This document shows positions 1-64,000 of a stretch of 64,000 nt of DNA, piece after piece. Source of the DNA: Lujinxingiaceae bacterium (lineage in GTDB: Bacteria > Myxococcota_A > Bradymonadia > Bradymonadales > Bradymonadaceae); NCBI GenBank assembly GCA_013697635.1, contig JACCWM010000147.1:1-64000 (forward strand). Reading direction: 5' to 3'. A program made the position numbers and the translations under genes. Below the pieces are notes generated by a model, which did no database searches, had not been told where the DNA came from, and was given only the letters and a program-made list of their open reading frames with translations. Within the stretch, counting starts at the first letter, position 1, and each line of letters starts with the position of its first letter.

Positions 1-114
<114 letters not shown>

Positions 115-513
115 GATTTGACTCACTTTTTCCGTCTGGCATTTCTGACTTTTGAAAAAAGCGATTCAATACAGGATTTCCATTTTTGGTTTTGTGTGGA
201 TAACCGGCTACTTAAACGACGCACGTCTTTCGGAGGCTGGAAGACCCTGCATTGTGGTCTTTTTACCCCCTCATCGTGCGCCTTGCATCCGGGCCGCGGT
301 CACATCGAAAGAACCTGTCTGAAGTTTTTCGGCCCACCTTAACGCCTGGCCATCTCAAGAGATGATTCGGTCGTGGCGAGCAGCTGCGTACCGTCGGCGG
401 TCAACCCACCTGCACATCGCTTCCCTTTTGGTGCTCGTTTTCAACAAAGCAATTTAAAACGCTACATATCCTATCCGAGACGTCTGTTGCGTCTCTTCTA
501 GACTCCTATTCAC

Positions 514-525
514 TTGTCAAAGATC
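514..525 (-). promoter_or_regulatory. boxA-like antitermination site in the rRNA leader
   Basis: On the minus strand the leader reads GATCTTTGACAAGTGAATAG, which matches the boxA element (consensus TGCTCTTTNACA) used by NusB/NusE antitermination complexes. It lies between the promoter near 734-761 and the 16S start at 114, about 400 nt upstream of 16S. Confidence 0.65.
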
Positions 526-733
526 GTTCACAAACCTGGTCACCACCGAGGTGGCAACCCCTATAAAACGGCCCAGCCCTGTTCGCATTCCCGAAAGACG
601 AACTCTCGGAGAATTTCTTAACCCAAAAGGGTCAATGCGCTCCCAGACCTTCACTATAACCAGGGGGATTTGCGACAGTTCCTCCCATCATGCGTTCCGA
701 GAATGTTTTCTCGGGTTGCTCGATGGAAGGTGG

Positions 734-761
734 ATTCTACGCAGAAGCGCGGCACTGTCAA
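734..761 (-). promoter_or_regulatory. rrn promoter (sigma70 type)
   Basis: Minus strand: TTGACA at 761-756, a 16-bp spacer, then TAGAAT at 739-734. This is a near-consensus housekeeping promoter directed at the 16S gene. It implies a start near 727 and a leader of roughly 610 nt. Confidence 0.7.
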
Positions 762-989
762 GGGCTAAATTGCGTTGAGGCTGGAAAATTCCGTCGATTA
801 ACCGTATTGCGTGTCGGCGGGCGTGCTTTACAGGCCTCCTTGCAGGCATTAGAGTGCCCGTTCGAAGCGATATGTCACGCAGGGGGCGTTCGAATCGAAT
901 AAATTCGCTCTTATGTTTCGTTGTTCCGTCTGTGTTTGTCGGTGATCCCCGCCTGACTCAATGATCATTTTACGTTCAGGAGAACCATC

Positions 990-2042
990 GTGTATCCAAG
1001 TCGCCAACGACTCCGTCGCCTCTTTCTCACCCTTGCGCTCCTGGTGCTTGCCGTTGGCATGCCGTTTTCAGCGTTTGCAGAAGGCCCACAGAACCTCGCA
1101 AAGATGCTGCCCGAGGGCAACAAGATGTTGCTTGGAGTCGACGTCAATGCACTGAGGCCCTCGCCATTTTATGGCGAGGTGATGACATGGGTTCGTTCGC
1201 AGTCGAATCTGGGCGAGTTGCTGGACCTGCTTCAACGCGAAGGAGGTTTTGATGTGGACAAAGACCTGACGTCGATTGCGCTGGGCAGCCCGGAGCTTCC
1301 AGGCAATGTCGAGGAAGCACGCAAGATGCCCTACACCGTTGTGCTCTCCGGTGCTTTCGATGTCGAGAAGGTCACGACAGCAGCCAAGAAGCGTTTTCCC
1401 TCGTTGACCGAGCGCAAAGAAGGATCTTTGGCCGTTTTTAGGGCAGAGGCCTTTGAACTGAGCTTTCTCAACGCCAAGACACTGATGATCGTCACTGGCA
1501 AACCAGACTACCAACAGCGAGTTTGGAAGACGGTAGGCGCCAAGCCGTCTGCTCGGAACACCCAATTCAATCCAATTTTGGCCGATGTCGGCTCAAAGCA
1601 TTCGATCTGGTTGCTGATGGACACCGCCAAGAAGATGGAGGGACAGGCCGGTCCCAAGGCCTTAATGTCGGCCCTGGCACTGCGGCTTGCATCGGGATTG
1701 AATCTGACCATGCTCACCTATATGGCCACGGAAGCGGACGCCTCGCAGGCCGTCGTGCAAACCGAGTCGCTCAAGGCCGAAGCTGCTGCCAATCCGATGG
1801 CTTCCATGCTCGGCCTGGCGCCGCTCATTCGAAATCTCGCGATCAAGCAGGACAAATCAAAGGTTTGGGTGACGAGTTCAATGACCGAGCCTGAGGCGCG
1901 CACGATTTTCGCGCGTGTGCGCCAGATCGCCGAGCGAAGCCAGAATCTCAAGGCTGCCCCCGCGCCCAGCAGCAAGACCAAGATTGAATCGGCTCCCGCC
2001 GAGAAAGCACCCAAGAAAGGCGCTCCGGCTGACTTCAACTAA
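990..2042 (+). CDS. secreted protein of unknown function
   Basis: 350 residues. The GTG start is preceded by a good ribosome site (CAGGAG, 978-983). Residues 1-30 are a classic Sec signal peptide (RLRRLFLTLALLVLAVGMPF, cleavage probably after AFA), so the product is periplasmic or envelope-located. The mature part is a mixed alpha/beta domain with no motif I recognise. The last 30 residues are Lys/Ala/Pro-rich and probably disordered. The sppA-like gene follows after a gap of about 170 bp on the same strand, so the two could be co-transcribed. I cannot assign a function. Confidence 0.8.
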   Translation: MYPSRQRLRRLFLTLALLVLAVGMPFSAFAEGPQNLAKMLPEGNKMLLGVDVNALRPSPFYGEVMTWVRSQSNLGELLDLLQREGGFDVDKDLTSIALGSPELPGNVEEARKMPYTVVLSGAFDVEKVTTAAKKRFPSLTERKEGSLAVFRAEAFELSFLNAKTLMIVTGKPDYQQRVWKTVGAKPSARNTQFNPILADVGSKHSIWLLMDTAKKMEGQAGPKALMSALALRLASGLNLTMLTYMATEADASQAVVQTESLKAEAAANPMASMLGLAPLIRNLAIKQDKSKVWVTSSMTEPEARTIFARVRQIAERSQNLKAAPAPSSKTKIESAPAEKAPKKGAPADFN

Positions 2043-2215
2043 AGAGCCTGAGGCTTTCCAACCCGCGCTAACGCCCATGCCAACGCTGCAGGGGGGAGCT
2101 CCCCACGGGCCAACCACGCACTTGGCGTTGGCGGTCCGGTGACGACCATTTTTGTCCTTAATTCTTGTGACGTCCTGATGCTACGGCTGTTTGACGCTTT
2201 GAATGTTGAGATGCC

Positions 2216-4852
2216 ATGCTATCCAAAACCTTTCTGTCTCGAGCCGTTTCGTCTTTCGTCTGTTCTTTGATTCCTTGCACCCCAAGGGCAGCTAAAGCGA
2301 GCGCCGCAAGCCTTGTACTGCTGCTGCTGCTGACGAGCGCACCGTTGCTTGGCCAGGCGGTACCTAGCCCCAGCGACGGACTGGCCTTACCCGATCGCTC
2401 CATCACAACCCAGGATGATGCGACCAGCCTCGAGGTAAATCCTGCCGGCCTGGGCTTCATGAGAAGCGGCGAGCTTAGCTACGGATTCTCGGTTCCCACC
2501 GACGACTTTCGCGGCGTGGTCAATCAGGGCCATGGCTTGTTCATGGCTGCCGGAACGGGCGGCCTCGGGCTCGGATTTGGTGTCCAGTGGTTGCATCGCC
2601 CCGAACTGGGTCCGGAGCGTGCGACCTATCGAAAATACACTCTGGGAGCGGCCCTAGGCGCGGCGCGGCTGATGAGCTTTGGAGCCAATCTCAACTTCTT
2701 TGGCAGCCGCAACGATCAGCGACTCAACGAGTTGGCGACGTGGGATTTCGGTCTGCAGTGGCGGCCGAGTGCCTATTTCGGCCTGGGCTTGCTGGCACGC
2801 GACGTGAACGCAGCGTTTCTCGACGAAGATCAGGCCTTGCCCAGGCGCATCGGTGCAGGCGCAGTCTTTCGTCTCTGGGAAGGACGCCTGGTCCTCGACG
2901 CCGAGATCACACGGGTGCAGGGATCGCCCGGGTATTCGCTCTCGCCGCGCTTCGTCGTGGAGCCGCTGGCTGGCTTGCGCCTCTTTACGCGTGGTGTCTT
3001 CGACGTCGACACCGAAGCCGAGACGACTCAGTGGGAGTTCGCACAATTAAACGGCGGGTTGGAGCTCAGCTTTGGCAATCTGGGTATGCAGGGCGCAGGA
3101 ATCTTCAATGCGTTTGACAACGATGGACTCAACTACGCGGGCCAGTCTTATCTGTTTTGGATGAGTCCCAACAAACGACGCAGCTTGATCGATCCGGGGG
3201 GGCGTTGGCTGCAAATCGATCTCGACGAGTCGATCGCCGAGCAGGCCACCTCGCGCATCTTGGGCACGGACACGAGGGCATTCTTATCGCTGCTCCAAGA
3301 TCTCGAAGCGATCGCGCGCGATCCCGGGGTGAGCGGCGTGGTCTTCAATATCGGGTCGACCTCGCTGGGCTATGCGCAAATGTGGGAGCTTCGTCAGCAC
3401 ATTGTACGGCTTCAGGAGGCTGGCAAGCACACGATCAGCCTGCTCAGAGATTCTTCCACGCGAGCGCTCTATTTATCCTCAGCGACGGCCGAAGTGTGGA
3501 TGCCTCCCAGCACCACCTATTTTCCTACCGGCCTGAGTGCGCAGTTCATCAACTATGCGCAAGCACTTGAAAACATAGGGATTCAAGCTGAGTTTGTGCG
3601 CATCGGTGACTATAAGACTGCACCGGAGTCCTACATCAAGACCGCTCCAAGCGATGAGGCCCTCGAGCAAACCGGCCAGTTCCTCGATGCGATATTTGGG
3701 GAGGTGACCAGCGCCGTTGCGGGCCGACGCGGCCTGGAGCAAAGTCAGGTCGTCCAACTCTTCGACCGTGTGCCATTGATGCCCCACGAGGCGGTGCGCG
3801 AGCGATTTGTCGACGAGCTCGTTTATTTCACGGAGATCGAAGCACGATTGACTGAGAAACATCAGGTCCGCGGCCAACTCGAGCGCGGCTACACGATCGT
3901 CGAGACAGCCGATGAGCGATGGGGCACCCGGCCCAAGATTGCGATCGTGTACATCGATGGCATCATCGTCGAGGGGGGGTCCGGGCAGACCCCCTTCTCC
4001 GGCGATCTGCTAACGGGCAGCGAGACAATCGTGCGTGTGCTCGACTCGCTTCGCCGCGACAACAACGTGCGTGCGGTCGTGGTGCGAATCGACAGCCCTG
4101 GCGGCAGCGCGATGGGAAGCGACATCATCTTTCGAAAGATTCGTGAGCTCGCACAAACAAAGCCCGTGGTCGCCTCGATGGGCAACATTGCCGCCAGCGG
4201 CGGCTATTACGTGGCCGCCGGCGCGAACGAAATTTTCGCGACTCCCGTGACCTTGACCGGATCCATTGGCATTTTCGCCGGTAAGTTCAATGTGGACCGC
4301 CTCACCACGGCCTTAGGGGTCAGTCACAGTCGTTTGCAACGTGGCCAAGTCACCGGGATCTTCAATCTCTTGGATCCCTGGAGCGAGGCCGAGCGTGCGG
4401 CCATTTCAAGCTCGATCAATTTCATGTATCGCGTCTTTCTCAATCAAGTTGCCCAGACTCGCCCGCTCACGGCCGAGCAGGTCGACGTGCTCGGGCGAGG
4501 CCGCGTTTGGACGGGAACCGCCGCCCACGGCAATCAACTCGTCGACCAGCTGGGCGGCCTGATGGACGCCATTCGACGCGCCGAGCAGCTGGCCGGCCTC
4601 GAGCCGGCTCAAGCCGAGTACGCGCCCTACCCTGGTCCACGCGCATTGCTCGGTGGCCCCATCGGCGTTCAGGCCCAGGCCATTCTGGCGGCCCTGTTGC
4701 CCTCGCTGAGCGCGACAGCCGGCGATAGTTTGCGCGAGCGCTCCGCGGCAAAGCAACTGCTTCGAAATATCGAATCGAGCGTGCTGCTTCCCTTGTTGTT
4801 CGGCCCTGGGGAGGCACTGATGCTTCCACCGCAGGCAATCTCGCTGGACTGA
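2216..4852 (+). CDS. sppA: outer-membrane-barrel / signal peptide peptidase SppA fusion
   Basis: 878 residues, well above the roughly 620 of E. coli SppA. After a signal peptide (to about residue 47) comes a region of about 270 residues with alternating beta strands. It opens with DATSLEVNPAGLG, the N-terminal signature of PorV/FadL-like barrels. From about residue 330 the protein is a long-form S49 peptidase with two crotonase-like halves. The catalytic lysine is K467 (IGDYKTAPE) and the nucleophile S661 (GNIAASGGYYVA); their spacing of 194 residues is close to that of E. coli SppA (K209/S409). SppA degrades cleaved signal peptides or processes membrane proteins. The fused barrel would place the protease at the outer membrane, which is unusual. 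The start is the ATG at 2216; other starts would cut the signal peptide. Confidence 0.9.
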   Translation: MLSKTFLSRAVSSFVCSLIPCTPRAAKASAASLVLLLLLTSAPLLGQAVPSPSDGLALPDRSITTQDDATSLEVNPAGLGFMRSGELSYGFSVPTDDFRGVVNQGHGLFMAAGTGGLGLGFGVQWLHRPELGPERATYRKYTLGAALGAARLMSFGANLNFFGSRNDQRLNELATWDFGLQWRPSAYFGLGLLARDVNAAFLDEDQALPRRIGAGAVFRLWEGRLVLDAEITRVQGSPGYSLSPRFVVEPLAGLRLFTRGVFDVDTEAETTQWEFAQLNGGLELSFGNLGMQGAGIFNAFDNDGLNYAGQSYLFWMSPNKRRSLIDPGGRWLQIDLDESIAEQATSRILGTDTRAFLSLLQDLEAIARDPGVSGVVFNIGSTSLGYAQMWELRQHIVRLQEAGKHTISLLRDSSTRALYLSSATAEVWMPPSTTYFPTGLSAQFINYAQALENIGIQAEFVRIGDYKTAPESYIKTAPSDEALEQTGQFLDAIFGEVTSAVAGRRGLEQSQVVQLFDRVPLMPHEAVRERFVDELVYFTEIEARLTEKHQVRGQLERGYTIVETADERWGTRPKIAIVYIDGIIVEGGSGQTPFSGDLLTGSETIVRVLDSLRRDNNVRAVVVRIDSPGGSAMGSDIIFRKIRELAQTKPVVASMGNIAASGGYYVAAGANEIFATPVTLTGSIGIFAGKFNVDRLTTALGVSHSRLQRGQVTGIFNLLDPWSEAERAAISSSINFMYRVFLNQVAQTRPLTAEQVDVLGRGRVWTGTAAHGNQLVDQLGGLMDAIRRAEQLAGLEPAQAEYAPYPGPRALLGGPIGVQAQAILAALLPSLSATAGDSLRERSAAKQLLRNIESSVLLPLLFGPGEALMLPPQAISLD

Positions 4853-4879
4853 TATGATCCGCTCTGGAGATTCAGACCG

Positions 4880-5458
4880 ATGTTAAATCTTGCTGTACCC
4901 ACCGATGAAGGTTGGTTCGAGCGCATTGTTGACGAGCTCGATACGGTGCTCGTCGATCACGCTCATCTTGAAAAGCGTGCGGCATCCACGGCGCTGAGCA
5001 TGATCTTTCGCTATACCGGACGTGCGCAACTTCCGCGAAAGCTCAGCGAAGTCGTGCAAGAGGAGATGGACCACTTCGTGCGCATGCTCGACTTGCTCGA
5101 GACACGAGGCGTGGCCTTCAAAAAGCTCGACCCGGCGCCCTATGCGGCACTGCTCGCAGGTCATGCGCGCAAACAAGAGCCCGAAGCGCTGCTCGACCGG
5201 CTGCTCATCGCTGCGCTGATTGAAGCGCGAAGCTGTGAGCGCTTTACCATCTTGTCCAAACGCGTCGATGATCCTGTGTTGGCGGCCTTCTACGAAGAGC
5301 TGTACGAGTCCGAGGCTCGCCATCACACCTTGTACACAGGCCTTGCCAGGGAGTATTTCCCCGGTCCTGTGGTCAAGGCGCGGCTGAGCGAGTTGGCGGA
5401 GTACGAGGCGCAGGCCTTACGTGCGTCGAGCGGCATGGTGCGGCTGCACTCGTGGTAG
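4880..5458 (+). CDS. miaE: tRNA 2-methylthio-N6-isopentenyl adenosine-37 hydroxylase MiaE
   Basis: 192 residues, the usual MiaE length. It is a ferritin-like diiron protein that hydroxylates ms2i6A at tRNA position 37. The six expected ligands are visible: E31, the ExxH pair E62/H65 (EEMDH), E115 (LIEARSCERF), and the second ExxH pair E145/H148 (ESEARHH). It begins 27 bp after the sppA fusion with GGAG about 10 nt upstream of the ATG, so it is probably co-transcribed. A convergent hairpin follows at 5492-5518. The enzyme needs MiaA/MiaB-modified tRNA; those genes are not in the window. A tRNA-Leu(CAA) gene lies about 700 bp away, probably by chance. Confidence 0.93.
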   Translation: MLNLAVPTDEGWFERIVDELDTVLVDHAHLEKRAASTALSMIFRYTGRAQLPRKLSEVVQEEMDHFVRMLDLLETRGVAFKKLDPAPYAALLAGHARKQEPEALLDRLLIAALIEARSCERFTILSKRVDDPVLAAFYEELYESEARHHTLYTGLAREYFPGPVVKARLSELAEYEAQALRASSGMVRLHSW

Positions 5459-5491
5459 ATGGCCACGCCAATCGCCCGTTACAAATACAAA

Positions 5492-5518
5492 CGGCGGATC
5501 TCCCAAGGAGAGCCGCCG
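5492..5518 (-). terminator. hairpin terminator between convergent genes
   Basis: CGGCGG (5492-5497) and TCTCC (5499-5503) pair with GGAGA (5507-5511) and CCGCCG (5513-5518) around a CAA loop, with one A/G mismatch. Read on the minus strand the stem is followed by TTTGTATTTG, so it should terminate the gene at 5550-6029. It may also act on miaE from the other side. Confidence 0.75.
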
Positions 5519-5549
5519 CAGTAGTACGTCGTATTCAACCAAACACTAA

Positions 5550-6029
5550 TTACTTGCTGGCCTCTTGTCCCTTCTTGAAGACCTTGGCCGCCTGCGTGAC
5601 AAAGACGGTGTACGTGTACTCCAGAGTCGATGATTTGATCTGGTAATAAGCGGGCTTCTCGTTGGTCACAACGATGTTTCCGGTGAGCACGTGGCCGTTC
5701 TTGAGCACGATCTGGTCGAGCGCATCGAGGCCGGCGGGCTGGCTGCCCTTCTCCCACTTGACTGACTGCACATCGTTTCGCGGAATCGTGCGAACCTCGC
5801 CGTAGCGGCTGACGGTATAGAAGGCAGGATTGATCGCGACTACGGTGCCACGCACTTCGCGGCCATCGCGAAGAGTGAGCACATCCGATGCAGGTGGCTC
5901 GCACTGCGGACATACGCTGGTCACGTCCGAGAAGGCCTTGAAGCTGTAGTCTTGGGCCTGAGCGCTCGTCACGAAGGCGACAAGCACCGTCAGGACGGCT
6001 GCGAAAACGGTAGCGCGGCTTAATGACAT
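5550..6029 (-). CDS. small secreted protein with two related beta modules
   Basis: 159 residues with a clear signal peptide (cleavage after AQA, about residue 25) and a strong ribosome site (GGAG, 8 nt before ATG). Two segments resemble each other: LRDGREVRGTVVAINPAFY (about 52-70) and LKNGHVLTGNIVVTNEKPAYY (about 107-127). Each runs x-DG/NG-x-V-x-G-x-V and then beta strands, a pattern typical of small SH3- or Sm-like barrels. A CPQC pair (near residues 40-43) could form a disulphide or bind metal. It is likely a soluble periplasmic protein. No family is recognised and neighbours give no clue. Confidence 0.8.
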   Translation of the reverse strand: MSLSRATVFAAVLTVLVAFVTSAQAQDYSFKAFSDVTSVCPQCEPPASDVLTLRDGREVRGTVVAINPAFYTVSRYGEVRTIPRNDVQSVKWEKGSQPAGLDALDQIVLKNGHVLTGNIVVTNEKPAYYQIKSSTLEYTYTVFVTQAAKVFKKGQEASK

Positions 6030-6171
6030 GATCTACTCCTCAAAAAATGCAAAAGAAATCGTTCAGGCGAAACACTATCGCCTGTTTTGTTAACCCATAT
6101 CCGCGCCGAAGCATAGCCGAAACCGGGCATCATGGGCAAGTAGTTGTGAATCAAAGCAGTTCTTGGGAAAA

Positions 6172-6254
6172 TACCGGAGGCGGGACTCGAACCCGCACGA
6201 CCTCACGATCACCGGATTTTGAATCCGGCGCGTCTACCATTCCGCCACTCCGGC
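6172..6254 (-). tRNA. tRNA-Leu (anticodon CAA)
   Basis: On the minus strand the acceptor stem GCCGGAG pairs with CTCCGGT. The anticodon arm is CCGGA-TTCAAAA-TCCGG, giving anticodon CAA. A long type II variable arm and the T loop GGTTCGAGTCC follow. The length of 83 nt fits leucine. The CCA end is not encoded (the sequence continues with TTTTCCC). Confidence 0.96.
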
Positions 6255-6311
6255 TCGAGCTGCGAGGTGAAGTCAATACGACCAAACCGAAGCAGACCTT
6301 GCGTTGAGCAG

Positions 6312-6340
6312 TATCTATCCAAGAAAGGATTTTAAAGCAA
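6312..6340 (-). promoter_or_regulatory. candidate promoter of tRNA-Leu
   Basis: Minus strand: TTGCTT (6340-6335), a 17-bp spacer, TAGATA (6317-6312). This would start transcription about 50 nt upstream of the tRNA. The elements are moderate matches to consensus. Confidence 0.4.
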
Positions 6341-6482
6341 GCTCAGAGCGACACGGAAATCATAAACTCTGATTCCATGGCCAAAGAGGTAGGCTGCATC
6401 ACGGGCTGTGGAAATCATATAGGAATTGTCCGGACTTAACAAAGCTATTTATTTCAAGGATATAATTGGCCTGACGCCTGCC

Positions 6483-7316
6483 CTATTCCGGGGTTATGTG
6501 CCAGGCGCCGTGCAGACGCGGCATGTCGGGATCTGGGCGCCCGGTATCGAGCTCGAGCACGGCGCGCCGTGCCGTCGAGCAGATGAGCGCGGCGATCATC
6601 TCGGTCGCAGGCTCGAACTCGACCTCGTCGGGCCATTGCTCCGAGGGCGTAAAGCGCTCCTGGGGGCGCCGCGTCAGGCCCAGTACATGTTCGACGTGTT
6701 CATAGAGTCGCCAAAGCGCGTCTTGTTCCTCGGCCTCAGCAGTATGTGCCTTGATTCCCAAGCGCTTGAGATCGACCTCGCCAAGGGCGGTGCCCGGGCC
6801 AATCTGCACGCTTTGGAGACGTGAGATCTTGGTCGTATCGAAGCTGTGACCGGAGCTTGGGAGCAGACGTTGGACGAGCTGCAGCGCGCCGTGGCCGCAC
6901 AGTTCGACATCCGGCGAAGATCGCTCGATGAGCGGACCAGCATCGAGCGGGCCGAGGCCGCCAAAGGGGTGCAATACGATTTGTGTAGCACCCAAACAGA
7001 TCAGGGTCAGGGAGGCATCGACCGTACAAGGTAGGTAGACACGGTAGCAGATTCCCAGGCCTGAGAAGGCGCGTCGAATGGCATCGGCAAACGCTGGATA
7101 GCCGCCCTGCCCTGCGACGACGAGCGCAAGCTCTCGTGGACGCACGTCCTCGGCGGCGATCGTGGCCGCAAGTACGTCGTAGAAGATCCGCGCGGCATGG
7201 GCGTCAAGATCGACGGCGTATTCACCTTGCCAGTTGGCGGCAATGGCGATCACGGGCATGCCTGCCTGGCGGGCGAGTTCGGCTAAAAGCTCGTTCTCAC
7301 GAGAGGGCGTGGTCAT
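6483..7316 (-). CDS. ClpP/crotonase-fold protein related to serine dehydrogenase proteinases
   Basis: 277 residues, starting 6 bp after the pal stop codon, so almost certainly the last gene of the tol-pal operon. Residues 64-80 (LALVVAGQGGYPAFADAIRR) match the oxyanion GG loop of ClpP-fold proteases. Residues 98-126 contain a possible nucleophile S102 (TVDASLTLICLGATQIVLH) and then GLGPLDAGP, the equivalent of the LGPIDPQ motif of the SDH_sah (PF01972) family. The normal serine context (ASAGT) is altered to ASLTL, so activity is uncertain. There is no signal peptide, so the protein should be cytoplasmic, which is odd beside periplasmic Tol proteins. Identification is by motif only. Confidence 0.6.
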   Translation of the reverse strand: MTTPSRENELLAELARQAGMPVIAIAANWQGEYAVDLDAHAARIFYDVLAATIAAEDVRPRELALVVAGQGGYPAFADAIRRAFSGLGICYRVYLPCTVDASLTLICLGATQIVLHPFGGLGPLDAGPLIERSSPDVELCGHGALQLVQRLLPSSGHSFDTTKISRLQSVQIGPGTALGEVDLKRLGIKAHTAEAEEQDALWRLYEHVEHVLGLTRRPQERFTPSEQWPDEVEFEPATEMIAALICSTARRAVLELDTGRPDPDMPRLHGAWHITPE

Positions 7317-7322
7317 GGACTA

Positions 7323-8063
7323 CTACTTCTGGGGCAGAAATTCGACGCGTCGGTTGCGCCCAAAGTCGCCCTCGGTCTGACCAAAGGCGATGGGCTTCTC
7401 CTCGCCGTAGGAGAGGATAATGAGGCGCTCGGAGTCGATTCCAAATTGAATGAGATACTGGCGCACGACGCGCGCGCGGCGCTCCCCAAGTGCGAGGTTG
7501 TACTCGGCCGTGCCACGCTCGTCGGTGTGGCCTTCGAGGATGACCGAGCGCGCTGCGTTCTTGCGAAGCCAGCGCATGTTGTCTTCGAGCGCTTGTTTGG
7601 AAGCGGGATCCATCTCTGCGCTGTCATAGGGAAAATACACCGTCGAGAGCACGAGCTGTTCGCCGCTCGGGTCATTGTCCGTCTCACCAACTGTGCCGCC
7701 AGTGTTCGAGGCATTTTGATTCTGAGCCTGGCGTTCAAGCTCCTTGCGACGTTGGCAATCTTCCCACGTCAGCTCGGCGTACTCGCGGGCCTCGATGGCG
7801 AGTTTCTCGGCAGCGCGAGCCTTTCGCTCGGCCGCGTCGTAATCTTCTTTTTCCACCAATGCGCGGGCCTCTGCGAGCAACTTCTCGGCAGCGCGAAACT
7901 TTTCGCCGGCGCAATCCGATTTTTCCTGAGCCTCGAGCAGGGCTCGTTCAGCGTCGTCGAGCGCTTTTTGAGGCGGCTTGGGACACCCAAGCAAGAAGGT
8001 GGTGGCCAAAAGCCAGGTCAGCATGAGGCCGATCCGGCTCCAGTATGGTGAATTCATGTTCAT
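7323..8063 (-). CDS. pal: peptidoglycan-associated lipoprotein Pal
   Basis: About 246 residues. I chose the ATG at 8063 because it gives a proper lipoprotein signal (MNMNSPYW, then a hydrophobic stretch and the lipobox LLGC); the frame stays open further upstream. A charged Ala/Glu/Lys-rich coiled-coil segment (about residues 30-100) follows. The C-terminal OmpA-like domain contains VYFPYDSAEMDP, LEGHTDERGTAEYN and GRNRRVEF, the meso-diaminopimelate-binding signature. Pal anchors the outer membrane to peptidoglycan and binds TolB, encoded just upstream. The coiled-coil insert is longer than in E. coli Pal and may stand in for the missing CpoB. Confidence 0.95.
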   Translation of the reverse strand: MNMNSPYWSRIGLMLTWLLATTFLLGCPKPPQKALDDAERALLEAQEKSDCAGEKFRAAEKLLAEARALVEKEDYDAAERKARAAEKLAIEAREYAELTWEDCQRRKELERQAQNQNASNTGGTVGETDNDPSGEQLVLSTVYFPYDSAEMDPASKQALEDNMRWLRKNAARSVILEGHTDERGTAEYNLALGERRARVVRQYLIQFGIDSERLIILSYGEEKPIAFGQTEGDFGRNRRVEFLPQK

Positions 8064-8107
8064 CGTTGGTTGCTCATGAGTGCAGGGAAGCAGGAAGTTC
8101 GAGCGTT

Positions 8108-9469
8108 TCATCGAGACCAACTGGGCTCGGTGAAGCCGGCGCCGTCGGTTGTAATCAATCTTTGGATCTCGCCGTCGGAGGTCATCAACCAGAGTCGTTT
8201 TCCACGTCCACCGCGATCGCTTGTGAAAATGAGGTAGCGTCCATCCGGGCTGAATGTCGGCTCCTCGTTATTGCCTTGGTCCTGGCTCAGGCGCTCAATG
8301 TTGCCTTGCAAATCGACGGTGAAGATATCGAAGCGGTTGAATTGGTCGCGTGCGCTAAAGGCGATGAGATCGCCGCGCGGCGCCCAACTCGGATTGCTGT
8401 TGTAGCTTCCCTGGTGGGTGAGGCGGCGCTGGTCGGAGCCATCGGCGTTCATGACGTAGATCTGCGGTCCACCGGAGCGTCCGGAGACGAAGGCAATCTG
8501 AGAGCAATCGGCGCTCCACGTCGGGCTGGTATCGATTGCCCAATGATCGGTCAACCGACGCAAGATCTTGCCGTCGTTGGGGTCGATAAGATAGACGTCG
8601 GCATTCTCGCCGCCCATCGACAGGGTAAGGGCCAGCTTTCCGTTGCAGTAGGCCGCGCCGCTGTTTTGGCCGCGCCGCGAGGAGAGCTTCTTGTTCTCTC
8701 CGCCTCGGTAAACCCACAGGTCAGGATTGTTGTCCTGGTAGCTCGTGTAGTAGACCGCGCCACTTCCCGCCGTGGGTAGCAAGTTGATCGCGCGATTTCG
8801 GGTGATCTGAACCCGATTGGTGCCGTCCATGTCCATGGAGAAGATCTGCTTGAGGCCGTTTGGATCGCGTTGAGCGTAGACGATGCGCGTCCCAAAGATT
8901 CCGCGTTGGCCCGTGTAGTGCTCGATAACGGCGTTGATGAAGTCGTTGACCTGAGCATCGACTTCACCGCGTGCGACCGGCTGCGCGGTCCACTTCAAGG
9001 TGATCGGGCGGCCCTTGTCGACGGCGTAGAGTCTCAGGTCCAATTGAATCTTGTCGCCCTGCACGCGAACCGCGCTTTTGATCAAGCCTTGAGCGCCAAC
9101 GTTGAACCAATTTTGAAAGTTGATGTCGGCGGGGCTGAGCCCCTCTTTGGAGGGATCAAAAAAGAAACTGTCGACTGGCAGAATCTGAAAGTAGCCGGCG
9201 AGATCGAGGTTGCGACGCAAGATCTCCTGGACGCGTGTGGATACCCCTTGAGACTCGCCAGCAGGCTGCTGGGTGTCGGGGACTGCCAGGGGAACCAGGA
9301 CGCGACGGGCACCAACTCGCACGTCGATCTCAATGCCGCTGACCGGCGGCGGCGCGTCTTGCTCCTGGCTTGTCTGGGCAAAGGCTTCGGAGCCAAACGC
9401 CAGGCTTGCAATCAAAACGACGGCCGCGATCGAGCGAAGCATCGCAAGGGAGAACTGCTTGATATTCAT
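8108..9469 (-). CDS. tolB: Tol-Pal system protein TolB
   Basis: 453 residues from the ATG at 9469, chosen for the signal peptide (MNIKQFSLAMLRS..., cleavage after AFA) and an upstream AAGG. An in-frame ATG also exists at 9496. The N-terminal TolB domain (IEIDVRVGARRVLVPLAVP) is followed by a six-bladed propeller with repeated PTWSADCSQIAFVS / PSWAPRGDLIAFSA / PTFSPDGRYLIFTS WD40-like motifs. TolB is periplasmic, binds Pal, and is displaced by TolA during envelope constriction. It sits in the standard order tolQ-tolR-tolA-tolB-pal. Confidence 0.95.
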   Translation of the reverse strand: MNIKQFSLAMLRSIAAVVLIASLAFGSEAFAQTSQEQDAPPPVSGIEIDVRVGARRVLVPLAVPDTQQPAGESQGVSTRVQEILRRNLDLAGYFQILPVDSFFFDPSKEGLSPADINFQNWFNVGAQGLIKSAVRVQGDKIQLDLRLYAVDKGRPITLKWTAQPVARGEVDAQVNDFINAVIEHYTGQRGIFGTRIVYAQRDPNGLKQIFSMDMDGTNRVQITRNRAINLLPTAGSGAVYYTSYQDNNPDLWVYRGGENKKLSSRRGQNSGAAYCNGKLALTLSMGGENADVYLIDPNDGKILRRLTDHWAIDTSPTWSADCSQIAFVSGRSGGPQIYVMNADGSDQRRLTHQGSYNSNPSWAPRGDLIAFSARDQFNRFDIFTVDLQGNIERLSQDQGNNEEPTFSPDGRYLIFTSDRGGRGKRLWLMTSDGEIQRLITTDGAGFTEPSWSR

Positions 9470-9523
9470 AAGGGTTAGCCTTGAAAACGCATTCAAATCG
9501 GTGTGAAAACCAGGGGGTGTGCG

Positions 9524-10417
9524 CTAGCGATTGACGTCCTCCCAGTTTTTGAGCTCGAGGCCACGCATGACCACGGCCTGGCGAACCTGGGGGTTGTCGG
9601 GCATCGGCAGTGCGCGGCCGCCGAACTGCACCTGAAAGCGCTTGAGTACGCGCTCGATACTCGCGTTGAATTGCTCATTGGAGCTGAGCTTGCGAAAGCT
9701 GTAGCTGACAATATGGCCACTGTCACTCAAGCGCACATAGACATGGACCTGGCCGGCCAGACTGGACTTCTCCTGGGCGGTAATCGTTGAGGGAATCTCC
9801 CAATAGCGACTGAATTCAGCCAGCAGTTTGGCTTGATAGGTTCCCATCAGGTTTGCCATGGCGGCATCGGAGACGGTACCGCCGGCGATGCCATCGGCAC
9901 TTCCGGCAGGCGTATCGGTGTTGACCGGTCGATTGGGGTTGTGCAGCGCGCTCAGTGCGTCTTGCATTTTTTTCTGACGCGTATCGTGCTCGACCTTGGC
10001 CTGGTCTTCGCGGCGTTGACGCTCCTGCTCTTTGACCGCCTGGGTATCGACAACGGGCTCGGCGGGCATCTCCTTGGGCTTGGAGTTGTCGACCACGGGC
10101 TGGGCCGGCGCAGCCGGCGCGGGATTGGGTATGCGCGGAAGCTCGGCCTTGGGCTTTTCTTCACCGAGTTGAAGCAGCTCGACCTGATCAAAGACGATAT
10201 CGTAACCAAGCTCTTCTTCAACAACGCGATCGCTGTAGATGCTGCCGACAAAGACCGCGATGATCAGAGCGCCATGCAGCAGCAAGGAGGTGGCAATTCC
10301 GCTTGCGACTGGGGCCGTACGGTCCATGCGCCCGAGCATGGGATCCATTTCTTTGGCGTCGATGGCGGGATTATGCACGATTAGGATCATCCAAAAGGTT
10401 CGGGCGCTTGCAAACAT
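9524..10417 (-). CDS. tolA: TolA / TonB-type energy-transducing protein
   Basis: Up to 297 residues; the start is uncertain (ATG at 10417, or 10348/10339 nearer the membrane helix). One transmembrane helix (GIATSLLLHGALIIAVFVGS) is followed by a Pro/Ala-rich stretch and a charged helix (VKEQERQRREDQAKVEHDTR). The C-terminal domain of about 100 residues is of the TonB/TolA type (VHVYVRLSDSGHIVSYSFRK...). It spans the periplasm, linking TolQR to TolB/Pal. Position between tolR and tolB supports TolA rather than TonB. The coiled-coil arm is much shorter than in E. coli TolA (421 residues). Confidence 0.88.
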   Translation of the reverse strand: MFASARTFWMILIVHNPAIDAKEMDPMLGRMDRTAPVASGIATSLLLHGALIIAVFVGSIYSDRVVEEELGYDIVFDQVELLQLGEEKPKAELPRIPNPAPAAPAQPVVDNSKPKEMPAEPVVDTQAVKEQERQRREDQAKVEHDTRQKKMQDALSALHNPNRPVNTDTPAGSADGIAGGTVSDAAMANLMGTYQAKLLAEFSRYWEIPSTITAQEKSSLAGQVHVYVRLSDSGHIVSYSFRKLSSNEQFNASIERVLKRFQVQFGGRALPMPDNPQVRQAVVMRGLELKNWEDVNR

Positions 10418-10449
10418 ACGCGAGGTGAAACACCTGATGCAGGGGCAGT

Positions 10450-10986
10450 TTATTTCCCCTTACCAGCTTCGTCCGCAAGGTATTCTGGATTGGTGATCAT
10501 TCCCAGCTTTCCAACACCCGCTTTGCGAATGCGCGCCATTGTGCCCACGACGAAGCCGTAGGGAATCTCGGTGTCGGCGAGCAGGTAGATCTGGCCATCT
10601 TCTTGGAGCTTGGGATTGTTTCGCAATTTCGTCTCAATGGTGTCGAAGCAGGGCTCGAAGCGATCGCGGGGCCCACCATTTTTTTGCAGGCTGCAATCGA
10701 CGATCACCTCGGTGCCAATCAACACCTGCAGGTCGCGCGTAATTTCCAAGATAATCTTATCGATATCCTTGGGGCTGACACGGTTTTCGTTGTCCCGCGT
10801 GACGGGCAGATCGAGCTCGACCTCGCGTTTTTCAGCGTCCTCTTTGATCAGGGGCGCCGTGACCATGAAAATGATCAGCAGCACGAGCATGACGTCGACC
10901 ATGGGGGTGACGTTGATATCCCCCATCAACGCGCTTCGTCCGCCTTTTCCACCTGTGTGCATGCCCATCGCGTTGCTCGAACCCAC
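10450..10986 (-). CDS. tolR: TolR / ExbD proton-channel subunit
   Basis: 178 residues. The N-terminal segment GDINVTPMVDVMLVLLIIFM is the ExbD/TolR signature with the proton-conducting Asp in VDVMLVLL, inside the single membrane helix. The periplasmic domain follows and ends in YGFVVGTMARIRKAGVGKLG, the conserved TolR C-terminus. The loop contains two cysteines (VDCSLQK and EPCFDTI) that could form a disulphide. The GTG start at 10986 lacks a strong ribosome site; ATG at 10968 is the alternative. It lies 18 bp after tolQ. Confidence 0.93.
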   Translation of the reverse strand: MGSSNAMGMHTGGKGGRSALMGDINVTPMVDVMLVLLIIFMVTAPLIKEDAEKREVELDLPVTRDNENRVSPKDIDKIILEITRDLQVLIGTEVIVDCSLQKNGGPRDRFEPCFDTIETKLRNNPKLQEDGQIYLLADTEIPYGFVVGTMARIRKAGVGKLGMITNPEYLADEAGKGK

Positions 10987-11004
10987 CGAGTGGGCCGACT
11001 CCGA

Positions 11005-11739
11005 TTACTTGAAAAAGTGGCGTTTAACGATGTTGAGAAAGTCGTTGGAGAAGTTGTCCATCTCGGAGTCGATGATCTTGATCTGGCTGGAAAACCAGTT
11101 GTAGGCGACCACGGCGGGTATGGCCGCAAAAAGTCCAGCGGCGGTCACGATCAAGGCCTCGGCGATCGGCTGAGCGACGACGTCGATGCCGGCCGCCCCA
11201 CTGGCGCTGATGTGCATAAAGGCCACCATGATGCCCCAGACCGTGCCAAAGAGGCCGATAAATGGTGCGGTCGAGCCGACCGTTGCCAAAAACGGCACCA
11301 TGCCCTCGAGCTGAGTCATCTCGGTGGTCCAGGCGCGGCGAAGCGCACGCTCGACATTCTCGATCCCGCTGAGCTGGGTGCGCATCGACTGCGGGTCGTC
11401 CTGACCGACGTTTTTGAGCTTGGAGAGTTCGATATAGCCGGCTTTGAACACCTGGCTGACCGGTGCACGACTGAAGCCTTCGGCGGACTGGTAGATGGCA
11501 TCCAGTCGCTTGGATTGCCAGAAGATCTCCAGAAACTTCACGGATTCAGCGCGCGCCTTGCGCAGCGTCAGTAACTTGAAGCCGATGATGTACCAGGAGA
11601 TGACGCTGATAACCGCCAACAAGATCAGCACGGCCATGACGACGCCGTCGGCGTCGAGCACAATCTCGACCACACCCTTGGCTTTTTTTGGTGTCTCGAC
11701 TTGCGCCGTGATCAGACTAACCCAGATCGCTTCGAACAT
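11005..11739 (-). CDS. tolQ: TolQ / ExbB proton-channel subunit
   Basis: 244 residues from the ATG at 11739, preceded by GAGG at 9 nt; an in-frame extension to 11775 is unlikely. Three membrane helices are visible: VMAVLILLAVISVISWYIIG, then PFLATVGSTAPFIGLFGTVW and EALIVTAAGLFAAIPAVVAY, the two conserved helices of the MotA/TolQ/ExbB family. With TolR it forms the motor that energises TolA. It heads the tol genes, about 90 bp downstream of the membrane/barrel protein gene on the same strand. Confidence 0.94.
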   Translation of the reverse strand: MFEAIWVSLITAQVETPKKAKGVVEIVLDADGVVMAVLILLAVISVISWYIIGFKLLTLRKARAESVKFLEIFWQSKRLDAIYQSAEGFSRAPVSQVFKAGYIELSKLKNVGQDDPQSMRTQLSGIENVERALRRAWTTEMTQLEGMVPFLATVGSTAPFIGLFGTVWGIMVAFMHISASGAAGIDVVAQPIAEALIVTAAGLFAAIPAVVAYNWFSSQIKIIDSEMDNFSNDFLNIVKRHFFK

Positions 11740-11830
11740 CGTGTTCTGCCTCACAGTATTGGCTGGTTGTTGCAATCAACCCCGTTCTGTCGCGCTTCCT
11801 ACCACGGGACGAGGTTGCGCTGCAATGTAA

Positions 11831-13018
11831 TCAATCCCACAGCCACAGGGTCAGCGCAGCGGAGATGCCAAATCCACTGCCCAGTTCGCCACGCAATGCC
11901 AGATCCAGTCTGTTGGTGCTGCTGTAGACAAACTCCAGCGACGAGACACCTATAACATCTTGTGTTGTTTGAAGAAAATGACTCTTTGAGCGTGAATAGG
12001 CAAATCGCGCGTTCAACGAGTCGGTCAAATTCAAGTGCGCAAACAACTCCATGGGCAGATAACTGAGCGATCGCGACCATTTGCGTTGGTCTTGTTGCCC
12101 GTTCCCGGTCAAGCCGTAGAAGCGCTGGCCAAGACCAACCGAGAAGCCCAGTGCAAAGTTGTCCAGATGATGGAAAACATCGCCCAGATCCAACGAGCCT
12201 CCGACATGGGCGCCCAGGTCGAGGCGCTCGTAGTCCGCAGCGCTGCGCCACTGTGCAAAGGAAGCATTGACCTCGAGCATGGCTGCCGTCATCGGGCTTG
12301 CCCCACGCCAAGGTCGCCAGCCCAGCGTGCCGCCGTAGAGCGACATCTCCAGTGCGATTTCCTGAGCGGTTTGAGCGCGCGCATACACCCGGCCCAAATC
12401 AGCGATGACCTCGGCGCTGAGCACGTGCAGGATCTCGTGCGATCGGGAATCGATGAAATTGTAGCGTGTCGAAATGCCCAACGTGCGGTTGGCAAACGAG
12501 TTGGGCGGCAATCCGAGTTCGTCGCTGTAGGCCGTACCCAGCACGTCGACAAAATAGGAAAGCAGGAACAGGCCGGAACCCAGATACAACATCGGCGCGG
12601 CAAAGGCCGGCGAATCTCCCCAGTGGCGTGCCGCAAGCGCTGAGCCAACAAGAAGCGCGGCCGTTCCTTGGGTCGCCAGCAAGATGATGGCCGTCCTTTG
12701 ATCGTCGATGTACCAGTGGCCGATGCCACGCAGCGCCAGGCCGGCGGTTGAAGCGAGCAAGGTGCCCAAGGCACGCGACTGCGCTTGTGAGGCATCGTCG
12801 AACACAAACCCGGCGGCGAGCAGATCCTGGCGAGAGAACTGGGAGAGCGGTTTTCGTGAATCGTCGATCGCAGGCTCAGGCTCAGGCTGAACGTTGTCGG
12901 GCGAGTCGTCGTCCGCCTGTGGCTGCGACTGAGCGGTCGCTGCCCAAGGCATGAGCAGCCCGATAATCATCAACGCGCACACCAGAGCTCTTTTGAGCCG
13001 ATAGTTGAGCTTTGCCAT
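11831..13018 (-). CDS. envelope protein with signal peptide and probable C-terminal beta barrel
   Basis: 395 residues. A signal peptide (cleavage after ATA, about residue 29) is followed by an acidic Pro-rich linker. Residues 80-170 hold hydrophobic, Gly/Ala-rich segments (TAIILLATQGTAALLVGSAL, AAPMLYLGSGLFLLSYFVDV). From about residue 180 there are alternating amphipathic strands ending in LTLWLWD, a terminal-aromatic pattern of outer-membrane barrels. It starts 9 bp after the LpoA-like gene and precedes tolQ, which suggests an envelope role in one operon. I do not recognise a family. Confidence 0.75.
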   Translation of the reverse strand: MAKLNYRLKRALVCALMIIGLLMPWAATAQSQPQADDDSPDNVQPEPEPAIDDSRKPLSQFSRQDLLAAGFVFDDASQAQSRALGTLLASTAGLALRGIGHWYIDDQRTAIILLATQGTAALLVGSALAARHWGDSPAFAAPMLYLGSGLFLLSYFVDVLGTAYSDELGLPPNSFANRTLGISTRYNFIDSRSHEILHVLSAEVIADLGRVYARAQTAQEIALEMSLYGGTLGWRPWRGASPMTAAMLEVNASFAQWRSAADYERLDLGAHVGGSLDLGDVFHHLDNFALGFSVGLGQRFYGLTGNGQQDQRKWSRSLSYLPMELFAHLNLTDSLNARFAYSRSKSHFLQTTQDVIGVSSLEFVYSSTNRLDLALRGELGSGFGISAALTLWLWD

Positions 13019-13027
13019 CGCGTCAGC

Positions 13028-15166
13028 CTAGCGCCCTTCGGCAGCGTTGCCGATCGGTCCAGCGCTGGTTCGAGCCGGTGTAGTCGTTGGAACGGACAGG
13101 GGAAACTCGACCAAGGTGGTGCCCTGCACGGTCAAAAAGCGAAGTTTGCGGACCGGCTCGCCATGACCATCGAAGTGAAAAGATCCGGTCGCGCCTTTGA
13201 AAGGCTCATCGTTTGCCAGTGCATCGCGAAGCCCGTCGGGACGGTTGATGCCCCGATCGAGCAACAATGCGCGCAGGCGCAGTACGGAGTCATATGCAAA
13301 AGCCTCGAAATTGTCCGGCGCGCGCGCATAGACGGCCTGAAAGCGACTGGAGAAGGCCTGGGACTCCTCGGAGCTAAAGGCTGGCGAAAACCAGGCAGGA
13401 AAGAGCGCTCCATTGACGTAGCTTGCGGCCTGGCGAAGGAGGATCGGATCATGCCACATGCTCGTGCCCAGGTAGTGAACAAAGATGCGCTTGGCCTTGG
13501 GCGTTGGTCGGCGCGAAGCCTCATGGCCCCAGACATTCTCGTTGGCCAAGAAAGCCGTGAGTTCGCCGACCTTGGCAGCGGTATCTGGGATGTAGACGGC
13601 GTCAGGCGCAGCAGCCGCGACGCGTTTTGCCGTTTGCACGAAGTCCGAGCGCGCGCGGTCATAGGCGAGTTCGACGACAACCTGGCCACCGAGCTCGCGA
13701 AACTCCCTGGCAAACGCCTGAGCCATCATGCGCCCGTAGCCGATGTCGGGATAAATCACCGCGGCCCGTCGGTCTTGAAGGCTATCAAAGGAGAGACGCG
13801 CGGCAGCTCGAGCCTCGGCCGCCGCGTTGATGAAGTTGCGAAACGCGTAGACACGTGCGTCGTCCAAGCTGGCGCTTTCATGAGCGCCGGGGTTCTCGGC
13901 AACCATGCTCAAGACAGGGATCTTGTGGCTCGTCGCGAGGCGCGAGACCTCGGCGGCGAGCGAGGCGTCGAGCGGGCCGACGATCGCGTGCACGCCCTGG
14001 CCCACCAGCGCCTCAAAGGCCGCCGGCAAATCACCGCTGGAGTCTTGAATGACCAAGGTCACGGCCGGCTCGCCGGTGGTATGAAACGCCCGCTGGGCTA
14101 GCAACATCCCTGCAAGCGCGCGATTGCCGAGCGCGCGGTTGGGCCCCGTCAGCGGCACGAGCGCGCCGATGGCCAGGCGGCGCGGGCCTCCGATGGCTGC
14201 CAGATGCAGAGAGATCTCGGCGGCGCGCTCGGTGGCGTCGATGCGAACAAAATCCGAGGCGACATGATTGAAGAGATCTTCCATCGCCACACGCTGGGCT
14301 TCGGCCGGGCCTGCACCGATTTGGCGACGCAGCAATCCCCAGCCAGCCGCGGCGCGCAAAAATGGAGCGTCGGCTGCCAAGAACTCCTGGAGCTGGACAT
14401 CGCTGAGCCCTTCGGCGAGCTCGAAACCGCGCGATCGGGCATAATGAAGAAGGCTGAGCAGGCGCGGCTCGATGGAATCGCGTCTGTCCACGTCAATCAG
14501 CGGCGCAAATTCGCCGCCGTCGGCCGGCCCGGCCACATCCTGCGCGGCCTCGAAGAGGCGTCCCAGTGCAGCGAGCGCGTCGACACTGCGGCCGCCTCGG
14601 TACAGACTCTCAGCGACAAGCGGCCACACCGCTAGGCGATCTTTGGCCAGTACGGCCGGACTGATCGAGGGGCCGGCATAGCCTTGCAAGGCGAGCAATG
14701 CTTCGTCGTGCTGAGCGCGAAGCGCAAGCTCGAGGCTGTAGTAGGCTTGGGCCGCAAAACGAATGCGATCATCGATATCGCGATCGCCCATTAACATGAC
14801 GAGAAGTCGAAGGGCTTCGTCTGCCTGCGGGCGGCTGGTAGCGGGGCCGCGAGCTGCCGCTGCGATGTCGCCCATTTGAGCGCGCGCGACATAGAGCTCG
14901 GCCATCGGCGCGATCGCATCGTCGGAAAACTCCGCTCCCAACAGTCGGAATGCCTCGGCGGCCTCGTCGTATTTACCGGCTTCGAGTGTGCCGATGGCCG
15001 CGTCGAAGCGACGCTGGGCATCGGGATTTGCCGAGGTGATCGGCGGCTGCTGGTGAAGCTCCACGTCGCGTTGTCGCGGCACGCTCGAGCAAGCCGTGAT
15101 CAGGCTCACGACCAGAATGCACGTCGCAAGTCTCTTTTGGTGGCCGCGAGCTGAGGGGCCTTTCAT
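13028..15166 (-). CDS. LpoA-like / branched-chain-amino-acid-binding-type lipoprotein
   Basis: 712 residues from the ATG at 15166, which gives the lipoprotein signal RLATCILVVSLITAC. Residues about 30-330 are helical, TPR-like repeats. From about 335 a type I periplasmic binding fold begins (IGALVPLTGPNRALGNRALA, GVHAIVGPLDASLAAEVSRL, RAAVIYPDIGYGRMMAQAFA). TPR plus this fold is the architecture of LpoA (YraM), the outer-membrane activator of PBP1A. Proximity to tolQRAB-pal fits a role coupling peptidoglycan synthesis and outer-membrane constriction, but that is inference. A Leu/Ile/Val receptor-like function cannot be excluded; no permease genes are adjacent. Confidence 0.75.
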   Translation of the reverse strand: MKGPSARGHQKRLATCILVVSLITACSSVPRQRDVELHQQPPITSANPDAQRRFDAAIGTLEAGKYDEAAEAFRLLGAEFSDDAIAPMAELYVARAQMGDIAAAARGPATSRPQADEALRLLVMLMGDRDIDDRIRFAAQAYYSLELALRAQHDEALLALQGYAGPSISPAVLAKDRLAVWPLVAESLYRGGRSVDALAALGRLFEAAQDVAGPADGGEFAPLIDVDRRDSIEPRLLSLLHYARSRGFELAEGLSDVQLQEFLAADAPFLRAAAGWGLLRRQIGAGPAEAQRVAMEDLFNHVASDFVRIDATERAAEISLHLAAIGGPRRLAIGALVPLTGPNRALGNRALAGMLLAQRAFHTTGEPAVTLVIQDSSGDLPAAFEALVGQGVHAIVGPLDASLAAEVSRLATSHKIPVLSMVAENPGAHESASLDDARVYAFRNFINAAAEARAAARLSFDSLQDRRAAVIYPDIGYGRMMAQAFAREFRELGGQVVVELAYDRARSDFVQTAKRVAAAAPDAVYIPDTAAKVGELTAFLANENVWGHEASRRPTPKAKRIFVHYLGTSMWHDPILLRQAASYVNGALFPAWFSPAFSSEESQAFSSRFQAVYARAPDNFEAFAYDSVLRLRALLLDRGINRPDGLRDALANDEPFKGATGSFHFDGHGEPVRKLRFLTVQGTTLVEFPLSVPTTTPARTSAGPIGNAAEGR

Positions 15167-15395
15167 GGGCGGGTCCGTGGGCGGTGTCAAGGTTGCTGCA
15201 ATAGGCTGGACAAATGAGCCAAACCGGCACCGCGAGTGGGTGCGACGTGGTTTCGTACAGTAACGATCTACCATGCCTTTTGTGTTCCCCCAAATTTGTT
15301 GGTCGCAGGGGTGGCCGCGTTCACATTTGGATCAGACATCTCTCGCGCGTGACGTTCGAGATGTGTTTGTCCACGCCGTATCCAAGGACCCCGCC

Positions 15396-15890
15396 ATGAA
15401 AATCAATTCCTTGCGAAGACTCTACGTCTTCGAACTCAAGAACCTCTACAGTACCGAGAACCAACACATCGACGGGCTGGAGCGCTTTGTGCGCGCCGCC
15501 TCCTCCCCGATGCTCATCGAGGCGCTCAACGAGCACATGGGTGAGAGCCAGAAGCAAATTTCTCGGCTCGAAGAGGTGTTTGAAGCGCTCGAGTTCAGCC
15601 CCGGCGGCCACAAGAGTCTTGGGGCCGAGAGTTTGCTCAAAGATGCCTACGAGCTCATCGGCAACGAGGACATTCCTCCGCAGATCAAGGACGCCGGGAT
15701 CATCGCGATGGCCCAAAAGCTCGAGTTCTATGAAATCGCGGGCTACAACACCGCGATCCACTTTGCTGAGTTGCTCGGCTACGACGACGCGGCCGATCTG
15801 TTACAAAAGTCGCTCGATGAGGAGAGCCGCGTTCAAAAAAAGCTCGCCCGGCTCACGCGAACGATCATGAAGCGAAGTGATCTGGAGTAG
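15396..15890 (+). CDS. DUF892 (YciE/YciF-like) ferritin-fold protein
   Basis: 164 residues from the ATG at 15396 (AAGGA upstream; the frame is open further upstream but non-coding in character). The sequence LRRLYVFELKNLYSTENQHI, then an acidic four-helix bundle (EHMGESQKQISRLEEVFEAL; AMAQKLEFYEIAGYNTAIHF; SLDEESRVQKKLARL), matches the DUF892 family, stress-induced proteins with a ferritin-like fold. Glu/His residues for a dinuclear metal site are in place. Its promoter lies in the 230-bp divergent gap shared with the LpoA-like gene. Confidence 0.88.
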   Translation: MKINSLRRLYVFELKNLYSTENQHIDGLERFVRAASSPMLIEALNEHMGESQKQISRLEEVFEALEFSPGGHKSLGAESLLKDAYELIGNEDIPPQIKDAGIIAMAQKLEFYEIAGYNTAIHFAELLGYDDAADLLQKSLDEESRVQKKLARLTRTIMKRSDLE

Positions 15891-15958
15891 CACATTGCGA
15901 CGAGGTAAGATGGGCCGGGCCGTTTTTGTCCTCAACCAGTCGCACACGAGCTCTGTCG

Positions 15959-16342
15959 ATGACCAGACTTCACCATATCGCACTTGGGGCGCGCGACGTC
16001 GAAGCCGTTGCGGCATTCTATCGCGATCTGCTCGGGCTGGTGGAGCAAAGACGACACCTGGACGGCGCCGGTGAGCTTCGCTCGATATGGCTGGAGTTGG
16101 GCGGCGACGCATTGCTGATGGTCGAGCGCACGAGCGCTTTGGCCCGCCATGTCGACAAGATTGGCGCCGGGGCCTTTCTCATCGCAGTCGCTGTAAGCGT
16201 CGGGGAGCGGCGTGCGCTCGAGCTTCGCCTCGAGGCTGGCGGCTACGCCATCGAATCCCGTAGCGACTTCACCTCGTACAGCCGTGATCCGGAAGGTAAC
16301 CGAATCGCGATCAGCCACTTTCCCGAATGCGCACCACCATGA
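15959..16342 (+). CDS. VOC (glyoxalase/dioxygenase) family protein
   Basis: 127 residues from the ATG at 15959. The opening MTRLHHIALGARDVEAVAAFYRDLLGL is the classic first half of a vicinal-oxygen-chelate fold, with the metal ligand His in HHIAL. The second half ends YSRDPEGNRIAISHF, with the typical DPEGN motif; the usual terminal metal-binding glutamate context is altered to AISHF. The substrate cannot be predicted. It lies 68 bp after the DUF892 gene. Confidence 0.85.
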   Translation: MTRLHHIALGARDVEAVAAFYRDLLGLVEQRRHLDGAGELRSIWLELGGDALLMVERTSALARHVDKIGAGAFLIAVAVSVGERRALELRLEAGGYAIESRSDFTSYSRDPEGNRIAISHFPECAPP

Positions 16343-16510
16343 TTGGCCGTAGAAACCCGCGCAGCCCCGTGCTAGGATGCCGATCCAAGTTTTTCGGCGT
16401 ATGCGCCCACCGCACATTCCAGTCGTGTCAGTCTTGTGACTGGCGTGCATTCATAGTTGCGTAGGGGACAAAAAGGCTTCGACCACGCTCATCACATTGC
16501 AGAGAATGTC

Positions 16511-18970
16511 TTGTTCGAATCATTGAACGAACTGTTTTCGACCCAATTTTTCATGCCACATGGCCATTGCTATCTGTGGAAGCCAGCGATCGTCTGGCTC
16601 CAGGTCATCACCAACGGGCTAATCGGGCTATCGTATTTGCTGATCACGGCGACCTTGAGCTACATCGTCTTTCGCATACAGGACATCCCATTTAGGGCGA
16701 TGTTCATTGCGTTTGGTCTGTTCATCGTAACGTGCGGCCTGACCCATTTTTTTAGCATCTACGTCATTTGGAACCCAGCCTACTGGATCGACACCGGGCT
16801 TCGCGCAGTCACGGCGGTGGCCTCCGTGGGAACGGCGATCTTGATGTTTCCACTGATCCCCAAGGCCCTTGCGCTCGCCCAAGGCGCCAAGGCTGCTCAC
16901 AGTCGCGGCATTCGACTTGAGACGATGGTCGAAGAGCTCGAAGCAGCCTATGCAAAAACGCGCGCGCTCGACGAGCTCAAGAGCCAGTTTTTCGCCAATA
17001 TCAGCCACGAGCTTCGCACGCCATTGACCTTGATCATCGGGCCGGCCGAGGAGCTGCTCAGCGCCGAGAATTTAAATGAGCGCCAGCGCCGCGACCTCGC
17101 CGTGATCACGCGAAATGCACGTACCTTGTTGCGCCACGTCAATGATCTGCTCGACGTCGCGACTTTTGAAGCTGGCCAGATGAGGGTGGATTATCAGCAC
17201 GTCGACGTGACGAGGCTGGTGCGCCTGACCGCGGCGCATTTCGAAGTTCTCGCTCAAGAGAAACGACTTCGTTTTGTCGTCGAGTCACCCGAGAGGCTGA
17301 TCGCCGACGTCGACGTTAATAAGATTCAGCGCATCACCTTTAATTTGCTCTCCAACGCCTTCAAGTTCACACCTGATGGCGGCGTGGTTCGGATCAGCTT
17401 GTCAGTGGACGATGACGCGCCTGGCCGCTTTCGCCTCGAGGTCGCCGACAGCGGGCCCGGAATTCGAATTGAAGATCGGCAACGTGTCTTCAAACGCTTT
17501 GAGCAGCTCGATGGCAGCACCACGCGGCGCATGGGCGGCACGGGCATTGGCCTTGTGATCGTCAAGGACTTCGTCGAACTTCACGCCGGCCAGATTTCGG
17601 TCAGCGATGCTGCGGAGGGTGGCGCATTGTTCAGCGCAACAATGGCATCCGAGGCGCCCGAAGGCGCCCTGGTCAGCGACGCTGCCGTCGAGATTGGTGA
17701 TACGCTTGCACCTGTCGACTTGGCCAAGCCAGCTACGCCGCCCGACCACGAAGCCGCTGCTGCGCCGCCGGTCGGTCAGCCCACCGTGCTGGTAATCGAA
17801 GACAACGCCGACATGAATCGCTTCATCGTCGAGGCGTTGAGCGAATTTCACGTCGAGTCAGCACACGATGGCCTCGAAGGCTTCGACAAAGCCGTCAAGC
17901 TCAAACCCGACTTAATCGTCAGTGACGTCATGATGCCCGGCCTGGGTGGTGACCAACTCTTGCGTGCCCTGCGCAAGCGCGAGGATATGGACGATGTGCA
18001 GATCGTAATTCTGACGGCCAAGGCCGACGATGAGCTGCGCATCGAGTTGCTGCGTGACGGCGCGCAGGACTACCTGATGAAACCGTTTTCGGCTGAGGAG
18101 CTGCGCATCCGCCTGCGAAACCTCATCAGTATCAAGCGTGCTCGCGATACACTGCGCCAGGATCTGCAGATCCAAAGTCGGGATCTCGAGGAGTTGGCGA
18201 TGGAAATCGCCTCAAGCAAGTCCCAACTTCACGCGGCGATGGATTCGATGCGCGTGGCACGCGACCATGCCGAGGGGGCAAGCCAGCTCAAGAGCGATTT
18301 CTTGAGCATGGTGTCCCATGAGCTGCGCAGTCCGTTGACGGCGTTTCAGCTCTATATTGAGTTGTTGCGACAACATACCGAGGCGCTTCCGGAGGAATAC
18401 GGCCAGCTCATTTCGCGAATGCATGCCGCAGCGAGCCGCTTGACCGACCTGGTCGAGGGATTGCTGCACCAGGCGAGCATCGAGCGTGGACAGCTTCAGG
18501 CACAGATCGAGCGCTTCGACGGTTGCGCCGTGGTCGAAGAATCGGTCGAGCGTCTTCGACCGCTCGCACAACAAAAGCAGTTGGCGTTGAAGTTTTCTTG
18601 CGCGCCAGAGGTTCCACTTATGCGCAGTGATTCCGGCTTACTGCGCCTCATTGCATCCAACCTGTTGGCCAACGCCATCAAGTTCACTGCCAAAGGCGAA
18701 GTCGTTGTTTCACTCGACTATCAGGCCGGCCAATTTATCGTCGCCGTACAAGACACCGGTCCAGGCATCGCACTCGAGGACCAGGCACGCATTTTCCTTC
18801 CCTTTGAACACCTCGAGCCCATGCGTCACAAACATACCCCCGGCGTCGGTCTGGGCTTGACGCTGGTTCGTGCCATGGTCAATGCGCTCGGCGGAACGAT
18901 TGAAGTTGATTCAGAAATTGGCCGCGGTAGTGTTTTTCGGGCTATAATCCCTCAGTCGCCCGATTCGTAG
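16511..18970 (+). CDS. hybrid sensor protein with two histidine kinase modules and ethylene-receptor-like membrane domain
   Basis: About 819 residues. I prefer the TTG at 16511, since MFESLNELFSTQFFMPHGHC resembles starts of related bacterial sensors; TTG at 16457 or ATG at 16553 are possible. Residues 15-118 form three membrane helices with CGLTH (C75, H79), matching the Cu(I)-binding CxxxH of ethylene receptors. A first kinase follows (H166 in ANISHELRTPL, then HATPase NLLSNAFKFT, GTGIGL), then a receiver domain (D472 in IVSDVMMPG), and a second kinase (H603 in SMVSHELRSPL, HATPase with DTGPGIALED, GVGLGL). The single-domain regulator downstream is a likely partner. The N-terminal helix lacks the conserved Asp and Pro of ethylene receptors. 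Confidence 0.9.
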   Translation: MFESLNELFSTQFFMPHGHCYLWKPAIVWLQVITNGLIGLSYLLITATLSYIVFRIQDIPFRAMFIAFGLFIVTCGLTHFFSIYVIWNPAYWIDTGLRAVTAVASVGTAILMFPLIPKALALAQGAKAAHSRGIRLETMVEELEAAYAKTRALDELKSQFFANISHELRTPLTLIIGPAEELLSAENLNERQRRDLAVITRNARTLLRHVNDLLDVATFEAGQMRVDYQHVDVTRLVRLTAAHFEVLAQEKRLRFVVESPERLIADVDVNKIQRITFNLLSNAFKFTPDGGVVRISLSVDDDAPGRFRLEVADSGPGIRIEDRQRVFKRFEQLDGSTTRRMGGTGIGLVIVKDFVELHAGQISVSDAAEGGALFSATMASEAPEGALVSDAAVEIGDTLAPVDLAKPATPPDHEAAAAPPVGQPTVLVIEDNADMNRFIVEALSEFHVESAHDGLEGFDKAVKLKPDLIVSDVMMPGLGGDQLLRALRKREDMDDVQIVILTAKADDELRIELLRDGAQDYLMKPFSAEELRIRLRNLISIKRARDTLRQDLQIQSRDLEELAMEIASSKSQLHAAMDSMRVARDHAEGASQLKSDFLSMVSHELRSPLTAFQLYIELLRQHTEALPEEYGQLISRMHAAASRLTDLVEGLLHQASIERGQLQAQIERFDGCAVVEESVERLRPLAQQKQLALKFSCAPEVPLMRSDSGLLRLIASNLLANAIKFTAKGEVVVSLDYQAGQFIVAVQDTGPGIALEDQARIFLPFEHLEPMRHKHTPGVGLGLTLVRAMVNALGGTIEVDSEIGRGSVFRAIIPQSPDS

Positions 18971-18989
18971 ACGATGGAGGTGCAGCATC

Positions 18990-19358
18990 ATGAAAGACAG
19001 GATTTTGATCGTAGAAGACGACCCTGACATTCGCCATGCACTGGCGATGTTTTTGCGTTTTGCAGGCTATGAGACGATGACCGCAGCCAACGGGCAAGAG
19101 GCGATCGATCTGCTCGAGGACCATGCGCCACCTCGGCTGATCATCCTCGATTTGATGATGCCCGTGATGGACGGGTGGACCTTTCGCCAGTTGCAATTGA
19201 CCAATAGCTCCCTGGCCGAAATCCCCGTGGTGATCGTCTCGGGCGCGGCGAACATTCCGCAAGAGGCCGTGCTGCTCAATGCCTGCGGCTATCTGGTCAA
19301 GCCCTTTACCCTGGAAGCGGTGGTCGAGACGGTCAAACGCCACTGTCCGGCTGCTTGA
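18990..19358 (+). CDS. single-domain response regulator (CheY-like)
   Basis: 122 residues: one receiver domain with no output domain. The acidic pocket is EDDPD (residues 9-13), the phospho-acceptor is D54 (IILDLMMPV), the switch Ser/Thr is in IVSGAAN and the conserved Lys in YLVKPF. The ATG is preceded by GGAGG and lies 19 bp after the hybrid kinase, so the two are co-transcribed and probably form a phosphorelay. The target must be a protein partner. The gene ends 3 bp from the convergent amidinotransferase-fold gene. Confidence 0.93.
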   Translation: MKDRILIVEDDPDIRHALAMFLRFAGYETMTAANGQEAIDLLEDHAPPRLIILDLMMPVMDGWTFRQLQLTNSSLAEIPVVIVSGAANIPQEAVLLNACGYLVKPFTLEAVVETVKRHCPAA

Positions 19359-19361
19359 TGC

Positions 19362-20330
19362 TCAAAGTCCGGGAAACCGGCCCTCTCGGCGCAACGTGGA
19401 TATATGGCGGCTGCGACGAAATTCGCGTTGCGCCTCGGTCAAGTCCGATTCAGCGACATCGATCATCCCCAGGTTGAAGACCATGCACTTGGGCCCGCCT
19501 CCTCCCTTTCCGAAAAACTCGCTGATGTCGACCGCAACGACCTCGATGCCCAGCGCTTCAATGCGTCGGATCGTGGACGGACGAATCGTGGCCGGCGCAA
19601 AGAGCAGTCGTGCGCGCTCGGTTTCGACGTAGAAGGAGTTTGCGACGAAACCATCGGCGTCTTCGTCGTCGAGCGCGACAAGGCGCTGGCCAAGCGCTGC
19701 GCTCAGGCGCTCGCGCGAATCGGCATCGAGCCCACCCAGCCACGCCATGAATGGGCCACCCAGATCGCACAAAAGCGTGTCACCGTGGTAATAGCTTGGA
19801 TTGGTCAGGCGTAGAGCCAGCGGCGTCTGGCCGAGCACCTCGTCTTGCAGCCAATCGCCGATCTGCGCGTCGCTTCGAAAGCCATGGGTGAAGATCCAGC
19901 GCAGGGCCTCGTTGCGACCCACGGGAAAGGCGTCGGCTTCGCCTTCGAAGCGCCGACTCGGGTCGTAGTCACGCAGCGCAAAACCAAACGAAGCCATAAA
20001 GGCTGAAAAGACAAGGGCTTCGCCCGCCCGGTGAGCCACCATGAAGTGGCTGGGGTAGAAGACCTTCTGAGCCGAAGGCACGGCATCGAGGCGCCCCTTC
20101 AAGAAACCGGCGTTGGCCGCAAAGACCATCCCTGTCAGCTCGGGCAAAGCATCAATGACATAGACGTCGACCCCTGCCTCGAGCAGTGCATCGACATAAT
20201 TGTGCCACTGGGGCCAGGCATGCTCGAGATCGACGACCTTGAGGCTATTGTCGGGCAAACGGGTGTGGGGGTTTGCACCGCCTTTGATCTGGAAGTGGCG
20301 CGGGTCGGTCATCAAGACTGCGGGTTTCAT
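19362..20330 (-). CDS. DDAH-like amidinotransferase-fold hydrolase
   Basis: 322 residues. The five-bladed guanidino-group-modifying fold is marked by GMVFAANAGF (67-76), FEGEADAFPVG (128-138, with the substrate-binding acids), a catalytic His in YYHGDTLLCDL (H182) and the nucleophile C282 in GGGGPKCMV. This matches dimethylarginine dimethylaminohydrolase and related arginine-modifying enzymes; the exact substrate (dimethylarginine, arginine or another guanidine) is open. It is cytoplasmic. The ATG has GGAG 7-8 nt upstream. It lies 81 bp downstream of the MATE exporter gene on the same strand. Confidence 0.87.
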   Translation of the reverse strand: MKPAVLMTDPRHFQIKGGANPHTRLPDNSLKVVDLEHAWPQWHNYVDALLEAGVDVYVIDALPELTGMVFAANAGFLKGRLDAVPSAQKVFYPSHFMVAHRAGEALVFSAFMASFGFALRDYDPSRRFEGEADAFPVGRNEALRWIFTHGFRSDAQIGDWLQDEVLGQTPLALRLTNPSYYHGDTLLCDLGGPFMAWLGGLDADSRERLSAALGQRLVALDDEDADGFVANSFYVETERARLLFAPATIRPSTIRRIEALGIEVVAVDISEFFGKGGGGPKCMVFNLGMIDVAESDLTEAQREFRRSRHISTLRREGRFPGL

Positions 20331-20411
20331 GTTCGTGCTCCGTGGAAGGGGTCCAAACGCACCTTAACAACAGTTCGCTTGCCTGCACAATCCGAGGGCG
20401 CAGGCGCCCGC

Positions 20412-21845
20412 CTACGAGGCAAAGCGATCGCGGCGAACGACCATGTAAACGATGAACAACAGGGCTTTAAGCATGGCAGTGACCCCGATCGTGATGGCCA
20501 GCGCCGAGAAGGCTCCGGTGATCGGCGGGGCAACGCCGCTTCCAAACAACGCCCATGCCGATCCGTGCAAAGTGGCTGCCGGGCCAAAGAGCAGGGCTGC
20601 GGCGAGCGGGACGCGCAGCAGATTGCTCCCCCCGGATATGGCAAAGGCCACCTCGGTGTGCCCAACACCAATCATTGCGCCGAACATCGACATCTCGAGG
20701 CCCACGGCACCCATAGCCCAGCCGATGATGCGCACATAAGTGGCGGCATACTCCAGGGTCAGAGGATCATCGGTGACCAGGGAGCAGAGTTCGTAGGGAA
20801 AGAGGATAAAGGCAAAGCCGACGAGCTGGCAGGACACGGCGCTGAGGCCGGCCGCAATCCATGCTCCCTTGTAGGCGCGCTCGAGTTGCCTGGCGCCGAC
20901 GTTTTGCCCGACAATGGCCACGCTCGCCGCGAAGAATCCGTCGCCGAACGCAAAGCCAATCCATTCAATGCCCCGCAATCCCGCTCCCAAGCCGCCCTGG
21001 GCGGCCGGGCCAAGCTCGCCGGCCATGCGGTTCAAGACGAGATAGACAAAGCCGTACATCATGCCAGCCAGGCACTCGAAGACCCCGATGCGTGCCATGG
21101 CACGCAGCGCATCGAAACGTGGCCGCCAGCTCTGGCGCCAGGTGGTGCCCTCTTCGACCAGGCTAAAGCCCAGCGCCCCGCGCCAGATGAGCACCAGCCC
21201 GATGACCCCGGGCACAGCGCGGCTGACGGCGGTCGCGATCGCTGCGCCCGTGATTCCCATCGACTCGAACGGGCCCCAACCGATGACCAAGGTGTAGTTG
21301 AGCGCGACATTGATCACCAAGCTGAAGCACTCGAGGATCAAGGGCACGCGCGTGTTGCCGCAGCCGCGAAAGGCGCCAACTACCACGAGCATCAGCGCAA
21401 ACGAAGGCGTCGTCCAATAGATCACACGCAGGTACTCGCCAATCTTGACGCCGACCTGTGGCGTGACATTGGCCGCGGCGATCAGTTGCGGCAGCATGAC
21501 AAGACCCAGCACACTGACAACCAGCGACCAGAGCAGCGTGGCCGACAGCCCCTGGCGAATGATCGCTGCCGCACGGTCGATACGTCGCGCGCCAAAGGTG
21601 CGTGCGATCAGGGACATCGCGCCGGTGGGAAAGATCGCGAGCAAGCAGTAATTGATGATCAGGACGGCAAAGCAGGCCGAGAGCGCCGCCGTCGCGGCCG
21701 CGTCTCCCAGCATGCCGACGAAGAGGTAGTCGTTGAAGGCGTAGAAATTGACGAGCAACGCCTGCAACACCGCCGGCCAGGCGAGGTGAAGCGATTTGCC
21801 GACAAGACCGCCTTCGGTCGTATCGACGTTTGCAATGTACGCCAT
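20412..21845 (-). CDS. MATE family efflux transporter
   Basis: 477 residues with about twelve membrane helices in two homologous halves, the MATE architecture. Recognisable segments are LAWPAVLQALLVNFYAFNDY in helix 1, FPTGAMSLIARTFGARR after helix 2, and FGDGFFAASVAIVGQNVGAR in the second half. Such proteins export drugs or metabolites by Na+ or H+ antiport. The substrate is unknown. It may be co-transcribed with the DDAH-like gene downstream. Confidence 0.92.
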   Translation of the reverse strand: MAYIANVDTTEGGLVGKSLHLAWPAVLQALLVNFYAFNDYLFVGMLGDAAATAALSACFAVLIINYCLLAIFPTGAMSLIARTFGARRIDRAAAIIRQGLSATLLWSLVVSVLGLVMLPQLIAAANVTPQVGVKIGEYLRVIYWTTPSFALMLVVVGAFRGCGNTRVPLILECFSLVINVALNYTLVIGWGPFESMGITGAAIATAVSRAVPGVIGLVLIWRGALGFSLVEEGTTWRQSWRPRFDALRAMARIGVFECLAGMMYGFVYLVLNRMAGELGPAAQGGLGAGLRGIEWIGFAFGDGFFAASVAIVGQNVGARQLERAYKGAWIAAGLSAVSCQLVGFAFILFPYELCSLVTDDPLTLEYAATYVRIIGWAMGAVGLEMSMFGAMIGVGHTEVAFAISGGSNLLRVPLAAALLFGPAATLHGSAWALFGSGVAPPITGAFSALAITIGVTAMLKALLFIVYMVVRRDRFAS

Positions 21846-21995
21846 GAATTTGTTGTCTCACGGTGACGCCGAGCGTCAAAAATTCGTCAACCGGCGTCAG
21901 ATATTCGACATCCTTGTCCGAGGCGGAAGCTTACGCCGGCCCAGCAAAACGAGCAAACACATTACTTTCCAGTGACTTAAAAGACAAAGACTTCT

Positions 21996-22023
21996 TTGGC
22001 ATAGTGCATGCATTGAATAGATA
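21996..22023 (+). promoter_or_regulatory. candidate promoter for the Cys-rich secreted protein
   Basis: TTGGCA (21996-22001), 16-bp spacer, TAGATA (22018-22023). It lies about 55 bp before the start codon at 22079 in an AT-richer divergent gap, and a ribosome site AGGAGTG follows at about 22068. Confidence 0.45.
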
Positions 22024-22078
22024 CGTTCTCGCTTGAGACTCAATAAACCCACGCACACGTGCCAACAGGAGTGATGCC

Positions 22079-23116
22079 ATGAATCGCACCCGCTTAACAG
22101 TATTGAGCGCATTTTTGATGCTGTCGCTGTATTCGTTCTCCGCCTCGGCCAACGAGTGCGCCCAGGACAGTGACTGCCCTGCCGACTATGTCTGTAACCT
22201 GGCACCAACGCCGTGTGCGGTTGCGCCGTGCGCCGACGGCGAGGAATGCCCGGACATCGTATGCGACGACAAACTATCTGGTTATTGCCAGGCGCCACCA
22301 CCGGCCGCTTGCGAGTCGACCGCCGATTGCGGCGACGGTCTGGTCTGCGTGACCTCGACCTACCACTCGTGTAGCGGCAGCGGCGGCACCGAGCCCGCTT
22401 GCCGCGAAGACGGTAAGGACTGCAGCGATTTTGGTTCTGATCCGGATCCGGGCGACGGCGACTACAGTTGCGAGGTAGTCACTGAGAGCTACTGTGTGCC
22501 GCCCTACTACGCGCCTTGCGAGGTCGACAGCGATTGCGGCCCGGGCTTCGATTGCAACGTCGTTCCTATGGGATGCGCCGATTCGGGCGGAAGCATGTGC
22601 GATTTCGATCCGAACAGCGACGATCAGTCCTGTGACGACACTCCTGCGCCTGATTATGAGTGCCCCGAGGCCGATGAGAGCGTTCGCTATTGCCAGCTCA
22701 AAGATTTGCCCTGCACCGAGACCTCCGAGTGCACCGACGGCTTCGTTTGTGAGACCTACTCTCGCCCCTCCGGTTCGATGTGCGCTTACGACCCGGACAG
22801 CGACACAACGGACTGCGACGACACTCCCGATCCGGGCAATGGCCAGGTCGAGGGCCAGTGCACACCTCCGGGCTACTACTACGACAGCCGACCTGGTGCG
22901 CATGATAATGAGCGCGACTACCACACCTCAGCGCCCGCAGATGGCGATGATAACGGCGCCAAGGAGTTCTTTGATGGAGCTCCCAGCGCAGGTGGCGAGC
23001 GTGATGGCGGCAGCGGAGGCTGCCAGGTCGCGCCGCTTGGCCAGGGAGCTCCCTCGGCTCTGCTGCTCGCCCTTGGTGCCATCGTGCTCGGTCTGAGCCG
23101 CCGCCGCCGCGCCTGA
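22079..23116 (+). CDS. Cys-rich secreted protein with MYXO-CTERM-like sorting tag
   Basis: 345 residues. A signal peptide (cleavage after ASA, about 24) is followed by four Cys-rich modules of the form C-x-x-D/T-S/A-D/E-C-x-x-G/D-x-x-C (CAQDSDCPADYVC, CESTADCGDGLVC, CEVDSDCGPGFDC, CTETSECTDGFVC). This pattern is common in Myxococcota/Bradymonadales surface proteins. Acidic linkers rich in Asp could bind calcium. The C-terminus GGSGGCQ (C315), a hydrophobic helix and a final SRRRRA form a MYXO-CTERM-type signal, predicting cleavage and lipid anchoring at the cell surface by a myxosortase. The ligand or role is unknown. Confidence 0.88.
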   Translation: MNRTRLTVLSAFLMLSLYSFSASANECAQDSDCPADYVCNLAPTPCAVAPCADGEECPDIVCDDKLSGYCQAPPPAACESTADCGDGLVCVTSTYHSCSGSGGTEPACREDGKDCSDFGSDPDPGDGDYSCEVVTESYCVPPYYAPCEVDSDCGPGFDCNVVPMGCADSGGSMCDFDPNSDDQSCDDTPAPDYECPEADESVRYCQLKDLPCTETSECTDGFVCETYSRPSGSMCAYDPDSDTTDCDDTPDPGNGQVEGQCTPPGYYYDSRPGAHDNERDYHTSAPADGDDNGAKEFFDGAPSAGGERDGGSGGCQVAPLGQGAPSALLLALGAIVLGLSRRRRA

Positions 23117-23134
23117 GCCCTCAATGGCTGCGCC

Positions 23135-23166
23135 TGACGAAGCTTGATTAAAAGAGAGCTTCGTCA
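23135..23166. terminator. perfect inverted repeat between convergent genes
   Basis: TGACGAAGCT (23135-23144) pairs perfectly with AGCTTCGTCA (23157-23166) around a 12-nt loop. It overlaps the last codons of ttcA. No clear U-tract follows on either strand, so it is a probable but non-canonical bidirectional transcription end. Confidence 0.5.
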
Positions 23167-23990
23167 CTGCCGCAGCCGCCCATACGCTTGACCGATACCG
23201 ACGCGCCGTCCTCCTGGGACGGCGCGTCGTTTTGTTTGAGGCGCGCCAGCAGGTTTCGGTCAAGCAGATGAGACGAGCGCACGTTGCCCATCGCCGCGAG
23301 CAGGCTGGTGCGAACATGCGGGATGGTCTGCTCGAGTTGATGGAGCATGGCCTTGATGTACTTGCGCCGCCCCTCGACCGAGCCACACAAGTTGCACGGG
23401 ATGATCGGAAAGCCCGCGCGCTCAGCGTAGGCTGCGATGTCTTCCTCGGCCGTGTAGAGCAGCGGGCGGATGACATCAAAGCGGCCGTCGTCGGTGGTGT
23501 AGCGCGCCGGCATGGCCTGGATCTGACCGGTGTGAAACAAATTCAAGAGCAGCGTCTCGATGCTGTCGTCACGGTGGTGGCCAAGCGCGATTTTGTTGCA
23601 GCCGAGCTCCTCGGCCGCCGCGTAGATCAGGCCTCGGCGAAGCCGGCTGCAGAGCGAGCACGGCGTTGCGCCCTCGGGGATCTTCTCTTTGACCACCGAG
23701 TAGGTGTCTTCCTCGCAAATCCGATAGGCCACTTTGCGGCTGGCCAGAAAGTCCTCCATGATACCGCTCGGGTATCCAGGCTGGCGCTGGTCGAGATGAA
23801 AGGCCGTGAGGCGAAAGGCGACCGGCGAGTGCTCTGAGAGCTCCATGAGCAAGCTGAGCAAGGTGTAGGAGTCCTTGCCACCGGAGAGGCAAACCAGGAC
23901 GTGGTCTCCCTCTTCGATCAAATCAAAGTCTTTGATCGCGCGCCCGATGCGGTTGTGCAGGCGTCTCGTGAGTTTGTCGCTGTTTCCCAT
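23148..23990 (-). CDS. ttcA: tRNA 2-thiocytidine biosynthesis protein TtcA
   Basis: 280 residues from the ATG at 23990 (GGAG 9 nt upstream). It is an N-type ATP pyrophosphatase with the PP-loop SGGKDS (36-41) and the TtcA cysteines C111/C114 (CSLC), plus the C199/C202 pair (PCNLCG). The CxxC and one distal Cys hold the [4Fe-4S] cluster. The enzyme thiolates cytidine 32 in certain tRNAs. Length and motifs are standard. With miaE it makes the second tRNA-modification gene in the window, but they are unlinked. The C-terminus MGGCGSDEALF has an extra Cys. Confidence 0.94.
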   Translation of the reverse strand: MGNSDKLTRRLHNRIGRAIKDFDLIEEGDHVLVCLSGGKDSYTLLSLLMELSEHSPVAFRLTAFHLDQRQPGYPSGIMEDFLASRKVAYRICEEDTYSVVKEKIPEGATPCSLCSRLRRGLIYAAAEELGCNKIALGHHRDDSIETLLLNLFHTGQIQAMPARYTTDDGRFDVIRPLLYTAEEDIAAYAERAGFPIIPCNLCGSVEGRRKYIKAMLHQLEQTIPHVRTSLLAAMGNVRSSHLLDRNLLARLKQNDAPSQEDGASVSVKRMGGCGSDEALF

Positions 23991-24107
23991 CGTCGTCTTC
24001 TCCACATGGCGAGCGACCGGTTGGATCAGCCGGTCTTGGCCATGTGGGTATAGCGTTTCAAATGGGGGGCTTACAACCGCAATTGATGGGCGCCGGCGCC
24101 GGGCAAA

Positions 24108-25169
24108 CTATTCGACCCTCAGCGGTAAGAGCACCACATCTTGGGCATGGCTCTCCCAGGAGTCGCGCACGACGTTGGCATGGCGAGTGTTTTCTGCGGC
24201 CGCCATGACCCAGATGCGCTCGGGGCCAAGTCCTGCCTGGCGGTAGACCTCAATGTCGGTGATCGCGCTGCCATAGGCCGCCTCGACCCACAGGCCGGCC
24301 TCACGAATGCTTTGCAAGCCGTCCGCTCGAAAGTCGATGGGGTGACTCTGCTCAACGGCAAGCGCTGCGCCCTGCCCTTCCAAGATGATCGCGCCGTCGG
24401 AGAAGCCCTGCTGATCGAGCCATTGTCGGGCGTTGGCGAGCACGTCCACGCCTGAAGACTCCTCGAGAAGATAGGTCACCAAATAACCATGTTCGGCATA
24501 GGCATGGGTGAGCTCGACGGCGCCTGGAAAGGGAGCCCTGACAACATCGCCCTGGCTGGCCGTGGCGTGAGCGGGGACAAGCGTGCCCATGACGTTGAAG
24601 ACGACCACCGGTGTATTGGCCGGCACAACCCAGATCTTGGCCGTGGTGTAGCTGAGATCGCCGACGACCTGAAAGGCAGCCTCGTAGACGCCGACCACAA
24701 GCCGCTCGCCAAGCGGCAAGTTCACCTCTCCCGACTCGCCGGTGCGTTGATGTCCGACCTGACGCCAACCGGAGCACTTGCCCAAAAAGATGCGCACCCA
24801 CTCGTGCTCCAGGCTGACACGCTCCTCACCGTAGCCAACCCGTGCCTGAAGCCGGATTGGCGAGCCGACGGTGGTGATCACATCGTTGGCGCTGTGCTGA
24901 GGACTGCGTGTGTGGGCCAGTTCCTGGGCCTTGCCGTTGTTCCATGGACCAAAGTGCGTGGATTCGAACGGATCACCGGGGCAATGTTGGAGACCGATCG
25001 TGCCTCGCGGGGGCTCCTCTTCGATGGCGTTCATCGCTTCGTCGTAGCTGACGGGACGAAAGATCGGTCCCTGTCGCTCAATGGGCGCCGGGGCTGCGCA
25101 TGACACCGCAGCACCTACCATCATGGCCAACAATGCGAATAATATACACGTAGAGCGTGGTGGTTTCAT
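24108..25169 (-). CDS. lipoprotein with degenerate LNS2/HAD-like domain
   Basis: 353 residues from the ATG at 25169, which yields a lipoprotein signal with C24 (MVGAAVSC). Residues 95-185 look like an Ig-like or beta-sandwich module. From residue 186 the order of elements resembles the LNS2 domain of lipins: VVVFNVMGTLV where lipins have DIDGT, then GAVELTHAYAEHGYLVTYLL, a WLDQQGFSDGAIIL segment, and IDFRADGLQSIREAG. The catalytic DxD is replaced by N192 and M194, so phosphatase activity is unlikely. It is probably a periplasmic binding or structural protein. The similarity is by eye and needs a profile search. Confidence 0.6.
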   Translation of the reverse strand: MKPPRSTCILFALLAMMVGAAVSCAAPAPIERQGPIFRPVSYDEAMNAIEEEPPRGTIGLQHCPGDPFESTHFGPWNNGKAQELAHTRSPQHSANDVITTVGSPIRLQARVGYGEERVSLEHEWVRIFLGKCSGWRQVGHQRTGESGEVNLPLGERLVVGVYEAAFQVVGDLSYTTAKIWVVPANTPVVVFNVMGTLVPAHATASQGDVVRAPFPGAVELTHAYAEHGYLVTYLLEESSGVDVLANARQWLDQQGFSDGAIILEGQGAALAVEQSHPIDFRADGLQSIREAGLWVEAAYGSAITDIEVYRQAGLGPERIWVMAAAENTRHANVVRDSWESHAQDVVLLPLRVE

Positions 25170-25399
25170 GACTTCGCACCATTGAAAGGACGTCGGGTTT
25201 TCCACTAATCTCAGATATTGTGCTTTGAATGTGGGCTCGACACGCAGCAGAGCAAGTGGGCGGTGCTCCCCGCTTGCATCCGCCTCGACCATGGCGCAAA
25301 ATCACCGCTGCAAGGCGCTTGATGTTTACCTGTCTGGACCGGTGAGGGCTCGAAGGGTTTTGAGCTTCGAACTGGTCTTCGTCAAATTGGAGGTGTGAG

Positions 25400-25708
25400 A
25401 TGAGCGTTACAATCGAACAACTGGAGCATGCCGGCTTCGTCCAGGAGAATTGGCCCGAGGATTTGCCGATGCCCGGCGAGACCAATATCTATTCCAAGGA
25501 GCTCGACCCCAAACGAGCGCTTTACCGCTACCAGGTGCCGATCGATGGCCAAAAATTCGCCATGGAGGTGTTGCTCGATCTGACGACGGCGCCCGATCCG
25601 GCCGAAGGCGTCTGCTTCATGCTCAATCAGTTCGCCTACTTGTGGCGCCAAGATCAGTCTCAGATCACCGTGCAGCCCAATGGCGCCTGCCGGCGCATCA
25701 ATTTCTAA
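25400..25708 (+). CDS. small conserved-looking protein of unknown function
   Basis: 102 residues with an excellent ribosome site (GGAGGTGTGAG before ATG). The protein is acidic and soluble, with FVQENWPEDLPMPGETNIYS and a C-terminal half reading MLNQFAYLWRQDQSQITVQP. No signal peptide or membrane helix. It lies 21 bp upstream of the phosphatase gene, so the two are co-transcribed. I do not recognise a family. Confidence 0.75.
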   Translation: MSVTIEQLEHAGFVQENWPEDLPMPGETNIYSKELDPKRALYRYQVPIDGQKFAMEVLLDLTTAPDPAEGVCFMLNQFAYLWRQDQSQITVQPNGACRRINF

Positions 25709-25729
25709 GCCGCATTTGCGAGGAAGATC

Positions 25730-26221
25730 ATGCAAGAGCCCATTCGGGTCATGTTCTTCTGTCTCGGCAACATTTGTCGCTCACCGCTTGCCGAGGCGCT
25801 CTTTCAATTTCATGTCAACGCGCAGGGTCTGAGCCAGGCCTTTCACATCGAGTCGTCGGGAACCGGCAGCTACCACGTTGGTGAGCCGCCCGATGCGGGC
25901 AGCGTGCGGGTTGCGCGACGGCGCCTGGGTCTCGACATCTCCGACCAGCGCGCACAGCAGCTCGTGGCGGAGCACATGGTGAGCTTCGATTACCTGGTCG
26001 CCATGGATCGCTCCAATCAGCGAAACAGCCTGCGCCTTGGCGGATCCGATAGCTCGAAGGTCTTGTTGTTGCGCGACTTCGAGCCGCAAGAGCGCGACCG
26101 AGGCGGCGACGTGCCCGACCCCTGGGGCGGCGGCGGGCAACAATTCGACGAGGTCTATGACATCGTCGATCGCTGCGTGCAGCGCCTGCTCGCCCATGTG
26201 CTAAACGAGCGCGGCATCTGA
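25730..26221 (+). CDS. low-molecular-weight protein tyrosine phosphatase family
   Basis: 163 residues. The P-loop CLGNICRS (C11, R17) near the N-terminus and the general-acid loop DPWGGG (D130) define the LMW-PTP/arsenate reductase fold. DPWGGG, rather than an arsenate-reductase cysteine pair, favours a phosphotyrosine or phospho-sugar phosphatase. The gene overlaps no neighbour and ends only 9 bp before the stop of the giant TPR gene on the other strand. Kinase partners are not nearby. Confidence 0.92.
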   Translation: MQEPIRVMFFCLGNICRSPLAEALFQFHVNAQGLSQAFHIESSGTGSYHVGEPPDAGSVRVARRRLGLDISDQRAQQLVAEHMVSFDYLVAMDRSNQRNSLRLGGSDSSKVLLLRDFEPQERDRGGDVPDPWGGGGQQFDEVYDIVDRCVQRLLAHVLNERGI

Positions 26222-26230
26222 CAAGACCGC

Positions 26231-29200
26231 TCAGAGCGCGGTGAGAGCCTGGCGGCTGGCCTCGTGGTGGGGATCGATGCTCAAGGCACGTGTGAACATA
26301 TCCTTGGCGCGGCGATCGTCGCCTAGCTTCTTTCGCACATGGCCCAGATGGAAGTAGACGTCGACCTTGTCAGAGTTCTCCTTGATGTTCATCTGGTGGA
26401 GCAGCAAGGTTTGAAAGGCCTTGAGCGCTTGATCCCAGTCTTCCATGCGAAAGTGAAGCTTACCCAAGCTGAGCAAGTTAGGGATATAGGTTGCGTCGAT
26501 CTTGTGGGCCGCATCGTAGGACTCGAGGGCCCCGGGCGAATCGCCCTTTTGTTCGGCGAGCTTGCCTTGCAAATGGTGAAAGCGCACGACCTCTTTGATA
26601 CGGCGCGCATCGATGAGTGAGGTGATGATCCCGCTCAATATCGGCTCGGCGCGATCCAAATGGTTGGCTGCGATGTAGGCGTCGAGCAGCGGCTCGACGA
26701 CCGTGAGATCGTCAGGGCGAAGCGCGCGGGCCTTCTCGAGTGCGTTGATGCGCGCGCCGGGATCGGCGATGTGCTTGCGCGCAAGCTCGCCCATCTCGAG
26801 GTACAGGGCCACGCGCTCATCATCGTTTGAGGCATGGGAAGCGCGGTGCTCGAGCAACTCGTGGATCTGCTCATAGGCTGCCAGACGCATGTAGAGCGCG
26901 GTCAGCGTCTCCAAAGTCTCGGCGTGCAGCGCCTCAATCTGAAGAATCTCCAGGTAGTAGGCTGCGGCGTCGTGAGACCTCTCCAGCGTTTGATCGAGCA
27001 GGCTGGCGATCTTGGTCATGATCGAGATGCGCACTTCGTTGGACCCGGCAGCCTCGAACTGGCGCTCCCAGATGCCCATGACTTGTGCCCAGTCGCCCTT
27101 GCGGCTGTACAAGGCGGCCAACACCTCGAGCGCCCCGTCATGAAGCCGATCGATCTCGAGCACGCCGCTCAAGTAGGCGATCGCCGTATCATCGTCGCCA
27201 AGCTGTGACTGGCAGACATCGGCGATTTGAACGAGCAAGGGCACGCGGCGTGCATTGTCGCCGTCGCCCACGAGGCCAAGCTGGTGCTTGAGCAGGTTGA
27301 GCAATTCTTCGGCTCGCCCCTCGCGTCGGTAGAGACGATCAAGGGCTGAGACGATCAGGGGGTGATCGTTTTGATACTCAAAAGCGCGTAAGTAGTCGTC
27401 GATCGCGCCTTGAGCGTCGCCGTATTGTTCGTACTTGAGTCCGGCCTGCTTGACCAACAGGCGCACGAGCTCGTCGTTGCCCTGCGCGGCGCCTAGCTGA
27501 GTGGTGAGGATCTCGGCCAACATATCCCACTGTCCGCTCGCCTCGTAGAGTTCTTCGAGCGCGAGCAGGACATCGCGGTTCTCCGCATCGAGCTGCTGGG
27601 CGCGCTCATAGGCGCCCAGAGCACGGTCGAACTGCTTGAGAAAGACCGTGCTGTAGCGACCAATGCGCATGAAGAGCTGAAGCTGGGTGGCCGGCTCATA
27701 GAGGTGCAAGGTCAAGCGCTCGAGTATGTCTACCAGGTGGTCGTATTGCTCGGTGACCTCGTAGAGCCCGACCAGAGCCTGCATGACGTCGATATCGCTC
27801 TCATCGAGCATCAGCGCCTGCTTGTAAGCCTCGATCGCCTGCTCAAAGCGCTCAAGGTGAGCGCAGATCGCGGCAAGCTCCATCAGGACGGCGCGGCGCA
27901 GATCCGGGTCGAAGAGCACCTCGGCCTTCTTGGCGAGCACGTCGGCCAAACCCTCGTAGCTCTCGTTGTGGCGCGCGATCTGCTCGAGCGAATTGAGCGC
28001 GAGTTCGTTGTCATTCTCCAGCTCGAGCACGCTGCGAAACAGCTCGGTGGCTCGCTCGGTATCACCCAGCGCGTTGACCGACCAGACCGCCGCCTTGAGC
28101 GCGAGCTCAATGATGCGAACCGGGTCATTGAGCCCGACGATGACGTCCTCGTAGAGCGCGACGATCTGCTCAAAGAGCTCATGCTCGTCGGCCAGGCGCT
28201 CAAGGCGCTCTTGAACCTCACTGTCGTGGGGATCTTCGCGCAGGGCGCGGCCAAGGTAGGCATAGCCGACGTCGGTGTTGTGCAGGTGATCGATCTCGAT
28301 CGTTGCGATCTTCTTGTTCAGATCGGAGCGCTCTGCGGAGGATTCCACCGTTTCGAGGCGCAGATTGTAGAGTTGGGCAAGCTTTGCGTGCGCGTCGGTC
28401 TCCAGATAGATGGGCTCGAGCAGGCCGAATATCTCGTAGCGATAGTCCACCTCCTCGACCAGGCGCTCGAGCCCCTCGAGTGCACCGCCGTGGCGAGGCT
28501 CATCGAGGATGACGCGCCGATACAACTCCAGCGCCTCGGCAGGCTGCTCGAAGACGACCTCGCGCAGATAGCCCAGTTGGTAGCACACACTGTTGAGCTT
28601 GTCGGGATCGGACAAGACCAGCTTTTTCTCAAGCACGCCGGCGAGCTTTTCCCATTGTCGCTCTTGCTGGTAGAGGCGATCGAGCCAGTCGAGGCAATCG
28701 ATATCGAACTCATCAAAGCCCAGCACGGCTTCCATGTGGCGAATGGCCTCGCCGAGTTCACCGAGTATCTCGGCGTAAGCGACGCCGAGGTGCCAATGCA
28801 CGTCTCGAAGCACGTCGAGATTGTCGATGCCGGCGTCGATCGCGTCTTCATAGGTCGCGACGAGCTCGTCGTGATTTCCCATGACGCCGGCCAGTCGCTC
28901 GAGTTCACGGCGCACGGAGGTGGCCGCCGGCTGTTCGCGAAATGCTCGGCCCAGGGTCATGAAGGCCTTTTCGACCTGCTCGAAGTGCACTTCGTGAAGC
29001 TGGGCAAGCCCGACAAAGAGCTCGCTTCGGCGATCGGGCTGGGTTTGTGCCTCGAGTTGCTGCTCGAGGAGCAGCTCGAGCGCCTCCCACTCACGTGCGG
29101 CGCGGTAGATCTCCTCGAGCACGAGCGCGGCGGCGTCGCGTGTCTGCTCCGACTCGAGCAGGCGAATCAACCCCAGGCGCGCGCCATTGAAGAAGGCATC

Positions 29201-32200
29201 GCGCTGGACGACCTCGGCAAAGTGCGGCAACGCATCGTAGGGCGCGTTGAGCTTATCGAGCAGCACATAGCCCATGCGGCATTGAACGGAGTTGAGCTCA
29301 TCGGTGCTGCCGGCGCAGTCGCGCTCGATATTCAACATGTCGAGCAACTCAGGCCAACGCTCGGTCTGCTCGAACAGACGCGAGAGCGCGCGGATGGCGC
29401 CGACGTCGTTTTCGTCCTTGGCGAGGATCGTCGAGTAGCTCTCGATCGCGGCCTCGGCGTAATTCAACACCTCGTCTTGGATGACGGCCAAACGCTTGAG
29501 CGTGCGAAGACGAATGCCCTCGTCCTCGACCATCGCGAGCTTATCGCGCAGCAGCGCTTCAAGCGATGCGTGATCCTCGCACTGCTCGTACAGACGCTCG
29601 AGCACGACGATGTAGGCAAGCTCCGAGCGATCGATCTCGCGCAGTTGGCGGTAGATGCGCGCCGCGTCTTGAGGTTGGTGAAGCGTCTCGTCGTAGAGCG
29701 AGGCGATGCGCTTGAGCAGGCGTTGGCGGCCGCTGTCATCGAAGACCGCATCGAGGCGACGCTCCAAAACGGCGACGAGCGGCTTCCAGAGGCCCAGCTC
29801 CCCATAGAGTTCTTGAAGCCTGGCGACGGCCGATTCATTTTCCGGCGCAAGCTCGATAGCCTGCTGGTAGGCTGTAATCGAGCTCTCCTGATCTTCGAGT
29901 GGGCCTTCGTAGATACGTGCAATGGCCAACAAGATGGTCGATTGAATCTCGGCATCGTCGGTGTTCTCCACGCCCGACAAATAAATCGGCACGATGCGCT
30001 CCCAAGCCCCGATTTCATCGGCGAGCGTGCCGACGAACTCGGACAAGTCTTGGTTCGACGGGTCCAGACAAAAAGCGCGTGCGAGCAAGGTCAATGCCTG
30101 GGTGCGCTCGACGATGTCTTCGCTGACCCGACTGAGAAGCTCGGCCACCTCGACGAGCACGTTGACCTTGACTCCGACCTCGACGACGAGCTCGGCCTTC
30201 TCTTCCAAGAGATCGACCATACGTTGCCAGTGACGTCCCTCGTCGTACTGGGCGAGCAAGATTTCGATGACCTGTATACGGTAGGCCGTCCAATCACCCT
30301 CTTTGCTCCCCAGATCGCGACGCAGACCTTCCAAGCCACGCATCGCGCCAAAGTAGCCGGGCTCGATGGCGAGGATATCGCGGTAGAGATCGAGCGCCTC
30401 GTCAAGTTGCTCGAGTTCGTCTTGAAGCAGCCGCGCCAGCGCGAAGCGAAGCTCGATGACTTGATTGGGGTCGACCGCATAGGCGGCGCGTTGGCGGTAG
30501 AGCTCGGCCAGATCCTGCCAGCGTTTGGCGTAGGAGAACAGGCGTACCAGCGTCTGCTGGGTGAGACGGTCGCCGGGCGCAAGCTCAATGATGCGCATAT
30601 GCACGTCAATGGCGGCGTCCGTGTCGCCGAGCACGTCCTCATGGAGCACGGAGAGCCGCTCCAGCCAGGCGCGCGCGCGTGTGTCATCGAGCTCGGATTC
30701 GACACGCTGACCATAGAAATCTGCAAGCCCGGCCCAGTCGCGCGAGCGCATGAAAATGCGCTCCAAAGCGTCGATCGCCGCTTCATGGCCCGGCTCGAGC
30801 AGCAAAACCTCTTCATAGCCGCGCCTGGCATCATCGAGTTGAACGAGGCGCTCCTCGAAGACCTGCGCTTGATCCGCGAGTAACTCGGCACGCAAATCAT
30901 CGCCAATGCTGAAGTTTTCGCGCAAGCTCGTGGCGTACAAGTCGCAAAGCACCGACCAATTGCGCGACAAAGAAGTAAGCCGCTGCAGTGCCGCGCGCGC
31001 CGAGGCGTCCTGAGGATCGGCGGCAAAGACGCGGCCCCAGGTCGCGAGCGCCAGCTTCGTGTCATCGAGCGCGTCTTCGGCGATCTGGGCGATCTCCCGA
31101 AGGATCGACAGCTGCGCGATGGGGTCCTCTTGCTCGCCTGCGCGCACTTCGAGCACTTCAATGATACGTGGCCAGTCGCCGCCGCGTCGGTAAACGGGCT
31201 CGAGCACGGCGCCCACTTCGCCGCGCAGATCGGCCTCGGCGGCAAAGATCGACTCGAGCGCAGCGATGGCCTGACCATGGGTGCCGTCGAGATCGAGGAT
31301 CTCGCGATAGAGCTCGAGCGCACGCCCAAACTCCATCAACGGGTCGCAATACACCTGGGCAAGCTCGATCTTGAGATCGATCACCGCGCTGTGATCGGAG
31401 CTGCGTTGAAGCTGCTCCTCGAGGTGGGTGGCAAGATCTTGCCAACGCTCTTGCGCGCGCAGCAAGCGGTTGAGCGATGCGCTGGCGATGCCGTCCTGAG
31501 GCTCGATGCCGAGCACGCGCTGGTAGGTCTCGGCCGCCGTGAAGCTGTCCGAGAGCTGCTCCTCTTGGACCTGTGCGATGCGCAGCAAGGTCTCGCGCGC
31601 GCTCACCACGTCGCTGTCGCCCAGGGCGCCAAAACGCCGCTCGAGTAGCTCGACCAGGTCGTGCCAGCGCTCGGCCTCGAGCAAGATCGTCTCGAGCTCG
31701 GCGTAGGCCAGCCCATGGCGCTCGTCGAGGGTGAGCGCCTCACGCAGGTTGGTCTCGGCCTCGAGGCTGTCTTCGAGCTCATCGCGGTACAGATGGGCCA
31801 GCTGCATGCGCAGATCAAGCATGCGATCCGGGTCGGAGACGACCGTCAAAACGTCTTCGATCGCCTCGGCCAGTGCTCCCCACGCCTGAGAATTGGCAGC
31901 CACCGCGACAAGCTCGGCGCGGTACGGGTCGTGCTCCCAGTCAAGCTTCCAAGCCTTGGCCAGCGCCTCGATGGCGGCAGGCTCGTCGGCCAGATGTGTG
32001 CGATGAATTTGCGCGCTCTCGAACAAAAAGCGCGCCTTAGTCTCAGGATCGTGGGATTGCTCGCGCTGGGAATCATAGAGCGCGACAAGACGATCCCATT
32101 GCTCGCTGTCACGGTAGTGTGGCACGAGATCGCGCGCGACCTCCTCGCTCCAGGCCGGGTCACGAAGCAGCGACTCCAGGGCCTCAATCGCCTCGACTTG

Positions 32201-35200
32201 CCCCGGACTGCGACCGAGCACGGCGCGGTACAGATCGACGGCATCCTCGGGCGCGTACAGCTCCTTGAGCTGCAGGTGGGCCAGGCGAAGCTCCAAGCTG
32301 TTTCGCAGCTCGGTCGCCTCGAACGACGGCGCGGCCATCTTTGCGCGAAGCACATCAGCGAGCTCCGCCCAGCGAGCCTCGGCTTCGAAGAGTCGATCGA
32401 GCGCGGCCAGGGCCAGGTCATGGCCGGCATCGATCGAGAGCACCTGATTGTAGACCCTGATGGCGTCATCGGCATTGTGCAGGCGCGTCTCGTGAATCTC
32501 GGCGAGCTTGAGTAAGGTCTCGATCTGAAGGTCGGGCTCGTGCATCGAGCCGACCTTGCGATTGAGCAACTCGGCGACGTCAATCCAACGGTCCTGGCGC
32601 TCATAGAGACGCTCGAGCGCTTCCATCGTCTCGATGTCGTCGGGCTCCAACTCGAGCAACTCGGTGTAGGCGTCGGTCGCCTCGATCACGCGCTCGAGCA
32701 CCATCTCTTCGAGCGTGCCGATGCGGCGCAGCAGCTCGGCACGCAGCGACGGGTCACCATAGACGCCCTGCAGGCGCAAATTCTCGGCCAGGCGCGCGTA
32801 GTCACCGCCGACCTCGAAGAGCCCTTCGAGCGCGACGAGCGCCTCATGGTCCGCCTCGACACAGTCCAAAGCGGCCTCAAAGGCCTCGATCGCCGCAGCA
32901 GCATCATCGAGTACGTCGCGCTCAAGGCCGCCGACGCGCTTCCAGATCGCCGCCGAGAGCAGCGGATCGGCCTGAAGCGTGGCCTCTTTGAACGAAGCGA
33001 CCGCATCGACGACTCGCTCGATCTCGCGAGCGAGGTCCTCGACGCGCTCGATGCGCGATTCGTTCTCGGGATCGAGCACCACGGCGGCGCGCAGCGCGTC
33101 AAAGGCGCTATGGACGTCGTCGGCTTTCTCCAAGAAGAGCTCAGCCAACTGGTCGAGCAACTCGATGCGATCAAATGGCGCGTCGGTGAACTGCAATCGC
33201 ACGCGAAGCACGAGGATGAGCTGGTTGTACTGGCCGCGAAAACGATAGACCGGCTCGAGGATCTGGGCGATCTCCAGGCGCAGCTCAGGCATGTTGCCGT
33301 CGTCAGCCAGGTGGGCGTCCACGCGTTGAAGCACTTCGATGACATCGTCGTCGCCCGGATCGTTTTCGAGCAACTGCTGCAAGAGCGCCGTCGCGCCCGG
33401 GTAGTCGCTCATCTGCTCGAAGCGCAGCAAGGCAAGCTTGAGCACAAACTCCCGGCGTCTCTCCGGCGCGAGCGTGATGTCCGCCTGCACAGCGAGCAAC
33501 TCGTCGAGCTCATGCCAGGAGCGTTGCGCACGAAGCAAGCGCTCGAGCGAGGTGACCGCCTCAGGCTGCTCCTGATCGGTGATCAGCACATTGCGATAGA
33601 TATCGATCGTGGTGGCGACGTCGTCCAAAATCCCGTCATTGATTTGGGCCGCTTCGAGCAGGAGCTTGATGCGCTCATCGTCATGATCGACCAGATCGGC
33701 GCGCGACAAGAGCACTGCGCTCAAGTCCTGAGAGCGCTCCATCTTGCGGTAGAGGCGCTCGAGCGCCTCGAGCGTGGCGAGATCGAGCGGGTCGTACTCG
33801 TGCAGACGCTCCCAGGCGATCAAGGCCTCGTCTTTCTTGCCCAGTCGGTGTTCACGAATCGCTGCCAGATGGCGAAGCAGATCGTAGCGCACCGGGCTCT
33901 CGAAGCCTTCCAAAGGTGAGTGGCGGCTAAACAGCGCTTCGATGCGTGCCCATTGATTGAGCGAGGCGCCGAGCTGCTCGACGCGCAACCAGATGTCGTC
34001 GCGCTCGGCGTCGAGATCGAACTGGCGGCAGGCCCGATCGAAGGCCGCGGCGCGGTCTTCGAGGCGTTCGCTGTAAAGGGGGATGAGCTCATCGAGGATC
34101 TCTTGCTCTTCGAAGCGGTCATCACAGACAGCCAGGCGCGCTTCGAGCGCGCGAACCAGCGGATTGGGTCGGTCCAAATCGCGAAAAATCGGCTCGAGAA
34201 GCAACGCGGCATCGCGTGCGAGCGCGGGCTCACTGAGCAAGGCCTCGACCTCGGTGAGAGCAGCCTCGTGGTCGGGCGCTTCGGTGAGCACCTGGCCATA
34301 ATAGCGAAGCGCCTCGGCCAGATCGTCGAGATGCTCGCGGTAAACGCCGGCCAGCTCGATCTCGACGCCGACGCGCGCCTCGAGCGAGTCGATCGTCGTC
34401 AAGCTGAGTTCGCGCAGCAGGCAATCGACGACCTCGGGCCAACGCTGGTCTTCGCGATAGAGCTCTTTGGTGCCGCGAAGCGAAGGCAGATGATCGGGCT
34501 CGAGATCGAGGATCTCGGCATAGGTCTCGCGCGCCGCGTCGCGCTCACCGAGGTGGGTGCGCTGCACGTCGGCAATCTTGCTGAGCTGGTCGACGAGATC
34601 GCCCTGGGTCGCGCCGCGCTCGGTGAGCAGGCTCATCTGGGCGCGTAGCACTTCGATGCGCCGAAGCGGCGCATGGGCCAGCTCGAAGAGGTTCTCCAGG
34701 ATCTCGAGAAACTCGAGGTCTGTGGGATGACGATCACGAAGGCGCTCAAAGCCCTTGATCGCGTCCTCGTAGGCGGCCAGTTCGCGCCATTGCAGGCGGC
34801 TGACGCGCTCCCAGAGCATATCCTGGGTGGCCTCGTCGTCGAGGATCTCGGCGACATCTTCGATCTCGCGCACGAACATGACAAGCTCATCGGCCTGGCG
34901 GGCAAGATCTTCGGCCCGCTGGACGGTAGCGCGCTCTTCGGGGCGAAGCGCGACGGCTTTGAGCTGCCAGCTCAGCGCCGCGCGCACGTCCTCACGCTCG
35001 GCTTCCAGCTCGGCCAGGCGCACAATCTGCGTGTAGCGCGCCTCGGCGCCGGCCGCGTGCTCGAGCAGCACGCGGTTCATCTCGATCTCACGCGCGATCT
35101 CGCCGACGGCGCGGTACCAGATGATCAGCTCGTTGACGACCTCGACGGGCTGGGCACTGATCTCGCGCAAGGTCTCCAGACTGATGATGATGCGGTCAGT

Positions 35201-37975
35201 GTCGAAGATATCCTTTTCAGCGACGATCGCCATGCGCCGATACAGCGCGGCGCGAAGCTCGAGATCGTCTGTCGTGGAGGCTGCGGCGTCGAAGATGTCG
35301 TAGAGTTGCTCGAACTTACCCTGCGTGCGGTAGAGCGCATCGAGCTCGTCGTAGCGCTGAGCGCGCACATGAATCGCCGTCAGCCGCCCAAGCGCCGCGC
35401 TGTCTGCAGGATCGAGGCGCAAGACCTGCGCCCAGAGAGTTGCAGCTTTGTCGAGCGCGTCGAGGCGAGCCTCGTAGATCTCGGCGGCCTCGCTTAAGCA
35501 GGCCAGGCGAGCGTCGTCGCCTTCGGCGATGTCGGCTTTCTTTTCGAGCACGGATGCCAAATTGGCCCAGTCCTCCTGGCGACGATGAACAACTTCGAGC
35601 TTCTCGATGATCGGGCGGTCGTCGGGCGTGTGCTCGAGCAGGCGACTGAGCACGACCACGGCGCGCTCTGGATCGCGCAGACGATCCTGGGCCAGATCGA
35701 CGAGCTGGCGCAAATGGGCGATCAAGGCATCGCCCTCGAGAAACTGGGCATCACCCAGTTGCAGATCGAACAACGAGCGGTAGTCGCGCCGACTCTCGTA
35801 GACGCCGCGAAGGCGCTCGCGCGTCGGAGCATGGTCGGGCACCAATTCGACGAGGCGCTCAAGAAAGGGCAAGGCCTGTGTGACGTTATTGAGACGCTCC
35901 TGCCAGATGTCGGCCACCTCGGTGAGGTACTCGACCGTGCTGACCAAATCGCCCTTTTGACAGGCGCTCTCGCCGGCAGTGGCCAACAAAGCGGCCAGAT
36001 CGTTGAAGCGACGGTTGCTCTCGAGCAGCTCACGAAGCTGGTAGAAGGCCGTGGGGTGGGCCGGCTCGAGGGCAAGTATTTGCCCGAGCACGTTGATCAC
36101 CATCGTATCGAGGTTCATGTGCTCGCGGTAAATCTGAGCCATGTCCTCCAAAATTGTCACGCGCTCCTGGCGCGTAGCCTCGCCGCCGGCCTCGAGATGG
36201 CGCAGCTCGTCTTTGTAAAAGTCGACCAGGCTGTTCCACTTCTGGCTCGCCTCATAGAGCTGGCGAAGGCTCTGGCGTGCATGAAGATCGCCGTCGTGGT
36301 CGCGCAAGAAGCCTTTCCAAACGTCGATGGCCTTCTCGGGGCTATCGAGTTCGTTTTCGGCAATCTCGGCCAGGCGCGTGGCCAGCGCACGTTGTTCGTC
36401 CACGCCAGCGTGCTTGTTCTGACGTCCGCTCAAGAGCGCGAAGAGCTTACGCCACTCGCCCTGGATCTGGTAGAAGTCCTCATAGAAGGCGTAGACGTCC
36501 TCATGCTCGCCATCGAGCAGCTTGACGCGCTTGAAATAATACTCGGCGCGCTCCATCTCACCGAGTTCGTGCCAGAGAATGTTGGCCAACTCGAGCATTA
36601 CCTCGAGTTCGCCATCCTTCTTTCGCAGATGGCGCACCGAATCTTCGAGCTGAGCGATCAGCCCCTCGATGTCGCCCATTGCGCGAAGCGCATCGCGCAC
36701 CACGGCCAGGGCCGCGAGGTTGGTTCCATCTTTGGACAACAGCTCGCGGGCCGCGCCAACCTCCGTGATCGACGCGCTCGTCGTCGGGGTCGGCGTCGAG
36801 ACAACCGGGCGCACAATTGCCGCTTCCGGCGCAGCTGCCTTTGATTGCAATTCTGGTTTGGAATCTGGTTCGGAATCTGGTTCTGATTCGGGCGGCGCAG
36901 CCGTGTCATCGGGCGCTTGCTGCGCGCGAATCGCCGGCAGAATCATGGTCACTGCGCCCTCGAAGTGCGCCGGACGTTGCAGATCCTCGTGCGCCTCAGC
37001 CGCCAAATCGATGTTTGAAGTCGGCTCGTCTTGTTGCTCGACTGCCGGTTCGGCTTCAGCGATCGCTTCCACGTGCTCGACGATGTTGACCGGCGCAACC
37101 ATGGACACCGCGTCGCCGTGGCGCTCGAGCTGGATCGCACGCAACTCGTCGAGGCGGCCGAGCTCGCGGTAGAGCTCGCTCATGACCATCATGACATCGG
37201 AGTCTTCCGGAGACTGTTCATAGGCTGAGCGTGCATACAGCAGGGCTTTTTCGCGCTCGCTGCCCTCTCGGTCGTACTCGAGTTGGGCGGCCTGCAAAAA
37301 GAGCACGCCGGCTTCGTCACGGTCGCCACCTTGCTCGACGAGGCGCGTCGCCCGATGGGCGGCCTGAGAGATGCGCTGGCGCACGGTCTCTTCCGAGGAA
37401 TAGATCTCGCCCAGCTGCTCGATGAATTCGTCGTCTGGAGCGAGCTTGCAGGCCTCGCCGATGAGCTCGATTGCACCGTCGAAGTCCGAGCAGTCATCGC
37501 CTTTGACCTGGGCCATGCGCGAGAGCACGCCGGCGCGCCCGGCCGGCTCGCTCATGCGGTTGAGTTCGAGGGTGTAGAGCAGCAGCACGCGATCGAAGTT
37601 TCCACTCTTTCGATAGATCTGGCGCGCGCGCTCCAATGACGTGTTGTCATCGGGGTAGATCTTGTAGGCTGTCTGGTAGGCCTTCATGCCGGCATCTCGC
37701 TCGTCGGCATAATCGACATACAGATCCCCAAGCATCACCAGCAGATTTGCCTTGTCTTTTCCGTCGGCCAGCGCCTGCGCGACGCTCGAGAGCTTCTCGG
37801 CCAGTGCCTTGAAATCGACATCCTCGGCTCCGGCCTCATTGCGCTCGAGATAGAGCTGGTACATCGAGCGCCAGTCCCCCCCGCTTTCAAAGCGTGCTGC
37901 GAGCGCCCCAAAGGCCTCATGATCGAAGGGATTGGCTTTCAATTGATCCTGCAGAACTCGAATCTCGTCTGTCAT
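26231..37975 (-). CDS. giant tetratricopeptide-repeat protein (3914 residues)
   Basis: One uninterrupted frame of 11.7 kb. There is no signal peptide or membrane helix, so the product should be cytoplasmic. Apart from a Pro/Glu/Ser-rich linker near residues 290-405 (with ESEPDSEPDSKPE), it is built from TPR-like helical pairs. A larger unit of about 105-110 residues recurs along the length. A typical unit contains LLEAAQI..., a W/Y-x-x-VL-x-L/I-D/E-P block, AL-x-x-LERLY and R-W-x-E/D-L. From the total length I estimate roughly 35 units. The C-terminal units (HLGHVRKKLGDDRRAKDMFT) are closer to ordinary TPRs. Expected role: a very long superhelical scaffold. It is a single-gene unit, divergent from gltX. 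Confidence 0.93.
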   Translation of the reverse strand: MTDEIRVLQDQLKANPFDHEAFGALAARFESGGDWRSMYQLYLERNEAGAEDVDFKALAEKLSSVAQALADGKDKANLLVMLGDLYVDYADERDAGMKAYQTAYKIYPDDNTSLERARQIYRKSGNFDRVLLLYTLELNRMSEPAGRAGVLSRMAQVKGDDCSDFDGAIELIGEACKLAPDDEFIEQLGEIYSSEETVRQRISQAAHRATRLVEQGGDRDEAGVLFLQAAQLEYDREGSEREKALLYARSAYEQSPEDSDVMMVMSELYRELGRLDELRAIQLERHGDAVSMVAPVNIVEHVEAIAEAEPAVEQQDEPTSNIDLAAEAHEDLQRPAHFEGAVTMILPAIRAQQAPDDTAAPPESEPDSEPDSKPELQSKAAAPEAAIVRPVVSTPTPTTSASITEVGAARELLSKDGTNLAALAVVRDALRAMGDIEGLIAQLEDSVRHLRKKDGELEVMLELANILWHELGEMERAEYYFKRVKLLDGEHEDVYAFYEDFYQIQGEWRKLFALLSGRQNKHAGVDEQRALATRLAEIAENELDSPEKAIDVWKGFLRDHDGDLHARQSLRQLYEASQKWNSLVDFYKDELRHLEAGGEATRQERVTILEDMAQIYREHMNLDTMVINVLGQILALEPAHPTAFYQLRELLESNRRFNDLAALLATAGESACQKGDLVSTVEYLTEVADIWQERLNNVTQALPFLERLVELVPDHAPTRERLRGVYESRRDYRSLFDLQLGDAQFLEGDALIAHLRQLVDLAQDRLRDPERAVVVLSRLLEHTPDDRPIIEKLEVVHRRQEDWANLASVLEKKADIAEGDDARLACLSEAAEIYEARLDALDKAATLWAQVLRLDPADSAALGRLTAIHVRAQRYDELDALYRTQGKFEQLYDIFDAAASTTDDLELRAALYRRMAIVAEKDIFDTDRIIISLETLREISAQPVEVVNELIIWYRAVGEIAREIEMNRVLLEHAAGAEARYTQIVRLAELEAEREDVRAALSWQLKAVALRPEERATVQRAEDLARQADELVMFVREIEDVAEILDDEATQDMLWERVSRLQWRELAAYEDAIKGFERLRDRHPTDLEFLEILENLFELAHAPLRRIEVLRAQMSLLTERGATQGDLVDQLSKIADVQRTHLGERDAARETYAEILDLEPDHLPSLRGTKELYREDQRWPEVVDCLLRELSLTTIDSLEARVGVEIELAGVYREHLDDLAEALRYYGQVLTEAPDHEAALTEVEALLSEPALARDAALLLEPIFRDLDRPNPLVRALEARLAVCDDRFEEQEILDELIPLYSERLEDRAAAFDRACRQFDLDAERDDIWLRVEQLGASLNQWARIEALFSRHSPLEGFESPVRYDLLRHLAAIREHRLGKKDEALIAWERLHEYDPLDLATLEALERLYRKMERSQDLSAVLLSRADLVDHDDERIKLLLEAAQINDGILDDVATTIDIYRNVLITDQEQPEAVTSLERLLRAQRSWHELDELLAVQADITLAPERRREFVLKLALLRFEQMSDYPGATALLQQLLENDPGDDDVIEVLQRVDAHLADDGNMPELRLEIAQILEPVYRFRGQYNQLILVLRVRLQFTDAPFDRIELLDQLAELFLEKADDVHSAFDALRAAVVLDPENESRIERVEDLAREIERVVDAVASFKEATLQADPLLSAAIWKRVGGLERDVLDDAAAAIEAFEAALDCVEADHEALVALEGLFEVGGDYARLAENLRLQGVYGDPSLRAELLRRIGTLEEMVLERVIEATDAYTELLELEPDDIETMEALERLYERQDRWIDVAELLNRKVGSMHEPDLQIETLLKLAEIHETRLHNADDAIRVYNQVLSIDAGHDLALAALDRLFEAEARWAELADVLRAKMAAPSFEATELRNSLELRLAHLQLKELYAPEDAVDLYRAVLGRSPGQVEAIEALESLLRDPAWSEEVARDLVPHYRDSEQWDRLVALYDSQREQSHDPETKARFLFESAQIHRTHLADEPAAIEALAKAWKLDWEHDPYRAELVAVAANSQAWGALAEAIEDVLTVVSDPDRMLDLRMQLAHLYRDELEDSLEAETNLREALTLDERHGLAYAELETILLEAERWHDLVELLERRFGALGDSDVVSARETLLRIAQVQEEQLSDSFTAAETYQRVLGIEPQDGIASASLNRLLRAQERWQDLATHLEEQLQRSSDHSAVIDLKIELAQVYCDPLMEFGRALELYREILDLDGTHGQAIAALESIFAAEADLRGEVGAVLEPVYRRGGDWPRIIEVLEVRAGEQEDPIAQLSILREIAQIAEDALDDTKLALATWGRVFAADPQDASARAALQRLTSLSRNWSVLCDLYATSLRENFSIGDDLRAELLADQAQVFEERLVQLDDARRGYEEVLLLEPGHEAAIDALERIFMRSRDWAGLADFYGQRVESELDDTRARAWLERLSVLHEDVLGDTDAAIDVHMRIIELAPGDRLTQQTLVRLFSYAKRWQDLAELYRQRAAYAVDPNQVIELRFALARLLQDELEQLDEALDLYRDILAIEPGYFGAMRGLEGLRRDLGSKEGDWTAYRIQVIEILLAQYDEGRHWQRMVDLLEEKAELVVEVGVKVNVLVEVAELLSRVSEDIVERTQALTLLARAFCLDPSNQDLSEFVGTLADEIGAWERIVPIYLSGVENTDDAEIQSTILLAIARIYEGPLEDQESSITAYQQAIELAPENESAVARLQELYGELGLWKPLVAVLERRLDAVFDDSGRQRLLKRIASLYDETLHQPQDAARIYRQLREIDRSELAYIVVLERLYEQCEDHASLEALLRDKLAMVEDEGIRLRTLKRLAVIQDEVLNYAEAAIESYSTILAKDENDVGAIRALSRLFEQTERWPELLDMLNIERDCAGSTDELNSVQCRMGYVLLDKLNAPYDALPHFAEVVQRDAFFNGARLGLIRLLESEQTRDAAALVLEEIYRAAREWEALELLLEQQLEAQTQPDRRSELFVGLAQLHEVHFEQVEKAFMTLGRAFREQPAATSVRRELERLAGVMGNHDELVATYEDAIDAGIDNLDVLRDVHWHLGVAYAEILGELGEAIRHMEAVLGFDEFDIDCLDWLDRLYQQERQWEKLAGVLEKKLVLSDPDKLNSVCYQLGYLREVVFEQPAEALELYRRVILDEPRHGGALEGLERLVEEVDYRYEIFGLLEPIYLETDAHAKLAQLYNLRLETVESSAERSDLNKKIATIEIDHLHNTDVGYAYLGRALREDPHDSEVQERLERLADEHELFEQIVALYEDVIVGLNDPVRIIELALKAAVWSVNALGDTERATELFRSVLELENDNELALNSLEQIARHNESYEGLADVLAKKAEVLFDPDLRRAVLMELAAICAHLERFEQAIEAYKQALMLDESDIDVMQALVGLYEVTEQYDHLVDILERLTLHLYEPATQLQLFMRIGRYSTVFLKQFDRALGAYERAQQLDAENRDVLLALEELYEASGQWDMLAEILTTQLGAAQGNDELVRLLVKQAGLKYEQYGDAQGAIDDYLRAFEYQNDHPLIVSALDRLYRREGRAEELLNLLKHQLGLVGDGDNARRVPLLVQIADVCQSQLGDDDTAIAYLSGVLEIDRLHDGALEVLAALYSRKGDWAQVMGIWERQFEAAGSNEVRISIMTKIASLLDQTLERSHDAAAYYLEILQIEALHAETLETLTALYMRLAAYEQIHELLEHRASHASNDDERVALYLEMGELARKHIADPGARINALEKARALRPDDLTVVEPLLDAYIAANHLDRAEPILSGIITSLIDARRIKEVVRFHHLQGKLAEQKGDSPGALESYDAAHKIDATYIPNLLSLGKLHFRMEDWDQALKAFQTLLLHQMNIKENSDKVDVYFHLGHVRKKLGDDRRAKDMFTRALSIDPHHEASRQALTAL

Positions 37976-38239
37976 CGCTAACCTGTGAGGCCGTTCGCAA
38001 GGGATACGCTTTGAGAATTGTCGCCATCGACTGCTGTTCGGGGCCGAAAAGTGGAGTGAATCCTACCAGCAAAAACCCAGTTCCGGCAAGGCATTGGGCG
38101 TACCGATTTTAAGATCGATTCCCCACGCGAAAGCGGGCGATTCCCATGGCTTGACCGTCCAAAATTTGCCGTGCTACAAGCGCCCGACGAAGCAAGGGCC
38201 CTTGGTCCTCAACACAAGTACGCCTCGGAGATCACTCGC

Positions 38240-39640
38240 ATGCCTGTTCGTGTCCGCTTTGCCCCCTCCCCTACGGGCTATCTCCATATGGGTGGCGCTC
38301 GCACCGCGCTGTTCAACTATTTGTTTGCGCGCAATCAGGGCGGTACCTTCGTGCTTCGCATCGAGGACACGGATCTGGAACGCAGCAAGCCAGAATATAC
38401 CGAGGTCATTCACGAGGCGCTCGATTGGCTGGGCATGACGGTCGATGAGGGCCCCTATTTCCAGTCCCAGCGCACCGCGATCTATCAGGCCAAGGCCCTT
38501 GAGCTGCTCGAGGCAGGCAACGCCTACAAGTGCTTTTGCACGCCCGAGGAGCTCGAGGCCGATCGCGAGCGCGCGCTCAAAGAGGGCCTCAAGCAGATGT
38601 ACTCCCGGGTTTGGCGCGATCGACGCGATCATCCCGAGGGTCTGCCCTTTGTCGTTCGCATCAAGGCGCCCCTCGAGGGCGCGATCACGATCGACGACAT
38701 GGTCCAAGGCCCGGTGACCGTGGGCGCCGAGGAGCTCGACGACTTCGTGATTCTTCGCAGCGACGGCTCGCCGACCTACAACTTCGTGGTCGTGATTGAC
38801 GATGCGACGATGAACATCAGCCACGTGATCCGCGGCAAGGACCACCTCAATAACACCTTTCGCCAGATCCCGGTCTACACGGCCCTTGGCTTTGACGTGC
38901 CGATCTTTGGCCATCTGCCCTTGATCGACGGGTTGAGCAAGCGCAAAGGCAGCATGAGCGTTCAGCACTACCGCGATTTGGGCTACCTGCAAGAGGCCGT
39001 GATCAATTACATCAGCCGCCTGGGCTGGTCGCACGGCGACCAAGAGATCTTCACGATGGACGAGCTCATCGAGTTCTTCGGCTTCGACCACGTCGGGCGC
39101 AGCTCCGGGCGCTTCGACGACGACAAGTTCTTGTGGGTGAACGCCGAGTGGATGAAGCGCCTCGACGATCGCGATCTGGCCACGCGCTGGCTGCCCTTTT
39201 TGGCCAAAGCCGGCTTCGAGGTCAGCGTTGACGAGCGCTTGCTTGGCATTGTCGCGGTGATGAAAGAGCGCGCCAAGACGCTCGTCGAGATGACCGAAGC
39301 CGCACATTACTTTTTTAGCGACGAGGTCACTCTCGACGAGGGCGCAGTCAAAAAGTGGTTCAAGCCCGGGCTCGAAGTGATCTTTGAGGACATCGTCGCC
39401 GACTTGAGCGCGTTGCAGAGCTGGACGCCCGAGCATGTTCAGGCCGTCTATGACGCCCACTGCGCCAAGCACGAGGTCGGCCTTGGAAAGCTCGCCCAAC
39501 CCACGCGTGTGAGTGTCACGGGCAACACCGTCAGCCCCGGTCTGTTCGAAACCCTGTATCTGCTTGGCCGTGAGACCACGCTCGCTCGCCTGAAAGCAGG
39601 CCTGGCGATCATGAAGGAGCGAGCCGCTGGCGATGCTTAA
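38240..39640 (+). CDS. gltX: glutamyl-tRNA synthetase
   Basis: 466 residues from the ATG at 38240 (GGAG 9 nt upstream; the frame is open further up but the protein begins MPVRVRFAPSPTG, as in the family). Class I signatures: PSPTGYLHMG (9-18, HIGH equivalent) and SKRKGS (233-238, KMSKS equivalent). CFC at residues 98-100 lies in the region that binds zinc in some GltX proteins; the full set of ligands is not evident. The enzyme charges tRNA-Glu and may be the non-discriminating type. The next gene overlaps its end by 8 bp. Confidence 0.96.
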   Translation: MPVRVRFAPSPTGYLHMGGARTALFNYLFARNQGGTFVLRIEDTDLERSKPEYTEVIHEALDWLGMTVDEGPYFQSQRTAIYQAKALELLEAGNAYKCFCTPEELEADRERALKEGLKQMYSRVWRDRRDHPEGLPFVVRIKAPLEGAITIDDMVQGPVTVGAEELDDFVILRSDGSPTYNFVVVIDDATMNISHVIRGKDHLNNTFRQIPVYTALGFDVPIFGHLPLIDGLSKRKGSMSVQHYRDLGYLQEAVINYISRLGWSHGDQEIFTMDELIEFFGFDHVGRSSGRFDDDKFLWVNAEWMKRLDDRDLATRWLPFLAKAGFEVSVDERLLGIVAVMKERAKTLVEMTEAAHYFFSDEVTLDEGAVKKWFKPGLEVIFEDIVADLSALQSWTPEHVQAVYDAHCAKHEVGLGKLAQPTRVSVTGNTVSPGLFETLYLLGRETTLARLKAGLAIMKERAAGDA

Positions 39641-40577
39641 CCGTAAATATATCTGCGGGTTCGTGCTCACTGCGAGCTTGCTGGCGAGCGCTTGTGCCGG
39701 CCCCGAACGCCTGCAGCGCGAGGGCATGCACGAGACCCTGGTGGTCGCCCCGGCCTGGTTGCGCCTGCCCGAGCACGAATCCGAGCAGGTGCTCTTTGCG
39801 CTGGCACACCGCGAGCGCCCGGTCTTTGCCCGGCTGCACAAGCTCGAAGTCACCTATATCTCAGCGGCGCTGCCGGTCTGGGCGACGGCCTGGGCCGCCG
39901 AGCGCTTTGACGCTTTCGACGTAACCCACGCCGCGTCCGGCTCCGAGAATCTTCACCACCTCGTATTGGAGACCCAATTTGGCGAGGTCGCGACGACCTT
40001 CGATCTGGCGCTGTTCAATGCCGGCGTCGCAAGCTACATGCTCGAGATTTGGGGCGCGCCCGAGCACGTTGCCGCGCTCACGGCCACCGAGCGCGGCGAG
40101 CTTGCTGCCGGCTTCGATAGCTCCGAGGCCAAGAGCCATCCTGCCCGATCGCCTGCCCAGGCCATGCAAGTCGGCGAGGCCCAGGGCATCGGCCGCGGCC
40201 TTGGTCTCGACGACACCTGGCGTGTCGATGATCAGGCAGGCGATCTGCGCTTCTCACTTGACGCCCGCCTGATCGATGGCCGCGCAATCAGCGAAGAGCT
40301 TCCTTACGCCCTGCTCGCCACGCGTTACGCCGAGTTCGCGCTCAGCGCCGTGGTGGCTGACCCAAGCCGCCACGTTCGAAGCTCCACGCCGCGCGATCAG
40401 AACACGGTCGACATCGTCATCGATGATACGCATGGCGCGCTGCCCATGGTGCGCGTCTACCGATTCGTCACCCATGACAAACAGGCCTACCAACTCATCA
40501 TGTCGACTCCGGCGGCGCTGTTCGAGACCAACGCCGCGCTCATCGATACGATCTTGGACTCCTTTCGAGCGCCATGA
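39633..40577 (+). CDS. lipoprotein of unknown function
   Basis: 314 residues with a lipobox LASAC (C21). The mature protein is mixed alpha/beta with no recognised motif; it contains VATTFDLALFNAGVASYMLE and a C-terminal DTHGALPMVRVYRFVTHDKQ region. It overlaps gltX by 8 bp and the next gene by 4 bp (ATGA), indicating tight translational coupling of the three genes. Neighbouring functions are cytoplasmic and give no hint. Confidence 0.8.
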   Translation: MLNRKYICGFVLTASLLASACAGPERLQREGMHETLVVAPAWLRLPEHESEQVLFALAHRERPVFARLHKLEVTYISAALPVWATAWAAERFDAFDVTHAASGSENLHHLVLETQFGEVATTFDLALFNAGVASYMLEIWGAPEHVAALTATERGELAAGFDSSEAKSHPARSPAQAMQVGEAQGIGRGLGLDDTWRVDDQAGDLRFSLDARLIDGRAISEELPYALLATRYAEFALSAVVADPSRHVRSSTPRDQNTVDIVIDDTHGALPMVRVYRFVTHDKQAYQLIMSTPAALFETNAALIDTILDSFRAP

Positions 40578-40903
40578 GCGAGACCTTTGGCGAGCGCGTC
40601 TACTGGCTGGTTGCCCAGATCCCCTTCGGCCAGGTCGCAAGCTATGGCCAACTCGCACTGCTCGCTGGCAGCCCGGGAGCAAGTCGCGCGGTCGGCAATC
40701 TGATGCGAAACAGCCTGGGTCGCGCGGTCGCCTGGCATCGCGTGATCAATTCACGCGGTGGTATCTCGTCAAAGGGCGACTTTGAACGCGCCGAGTTGCA
40801 GCGTATGTTGCTCGAGGGTGAAGGCGTTGAGTTCAACCGGCGAGGACTGTGTTCGCTGGAGCGCTTCGGGTGGAACCCTGAAGCATTTTCCTGGGAAAGC
40901 TAA
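40574..40903 (+). CDS. alkyltransferase-like protein (ATL, MGMT homologue without the active Cys)
   Basis: 109 residues. It has the DNA-binding half of O6-alkylguanine-DNA alkyltransferase: Y24 in GQVASYGQLALLAGSPGAS, the arginine finger R38 in ASRAVGNLMR, and AWHRVINSRGG. W54 replaces the alkyl-accepting Cys of PCHRV, which defines ATL proteins. These bind O6-alkylguanine without repairing it and hand the lesion to nucleotide excision repair (UvrABC). A uvrA gene is in the same window but about 7 kb away. Start codon ATG overlaps the preceding stop. Confidence 0.93.
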   Translation: MSETFGERVYWLVAQIPFGQVASYGQLALLAGSPGASRAVGNLMRNSLGRAVAWHRVINSRGGISSKGDFERAELQRMLLEGEGVEFNRRGLCSLERFGWNPEAFSWES

Positions 40904-40958
40904 AGCATTACATCCACACTCTTTGGCACAGAGTTAAGCCACCACTTGAAGGTTCGCC

Positions 40959-41828
40959 TTGCAAGATCTAACACCAAACACAGGCATCACCCGTGGCGTC
41001 GCCCTGGCGAGCGCGATCATCCTCGGCCTGGCGGGCATTGCGACTTTGGCACACGCAGCGCTTCCCCAGGCGCCAGGCGGCCCGTTCGACGCCGCCGCTG
41101 TCGCCCGGCTTACCGAGCTCAACCTCACCCACGTCTACGGCCTCAACGCAGCCGACGTAGGTTGGCTGACTGGCGCTTTGAGCCAGTCCTTTCCCGCAAT
41201 GAGCATCGCGCCCTATCCAGGCGGCGAAGCGTTCGCCGGCGCGGTGTTGACGCGATCTCAGCGCGTTGATCATTGGTTGCCCCCAAAACACGCGGTTGAG
41301 CTCGAAGTGGAGCCACTGGGCGACGGATGGACCCTGCTCCTGCCCCCGGGCGGCATCGCGCTGCCGAATTTGCCGCAGATCGCGGCAGCAACAGTCGTTC
41401 TTCGCGCCGAAGATGGCAGTGAGAAGCCCTGTTCGACGTATCGCAACGGTCGCTTTCAATGCCGCAAGCCCGGCTGGTCCTACGTGGGCCAGGCCAAGGT
41501 GCGCGTTGCTGGCAAGAGTGAAAGCTGCATCTGGGCCCATCCCCTGCAAGACGCCACGATCATCGTTGCCTATCCATCAACCCAGCCCACCGAAGGCCGC
41601 AAGCTGGTGTTGGAGACGGCCCTCACCGATGGGTCCGTAGGTGGCGGCCACCCGGTCGACGTGCGGGTAAGCTTTGGCACCAAGAACATCACCCATGTGC
41701 ATCCCGACCGTAAGGGTTGGACGCGAAAGACGATCCCACGCTCTGACGACGCGGCCGCGCTCACCGTGGAAGTCTCCGCTGCTCACACCGGACGTCGCCA
41801 CTTCTGTTACCGCTTCGTGGAGCAATGA
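40959..41828 (+). CDS. secreted protein of unknown function
   Basis: 289 residues from a TTG start with GAAGG 7 nt upstream. An N-terminal hydrophobic segment (GVALASAIILGLAGIATLAH) ending AHA looks like a cleavable signal. The mature part has five cysteines, including CSTYRNGRFQCRKPGW, and beta-rich C-terminal sequence. It is followed 1 bp later by the GT-C-like membrane protein, so the pair is likely a functional unit. No family is recognised. Confidence 0.7.
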   Translation: MQDLTPNTGITRGVALASAIILGLAGIATLAHAALPQAPGGPFDAAAVARLTELNLTHVYGLNAADVGWLTGALSQSFPAMSIAPYPGGEAFAGAVLTRSQRVDHWLPPKHAVELEVEPLGDGWTLLLPPGGIALPNLPQIAAATVVLRAEDGSEKPCSTYRNGRFQCRKPGWSYVGQAKVRVAGKSESCIWAHPLQDATIIVAYPSTQPTEGRKLVLETALTDGSVGGGHPVDVRVSFGTKNITHVHPDRKGWTRKTIPRSDDAAALTVEVSAAHTGRRHFCYRFVEQ

Positions 41829-41829
41829 G

Positions 41830-43395
41830 ATGAAAGCTCTCAAGGCCCTGGGCGCGCTGGCCGCAGTCGTAGTTTACTTTTTCGCCGTGCTTGGCTTTGG
41901 CGGGCTGACCTCGGATAGCGTCGCCATGCTCGAGCAAGCGCGCCAGGTCGCCTCGACCCTTTCGGGCGGAGGCTGGGCCGCGCTCTTGGCCAGCCCACAC
42001 GCTGGGGCGGAGCTAGTCGCGGGCCTCGTGAGCTACGCATTCGCCGCGTCGGACACGTTTTGGCTGTGGATCTTGTCGGCCATGGCGATTGTAGCGAGCG
42101 TTCCGGCCGTCTACCGAATCGGCGCACGTTTCCACGGCCAGTCAGCGGCCGTGGTGGCAAGCGTCGTCTTTGCCACGAGTGCACCGATCGTTGCTGCGGC
42201 GACGAGCATCTCGACGAGCGCGCTGTGCGTCTTCGCCTGGTGTTGGCTGCTCGATCTGACCACGGCACAGCCTCGCTGGTACAAGATGCTCATCGCTGCC
42301 GCCCTTTCGGCCTTCTTGCTGTTGAGCTGGGCGCCCGTTTTCCTTTGGATGGTGCTTTGGTTGGTCGTCACCGTTTCGCTCTCCGGGCGTGCGGAGCTCG
42401 CTCCGCTTGCACTTCAGGAGCGTGGTATGATGCGCCCGGCGGCCATCGACATCGGCGTCGTGCTCGTCCCCGCGATTGCGCTCCTGCTCGCAAGCGTGGT
42501 GCATCCCGGCATGTGGTCGGGCCTGATCGCTGGCTGGCAGGCCGTGCTCGGCTCCGTGATTGAGGCGCGACCCGCCGCCTTGCTCTTTCGCGGCGAGATG
42601 TATCCGCCCGCCCGACCACCGATCGACACCGGCCTCACCTTCATTTTGACGCGTTTCTCGCTGGTCGCCGTGGCCGCGGCGCTGCTGGGCCTGGTATTTG
42701 CCGCGCTCAGCCAACACCTTGGCCAGCGGCCCCCTAAGAAGCTGTACAGTGGCCTGGCCCTGGCCGTCGTCTTGCTGGCACTGCTTCCCTGGATGCTGCG
42801 CTCGACCCACTATGGCCGCGTTGATACCCTGGCCATGGTTGCGCCGATCATCGCCATCTTCGCCGGCTACGGCGTGGCTCGACTGATCGAGCTGGCCCGT
42901 GCGATGCTCGGCATCTTGCCAGGCCAACGCGCAGACATCGCCATCAAGGCGGCCGTCGCCTTGCTCGCTATCACGCCACTTTGCGTCGAGTCCGCCCTGG
43001 CGCACCCCCACCACGGCTCCTATTACAACGGCCTGGTCGGCGGCCTCGCCGGCGCCGCCGATCACGGCTATCCGCTCGACCACGACGGCCTCGTCCCGGC
43101 AAAGCTCCTCAACGCCCTCAACACCCACGCCGGATCCCAGCCCATCTGGGCCGGCGAGCTCGCCCCATACCTGCGCGAGCTCGCCACCATGCGCAACGAG
43201 CGCCCCCTCAATTACGCCAGCACAATCGGCGACGGCCAGGTATTCGTTCGCCGCTACCAGGACTTCAGCCCCCGCGACCCCACCTCAGCCTCCCGCGCCA
43301 CGGCCAGCGGCGGCGAGTTTGACACGTTGCAGCTTGGCCCAGCGGGCGTATTTCTCTTCGCCATCGACCGCCCCTTCGACGAGGACGGCCAATAG
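41830..43395 (+). CDS. multi-helix membrane protein, probable GT-C type glycosyltransferase
   Basis: 521 residues from the ATG at 41830. About ten hydrophobic helices are visible (residues 3-25, 60-80, 95-130, 150-185 and so on), followed by a soluble C-terminal part of about 110 residues. The layout and the segment HPHHGSYYNGLVGGLAGAA near the end of the membrane region resemble PMT/ArnT-like transferases that use polyprenyl-phosphate sugars. The usual acidic pair in the first periplasmic loop appears only as SDSVAMLEQARQ, so activity is uncertain. The partner gene directly upstream encodes a secreted protein. Confidence 0.6.
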   Translation: MKALKALGALAAVVVYFFAVLGFGGLTSDSVAMLEQARQVASTLSGGGWAALLASPHAGAELVAGLVSYAFAASDTFWLWILSAMAIVASVPAVYRIGARFHGQSAAVVASVVFATSAPIVAAATSISTSALCVFAWCWLLDLTTAQPRWYKMLIAAALSAFLLLSWAPVFLWMVLWLVVTVSLSGRAELAPLALQERGMMRPAAIDIGVVLVPAIALLLASVVHPGMWSGLIAGWQAVLGSVIEARPAALLFRGEMYPPARPPIDTGLTFILTRFSLVAVAAALLGLVFAALSQHLGQRPPKKLYSGLALAVVLLALLPWMLRSTHYGRVDTLAMVAPIIAIFAGYGVARLIELARAMLGILPGQRADIAIKAAVALLAITPLCVESALAHPHHGSYYNGLVGGLAGAADHGYPLDHDGLVPAKLLNALNTHAGSQPIWAGELAPYLRELATMRNERPLNYASTIGDGQVFVRRYQDFSPRDPTSASRATASGGEFDTLQLGPAGVFLFAIDRPFDEDGQ

Positions 43396-43400
43396 CAACG

Positions 43401-43479
43401 CATCTGGTGGCGGGCCGCCAAAGATCGACCCCTCAGGGGACCCGACCTTTGGATAAATATGACAGCGGGCTGCCAGATG
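43401..43479. repeat. palindromic repeat, copy 1, between convergent genes
   Basis: The 37-bp core is 43410-43446, centred on CCCCTCAGGGG. CCAAAG and CTTTGG flank it as an outer stem, with TCG/CGA between. An outer inverted repeat CATCTGG (43401-43407) / CCAGATG (43473-43479) encloses it, and the first 11 bases of the core recur at 43465-43475. The unit lies between two gene ends and probably terminates both. Confidence 0.75.
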
Positions 43480-43493
43480 TCACAACGGCATGA

Positions 43494-44660
43494 TTAGACC
43501 ACACCCTCGGCGCGCAATTGGCCGATCGCCGGCGCGTCAAATCCGAGGGTTTCGAGCACCTCGTGGGTGTGTTCGCCAAGTAACGGTGGCCGGCGGTGCT
43601 CCATGGCATGCGGGGTTAGCGGCGTTCTCATGTGGCGCACGCCGCATAGCTCAAAGAAGCTCTTTCGGGCGCGAAACAGCTCGTCCTCGAAGGCCTCGGC
43701 CGGCGAGAGGACCGGTTCGATGCAAAGATCGAGGCTGGCGAAGATCTCCATCCATGCATCCCGGTCGCGCTGTTTCAAGATGTTGGCTACCTGGGTGCGA
43801 GTGGTCTCACCGAGCTCGCCGGTCATCAAGCCGTCGCCGGCGAGCTCGGGCGCGCCAATGGCCGTGACAAAACCTATCCAAAATTTGGGTTCGAGCGCTC
43901 CGACCGCAAGATAGCCACCGTCTGCGCAGGCATAAACGCCGTAGGAAGCGACGCCGCCCGTCAGCATGCCCTGTCCACGCCCGGCCTGCTCGCCTGCCGC
44001 CAGAGTTGCCTGCAGCGGTAGATGAAAGGAGAGCGCGCCGTCGGTCATGCTGATATCGAGAAAACAGCCCTGGCCGCTGCGCTCGCGGCGAAACAAGGCG
44101 CTGACGATGCCAAGTCCTGCGTAAAGCGCGCCACCGGCCAGATCCGCCAATTGAAAGCCGGGCACGACCGGTTTGGCCCCGGGCAAACCGGTCTGCTCGA
44201 GCACACCCGAGCGGGCCAAAAAATTGAGATCGTGGCCTGCGCGCAAAGACAACGGGCCATCGGCGCCGTAGCCCGAGATGGCGCAAAAGATAAGCCTGGG
44301 ATTGAGCGCGCGCAGCCGCTCATGGCCAACGCCCAGGCGCTCCATCACGCCCGGGCGAAACGACTCGATCACGACGTCAGCCTCGAGGACAAGGCGCTCG
44401 AGCACCTCAACGCCTCGCGCATCCTTGAGATTGAGCGTCAGCGAGCGCTTGTTACGGTTGATCGACGCAAAGAACACACCCATCTCATCGACAAAGGGCG
44501 GATAGTAGCGCGCGTAGTCACCGCCGCTCGGATCCTCGATCTTGAGTACATCGGCGCCCATATCGGCCAGCAGCAGCGTACAAAACGGGCCCGGCAAGAG
44601 CCGCGACAAGTCGAGCACCTTGATGCCCTCGAGCGGCTGGCCCAGCGTTGCTTCGTGCAT
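43494..44660 (-). CDS. CaiB/BaiF-type CoA transferase, alpha-methylacyl-CoA racemase-like
   Basis: 388 residues from the ATG at 44660; GGAGG lies 6 nt upstream, and an overlapping ATG at 44666 is too close to it. Family III CoA transferase features are clear: GIKVLDLSRLLPGPFCTLLL at the N-terminus, ADMGADVLKIEDPSGGD, and GYGADGP...AGHDLNFLARSG, in which D144 is the catalytic Asp. The AGHD-x-N context is that of alpha-methylacyl-CoA racemases, which epimerise branched fatty acyl-CoAs. It lies downstream of an SCP2 gene, which suits lipid or sterol-like metabolism, though a terminator separates them. Confidence 0.9.
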   Translation of the reverse strand: MHEATLGQPLEGIKVLDLSRLLPGPFCTLLLADMGADVLKIEDPSGGDYARYYPPFVDEMGVFFASINRNKRSLTLNLKDARGVEVLERLVLEADVVIESFRPGVMERLGVGHERLRALNPRLIFCAISGYGADGPLSLRAGHDLNFLARSGVLEQTGLPGAKPVVPGFQLADLAGGALYAGLGIVSALFRRERSGQGCFLDISMTDGALSFHLPLQATLAAGEQAGRGQGMLTGGVASYGVYACADGGYLAVGALEPKFWIGFVTAIGAPELAGDGLMTGELGETTRTQVANILKQRDRDAWMEIFASLDLCIEPVLSPAEAFEDELFRARKSFFELCGVRHMRTPLTPHAMEHRRPPLLGEHTHEVLETLGFDAPAIGQLRAEGVV

Positions 44661-44681
44661 GATCATCCTCCAAGAAAACAA

Positions 44682-44710
44682 AGCGCGCCCCGGAAAGACC
44701 AGGGCGCGCT
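44682..44710 (-). terminator. rho-independent terminator after the SCP2 gene
   Basis: AGCGCGCCC (44682-44690) and GGGCGCGCT (44702-44710) form a perfect 9-bp stem with an 11-nt loop. On the minus strand it is followed by TTTGTTTTCTT. It sits between the SCP2 stop codon and the ribosome site of the CoA transferase, so it ends or attenuates read-through into the latter. Confidence 0.85.
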
Positions 44711-44743
44711 CGTGTGTTGCTACGGAGCTCGAGAGCCAGGGTT

Positions 44744-45076
44744 TCAGCCGATGAAGTTCTGCAACTTCATCGCCAGGCCCATGTTGCCCGCGATCTTGAT
44801 CTTGTTCATCATGAAGGCCTGCGGCCCAGATAGGCGACCCTCCCACATGTCGACGAAGTCCGAATCCTTCATCGTGATCGTGCACTGCGCGGCATCGCTC
44901 TCACCCTCGGCGACGAAATCCTCATCCTTGGTGAAGTCCAGCGTCCAGGTGCCGGCATCGTCGCCGGTGATGTTGAACTGGTAGATCGCGTTGGTGGACT
45001 TGGCCTTGTCAGGATTGACCTTGAGCTTGGCGGGAAGCACCTCTTCGAAAATCGTCTTGGCGGTCAGATCGGACAT
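44744..45076 (-). CDS. SCP2 sterol-carrier-domain protein
   Basis: 110 residues; start ATG at 45076 with GGAG 6 nt upstream (an in-frame GTG at 45082 is too close to it). It is a stand-alone SCP2 domain: ATWTLDFTKDEDF-like central strands (GTWTLDFTKDEDFVAEGESD), then CTITMKDSDFVDMWEGRLSG and GPQAFMMNKIKIAGNMGLAM, the hydrophobic lipid-tunnel helix and strand. Such proteins bind fatty acyl-CoA or sterols. Divergent from accC; followed by a terminator and the AMACR-like gene. Confidence 0.92.
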   Translation of the reverse strand: MSDLTAKTIFEEVLPAKLKVNPDKAKSTNAIYQFNITGDDAGTWTLDFTKDEDFVAEGESDAAQCTITMKDSDFVDMWEGRLSGPQAFMMNKIKIAGNMGLAMKLQNFIG

Positions 45077-45309
45077 GAACACTCCTTATCATTGAGGATT
45101 GGTGCACCGGGGTCATCAGACGTTCAAATTTCACAGCGGCAACGTGCTACCACGGCGCCAAACGTGTTGCAAGCCACGATGCGCCGGGCGAGCCGGGCGT
45201 GCGCCGACGTCGGCGCCGTCGCAATTGACGATCGCCGCCTCCGCGTGCTATTTCCACCCTCCGCGTCAACGACCACAACAAAGCCCACTACCAGCGAAGG
45301 ATCCACGCG

Positions 45310-46650
45310 ATGTTCGACCGAATTCTCATCGCCAATCGCGGCGAAATCGCCGCGCGCATCGCGCGCACCTGCAAGCGCCTCGGCATCCACAGCGTTGCCA
45401 TCTTCAGCGAGGCCGATCGGGGCGCACCGCATACACTGATCGCCGACGAAGCCCACTGTGTGGGCCCGGCCCACGTTTTGGAGAGCTATCTCAACGTCGA
45501 GCGCATCCTGGAGGTCGTCAAAGACAGCGGCGCCCAGGCGATTCATCCCGGCTACGGGCTGTTGAGCGAGAACACGAGCTTTGTGGCGCGTGTCGAGGCA
45601 GCCGGCGTGAGTTTCATCGGCCCGAGCTCGGAGGCGATTCGCTTGATGGGCGACAAGGCCCAGGCCCGCGCTTTTGCGACCAGCGTCGGTGTTCCAGTCG
45701 TGCCAGGCTCGGATGGGCCGGTGGCCGATGAAGAGGCGGCCTTAGTGATCGCCGAACAGCTCGGCTATCCCGTCTTGGTCAAGGCTTCAGCCGGCGGCGG
45801 TGGCATCGGAATGAACCTCGCCACCGACGAAAAGGGTCTCAAAAAGGCGATCAAGCAGTCCCAACGCCGTGCTGAGTCGGCCTTTGGAAACGCGGAGTTC
45901 TACCTCGAGCGCTTCGTCTCCAAGCCGCGCCACATCGAGGTTCAGGTCTTCGGCGACGCCCATGGAAACGTCGTGCACCTCTTCGAGCGCGAGTGCAGCA
46001 TCCAGCGTCGCCACCAGAAGGTGATCGAGGAGACGCCGTCGGTCGCCATGGGTATACACCCCGGGCTTCGCGAGCGCATGACCGAGGCCGCCGTGCGGCT
46101 GACCCGTGCGGCCAACTACAAGAATGCCGGAACAATCGAGTTCATCGTCGATGACCAGGGCAACTTCTACTTTATCGAGATGAACACTCGCCTTCAGGTC
46201 GAGCACACGATCACGGAAATGATCACGGGCACCGATTTGGTTGAGTGGCAGCTTCGCGTGGCCGCCGGCCAGGCGTTACCGCTCTCGCAAGACGAAATCA
46301 CGATGCGCGGACACGCCATTCAGTGCCGTATCTACGCCGAGAACCCGGCCAAAATGTTCATGCCTGCTCCGGGAACCATCGGCGACTACGTTGAGCCCCA
46401 CGGCGAGGGTGTGCGCGTGGATTCTGGCGTGCAGGCAAACTGGGAGGTCACGCCCTTTTATGACCCGCTCGTCGCCAAGGTCGTCACCCACGGCGAGAGC
46501 CGCACGCAGGCTGCCGAGCGCATGCGCGACGCTTTGCAAAGCTATCGCATCGACGGCCTGACGACGAACAAAGAGATGCACCTCGACGTGCTCGCTGATG
46601 AGGATTTTCTCGCTGGGCGCTTTCACACCGGGTGGCTCGAACATCGCTAA
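45310..46650 (+). CDS. accC: biotin carboxylase (acetyl/acyl-CoA carboxylase subunit)
   Basis: 446 residues, standard for AccC. It shows the N-terminal motif FDRILIANRGEIAARI, the Gly-rich ATP loop KASAGGGGIGM, FVSKPRHIEVQVFGD, the bicarbonate/ATP site ECSIQRRHQKVIEE and NTRLQVEHTITEM. It carboxylates biotin on the carrier encoded 40 bp downstream, using ATP and bicarbonate. No carboxyltransferase gene is in the window, so the acyl-CoA substrate is unknown. GAAGGA precedes the ATG. Neighbouring lipid genes fit fatty-acid metabolism. Confidence 0.95.
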   Translation: MFDRILIANRGEIAARIARTCKRLGIHSVAIFSEADRGAPHTLIADEAHCVGPAHVLESYLNVERILEVVKDSGAQAIHPGYGLLSENTSFVARVEAAGVSFIGPSSEAIRLMGDKAQARAFATSVGVPVVPGSDGPVADEEAALVIAEQLGYPVLVKASAGGGGIGMNLATDEKGLKKAIKQSQRRAESAFGNAEFYLERFVSKPRHIEVQVFGDAHGNVVHLFERECSIQRRHQKVIEETPSVAMGIHPGLRERMTEAAVRLTRAANYKNAGTIEFIVDDQGNFYFIEMNTRLQVEHTITEMITGTDLVEWQLRVAAGQALPLSQDEITMRGHAIQCRIYAENPAKMFMPAPGTIGDYVEPHGEGVRVDSGVQANWEVTPFYDPLVAKVVTHGESRTQAAERMRDALQSYRIDGLTTNKEMHLDVLADEDFLAGRFHTGWLEHR

Positions 46651-46690
46651 CGGGCGTCACGCCCGATCAATTTTATTGAGGAGAAATGAG

Positions 46691-46912
46691 ATGGCTGAAC
46701 AAGTTAAAGCGCACATCACTGGCACGGTCTGGAAAATTGAGGTCAAGATCGGCGACACCGTCGAAGAAGATGACGATCTGATCATCCTCGAGTCGATGAA
46801 GATGGAGATGCCCGTGAGCGCCCCATTCGACGGCGTGGTCGTGGAGATCCTCGTCTCCGAGGGCGATGCCGTCGAAGAAGATCAGGTGCTCATCGTGCTC
46901 GAAGAGAGCTGA
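46691..46912 (+). CDS. short biotin carboxyl carrier protein
   Basis: 73 residues: a bare biotinyl domain with the acceptor Lys K37 in ESMKMEMPV. It lacks the long N-terminal Ala/Pro extension of E. coli AccB. GGAG lies 9 nt before the ATG. It follows accC by 40 bp and is certainly its partner. Such short carriers occur in acyl-CoA carboxylases of several phyla. Confidence 0.93.
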   Translation: MAEQVKAHITGTVWKIEVKIGDTVEEDDDLIILESMKMEMPVSAPFDGVVVEILVSEGDAVEEDQVLIVLEES

Positions 46913-47007
46913 TCGTTTTGTGAAATTATGAGAATTGCCGCTCATCTTGCTTAGCTTTGGCTATATGCCAGCGCTATTGAACCGCCCCCTCTTCCCGGCG
47001 GAGCAAG

Positions 47008-47907
47008 ATGATGAAGATGACAATTGCATCGCTTACGTTTGCTTTGTTTGCTGCACTCACCCTTCCCGCCTGCGGCCGATCGGCCGTCGAGGATCCACCA
47101 GGCTGTGATCCCGCATGCCCGCTTGGCCAGGTCTGCATAGCAACCGAGGACGCCGATGAGCCCCAGTGCATCGTGGAGTTCACCGGTGGCGGCCCGCAGA
47201 CCACCACCGAGAGCTGCTCATGGCTTTCGGCCTGCATCGCCGACTGCGACGATACCGTGTGCACGGCCGTCTGTGAGGCCCAGGTAGACGAGGAGATTCG
47301 CCACGCACACTCCTTTTGGAGCGCCTGTTTGCAAAACAATTGTGAGGGACTGCAAAGCGATGAGTGCGTGCGCGCCTGGTGCGCACCCCAGGCCATGCGC
47401 TGCTTCGGCGTACTGCCTGGCGAACCCCTGACCGTAGGCCCGCTCGCTTGTGCACAGATCGCCGAATGCGTCGATCGCTGCGCCGATGACGCCTGCGCCA
47501 CAGAGTGTCGCTTTCAGGGCACCGAGCGCGCCCAGGAGCAGCTGATCGCCCTCGATGACTGTCTCGAGGCGCGCTGCGCTGGCGCCGACGCGACCGATAC
47601 ATGCCCCGAAACCCAGTGCCTGAGCCCAATGACGACCTGTTTTGGTCCCGGACCCGACCCGGCCGAGGGAACGGCCAATTGCACCGAACTTCACGCCTGC
47701 GTGCGCACCTGCTCGGACAATATTTGTGTTCAAAACTGCAACGCCCAGAGCACCTTCGCCGCTCAACAGGCCCACCGCCATCTCATCCAGTGCGGACTGA
47801 CCAACTGCGTCGACCCCGACATCCAAGAGATCGACTTCGCGATGTGCTACCAGAACATGTGCGGCGACATGCTGAGAATCTGCTTTGAGGCGGAACACCA
47901 GGAGTAG
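47008..47907 (+). CDS. Cys-rich lipoprotein with three internal repeats
   Basis: 299 residues; lipobox LTLPAC (C22). After a short Cys-knot-like start (CDPACPLGQVC) come three repeats of about 75 residues. Each runs C-x-x-L/I-x-x-C-x-x-x-C-x-D-x-x-C, helix, L/W-x-x-C-x-x-x-x-C, C-x-x-x-x-C, ending in MRCFG / TTCFG / LRICF. The cysteines should form disulphides in a helical periplasmic or surface module. The style is typical of Myxococcota/Bradymonadales accessory lipoproteins. Function unknown. A dispersed palindromic repeat follows. Confidence 0.8.
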   Translation: MMKMTIASLTFALFAALTLPACGRSAVEDPPGCDPACPLGQVCIATEDADEPQCIVEFTGGGPQTTTESCSWLSACIADCDDTVCTAVCEAQVDEEIRHAHSFWSACLQNNCEGLQSDECVRAWCAPQAMRCFGVLPGEPLTVGPLACAQIAECVDRCADDACATECRFQGTERAQEQLIALDDCLEARCAGADATDTCPETQCLSPMTTCFGPGPDPAEGTANCTELHACVRTCSDNICVQNCNAQSTFAAQQAHRHLIQCGLTNCVDPDIQEIDFAMCYQNMCGDMLRICFEAEHQE

Positions 47908-47918
47908 CAATATTGGTA

Positions 47919-47955
47919 GCGGGCTGCCAAGGATCGACCCCTCAGGGGACCCGAC
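47919..47955. repeat. palindromic repeat, copy 2, between convergent genes
   Basis: 37-bp core with CCCCTCAGGGG at the centre, differing from copy 1 at two positions. It lies between the Cys-rich lipoprotein stop and the uvrA stop. A small inverted repeat TTGG...CCAA brackets its left part. Confidence 0.75.
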
Positions 47956-47974
47956 TATGGGAATTCTATGGATC

Positions 47975-50740
47975 TCATTCGCCGATCAGATCGCGCAGGT
48001 AGTGGCCGGTGATGCTCTCGGGGCATGCGGCCACTTCGGCAGGTGTGCCGCAGGCGACGAGCTTGCCGCCGTAGGGGCCGGCGCCGGGGCCGAGGTCGAG
48101 CACGTAGTCGCAGCGGGCGATGAAATCGGTGTTGTGCTCGATGACGATGACCGTGTGGCCAATCTCGAGCAGCTTGCGAAGCGCGCCAAGCAGCACGGCG
48201 ACGTCGCGCAGGTGAAGTCCCACGGTCGGCTCGTCGAAGATAAAGAGTACAGGGCGCGACTCACTGCTCTTTCGGCCCTCGGCGATGTAGGTTGCGAGCT
48301 TCAAGCGCTGGGCCTCGCCACCGGAGAGCGTGGAGGTGGTCTGGCCAAGGCGCAGATAGCCCAGTCCGACCTCTTGTAGGGGAGCGAGCTTTCGAATCAG
48401 CGCCGGGGTGCTGGCAAAAAAGTCGACGGCCTCATCGACGGTCATCGCAAAGACGTCGCTGATGTTCTTGCCGCGGTACTGCACGGCCAGAACCTTGCGG
48501 GTGAAGCGGTGGCCGTCACATTGCTCACAAACCACCTCGATGTCAGCCATGAAGTGCATCTCAACGACGTTGTATCCGGTGCCCTCGCAGCTCTCGCAGC
48601 GGCCGCCGGGCGTGTTGAAGCTGAAGTCGCCCATGGTCAAACCGGTGAGCTGCGCCTCGCGAGTCTGACTGAAGACCTTGCGGATGTCGTCGTAGCCCTT
48701 GGTGTAGCTGAGCGCGTTGGAGCGGCTCGAGCGTCCGATCGCGCCCTGGTCCATCAGCACGACATGGTCGAAGTCCTCGAGGCCTTCGAGGCGCTCAAAG
48801 CTGCCCGAGGCGATGCCGCCGTGGCCCTGGCTTCGGCGCCAACTGTTGTAAAGCACCTCTTCGAGCAAGGTGGACTTGCCCGAGCCGCTGACCCCGGTGA
48901 CCACGCTCATTCGATTGTGAGGGATCGCGACGTCGAGGTTGTCGAGGTTGTGTTCACTGGCGCCAAAAATACGAATCCATTTGTCGCTGGTGGGTTTTGC
49001 GCCCTCGTCAAGCAGGTCGGCGGCCATTTCGGTGGCTCGGCCCAAATCAAAACCACCGACTGGCCCGCTGTACATCAACTCGCCGCCGTGTTCACCGCCG
49101 AGCGGGCCAAGCTCGAGGATATAATCGGCGCCCAAAATGATCTCCGGGTCATGCTCGACGACCACCACGGTGTTGCCCAGATCGCGCAGTCCACGAAGCA
49201 CCTCGAGCAGACGCTGGGAGTCGCGCGCGTGCAAGCCCGCCGTGGGCTCGTCGAGCACGTAGAGCGTGTCGGTGAGCGCGCGGCCAAGGCTCGACGTCAG
49301 GTGGATGCGCTGCATCTCACCGCCGGAGAGCGTGCGCGATTGACGCTCGATGGTCAGATAACCAAGGCCCACCTCGACCAGGTAATTGAGGCGGTACAAA
49401 ATTTCGTCGAGCAGCGTCTGCACGCGCTTGCCCAGATGCTCGGGCAGGCGCAAATCGCCAAACGCCGCGAGGGCCTGCTCGATGCGCATGCCCCAAACGT
49501 CGCTGATGAGCATGCCGGCGACACGCACGTTTCTCGCGTCAGGGTGCAGGCGGCTGCCCTCGCAGCTCGGGCACAGGTCATAGCCGCGGTAGCGCGCAAG
49601 GAAGATGCGCACGTCGGTCTTGAAGGTCTTGGCTTTGAGCTCGTCGAAGAACTTCGAGAGGCCCTTGTAACCCTTGCCTCCGAAGCGCACGAACTTTTGA
49701 TGCTCGGCCGCAAGCTTCGCAAAAGGCACGTCGATCGCGATGCCCGCCGTCATGCACGCCTTGACCAGGGCCGCTTGTTGGCGCACGTACTTGGGCGTCT
49801 GAAAGCAGGCGATGACGCCGCCCTCGATCGTCAGCGAAGGGTTGGGGATGACTTTTTTGAAGTCGACGCCCATGGTCTTGCCAAAGCCCGTGCACTCCGG
49901 GCAGGCGCCAAGCGAGCTGTTGAAGCTGAACAGCGCCGGCTGAGGCTCGACGAAGTTGGTGCTGCACGTGTTGCAGCGAAACGCCTGGTCGAAGACCATC
50001 GGCGCGCTGGCTTCACCGGCGCGGTAGATCAGTATGCGCCCTTTTCCCAGCGCCAAACCTGCCTCGACCGCCTCGGAGATGCGCATCTGGGCATCTTCGC
50101 GCACAATGACGCGGTCGATGACGACGGGAAAATCCGAGCGATCGAGCAGACGATCGAAGTCCGCTTCGCGCAGATCGACCGTCTCGCCGTCAAGATAGAG
50201 GCGCGCATAACCTTCCTGCACGAGATGCTTGAGCATCGAGGCGCGATGCTCCGCAAGCGTTGCATCGACCGTGGCCACGATGACCAGGCGAGCGCCATCC
50301 TCAAGCGCATTGAGCGTGTTGACGACGCTCGCCACGGTGTCGCGCGAGACGAGCAGCTCGCAGTTGGGGCAAATCGTCTGGCCGGCATGGGTAAACAGCA
50401 GCTGGAGGTGGTCATCGATCTCGGTGACCGTGCCCACGGTCGAGCGCGCGTTGGAGACCTCGTTTTTCTGGCGCAGTGCGACGGCCGGCTGGATATTGTG
50501 CACGGCGTCGAGCGGCGGCTTCTCCATGCGCTGCAAGAATTGGCGCGCATAGGTCGACAAGGACTCCGTATAGCGGCGCTGTCCCTCGGCGTAGAGCGTG
50601 TCAAAGGCCAGGCTGGACTTGCCCGAGCCGCTGACGCCGGTGACCACGGTCAACTGACGGTGCGGGATGTCACAATCGACGTTCTTCAAATTGTGCGTTC
50701 GCACACCGCGAAGCGCGATGTGCTCTGGTGCTCGCTTCAT
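47975..50740 (-). CDS. uvrA: UvrA family ATPase (excinuclease ABC subunit A)
   Basis: 921 residues from the ATG at 50740. Two ABC ATPase modules are present: Walker A GVSGSGKSS (35-43) with signature LSGGEMQR, and Walker A GVSGSGKST with signature LSGGEAQR. The zinc modules CNTC...CPEC and CESC...CEQC are intact, and a UvrB-interaction region lies near 130-230. It loads UvrB on DNA damage. It is slightly shorter than E. coli UvrA (940), and the first signature (EMQRIHLTSSLG) differs from the usual, so it could be a second UvrA paralogue. It begins 8 bp after the long lipoprotein gene, at the end of an opp operon, an unexpected context. Confidence 0.92.
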   Translation of the reverse strand: MKRAPEHIALRGVRTHNLKNVDCDIPHRQLTVVTGVSGSGKSSLAFDTLYAEGQRRYTESLSTYARQFLQRMEKPPLDAVHNIQPAVALRQKNEVSNARSTVGTVTEIDDHLQLLFTHAGQTICPNCELLVSRDTVASVVNTLNALEDGARLVIVATVDATLAEHRASMLKHLVQEGYARLYLDGETVDLREADFDRLLDRSDFPVVIDRVIVREDAQMRISEAVEAGLALGKGRILIYRAGEASAPMVFDQAFRCNTCSTNFVEPQPALFSFNSSLGACPECTGFGKTMGVDFKKVIPNPSLTIEGGVIACFQTPKYVRQQAALVKACMTAGIAIDVPFAKLAAEHQKFVRFGGKGYKGLSKFFDELKAKTFKTDVRIFLARYRGYDLCPSCEGSRLHPDARNVRVAGMLISDVWGMRIEQALAAFGDLRLPEHLGKRVQTLLDEILYRLNYLVEVGLGYLTIERQSRTLSGGEMQRIHLTSSLGRALTDTLYVLDEPTAGLHARDSQRLLEVLRGLRDLGNTVVVVEHDPEIILGADYILELGPLGGEHGGELMYSGPVGGFDLGRATEMAADLLDEGAKPTSDKWIRIFGASEHNLDNLDVAIPHNRMSVVTGVSGSGKSTLLEEVLYNSWRRSQGHGGIASGSFERLEGLEDFDHVVLMDQGAIGRSSRSNALSYTKGYDDIRKVFSQTREAQLTGLTMGDFSFNTPGGRCESCEGTGYNVVEMHFMADIEVVCEQCDGHRFTRKVLAVQYRGKNISDVFAMTVDEAVDFFASTPALIRKLAPLQEVGLGYLRLGQTTSTLSGGEAQRLKLATYIAEGRKSSESRPVLFIFDEPTVGLHLRDVAVLLGALRKLLEIGHTVIVIEHNTDFIARCDYVLDLGPGAGPYGGKLVACGTPAEVAACPESITGHYLRDLIGE

Positions 50741-50748
50741 AGTTGCTC

Positions 50749-53700
50749 TTAGAGAGAGAAACGCTCGGCCAGGCTTTTGACGTCCGCCTGAATCCGTCGA
50801 TCTTTGGCCTGGGCCGCATGTTCCTCGCAGCGTACGACGGCGCGCGAAGCCTCGTGCCACTGGCCCAGCAGCACGAAGTTCTGTGCTTGCTGGTAGGCAA
50901 TTGCCGCCAACGTGGTCGGCGCAATCTCGTCAGCCTCCAAGAGCGCGCGTTCGATGAACATCTTGGCCTCGACAGGACGCAATTGGTATATCAGCGTCGC
51001 CATGCGTAAACGCATCAGTTCGCCGGCCGATTCCTCGCCAGGACGATGGAAAACGGCGCTGTGAGCGTCAAGCGCAACCTCGGCATCGTCAGCGCGACCG
51101 GTCTCGAGCAGATAGCTCACGAGCTCGGAGACCTCGCTCGAACGCGCGCTCGAGCCTGCACGCTCCAGGCGTTGTTCGAGGCGACGGTGGGCGGCGCCAT
51201 CGTAGGGGCGCTGGGGCCCGGCGATCTGGGTGAAATAAGCCAGGCGCAAGCTCTCACGCGGCTCGGCGCCACCCAGCGACTGGCTGAAAGCACGTGCCAG
51301 CGCGGCGCGCTGTGATGGCTGATTCGGCTCGATCAGGGCCACGAGCATCGTGGCCTCGCTGCGGGTACGCTCGACGCTGGCCAACGCGGCGCAACGTCGA
51401 AGCAGGGGCAGCGCTCGGGAGAGCTGACCGCCGTAAAACGCCACCTTGCTACGAAGACACAGCGTCGCCTCGCGCGAGGCATAAGGCGCAAAACCAACCT
51501 CGAAGAGCTCATGCATATGGCGATCGGCGGCCGTGATGTCACCGCCCGCGAGGGCCAGCCCGATCAGAGCGCGGGTGGCCTCGCGTGCTACGTCCGGCGC
51601 GCGAAAGACGTCGATCTGGGTGCGCAAAAGGGTCAGGTGTAAGAGCACATCCGCCAGCCGCTCGCTGCTGCGCGCGGCCGCACCCTGAGCTTCGAGCACC
51701 TCGATTCGCACCGACGGAGCCACACTGGTCGGAAACTCCGCCAGAATCGCCATAGCCTCCTCGAAGTCCTCGTCAGCTTGAGCTTGGCGACCATGGCGTT
51801 GATGCCATTGGCCACGGAGCCCACGCTGGCGAGCCACCAGAATGCGCGCTTGCTGTGAGGTGACGAGACTTGCCGGCAGGCCTTGCTCGATCGCGAACGC
51901 CTGGGAGAGCGCTTGCTCGGCTGCGGCCGCGTCATTTCGTGCCAGATCATGGCGAGCAGCGAGCTGAAGCAGGCCCATCTGCTCGATCTCGGCGCGGCCA
52001 CCGAGACGCTCGAAGGCGCCCTTTCGAAGCATCTTTGCGCGTGCCGTGTCGCCAAGGCGCGCGGCCGCATCGCTTTGATAGAGCTCAATGCGACTTTGCT
52101 GCGGGCCACTCTGAGGCGCCTGCAACTCAACAAGATCTTGCCAGCGTCCAGCCTCGTTGAGCAGCCCAGCCAAGTACAACAAGTGCTCTTGCTCGAGCTG
52201 ACTTTGGCGCGCGTTTTGAGCAGCTTGGACCGATGCCCGCGCGAGAAGGACGGCGAGCCAGTCGATGCCGCGCGCGCTGAACTGCTGGCTGAGGTCGAAA
52301 AGATGCTGGGCAGCACGCGCCGGATCGATCGACTGTCGCAAGATGGCGAAGGCCTCGACAACGCGTTGCTCGGCACTGGGCCCCTCAACGAGGACGTCCT
52401 CATCAACCGCTCCAGGCGATCGATCGCCAGCCTCGGTTTGAGCGCGGATCAAAGCCGCTTCAAGCAGCAATATCTCGGCTGCACGACCACCACGGACTTC
52501 GATGAAGTCCGGCGTCAGCATGGCGCGCAGCTCCGCGACGACGAGGTCGGCACGATCGAACTGCTCCATTTGAAGGTGACGATAGCCCTGCCCCAGCCAG
52601 ATCGCGACCACCTTGGGGTCGGCTGCCAGGTAGTCACGAGTCGTCTCACAGGCGCGTCGAAGCTGAGCAGGATCGCCGTGCTCGCGCGAGGTGGCCACGG
52701 GCAGGCCGCGCGTGCACACCGAGGCCAGCGCCGATCGTGCATCGCGGCGAAGATGCATCTCGTCGACCATCGACAGCCCGTTGACGATCGCCAGCCCATA
52801 GCGGTAGACGTCTTCATTGCCATAGGCTTTGCCGATCTTGACCAAAATCGAGGCCGCAAACAGCGCGCCGACCGGATCGCCGAGCTCACCGGCTTGGCCG
52901 AAGGCCTCGAGCAGACCGCCACTGGGATCAAAGCCCGGCTGAGCCTGCTGGCGCGCAACCAAGGCCAGGATCTCAGCACGGTTGGTGGCCACGGGCTCAT
53001 CGAGCTGCGCGAGCTTGGCCATGGCCGAGGCGATCAACTCCAGCGCGTCACGCGTGCGCTCGGCCTCGAGCAGCAGGCGAGCCAGTCGAAGCTCGCTGAT
53101 CGCCGCAAAATAGAGCGAGCCGCCGGCCTGATAGAGATTTCGCGCCTGCAAGCCCGCATCGATTGACTCGGCCACGCCCCCCAGCTCGAAGCTAAATCCT
53201 GCTTGGCGCGCCAGCGCCGTGGCGGCCATCAAAGTATCGCCGGCCTCGCCATAGGTATTGGAGGCCGAGCGTGCATGGCGCGCGGCTTGTGCCATATCAG
53301 CGCGCTCGGCAAAGGCGCGCGCAAGCAGCAGTTCGGCGCGCGCACGACCGAGCGCGCCGGCTGGCGCAGGCCACGTGCCAAAGAGCTCCATCGCGTTTGT
53401 CGCGTAATGCTCGACGGCCGGCCAATTGGCTTCGAAGGCGAATGAGCGTGCGATGTAGATGGCCAGGTCGGCGTCGATCCCCTCCGCGCTGGTCAGCAGC
53501 TCGGCTCGCATCCATGCCCCAAAGCCTGCGGATGCGAACAGCTCGAGGCGGCGCCACCGGGCCGCATGGCGATTGCCGTGCACCTCGAATTTTTGATCAC
53601 GAAGCAAAAAGGCCGCGACGAGCGGATGACCATCGCGAAGCGCAGCGAGCGCGCGCGCTGCCTTGATCAGGTCGGCAGACGAGGTCTGCGCCCCAAACGA

Positions 53701-54573
53701 GAGTGGAACCTGGGCCAGGGCGGCCTCCATGCGATAAAAGCGCCCGATTCGTCCATCGGCCGGGTCACTGAGCGTCACGATCCAGCGGCCCTCGACCTCG
53801 GCGACAAGCACGTCAGCGCCCAGCGTGCGGCCCAGCGGTACGAGTGCGAACTCGTTGAGTTCGCTGGGCTCGAGCGAGACCGTCGGGTGATTGGAACCAA
53901 GCAACCAGGGCTCGCTCTGGTCAAACGCCCACTGGGACTTGCCCAGGCTTGCCACGCGCAGCACACGCTCGCGCAAGACGCCATCGGGAAGTATCAGGTA
54001 GGGGCCGTTCGCGGCCAACAAACCCTCACTGGCCTCGGTGATCGTGGTGCCCTCGAAGCTGACAATGCCCCTGGCCACAGCCGACAGCGAGGATCCGGCA
54101 GCGGGCGCGCGCATCGGAAGCACCAGCGCGGCCTGCTTGCCACGCGGTGCGGCGGCTGGCCATACGATCGGGCTCGCCGAATCGCCCGACCAGATGCCCA
54201 CCGCTGCGCTCAAAGAGACGCCATCTAGCGAGGTGACGAACTCGATCTTAGCCCCATCGCGATGCGCGGCTTCGAACCAGTCGCTTCGCACCGGCGTCAG
54301 AGGCAGCAATTGGGCGGTGCGCTTTCCGACGCCCGCCGCATAAAAGGCGTGGCGGCGATCGGCGTGCTCGATGATCACGAAATCGGTCAACGCGGCGTTT
54401 TGCTCGCTGATCACGTACCACAAACCGGCGACGTCAATGGCCAGGCTTGCCGATTTGCTCTGAAGGTGGTGCACCGGAACGCGCGCTTCGGGCTTGACGT
54501 TGATGCGACAGCCGACGAGCGCGAAGCCAGCGAGCAGGCCGATTACGATGGCATACCGCCAGCCGACCATCAT
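50749..54573 (-). CDS. large lipoprotein with helical (TPR-like) repeats
   Basis: 1274 residues from the ATG at 54573. That start overlaps the ABC ATPase stop (ATGA) and gives a lipoprotein signal with lipobox ALVGC (C22); the frame is open upstream but only antisense to the ABC gene. Residues about 30-330 are beta-rich. The rest is Ala/Leu/Arg/Glu-rich helical repeats of TPR-like type ([40 protein letters not shown]). It is coupled to the importer genes on one side and to uvrA on the other. A periplasmic scaffold is the likely role; no family recognised. Confidence 0.82.
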
Positions 54574-55594
54574 CCAACCGCCGCTGCGACACCTGGCACG
54601 TCGTCCGCCACGCGTTTGGGCTCGTCCATGAGGTGGCAGGCCACAAAATGTCCCGGCTCGGCCTCCTTGAACTCGGGCACGTCGCGCCGACACCGATCGA
54701 AGGCAAACGGGCAGCGCGTATGAAAAACGCACCCCGGTGGCGGGTTGATCGGGCTGGGAACATCGCCCGTCAGCACGATGCGCTCGCGCTGCAGCTCGAT
54801 CTCCGGATCGGGGATCGGCACCGCCGAGATCAACGCCTTGGTGTAGGGATGCAGGGGCTTCTCGTAGATGTCCTTGCCGTTGGCCATCTCGGCGACCTTG
54901 CCCAGATACATCACCGCGATGCGATCGGAGATGTGGCGTACGGCCGCCAGATCGTGGGCGATGAACAGATAGGTCAGGTTGAACTCGCGTTGAAGATCTT
55001 CCATCAGGTTGATGATCTGGGCCTGAATCGAGACGTCCAACGCGCTGATCGGCTCGTCGCACACGATGAAACTCGGCTTGCAGGCCAGGGCGCGAGCGAT
55101 GCCGATGCGTTGGCGCTGGCCACCCGAGAACTCATGCGGGTAACGGCGCACATAGCGTGGATCGAGGCCTACGATATCCATGAGTTCCTGGACGCGGCGC
55201 TGAACATCGCGCCCGGCGGCCAGATTGTGCACCCGCAGTGGCTCACCGATGATGTCGCCCACCGTCATGCGTGGATTGAGCGAGCCGTAGGGATCCTGAA
55301 AGATCATCTGCAAATTGCGCCGCAACGGATGTAGCTCGCGCGGTGACAACTTGCACAAGTCGCGGCCCTCGAAGCTGACCTTGCCCTCGGTGGGCCGGTA
55401 GAGCTGAATGATCGCACGGCCCGTGGTCGACTTACCGCAGCCGGACTCGCCGACAAGCCCCAGGGTCTCGCCCTTGAGAATCTCGAAGTTCAAGCCGTCG
55501 ACGGCCTTGACCCGGCTGACCTCGCGGCGCGCGAGCGTGCCCTTGTAGATTGGAAAGTGCATCTTGAGATTTTCAATGCGAATGAGCGCTTCAG

Positions 55595-55598
<4 letters not shown>
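54570..55598 (-). CDS. oppF: oligopeptide/dipeptide ABC transporter ATPase, OppF/DppF type
   Basis: 342 residues. Walker [10 protein letters not shown], signature [15 protein letters not shown], Walker [13 protein letters not shown] and H-loop FIAHDLAAV are intact. The C-terminal oligo_HPY extension is typical of Opp/Dpp ATPases ([20 protein letters not shown]), with its cysteine cluster. It pairs with the OppD-type ATPase, overlapping that gene by 4 bp (ATGA). The substrate (di-, oligopeptide or nickel) is not predictable from the ATPase. Confidence 0.94.
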
Positions 55599-56785
<1,187 letters not shown>

Positions 56786-56789
56786 GACT

Positions 56790-58151
56790 TCAATCCTTGC
56801 GAAGCTGCGGATCGAGCGCATCGCGCAGCCCGTCACCGACAAAGTTCAAACTGAGCAGCGTCACCGCCAGCGCCAGACCGGGAAAGACGATCAACCAGGG
56901 GGCGGTCTCCATGAGCTGGCGTCCCTCGCTTGCGAGCGCGCCCCACGAGGTCATCGGCGCCTGCACGCCCAGACCCAGGAAGGACAAAAACGCCTCTTCG
57001 AGCATCACCGCCGGCACGGTGAGCGTCGCATAGACGATGATCGGACCGAGCGCGTTGGGAATGAGGTGGCGAAAGATGATCGCGCGGTTGGAGACGCCAA
57101 TGGTGCGCGCGGCCTCAACGAACTCCTGGCCCTTGAGGCTGATCACCTGTCCGCGCACAATGCGCGCCATCGTCAGCCACTGCACCGCCCCAAGGGCGAT
57201 GAACAGCAAGAAGATGTTGTGGCCAAAGACGACCATCAACAAAATCACCAAAAACATAAACGGCAGCCCGTACATGATGTCGACGATGCGCATCATGGCG
57301 TTGTCGACCTTTCCACCGACAAAACCCGCCGTTGCACCCCAACTCACGCCGATGAGAAACGATACGAGCGTGGCCAACAATCCAACCGCGAGCGAGATGC
57401 GCGCGCCGTAGACCATGCGCGTGAGCAGATCGCGCCCGAGCTGATCGGTGCCCAGCCTGTTGACACGCGGGCCGGGCAGGCCCTTGTATTCACGGCGATC
57501 GAGCGCGTTGTCGCGGTCGGTGTCGTAGCGATTGATGATGTCGCGCGCCTCGCCAATTGAGATGATGTCGAGCAATCGCCCGCTCTGAGCCATGGTGATC
57601 GTGCCCTCAACGGAGGCATCGCAGGCAAAGATGTCGGGGTGGCGAATCGGTGCCATGCTGCGCCGGATGTTCGCCCACTGGGCGCAGGCCGGAATGAAAT
57701 CGCCAGGAACCTTCATGCTCAACGGCGCGAGCGCATACTCCTCGTAGTTGAGCACGCCGTCGCCATTGAGATCGATCTTGGAAAACTCGATTTGCCGATA
57801 GGCTTGCAGAATCTCGCGATCGTCGATCACGCCGTCACCGTTGGCGTCGACGCTCTCAAAACTCAAGTTGCCCTCGGGCGCGAGCAATTTGTAGTGCACA
57901 GACGGCACGCTGCGCGCGCCGGGAGGCTTGGGTACAACGAAGGCGTGCTGCTCAGCGAGCGTAAAGCCGGTGACGTACTGAGCGACGAACTCGTAGCCCA
58001 GGGCCGCGATCGCCATGAAGCCTACGATGACCGCGCCAGCCATGGCAGCACGATTCTTTCGCAGGCGCCGCCCGGCGTCCTTCCAAAGGCTGGTCCCCTC
58101 GATCAGCTCGATCGGGGGCTTGGCGCCCGCTTTTTTGACCTCGTTTGTCAT
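56790..58151 (-). CDS. oppC: OppC/DppC-type permease with three EF-hand loops in a periplasmic insert
   Basis: 453 residues against about 300 for E. coli OppC; ATG at 58151 with AGGA 7 nt upstream. The first helix is at about 35-60. A periplasmic insert of roughly 150 residues follows before the conserved RLGTDQLGRDLLTRMVYGARISL (about 232-254) and the permease domain with EAARTIGVSNRAIIFRHLIP (the EAA loop). The insert holds three 12-residue EF-hand loops: DANGDGVIDDRE (102-113), DLNGDGVLNYEE (127-138) and DTDRDNALDRRE (210-221). Position-1, -3, -5 and -12 acidic residues are in place in all three, though loop 3 has Asn for Gly at position 6. Calcium binding is therefore expected. The transporter half is otherwise normal. 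Confidence 0.93.
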   Translation of the reverse strand: MTNEVKKAGAKPPIELIEGTSLWKDAGRRLRKNRAAMAGAVIVGFMAIAALGYEFVAQYVTGFTLAEQHAFVVPKPPGARSVPSVHYKLLAPEGNLSFESVDANGDGVIDDREILQAYRQIEFSKIDLNGDGVLNYEEYALAPLSMKVPGDFIPACAQWANIRRSMAPIRHPDIFACDASVEGTITMAQSGRLLDIISIGEARDIINRYDTDRDNALDRREYKGLPGPRVNRLGTDQLGRDLLTRMVYGARISLAVGLLATLVSFLIGVSWGATAGFVGGKVDNAMMRIVDIMYGLPFMFLVILLMVVFGHNIFLLFIALGAVQWLTMARIVRGQVISLKGQEFVEAARTIGVSNRAIIFRHLIPNALGPIIVYATLTVPAVMLEEAFLSFLGLGVQAPMTSWGALASEGRQLMETAPWLIVFPGLALAVTLLSLNFVGDGLRDALDPQLRKD

Positions 58152-58160
58152 GCGCACTTC

Positions 58161-59183
58161 CTATTCATCGTAGCTGACGCGGGGATCAAGGACGGTATAG
58201 AGGATATCGACGACCAGATTGAGCAAGACCAGCAGGGCCGAGTACAAGATGATCGTGCCCAGCACCATGTTGTAGTCGCGATTGAGCGCCGAGCGCACAA
58301 AGTGCGTGCCGACGCCGGGCAGGTTGAAGATCTCTTCGACGACCACCGAGCCTGTCAACAACGCCGCAAACGCCGGCCCAAGATAGCTGACCACGGGCAA
58401 GAGCGCGCCTTTGAGGGCGTGGCGGTAGACCACCATCTTTTCGGTCAGGCCTTTGGAGCGTGCCGTGCGGATGTAGTCCTTGCGAATGACCTCGAGCATG
58501 CCGCCGCGCGTCAAGCGCGCGATGTAGGCTGCATAGAACAGCCCGAGCGTGATGCTGGGCAAGATGCTATCTGCCCAGCTCTCCCAGCCGCCGGCGCGAA
58601 ACCAGCCCAGCTTCAGGGAGAACAACATGATCAACAACGGCCCGAGCACGAAGTTGGGCACGCTGACGCCGATCATCGCCACGGTCATCACCGAGTAGTC
58701 GGGCAATGTATTTTGGCGCAAGCCGGCAAAAAGCCCGGCCGGAATACCGATGAACAGCGCCACGATCAGCGCCTGGATGCCCAGATGAATCGTATAGGGA
58801 AGCCCCGATTTGAGCGTCTCGATCACCGTTCGCTCGGTCACCATGCTCTTGCCGAGGCTGCCGCTCATCAGCGTCTTCATGTAGACGGCGAACTGGGTGT
58901 TGCCCCAATCACTGAGCCCGATCAACGTGATCGGCCCAAGCGCGAGCTTCGAGTTGGGCTGCCAGTACTCGCAGCCCTTCAAGGGCTGCAGCGGCGAGCC
59001 GATGTGGATGGGAAACACGGGCCGGTCAAGCGCATGCTCCTTGACGCAGACGCAGGTGTTAGCCTCGCGCTCTTTCAAGCAAGGATTACTCGGCGCCTGG
59101 CGCGTTATCCACAGCGACACCGTGATAATCACCACGATGACCACCATGCTGCTCAACAGACGTCGAAGGACGAATCGACTCAC
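58161..59183 (-). CDS. oppB: OppB/DppB-type permease with a Cys-containing periplasmic insert
   Basis: 340 residues from the GTG at 59183 (GGAG 5 nt upstream), giving the family's usual start MSRFVLRRLLSSM. After helix 1 the periplasmic loop contains four cysteines (C35, C44, C46, C71; APSNPCLKEREANTCVCV), absent from ordinary OppB. The permease domain has the EAA-type loop RTARSKGLTEKMVVYRHALK and LLTGSVVVEEIFNLPGVGTHF. It forms the channel with OppC. The Cys could form disulphides or bind metal, next to the EF-hand insert of its partner. Confidence 0.92.
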   Translation of the reverse strand: MSRFVLRRLLSSMVVIVVIITVSLWITRQAPSNPCLKEREANTCVCVKEHALDRPVFPIHIGSPLQPLKGCEYWQPNSKLALGPITLIGLSDWGNTQFAVYMKTLMSGSLGKSMVTERTVIETLKSGLPYTIHLGIQALIVALFIGIPAGLFAGLRQNTLPDYSVMTVAMIGVSVPNFVLGPLLIMLFSLKLGWFRAGGWESWADSILPSITLGLFYAAYIARLTRGGMLEVIRKDYIRTARSKGLTEKMVVYRHALKGALLPVVSYLGPAFAALLTGSVVVEEIFNLPGVGTHFVRSALNRDYNMVLGTIILYSALLVLLNLVVDILYTVLDPRVSYDE

Positions 59184-59230
59184 AGCGACTCCACTACGTT
59201 GGAGGCAATCTAGCAACTGCCTTGCTACCA

Positions 59231-59264
59231 GCGAGCGTTTGGGGTTGACCCGCCAAACGCTCGC
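59231..59264 (-). promoter_or_regulatory. intercistronic hairpin between oppA and oppB
   Basis: GCGAGCGTTTGG (59231-59242) and CCAAACGCTCGC (59253-59264) form a perfect 12-bp stem around a 10-nt loop. There is no U-tract on the minus strand, so it is more likely an mRNA-stabilising or partial-termination element that keeps oppA expressed above oppB, as known for other binding-protein operons. Confidence 0.7.
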
Positions 59265-59320
59265 CAGATGGTTGTATCGCAAGCCAGCCTCGGCGTCAGC
59301 CTCGACTTGGCGGCGTCACA

Positions 59321-61027
59321 TCACTCTTTGATGGCCTGCTCGGACAAACCCGGAAGACTCAGATACTTGAGCAGATGGTTATCACGGTTGTGCAGCTTGA
59401 AGCCTTCGATGAAGCGCGAGACCAAGATATTGTTCGTGTAGTAATAGATCGGGATCACCGGACCGCGCTCCATCAAGATCGCCTCGGCCTGCTGAAGCAG
59501 TGCGGTGCGCTTAGCGGTGTCCACCTCGGCCTGGGCCTGGGCGATCAAGGTGTCGTAGGCTTTGTCACTCCAGCCCGTGTTGTTGTTGCCGTTGTCGGTG
59601 ACGAAGAGGTCGAGAAATGTCATCGGGTCGTTGTAGTCGCCAATCCAGCCGGCACGCGCGATCTCGTATTGAATGGCGCTGACGTCTTGGAGGTAGGTCT
59701 TCCACTCCTTGTTCACGAGCTCGGCGTCGATGCCCAGGTTGCGCTTCCACATGTCCTGCACGCTCTCGGCGACGAGCTTGTGATTCTCGTCGGTGTTGTA
59801 AAGCAGCTGCACGCGCGGAAAGCCCTTACCCTCGGCAAAACCGGCATCGCTCATCAGCTGGCGAGCTTTTTGGACGTTGTAGGCCGTGGTCGTCTTGTTC
59901 TCGTAGCCGGGCATACCCGGCGGCACGAAGGACTCGGCCTTGATGTACAGACCGTTGAGCGTCTCATCGACGAGCGAGTCGCGGTCGATGGCCAGCGCGA
60001 GCGCCTGACGGATGCGCACGTCCGCCAGCGGGCTCTTGGGATCGGAGACATTGATGCGGTAGTAGTAGATGCCAAGCATCGGCTCCTTGACGTAGTCAGG
60101 GTGGGCGAGCAGGCCGGTGATCTGGGCCACGGGCAGGCCCGTTCCCGACCAGTGCAGCTCGCCGGTGCGGTAGGCGTTCACCACAGCGTTGATGTCGGTG
60201 ATGATGCGCACGCGCGCCTGCTTGAGCTTGACGTTGTCTTTGTCCCAATAATGCTCGCTTGCCTCGAGCATGATCTCTTGCTGCTCGCGATAACTCGCTA
60301 GATTATAGGGCCCGTTGGTCACGATGTTGGCCGGGCGCGTCCAGGCGTCGCCATGCTTCTCGATCGTCGCGGCCGGCGTGGGAAAGAAGGTGTAGAAAGC
60401 GACGAGCTCAGGGAAGTAAGGCGTGGGATTGACCAGCGTCACCTCGAGGGTGTGCGGGTCTGGCGCCTTGACGCCGACGGCATCCCATTTGCCCGTGCCC
60501 TTGGCGTAGGCTTCGCCACCGGCGATTACCCACAGGATTTGGGCATAATCGCCCGGGAAACCCGGCTCCAAGACGCGGCGCCAGGAGCGCACGAAATCCT
60601 CGGCGACCAGAGGCTCGCCGTTGGACCACTTGGCGTTGCTGCGCAGCTTGAAGGTGTAAACCTTGCCGTCCTCGCTCACCTCAAAGGACTCGGCCACGCC
60701 CGGCACAACGAGATCCTTGGGGTCACTTAAGCCTTCACTGGTTGGCCCCGGCATCAACAAGCCCTCGAAGATGTTGAAGGCGATGCGCCCCTCCGGCGAG
60801 CCGCTCATCTTGGCCGGGTCCAACGTCTGGGGATCGGCGGAGAGCGCGAAGGTGAACATCTTGGTCTGCGAGCCGGCCACGAACTCGGCCGGACCGTCGG
60901 CCTTCTTCGCCGCTTGGCCGCCGCCGTCGTTGGCCGGCTTGTCACATGCAGCGAGCGCCAACGCGCAAAGCGCAACGGCGGCAAGGCGCACGCCCTGTCG
61001 AGGCCATGAAAAGGGAAGTGTGTTCAT
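59321..61027 (-). CDS. oppA: oligopeptide-binding lipoprotein OppA/DppA family
   Basis: 568 residues, lipoprotein signal with lipobox ALAAC (C28). It is a family 5 extracellular binding protein: FALSADPQTLDPAKMSGSPE at the mature N-terminus, VYTFKLRSNAKWSNGEPLVA and later AGFAEGKGFPRVQLLYNTDENHK. It captures peptides in the periplasm for OppBCDF. It is the first gene of the operon, separated from oppB by 137 bp carrying the hairpin. A Ser/Gly/Lys-rich linker (GGGQAAKKADGPAE) follows the Cys. Confidence 0.93.
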   Translation of the reverse strand: MNTLPFSWPRQGVRLAAVALCALALAACDKPANDGGGQAAKKADGPAEFVAGSQTKMFTFALSADPQTLDPAKMSGSPEGRIAFNIFEGLLMPGPTSEGLSDPKDLVVPGVAESFEVSEDGKVYTFKLRSNAKWSNGEPLVAEDFVRSWRRVLEPGFPGDYAQILWVIAGGEAYAKGTGKWDAVGVKAPDPHTLEVTLVNPTPYFPELVAFYTFFPTPAATIEKHGDAWTRPANIVTNGPYNLASYREQQEIMLEASEHYWDKDNVKLKQARVRIITDINAVVNAYRTGELHWSGTGLPVAQITGLLAHPDYVKEPMLGIYYYRINVSDPKSPLADVRIRQALALAIDRDSLVDETLNGLYIKAESFVPPGMPGYENKTTTAYNVQKARQLMSDAGFAEGKGFPRVQLLYNTDENHKLVAESVQDMWKRNLGIDAELVNKEWKTYLQDVSAIQYEIARAGWIGDYNDPMTFLDLFVTDNGNNNTGWSDKAYDTLIAQAQAEVDTAKRTALLQQAEAILMERGPVIPIYYYTNNILVSRFIEGFKLHNRDNHLLKYLSLPGLSEQAIKE

Positions 61028-61089
61028 ACTCGGTGTCCTTAGAATGAATGTTCAGGTGTTCCAATAGTCTTAGAGTCAACGCGTGTGGT

Positions 61090-61117
61090 TGTATCGGCAA
61101 AGCCCCGAGGGTGTCAA
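61090..61117 (-). promoter_or_regulatory. candidate promoter of the opp operon
   Basis: Minus strand: TTGACA (61117-61112), 16-bp spacer, GATACA (61095-61090), about 60 bp before the oppA ATG. The -35 is perfect and the -10 moderate. Confidence 0.5.
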
Positions 61118-61318
61118 TCGGGGCACGGGCCACCACAACAATGGAGCAGTCTTTGACCACTTCGCGGCACCGAACTTCGTGATGCGCAGTGGCGCAGATT
61201 AATTCACTGTTATGGCGCGATAATCACCCATGGCACGGCGTTTGCTGTTATGAACGAGCTGAGACGCGCACGCCTGTCGGGCGTCGACCTCGAGCCAACC
61301 TATTTCACCGGAGTTTTT

Positions 61319-62308
61319 ATGTCATCGCATATGCCCACACCACGCTGGATCCTTCGCTCTGCCCTGATTTTTGCCCTTGCCCCGTTCTCCATGGCCGCCG
61401 TATGCGGCGGCGCCACGGCCGGCGGCGAGAACGATCAGCTCAGCCTCAAGATCGTCGACGATCAATTCGAGTCGGCCGTCACGAGCACGACCTTGGCCGA
61501 GGGCACCCGCGTGACCATGCGTGCGGTCAGCGGACTCAAAGATTCGTTGACACTGGAGTCGGCCAAATCGAGCAGCCCGGGCGTGCTCGAGGTCGTCAGC
61601 TTTCAGCGCGATCTGGTGGTCTTGTCCGCCAAGAGCGCCGGCGAGGCGGTCATCGACGTGGTCGCCGAGGGTCCCGAGTCGGGCAATTTGCGCGATTCGG
61701 TCAACCTGAGCGTTCGCACCCCGGCCTCACTCGAGATCACTGACTCCTGCCGCGACGAGGTCTACCTCACCGCCGGCACCATCGATCTGCCCTATACGAT
61801 GCGTGATTCGAGCGGAAAATCGCTCGCAGGTTACGGATTCTACCCCTTGAACTTCATCCCGGCTGGCCCCGGCCCCAGCGTCGACGCCAACATCACCTCC
61901 GTGGGCCTCGTGCGATTTCGCACCGGCGACAAGGCCGGCAACTTCGCTTTGAACTCGGATCTTTCGGTCAACGCCATGAGCCTCGAGATCGTCGAACCCG
62001 ACCAGGTCACCGTATTCAACGCCGACTCCGCCACCGGCCCCGACATCTCGTTGGCATCCGGCACCGCACCGGTGGTCACCTTCCTGATCAAGACGGCCAC
62101 CAAGTCCATTTGCGGCACCTCCGATCACGTCCAGGTCACCTCGCTTACGCCCGACACCTGCATCGGCTCGATGGGATGGTTTCTCGGCGCCAACTACCTG
62201 CGCGTAACCCCGAAAGCCACCGGCTCCTGCCAACTCGAGGTCAACCTTCTCGGCACCGACGACGCCATCTTGCACAGCGACGGCTTCGCCCTCGAAATCG
62301 CCCCCTGA
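61319..62308 (+). CDS. secreted protein with Ig-like beta domains
   Basis: 329 residues from the ATG at 61319 (GGAG 6 nt upstream). An N-terminal signal (ILRSALIFALAPFSMAAVCG) might be a lipoprotein signal with C29, though Val at -1 is unfavourable. The rest is beta-rich: SLKIVDDQFESAVTSTTLAE and LKSA-type segments (VVLSAKSAGEAVIDVVAEGP) recall bacterial Ig-like (BIG) modules. Cysteines near 144, 265, 281 and 301 could pair. No function assigned. A palindromic repeat follows. Confidence 0.75.
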   Translation: MSSHMPTPRWILRSALIFALAPFSMAAVCGGATAGGENDQLSLKIVDDQFESAVTSTTLAEGTRVTMRAVSGLKDSLTLESAKSSSPGVLEVVSFQRDLVVLSAKSAGEAVIDVVAEGPESGNLRDSVNLSVRTPASLEITDSCRDEVYLTAGTIDLPYTMRDSSGKSLAGYGFYPLNFIPAGPGPSVDANITSVGLVRFRTGDKAGNFALNSDLSVNAMSLEIVEPDQVTVFNADSATGPDISLASGTAPVVTFLIKTATKSICGTSDHVQVTSLTPDTCIGSMGWFLGANYLRVTPKATGSCQLEVNLLGTDDAILHSDGFALEIAP

Positions 62309-62325
62309 CACCCAATATCCTGGCT

Positions 62326-62362
62326 GCGGGCTGACAAAGATCGCCCCCTCAGGGGAGCCGAC
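62326..62362. repeat. palindromic repeat, copy 3, between convergent genes
   Basis: 37-bp core with CCCCTCAGGGG, differing from copy 2 at four positions. It separates the Ig-like protein from the convergent pirin gene. Confidence 0.75.
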
Positions 62363-62384
62363 CTCGAGGTGAAAGGCTGGCGTT

Positions 62385-63407
62385 CTACCAGCCGACCTGC
62401 TCTTCTCGTCCGTCGGCGTGAATGGCGAAGCGGCCCTGCTCACGGGGATGAACCAGGGCTTCCGCCGACCAGGGCCAGCCGCCAAAGCCGGTGGTCTGGT
62501 AGTCGAGCATGGCCTGGCGAATCTCGCCGGGATAGTTCATCACGAAGGGGCCGTGCTGGGCGACGGGCTCGCCGATGGGTGTGCCCTGGAGCACCAAGAT
62601 CTCCGATTCCTGCTCGCCGTTGACCAGCTCGAGCGCGGCGTCCGGGCGCACGAAGATGCTGTGGCCGCTTTGCACGTCCTGGCCGGCGACCTGCAGGCTG
62701 GCGCCCCGAAAAAAGTACAGGCCCCGGTTCGAGGTCGCTGCTGCAGCCGGCAGCGTCCAGCGGGCGCCCGGCGCCATCTTGATCGTCCAGATTGCCACGT
62801 CGGAGGCCGGCTTGGCCGCCCAGGAATCCGGGGGCGGGGCCGGCGCGCGCAGACCCTCGAGCTGGCCTGCGACGAGCGTCACCTCGGTCGCCCTGCCCTG
62901 CGCGTCTTCAAAGCGCGTGCGCGGCACCTCGTCTCGCCAGAACATCGAGAAGTACGGGTCGACACGCTTGGAGGCGGCGGGAAGATTGAGCCAGATCTGA
63001 AAGAGCTCGGTGGTGTTCGGCCCCTCCTGGTCAAGCAGCGGGAAGGCCTCGGAGTGCACGACGCCGTTGCCGGCCGTCATCCACTGCACGTCGCCATCGC
63101 CAAAGCGCGCCGTCGCCCCAAGCGAGTCGCTGTGGTCGATGAAGCCCTGGCGCGCCATCGTCACCGTCTCGAAGCCACGGTGCGGGTGGCGCGGAAAACC
63201 CGGCACCACGTCACCATGGTACATGCTCCAGCCGTCCTTGCCGCTAAAATCGGCGCCGATGCTGCGCCCGGCAAGCGACGCCGCCGGCCCCATCTGCTCG
63301 TTGGCGATCGGATAAAGGTCCAGGTGATGAACGCAAAAAAGAAAAGGGTCCTGCGTCTGCCAGGGAAAACCCAGCGGCGCGATGTTCTTGATGAGATCGT
63401 GGGCCAT
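62385..63407 (-). CDS. pirin family protein (bicupin)
   Basis: 340 residues from the ATG at 63407; an in-frame GTG at 63416 is an alternative. The metal ligands are conserved: H74 and H76 (PRHPHRGFETVT), H118 and E120 (VVHSE), matching human pirin H56/H58/H101/E103. Two cupin domains are evident. Bacterial pirins act as quercetinases or metabolic regulators. It is longer than typical (about 290) because of extended loops such as APAPPPDSWAAKPASD. Cytoplasmic. Confidence 0.92.
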   Translation of the reverse strand: MAHDLIKNIAPLGFPWQTQDPFLFCVHHLDLYPIANEQMGPAASLAGRSIGADFSGKDGWSMYHGDVVPGFPRHPHRGFETVTMARQGFIDHSDSLGATARFGDGDVQWMTAGNGVVHSEAFPLLDQEGPNTTELFQIWLNLPAASKRVDPYFSMFWRDEVPRTRFEDAQGRATEVTLVAGQLEGLRAPAPPPDSWAAKPASDVAIWTIKMAPGARWTLPAAAATSNRGLYFFRGASLQVAGQDVQSGHSIFVRPDAALELVNGEQESEILVLQGTPIGEPVAQHGPFVMNYPGEIRQAMLDYQTTGFGGWPWSAEALVHPREQGRFAIHADGREEQVGW

Positions 63408-63455
63408 GCGAATCACTCTCGGTGGTTAGATGTTAAGAGCCTGACACAGGCACTC

Positions 63456-64000
63456 TCAAAGTAAGCCCGTATTGCGAAGCACGAAGATCCGAGGCCCATG
63501 CTCGCTGCCGTCGCCCCGAAGCTCGCCGAAGGTCGCCACGACGATGTCATCAAGGCCGTCGCCGTCGATGTCGACGCTCGCCGTCCAGAGTATGCTCTCG
63601 GCAAACACGCAGTCGGACGCGTCGACGCCCCCGCACCGCAACAAATCGAAGGTCATCTCGGTCACAAACGGCGAGTGATTCAACGCGTGGCTGACGAGCA
63701 ACTCAGTTCGAGCGCCGCTGCGTGTCGCGATGAACGAGGCGCGTCCATCACCGACGAAATCTCCCGCGCTGGGGAAGCGATTGGCCTGGCTGCTCGGCAC
63801 GTCTGCGCTTGTGGTGAGAGCGCGACGCGTGAAGTCGCCTTGAAGATTGGAGATGATCAAGTTGGGAGCCGTGTTGCGAACGGTGATGAAAAAGTCGTCG
63901 ATTCCGTCGAAGTTGACGTCTCCACTGGCCAGGCCGCGCAAGCGATCCCGGTTGTCCTGGCCCCATGTCATGGCCGCCAGAGCTTCCGGGGCCGCGACGC
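63456..64000 (-). CDS. FG-GAP/VCBS repeat protein, 3' end
   Basis: The frame is open from the right edge, so only the C-terminal part (about 180 residues) is seen. It contains Ca2+-binding repeats of the integrin-like FG-GAP type: ASGDVNFDGIDDFFITVR, SAGDFVGDGRASFIATRS and ASVDIDGDGLDDIVVATFG, each with D-x-N/D-x-D-G-x-D-D-like loops. The fold is a beta propeller. The product is probably secreted and large, as such proteins in this lineage often are. C-terminal residues FVLRNTGLL end the propeller with no sorting tag. Confidence 0.85.
   Translation of the reverse strand, partial: VAAPEALAAMTWGQDNRDRLRGLASGDVNFDGIDDFFITVRNTAPNLIISNLQGDFTRRALTTSADVPSSQANRFPSAGDFVGDGRASFIATRSGARTELLVSHALNHSPFVTEMTFDLLRCGGVDASDCVFAESILWTASVDIDGDGLDDIVVATFGELRGDGSEHGPRIFVLRNTGLL

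Follow-up and report, generated by a model that had tools for sequence, protein, structure and literature searches.

A lineage-specific palindromic repeat at gene 3' ends and its probable Y1/HUH transposase partner in a Lujinxingiaceae bacterium

The window, a 64,000-nucleotide stretch from a Lujinxingiaceae bacterium, contains three copies of a repeat that is very probably a REP/TIR-like non-autonomous mobile palindrome, mobilised by a RAYT/TIRYT-type transposase of the Y1/HUH class that would also move as a whole unit. Transposase genes flanked by the palindrome in inverted orientation, together with the motifs and predicted fold of the encoded proteins, point to this reading, which gives an otherwise puzzling intergenic palindrome a probable engine.

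The repeat family and its hairpin

The window lies on contig C164 of the 6.2 Mb assembly, whose 213 contigs are denoted here by C-numbers. As the original prediction described, three 37-mers occur on the same strand, with two differences between copies 1 and 2 and four between either of these and copy 3, and each is flanked by the stop codons of two converging ORFs (Table 1). The half-copy of copy 1 and the larger inverted repeat formed by CATCTGG (43401-43407) and CCAGATG (43473-43479) are likewise present. In itself the 37-mer is not a complete palindrome: it comprises a 24-nt imperfect hairpin, GTCGG-GT-CCCC-TGA-GGGG-YCGRY on the minus strand, and a single outer arm, GCGGGCTGCCAAA. The 24-nt search pattern matched the window three times at up to three mismatches, against 0.00 expected. 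An Rfam search at the window element gave no match.

Table 1. Coordinates of the repeat copies, their flanking genes and the transposase genes with readable flanks
Feature	Contig	Position	Strand	Description
Copy 1 element	C164 (window)	43401..43479	-	core, one outer arm, partial second arm, closing arms CATCTGG/CCAGATG; ssDNA folding z -2.67
Copy 1 37-mer	C164 (window)	43410..43446	-
Copy 1 core hairpin	C164 (window)	43423..43446	-	GTCGGGTCCCCTGAGGGGTCGATC
Copy 1 half-copy	C164 (window)	43465..43475	-	outer-arm sequence GCGGGCTGCCA on plus strand; partner of arm 43410-43420
Copy 2	C164 (window)	47919..47955	-	core 47932-47955 and outer arm 47919-47931; second arm missing
Copy 3	C164 (window)	62326..62362	-	core 62339-62362 (GTCGGCTCCCCTGAGGGGGCGATC) and outer arm 62326-62338
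ORF upstream of copy 1	C164 (window)	41674..43395	+	stop 14 bp before copy 1; without Pfam/NCBIfam match
CoA-transferase family III gene	C164 (window)	43494..44885	-	converges on copy 1; PF02515, E=1.6e-101
ORF upstream of copy 2	C164 (window)	47008..47907	+	without family match
Excinuclease subunit UvrA gene	C164 (window)	47975..50860	-	converges on copy 2; TIGR00630 above cut-off
ORF upstream of copy 3	C164 (window)	61250..62308	+	without family match
Pirin family gene	C164 (window)	62385..63416	-	converges on copy 3; PF02678/PF05726
Transposase gene	C180	45667-46620		cores 45463+/46622-, both sides
Transposase gene	C30	2622-3632		cores 2417+/3682-, both sides
Transposase gene	C32	131146-132087		cores 130941+/132116-, both sides
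Transposase gene	C164	72036-72950		8 kb past the window; inverted core on 3' side, contig ends on 5' side

Genome-wide, the conserved part of the repeat is the 16-mer GTCGGSTSCCCTGAGG, followed by an arm that pairs again with GTCG. This 16-mer occurs in 59 exact copies in the assembly (reversed control, 0), and the core pattern in 54 copies at up to three mismatches; reversed-pattern controls in the genome searches returned no matches, so chance is excluded. Among 57 relatives (20 of the same family, none of the same genus), GTCGGSTSCCCTGAGG was found as one copy in one genome, and the contrast with the 59 copies in the source genome marks the repeat as specific to this lineage. A stricter 18-base pattern, searched against genome contigs, gave five scattered single matches in unrelated phyla, which were judged to be chance.

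On the minus strand of the window, the element reads GTCGG-(ST)-SCCC-TGA-GG.., followed by a variable arm. In a search that put no constraint on the 3' arm, GTCG made four standard pairs at one fixed offset in 43 of 53 distinct copies, compared with a random expectation of about 2.5 and a maximum of 9 in 2000 draws. Position 22, which faces a constant T (T2), is either A or G, and position 23, which faces a constant G, is C or T. Sequence is thus conserved on the 5' strand but mainly pairing on the 3' strand, a pattern that fits reading of one strand as a single-stranded hairpin. With its 59 exact 16-mers and paired arms, the family resembles REPs, described as imperfect palindromes of 20-40 bp in many dispersed copies; its foot, GTCG, is paired with CGRY, in place of the unpaired GTAG/GT[AG]G or CGTC tag of REPs.

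The strong conservation of the 16-mer and the dispersal of its copies could also suggest a site that has nothing to do with transposition, either a protein-binding operator or one for chromosome organisation. We consider this highly improbable, because the 3' arm varies while its pairing is kept, the copies are located at 3' ends and not at promoters, the relatives lack the repeat apart from the single copy mentioned above, and inverted copies bound transposase genes.

Outer arms flank the core, and both are present in the copy at C126:104108, which folds as single-stranded DNA far better than its shuffles (z -6.1). The folding of copy 1 is moderate (z about -2.7), and that of copies 2 and 3, with one arm each, is no better than that of shuffles. 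The outer arm GGCAGCCCGCTGCC might also be an independent repeat; many of its better matches adjoin cores or belong, as arms, to one and the same element, and the weaker ones come near the reversed-control background (75 versus 16). At three sites (C185:5926-5981, C32:130920-130964 and C97:24970-25009), nested or tandem 16-nt half-units (GTCGGCTGCCCTGAGG), arranged head to tail, precede the core; these arrays seem to be copies inserted beside, or slipped along, older copies. In other copies (C10, C32:12427, C78, C97, C152, C180:40710 and C184:19870), a second downstream module, TTTGGCGTCGTTGCTTGATGAGACG, replaces the GGCAGCCCGCTGCC arm after the core; it may define a sub-family that has a transposase of its own.

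Location at gene 3' ends and RNA-level readings

Gene context was assigned on about 0.7 Mb of contigs of the assembly by a custom gene caller trained on them, and these sampled contigs served as the background. Of 47 dispersed copies placed in this way, 20 are in convergent, 12 in tandem and 5 in divergent spacers, 7 lie inside predicted genes and 3 at contig edges. This distribution, with 37 intergenic copies against 7 in genes, agrees with that of REPs, reported chiefly from convergent and unidirectional gaps between ORFs, near 3' ends (PMC3733652). Specifically, 26 of the 37 intergenic copies are within 60 bp of a stop codon (6.9 expected) and 20 of the 37 are convergent (5.0 expected); none of 20,000 resamplings was as high in either case. 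The convergent location largely follows from the position of the copies just downstream of stop codons, although the convergent class is still enriched when near-stop spots alone are considered (18 of 26 copies versus 28% of spots). The original claim that the repeat always lies between convergent genes thus holds for the three window copies but not genome-wide. Copies scattered inside genes or at promoters were to count against the original prediction, and copies inside genes and in divergent spacers do occur, which speaks in part against a bidirectional terminator. The 3'-end bias may reflect an insertion preference or survival.

Four intragenic copies (C42:15193, C42:15526, C93:7561 and C142:32147) are located in three long ORFs and read in the same frame, so that each adds the peptide KVGSPEGP. 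They resemble Rickettsia palindromic elements (RPE), which sit inside ORFs, whereas only a minority of the present copies is intragenic. Elsewhere in the window, a single ORF of 3914 aa extends over 26231-37975 on the minus strand.

The palindrome had been proposed to serve as a bidirectional terminator. A terminator kept between convergent genes, with its repetition secondary, would be consistent with the marked 3'-end and convergent location, with the G+C-rich hairpin of the core and with the RNA folding of copy 1, which beats nearly all shuffles on both strands. This explanation is nevertheless very improbable. T-rich tails follow 2 of 46 and 4 of 46 hairpins on the two strands, compared with 11% of background 20-mers, so that there is no excess of T-tracts. 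Copies 2 and 3 fold as RNA no better than shuffles on either strand, and a consensus scan of the window region gave terminator-like sites no more often than shuffles did, with only a poor site at copy 3. Furthermore, the copies inside genes and in divergent spacers are not accounted for, and most convergent gene pairs lack the element. The stable RNA hairpin with a U-tract that defines an intrinsic terminator was not found. A separate, classical-looking terminator is located beside some copies (C32:92949 and C32:61399), an arrangement that suits insertion near gene ends.

A role at the RNA level is compatible with mobilisation by the transposase and would be added to it. Secondary use of the REP-like elements to stabilise mRNA 3' ends or as Rho-attenuation sites could be the reason why they are kept behind stop codons. 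The 3'-end bias is in line with such a role, for which literature cited by PMC6006769 and PMC3733652 offers a precedent in enterobacterial REPs. We regard it as possible but rather doubtful, given that copies 2 and 3 have no RNA structure beyond that of shuffles and that the motif does not keep one orientation relative to tandem genes.

Transposase genes bounded by the palindrome

Inverted core pairs about 1.2 kb apart, each enclosing one ORF of 313-336 aa, led to the transposase. As in REPtrons, the Y1 transposase gene is flanked by the palindrome in inverted orientation in the three intact copies of C180, C30 and C32, and in C164 on the one readable side (Table 1). The C30 and C32 transposases are 74-84% identical to the C180 copy. 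The source genome contains 15 transposase matches, many at contig ends, and the copies in C171, C105, C79, C169, C185, C206, C115 and C116 are cut by them, a pattern typical of multicopy elements, which break assemblies. A sub-clade represented by C5 and C171 (about 64-66% identical) is bounded by a variant palindrome, GTCGGGGTCCCTGAC(CCC), whose 15-mer has 9 exact copies; transposase and palindrome thus vary together. The original suggestion of a mobile palindrome is supported by the approximately 60 lineage-specific copies and by the same palindrome bounding a multicopy HUH transposase gene. Against mobilisation, we counted the limited identity of the intact paralogues (63-84%), the weak folding of window copies 2 and 3 as single-stranded DNA, the NCBIfam and PF01797 scores below cut-off that are given in the next paragraph, and the outer arms of the dispersed copies (GGCAGCCCGCTGCC and GGCGTCGTTGCTTGATGA), which differ from those at the transposase ends.

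The residues N62-H-F-H65 (NHFH), Y122 and N126-P127 (YxxxNP) are invariant in 15 homologues. An HUH motif combined with YxxxNP is the signature of class 2 TnpAY1 (PMC6006769), the class of TnpAREP and TIRYT. The NCBIfam model REP_Tyr_transpos (REP-associated tyrosine transposase) matched with E=4e-13 and 49.5 bits, below its curated cut-off of 80, and the match to Pfam Y1_Tnp (PF01797) was weak and below cut-off. A PDB sequence search with the transposase gave no match, but a fold search with its AlphaFold model (pLDDT 89.9) returned as first match 4er8, in which the E. coli REP transposase holds a REP hairpin (E=3.3e-6, TMt 0.73), followed by the IS608 and ISDra2 transposases. Most PF01797 matches in the genome (C191, C73, C138, C170, C102 and C200) were rejected as partners, with no core nearby.

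Transposase matches are carried by 50 of the 116 genomes searched, the source genome included; outside it, identity is at most 39%. One complete relative, G010 (C1, L210-L222), has at least 19 copies, a set looking like an active expansion. Most of the 13 copies read in it have another palindrome, GGTGTCAGACACC, which precedes the gene by about 175 nt, a distance similar to that between core and gene in the source genome. The flanks of distant homologues (relatives; C98 and C2; L177-L179, L203 and L204) carry GGTGCCAGGC and TGCCTGGCAC palindromes, some in tandem, apparently another palindrome type tied to the same transposase family.

We infer that the transposase cleaves the palindrome and mobilises the orphan copies. 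It would most likely recognise the single-stranded hairpin GTCGG(GT)CCCCTGAGGGGYCGRC, which it would then cut and rejoin. In this manner it would have spread whole transposase units, with about 1.2 kb between their inverted palindromes, as well as orphan palindromes. Copies would persist for the most part just 3' of stop codons, which often places them between convergent genes, as insertions there may be tolerated or favoured. A more specific proposal, which we put forward tentatively, is an intermediate between insertion sequences and REPtrons: a single lineage combining whole multicopy units with orphan palindromes that have a fully paired GTCG foot, with sub-clades carrying their own palindromes. 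Its copies would not merely survive at the 3' ends of genes but insert there by preference, single strands becoming exposed at these sites through convergent transcription or replication.

Comparison with known systems

The probable assignment to a transposase is a warning that palindromes between convergent genes should not simply be taken for terminators. It also contributes a lineage in which a single genome has several transposase-palindrome pairs, closely related to one another and naturally suited to studying how REP transposases choose their hairpins and why the elements gather after stop codons. The closest known kinds are the TIRtrons/TIRYTs (2013, PMC3733652) and the TnpAY1 subclass 2.1 and REPtrons (Quentin et al. 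2018, PMC6006769). We file the element under the broad RAYT/TIRYT-palindrome kind and not under a named REP family, because its paired GTCG foot, multicopy transposase and GGGGASCC motif differ from the textbook definitions.

As in TIRYTs and subclass 2.1, the transposase is a long Y1/HUH protein that has a C-terminal domain and carries the motifs NH[YF]H and YxxxNP, the flanking repeats are inverted and partly self-complementary, and dispersed copies of the repeat are moderately abundant. The TIRYT motif GGGGWSAS fits the C5/C171 variant GGGGTCAG, whereas the main family reads GGGGASCC; the tyrosine motif is YVLANP/YLLANP and not Y[IV]xLNP, and the transposase occurs in many related copies. 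Similar to the REPtrons of E. coli and Pseudomonas (REP/BIME with RAYT/TnpAREP), a short, imperfect, bulged hairpin flanks its transposase in inverted orientation, most of its dispersed copies lie 3' of genes, in convergent or unidirectional gaps between ORFs, and the best structural match is 4er8. In contrast to REPtrons, GTCG is paired, without an unpaired GT[AG]G foot, and the copies number about 60; moreover, the REPtron transposase is single-copy and immobile as a unit, whereas the multicopy genes found here suggest that whole units also move. The IS200/IS605 elements IS608 and ISDra2 share the Y1/HUH fold, multicopy whole units and terminal hairpins. Unlike them, the present transposases have YxxxNP in place of the class 1 YxxxQ and a C-terminal extension of about 170 aa, with inverted palindromes at the two ends and numerous orphan palindromes.
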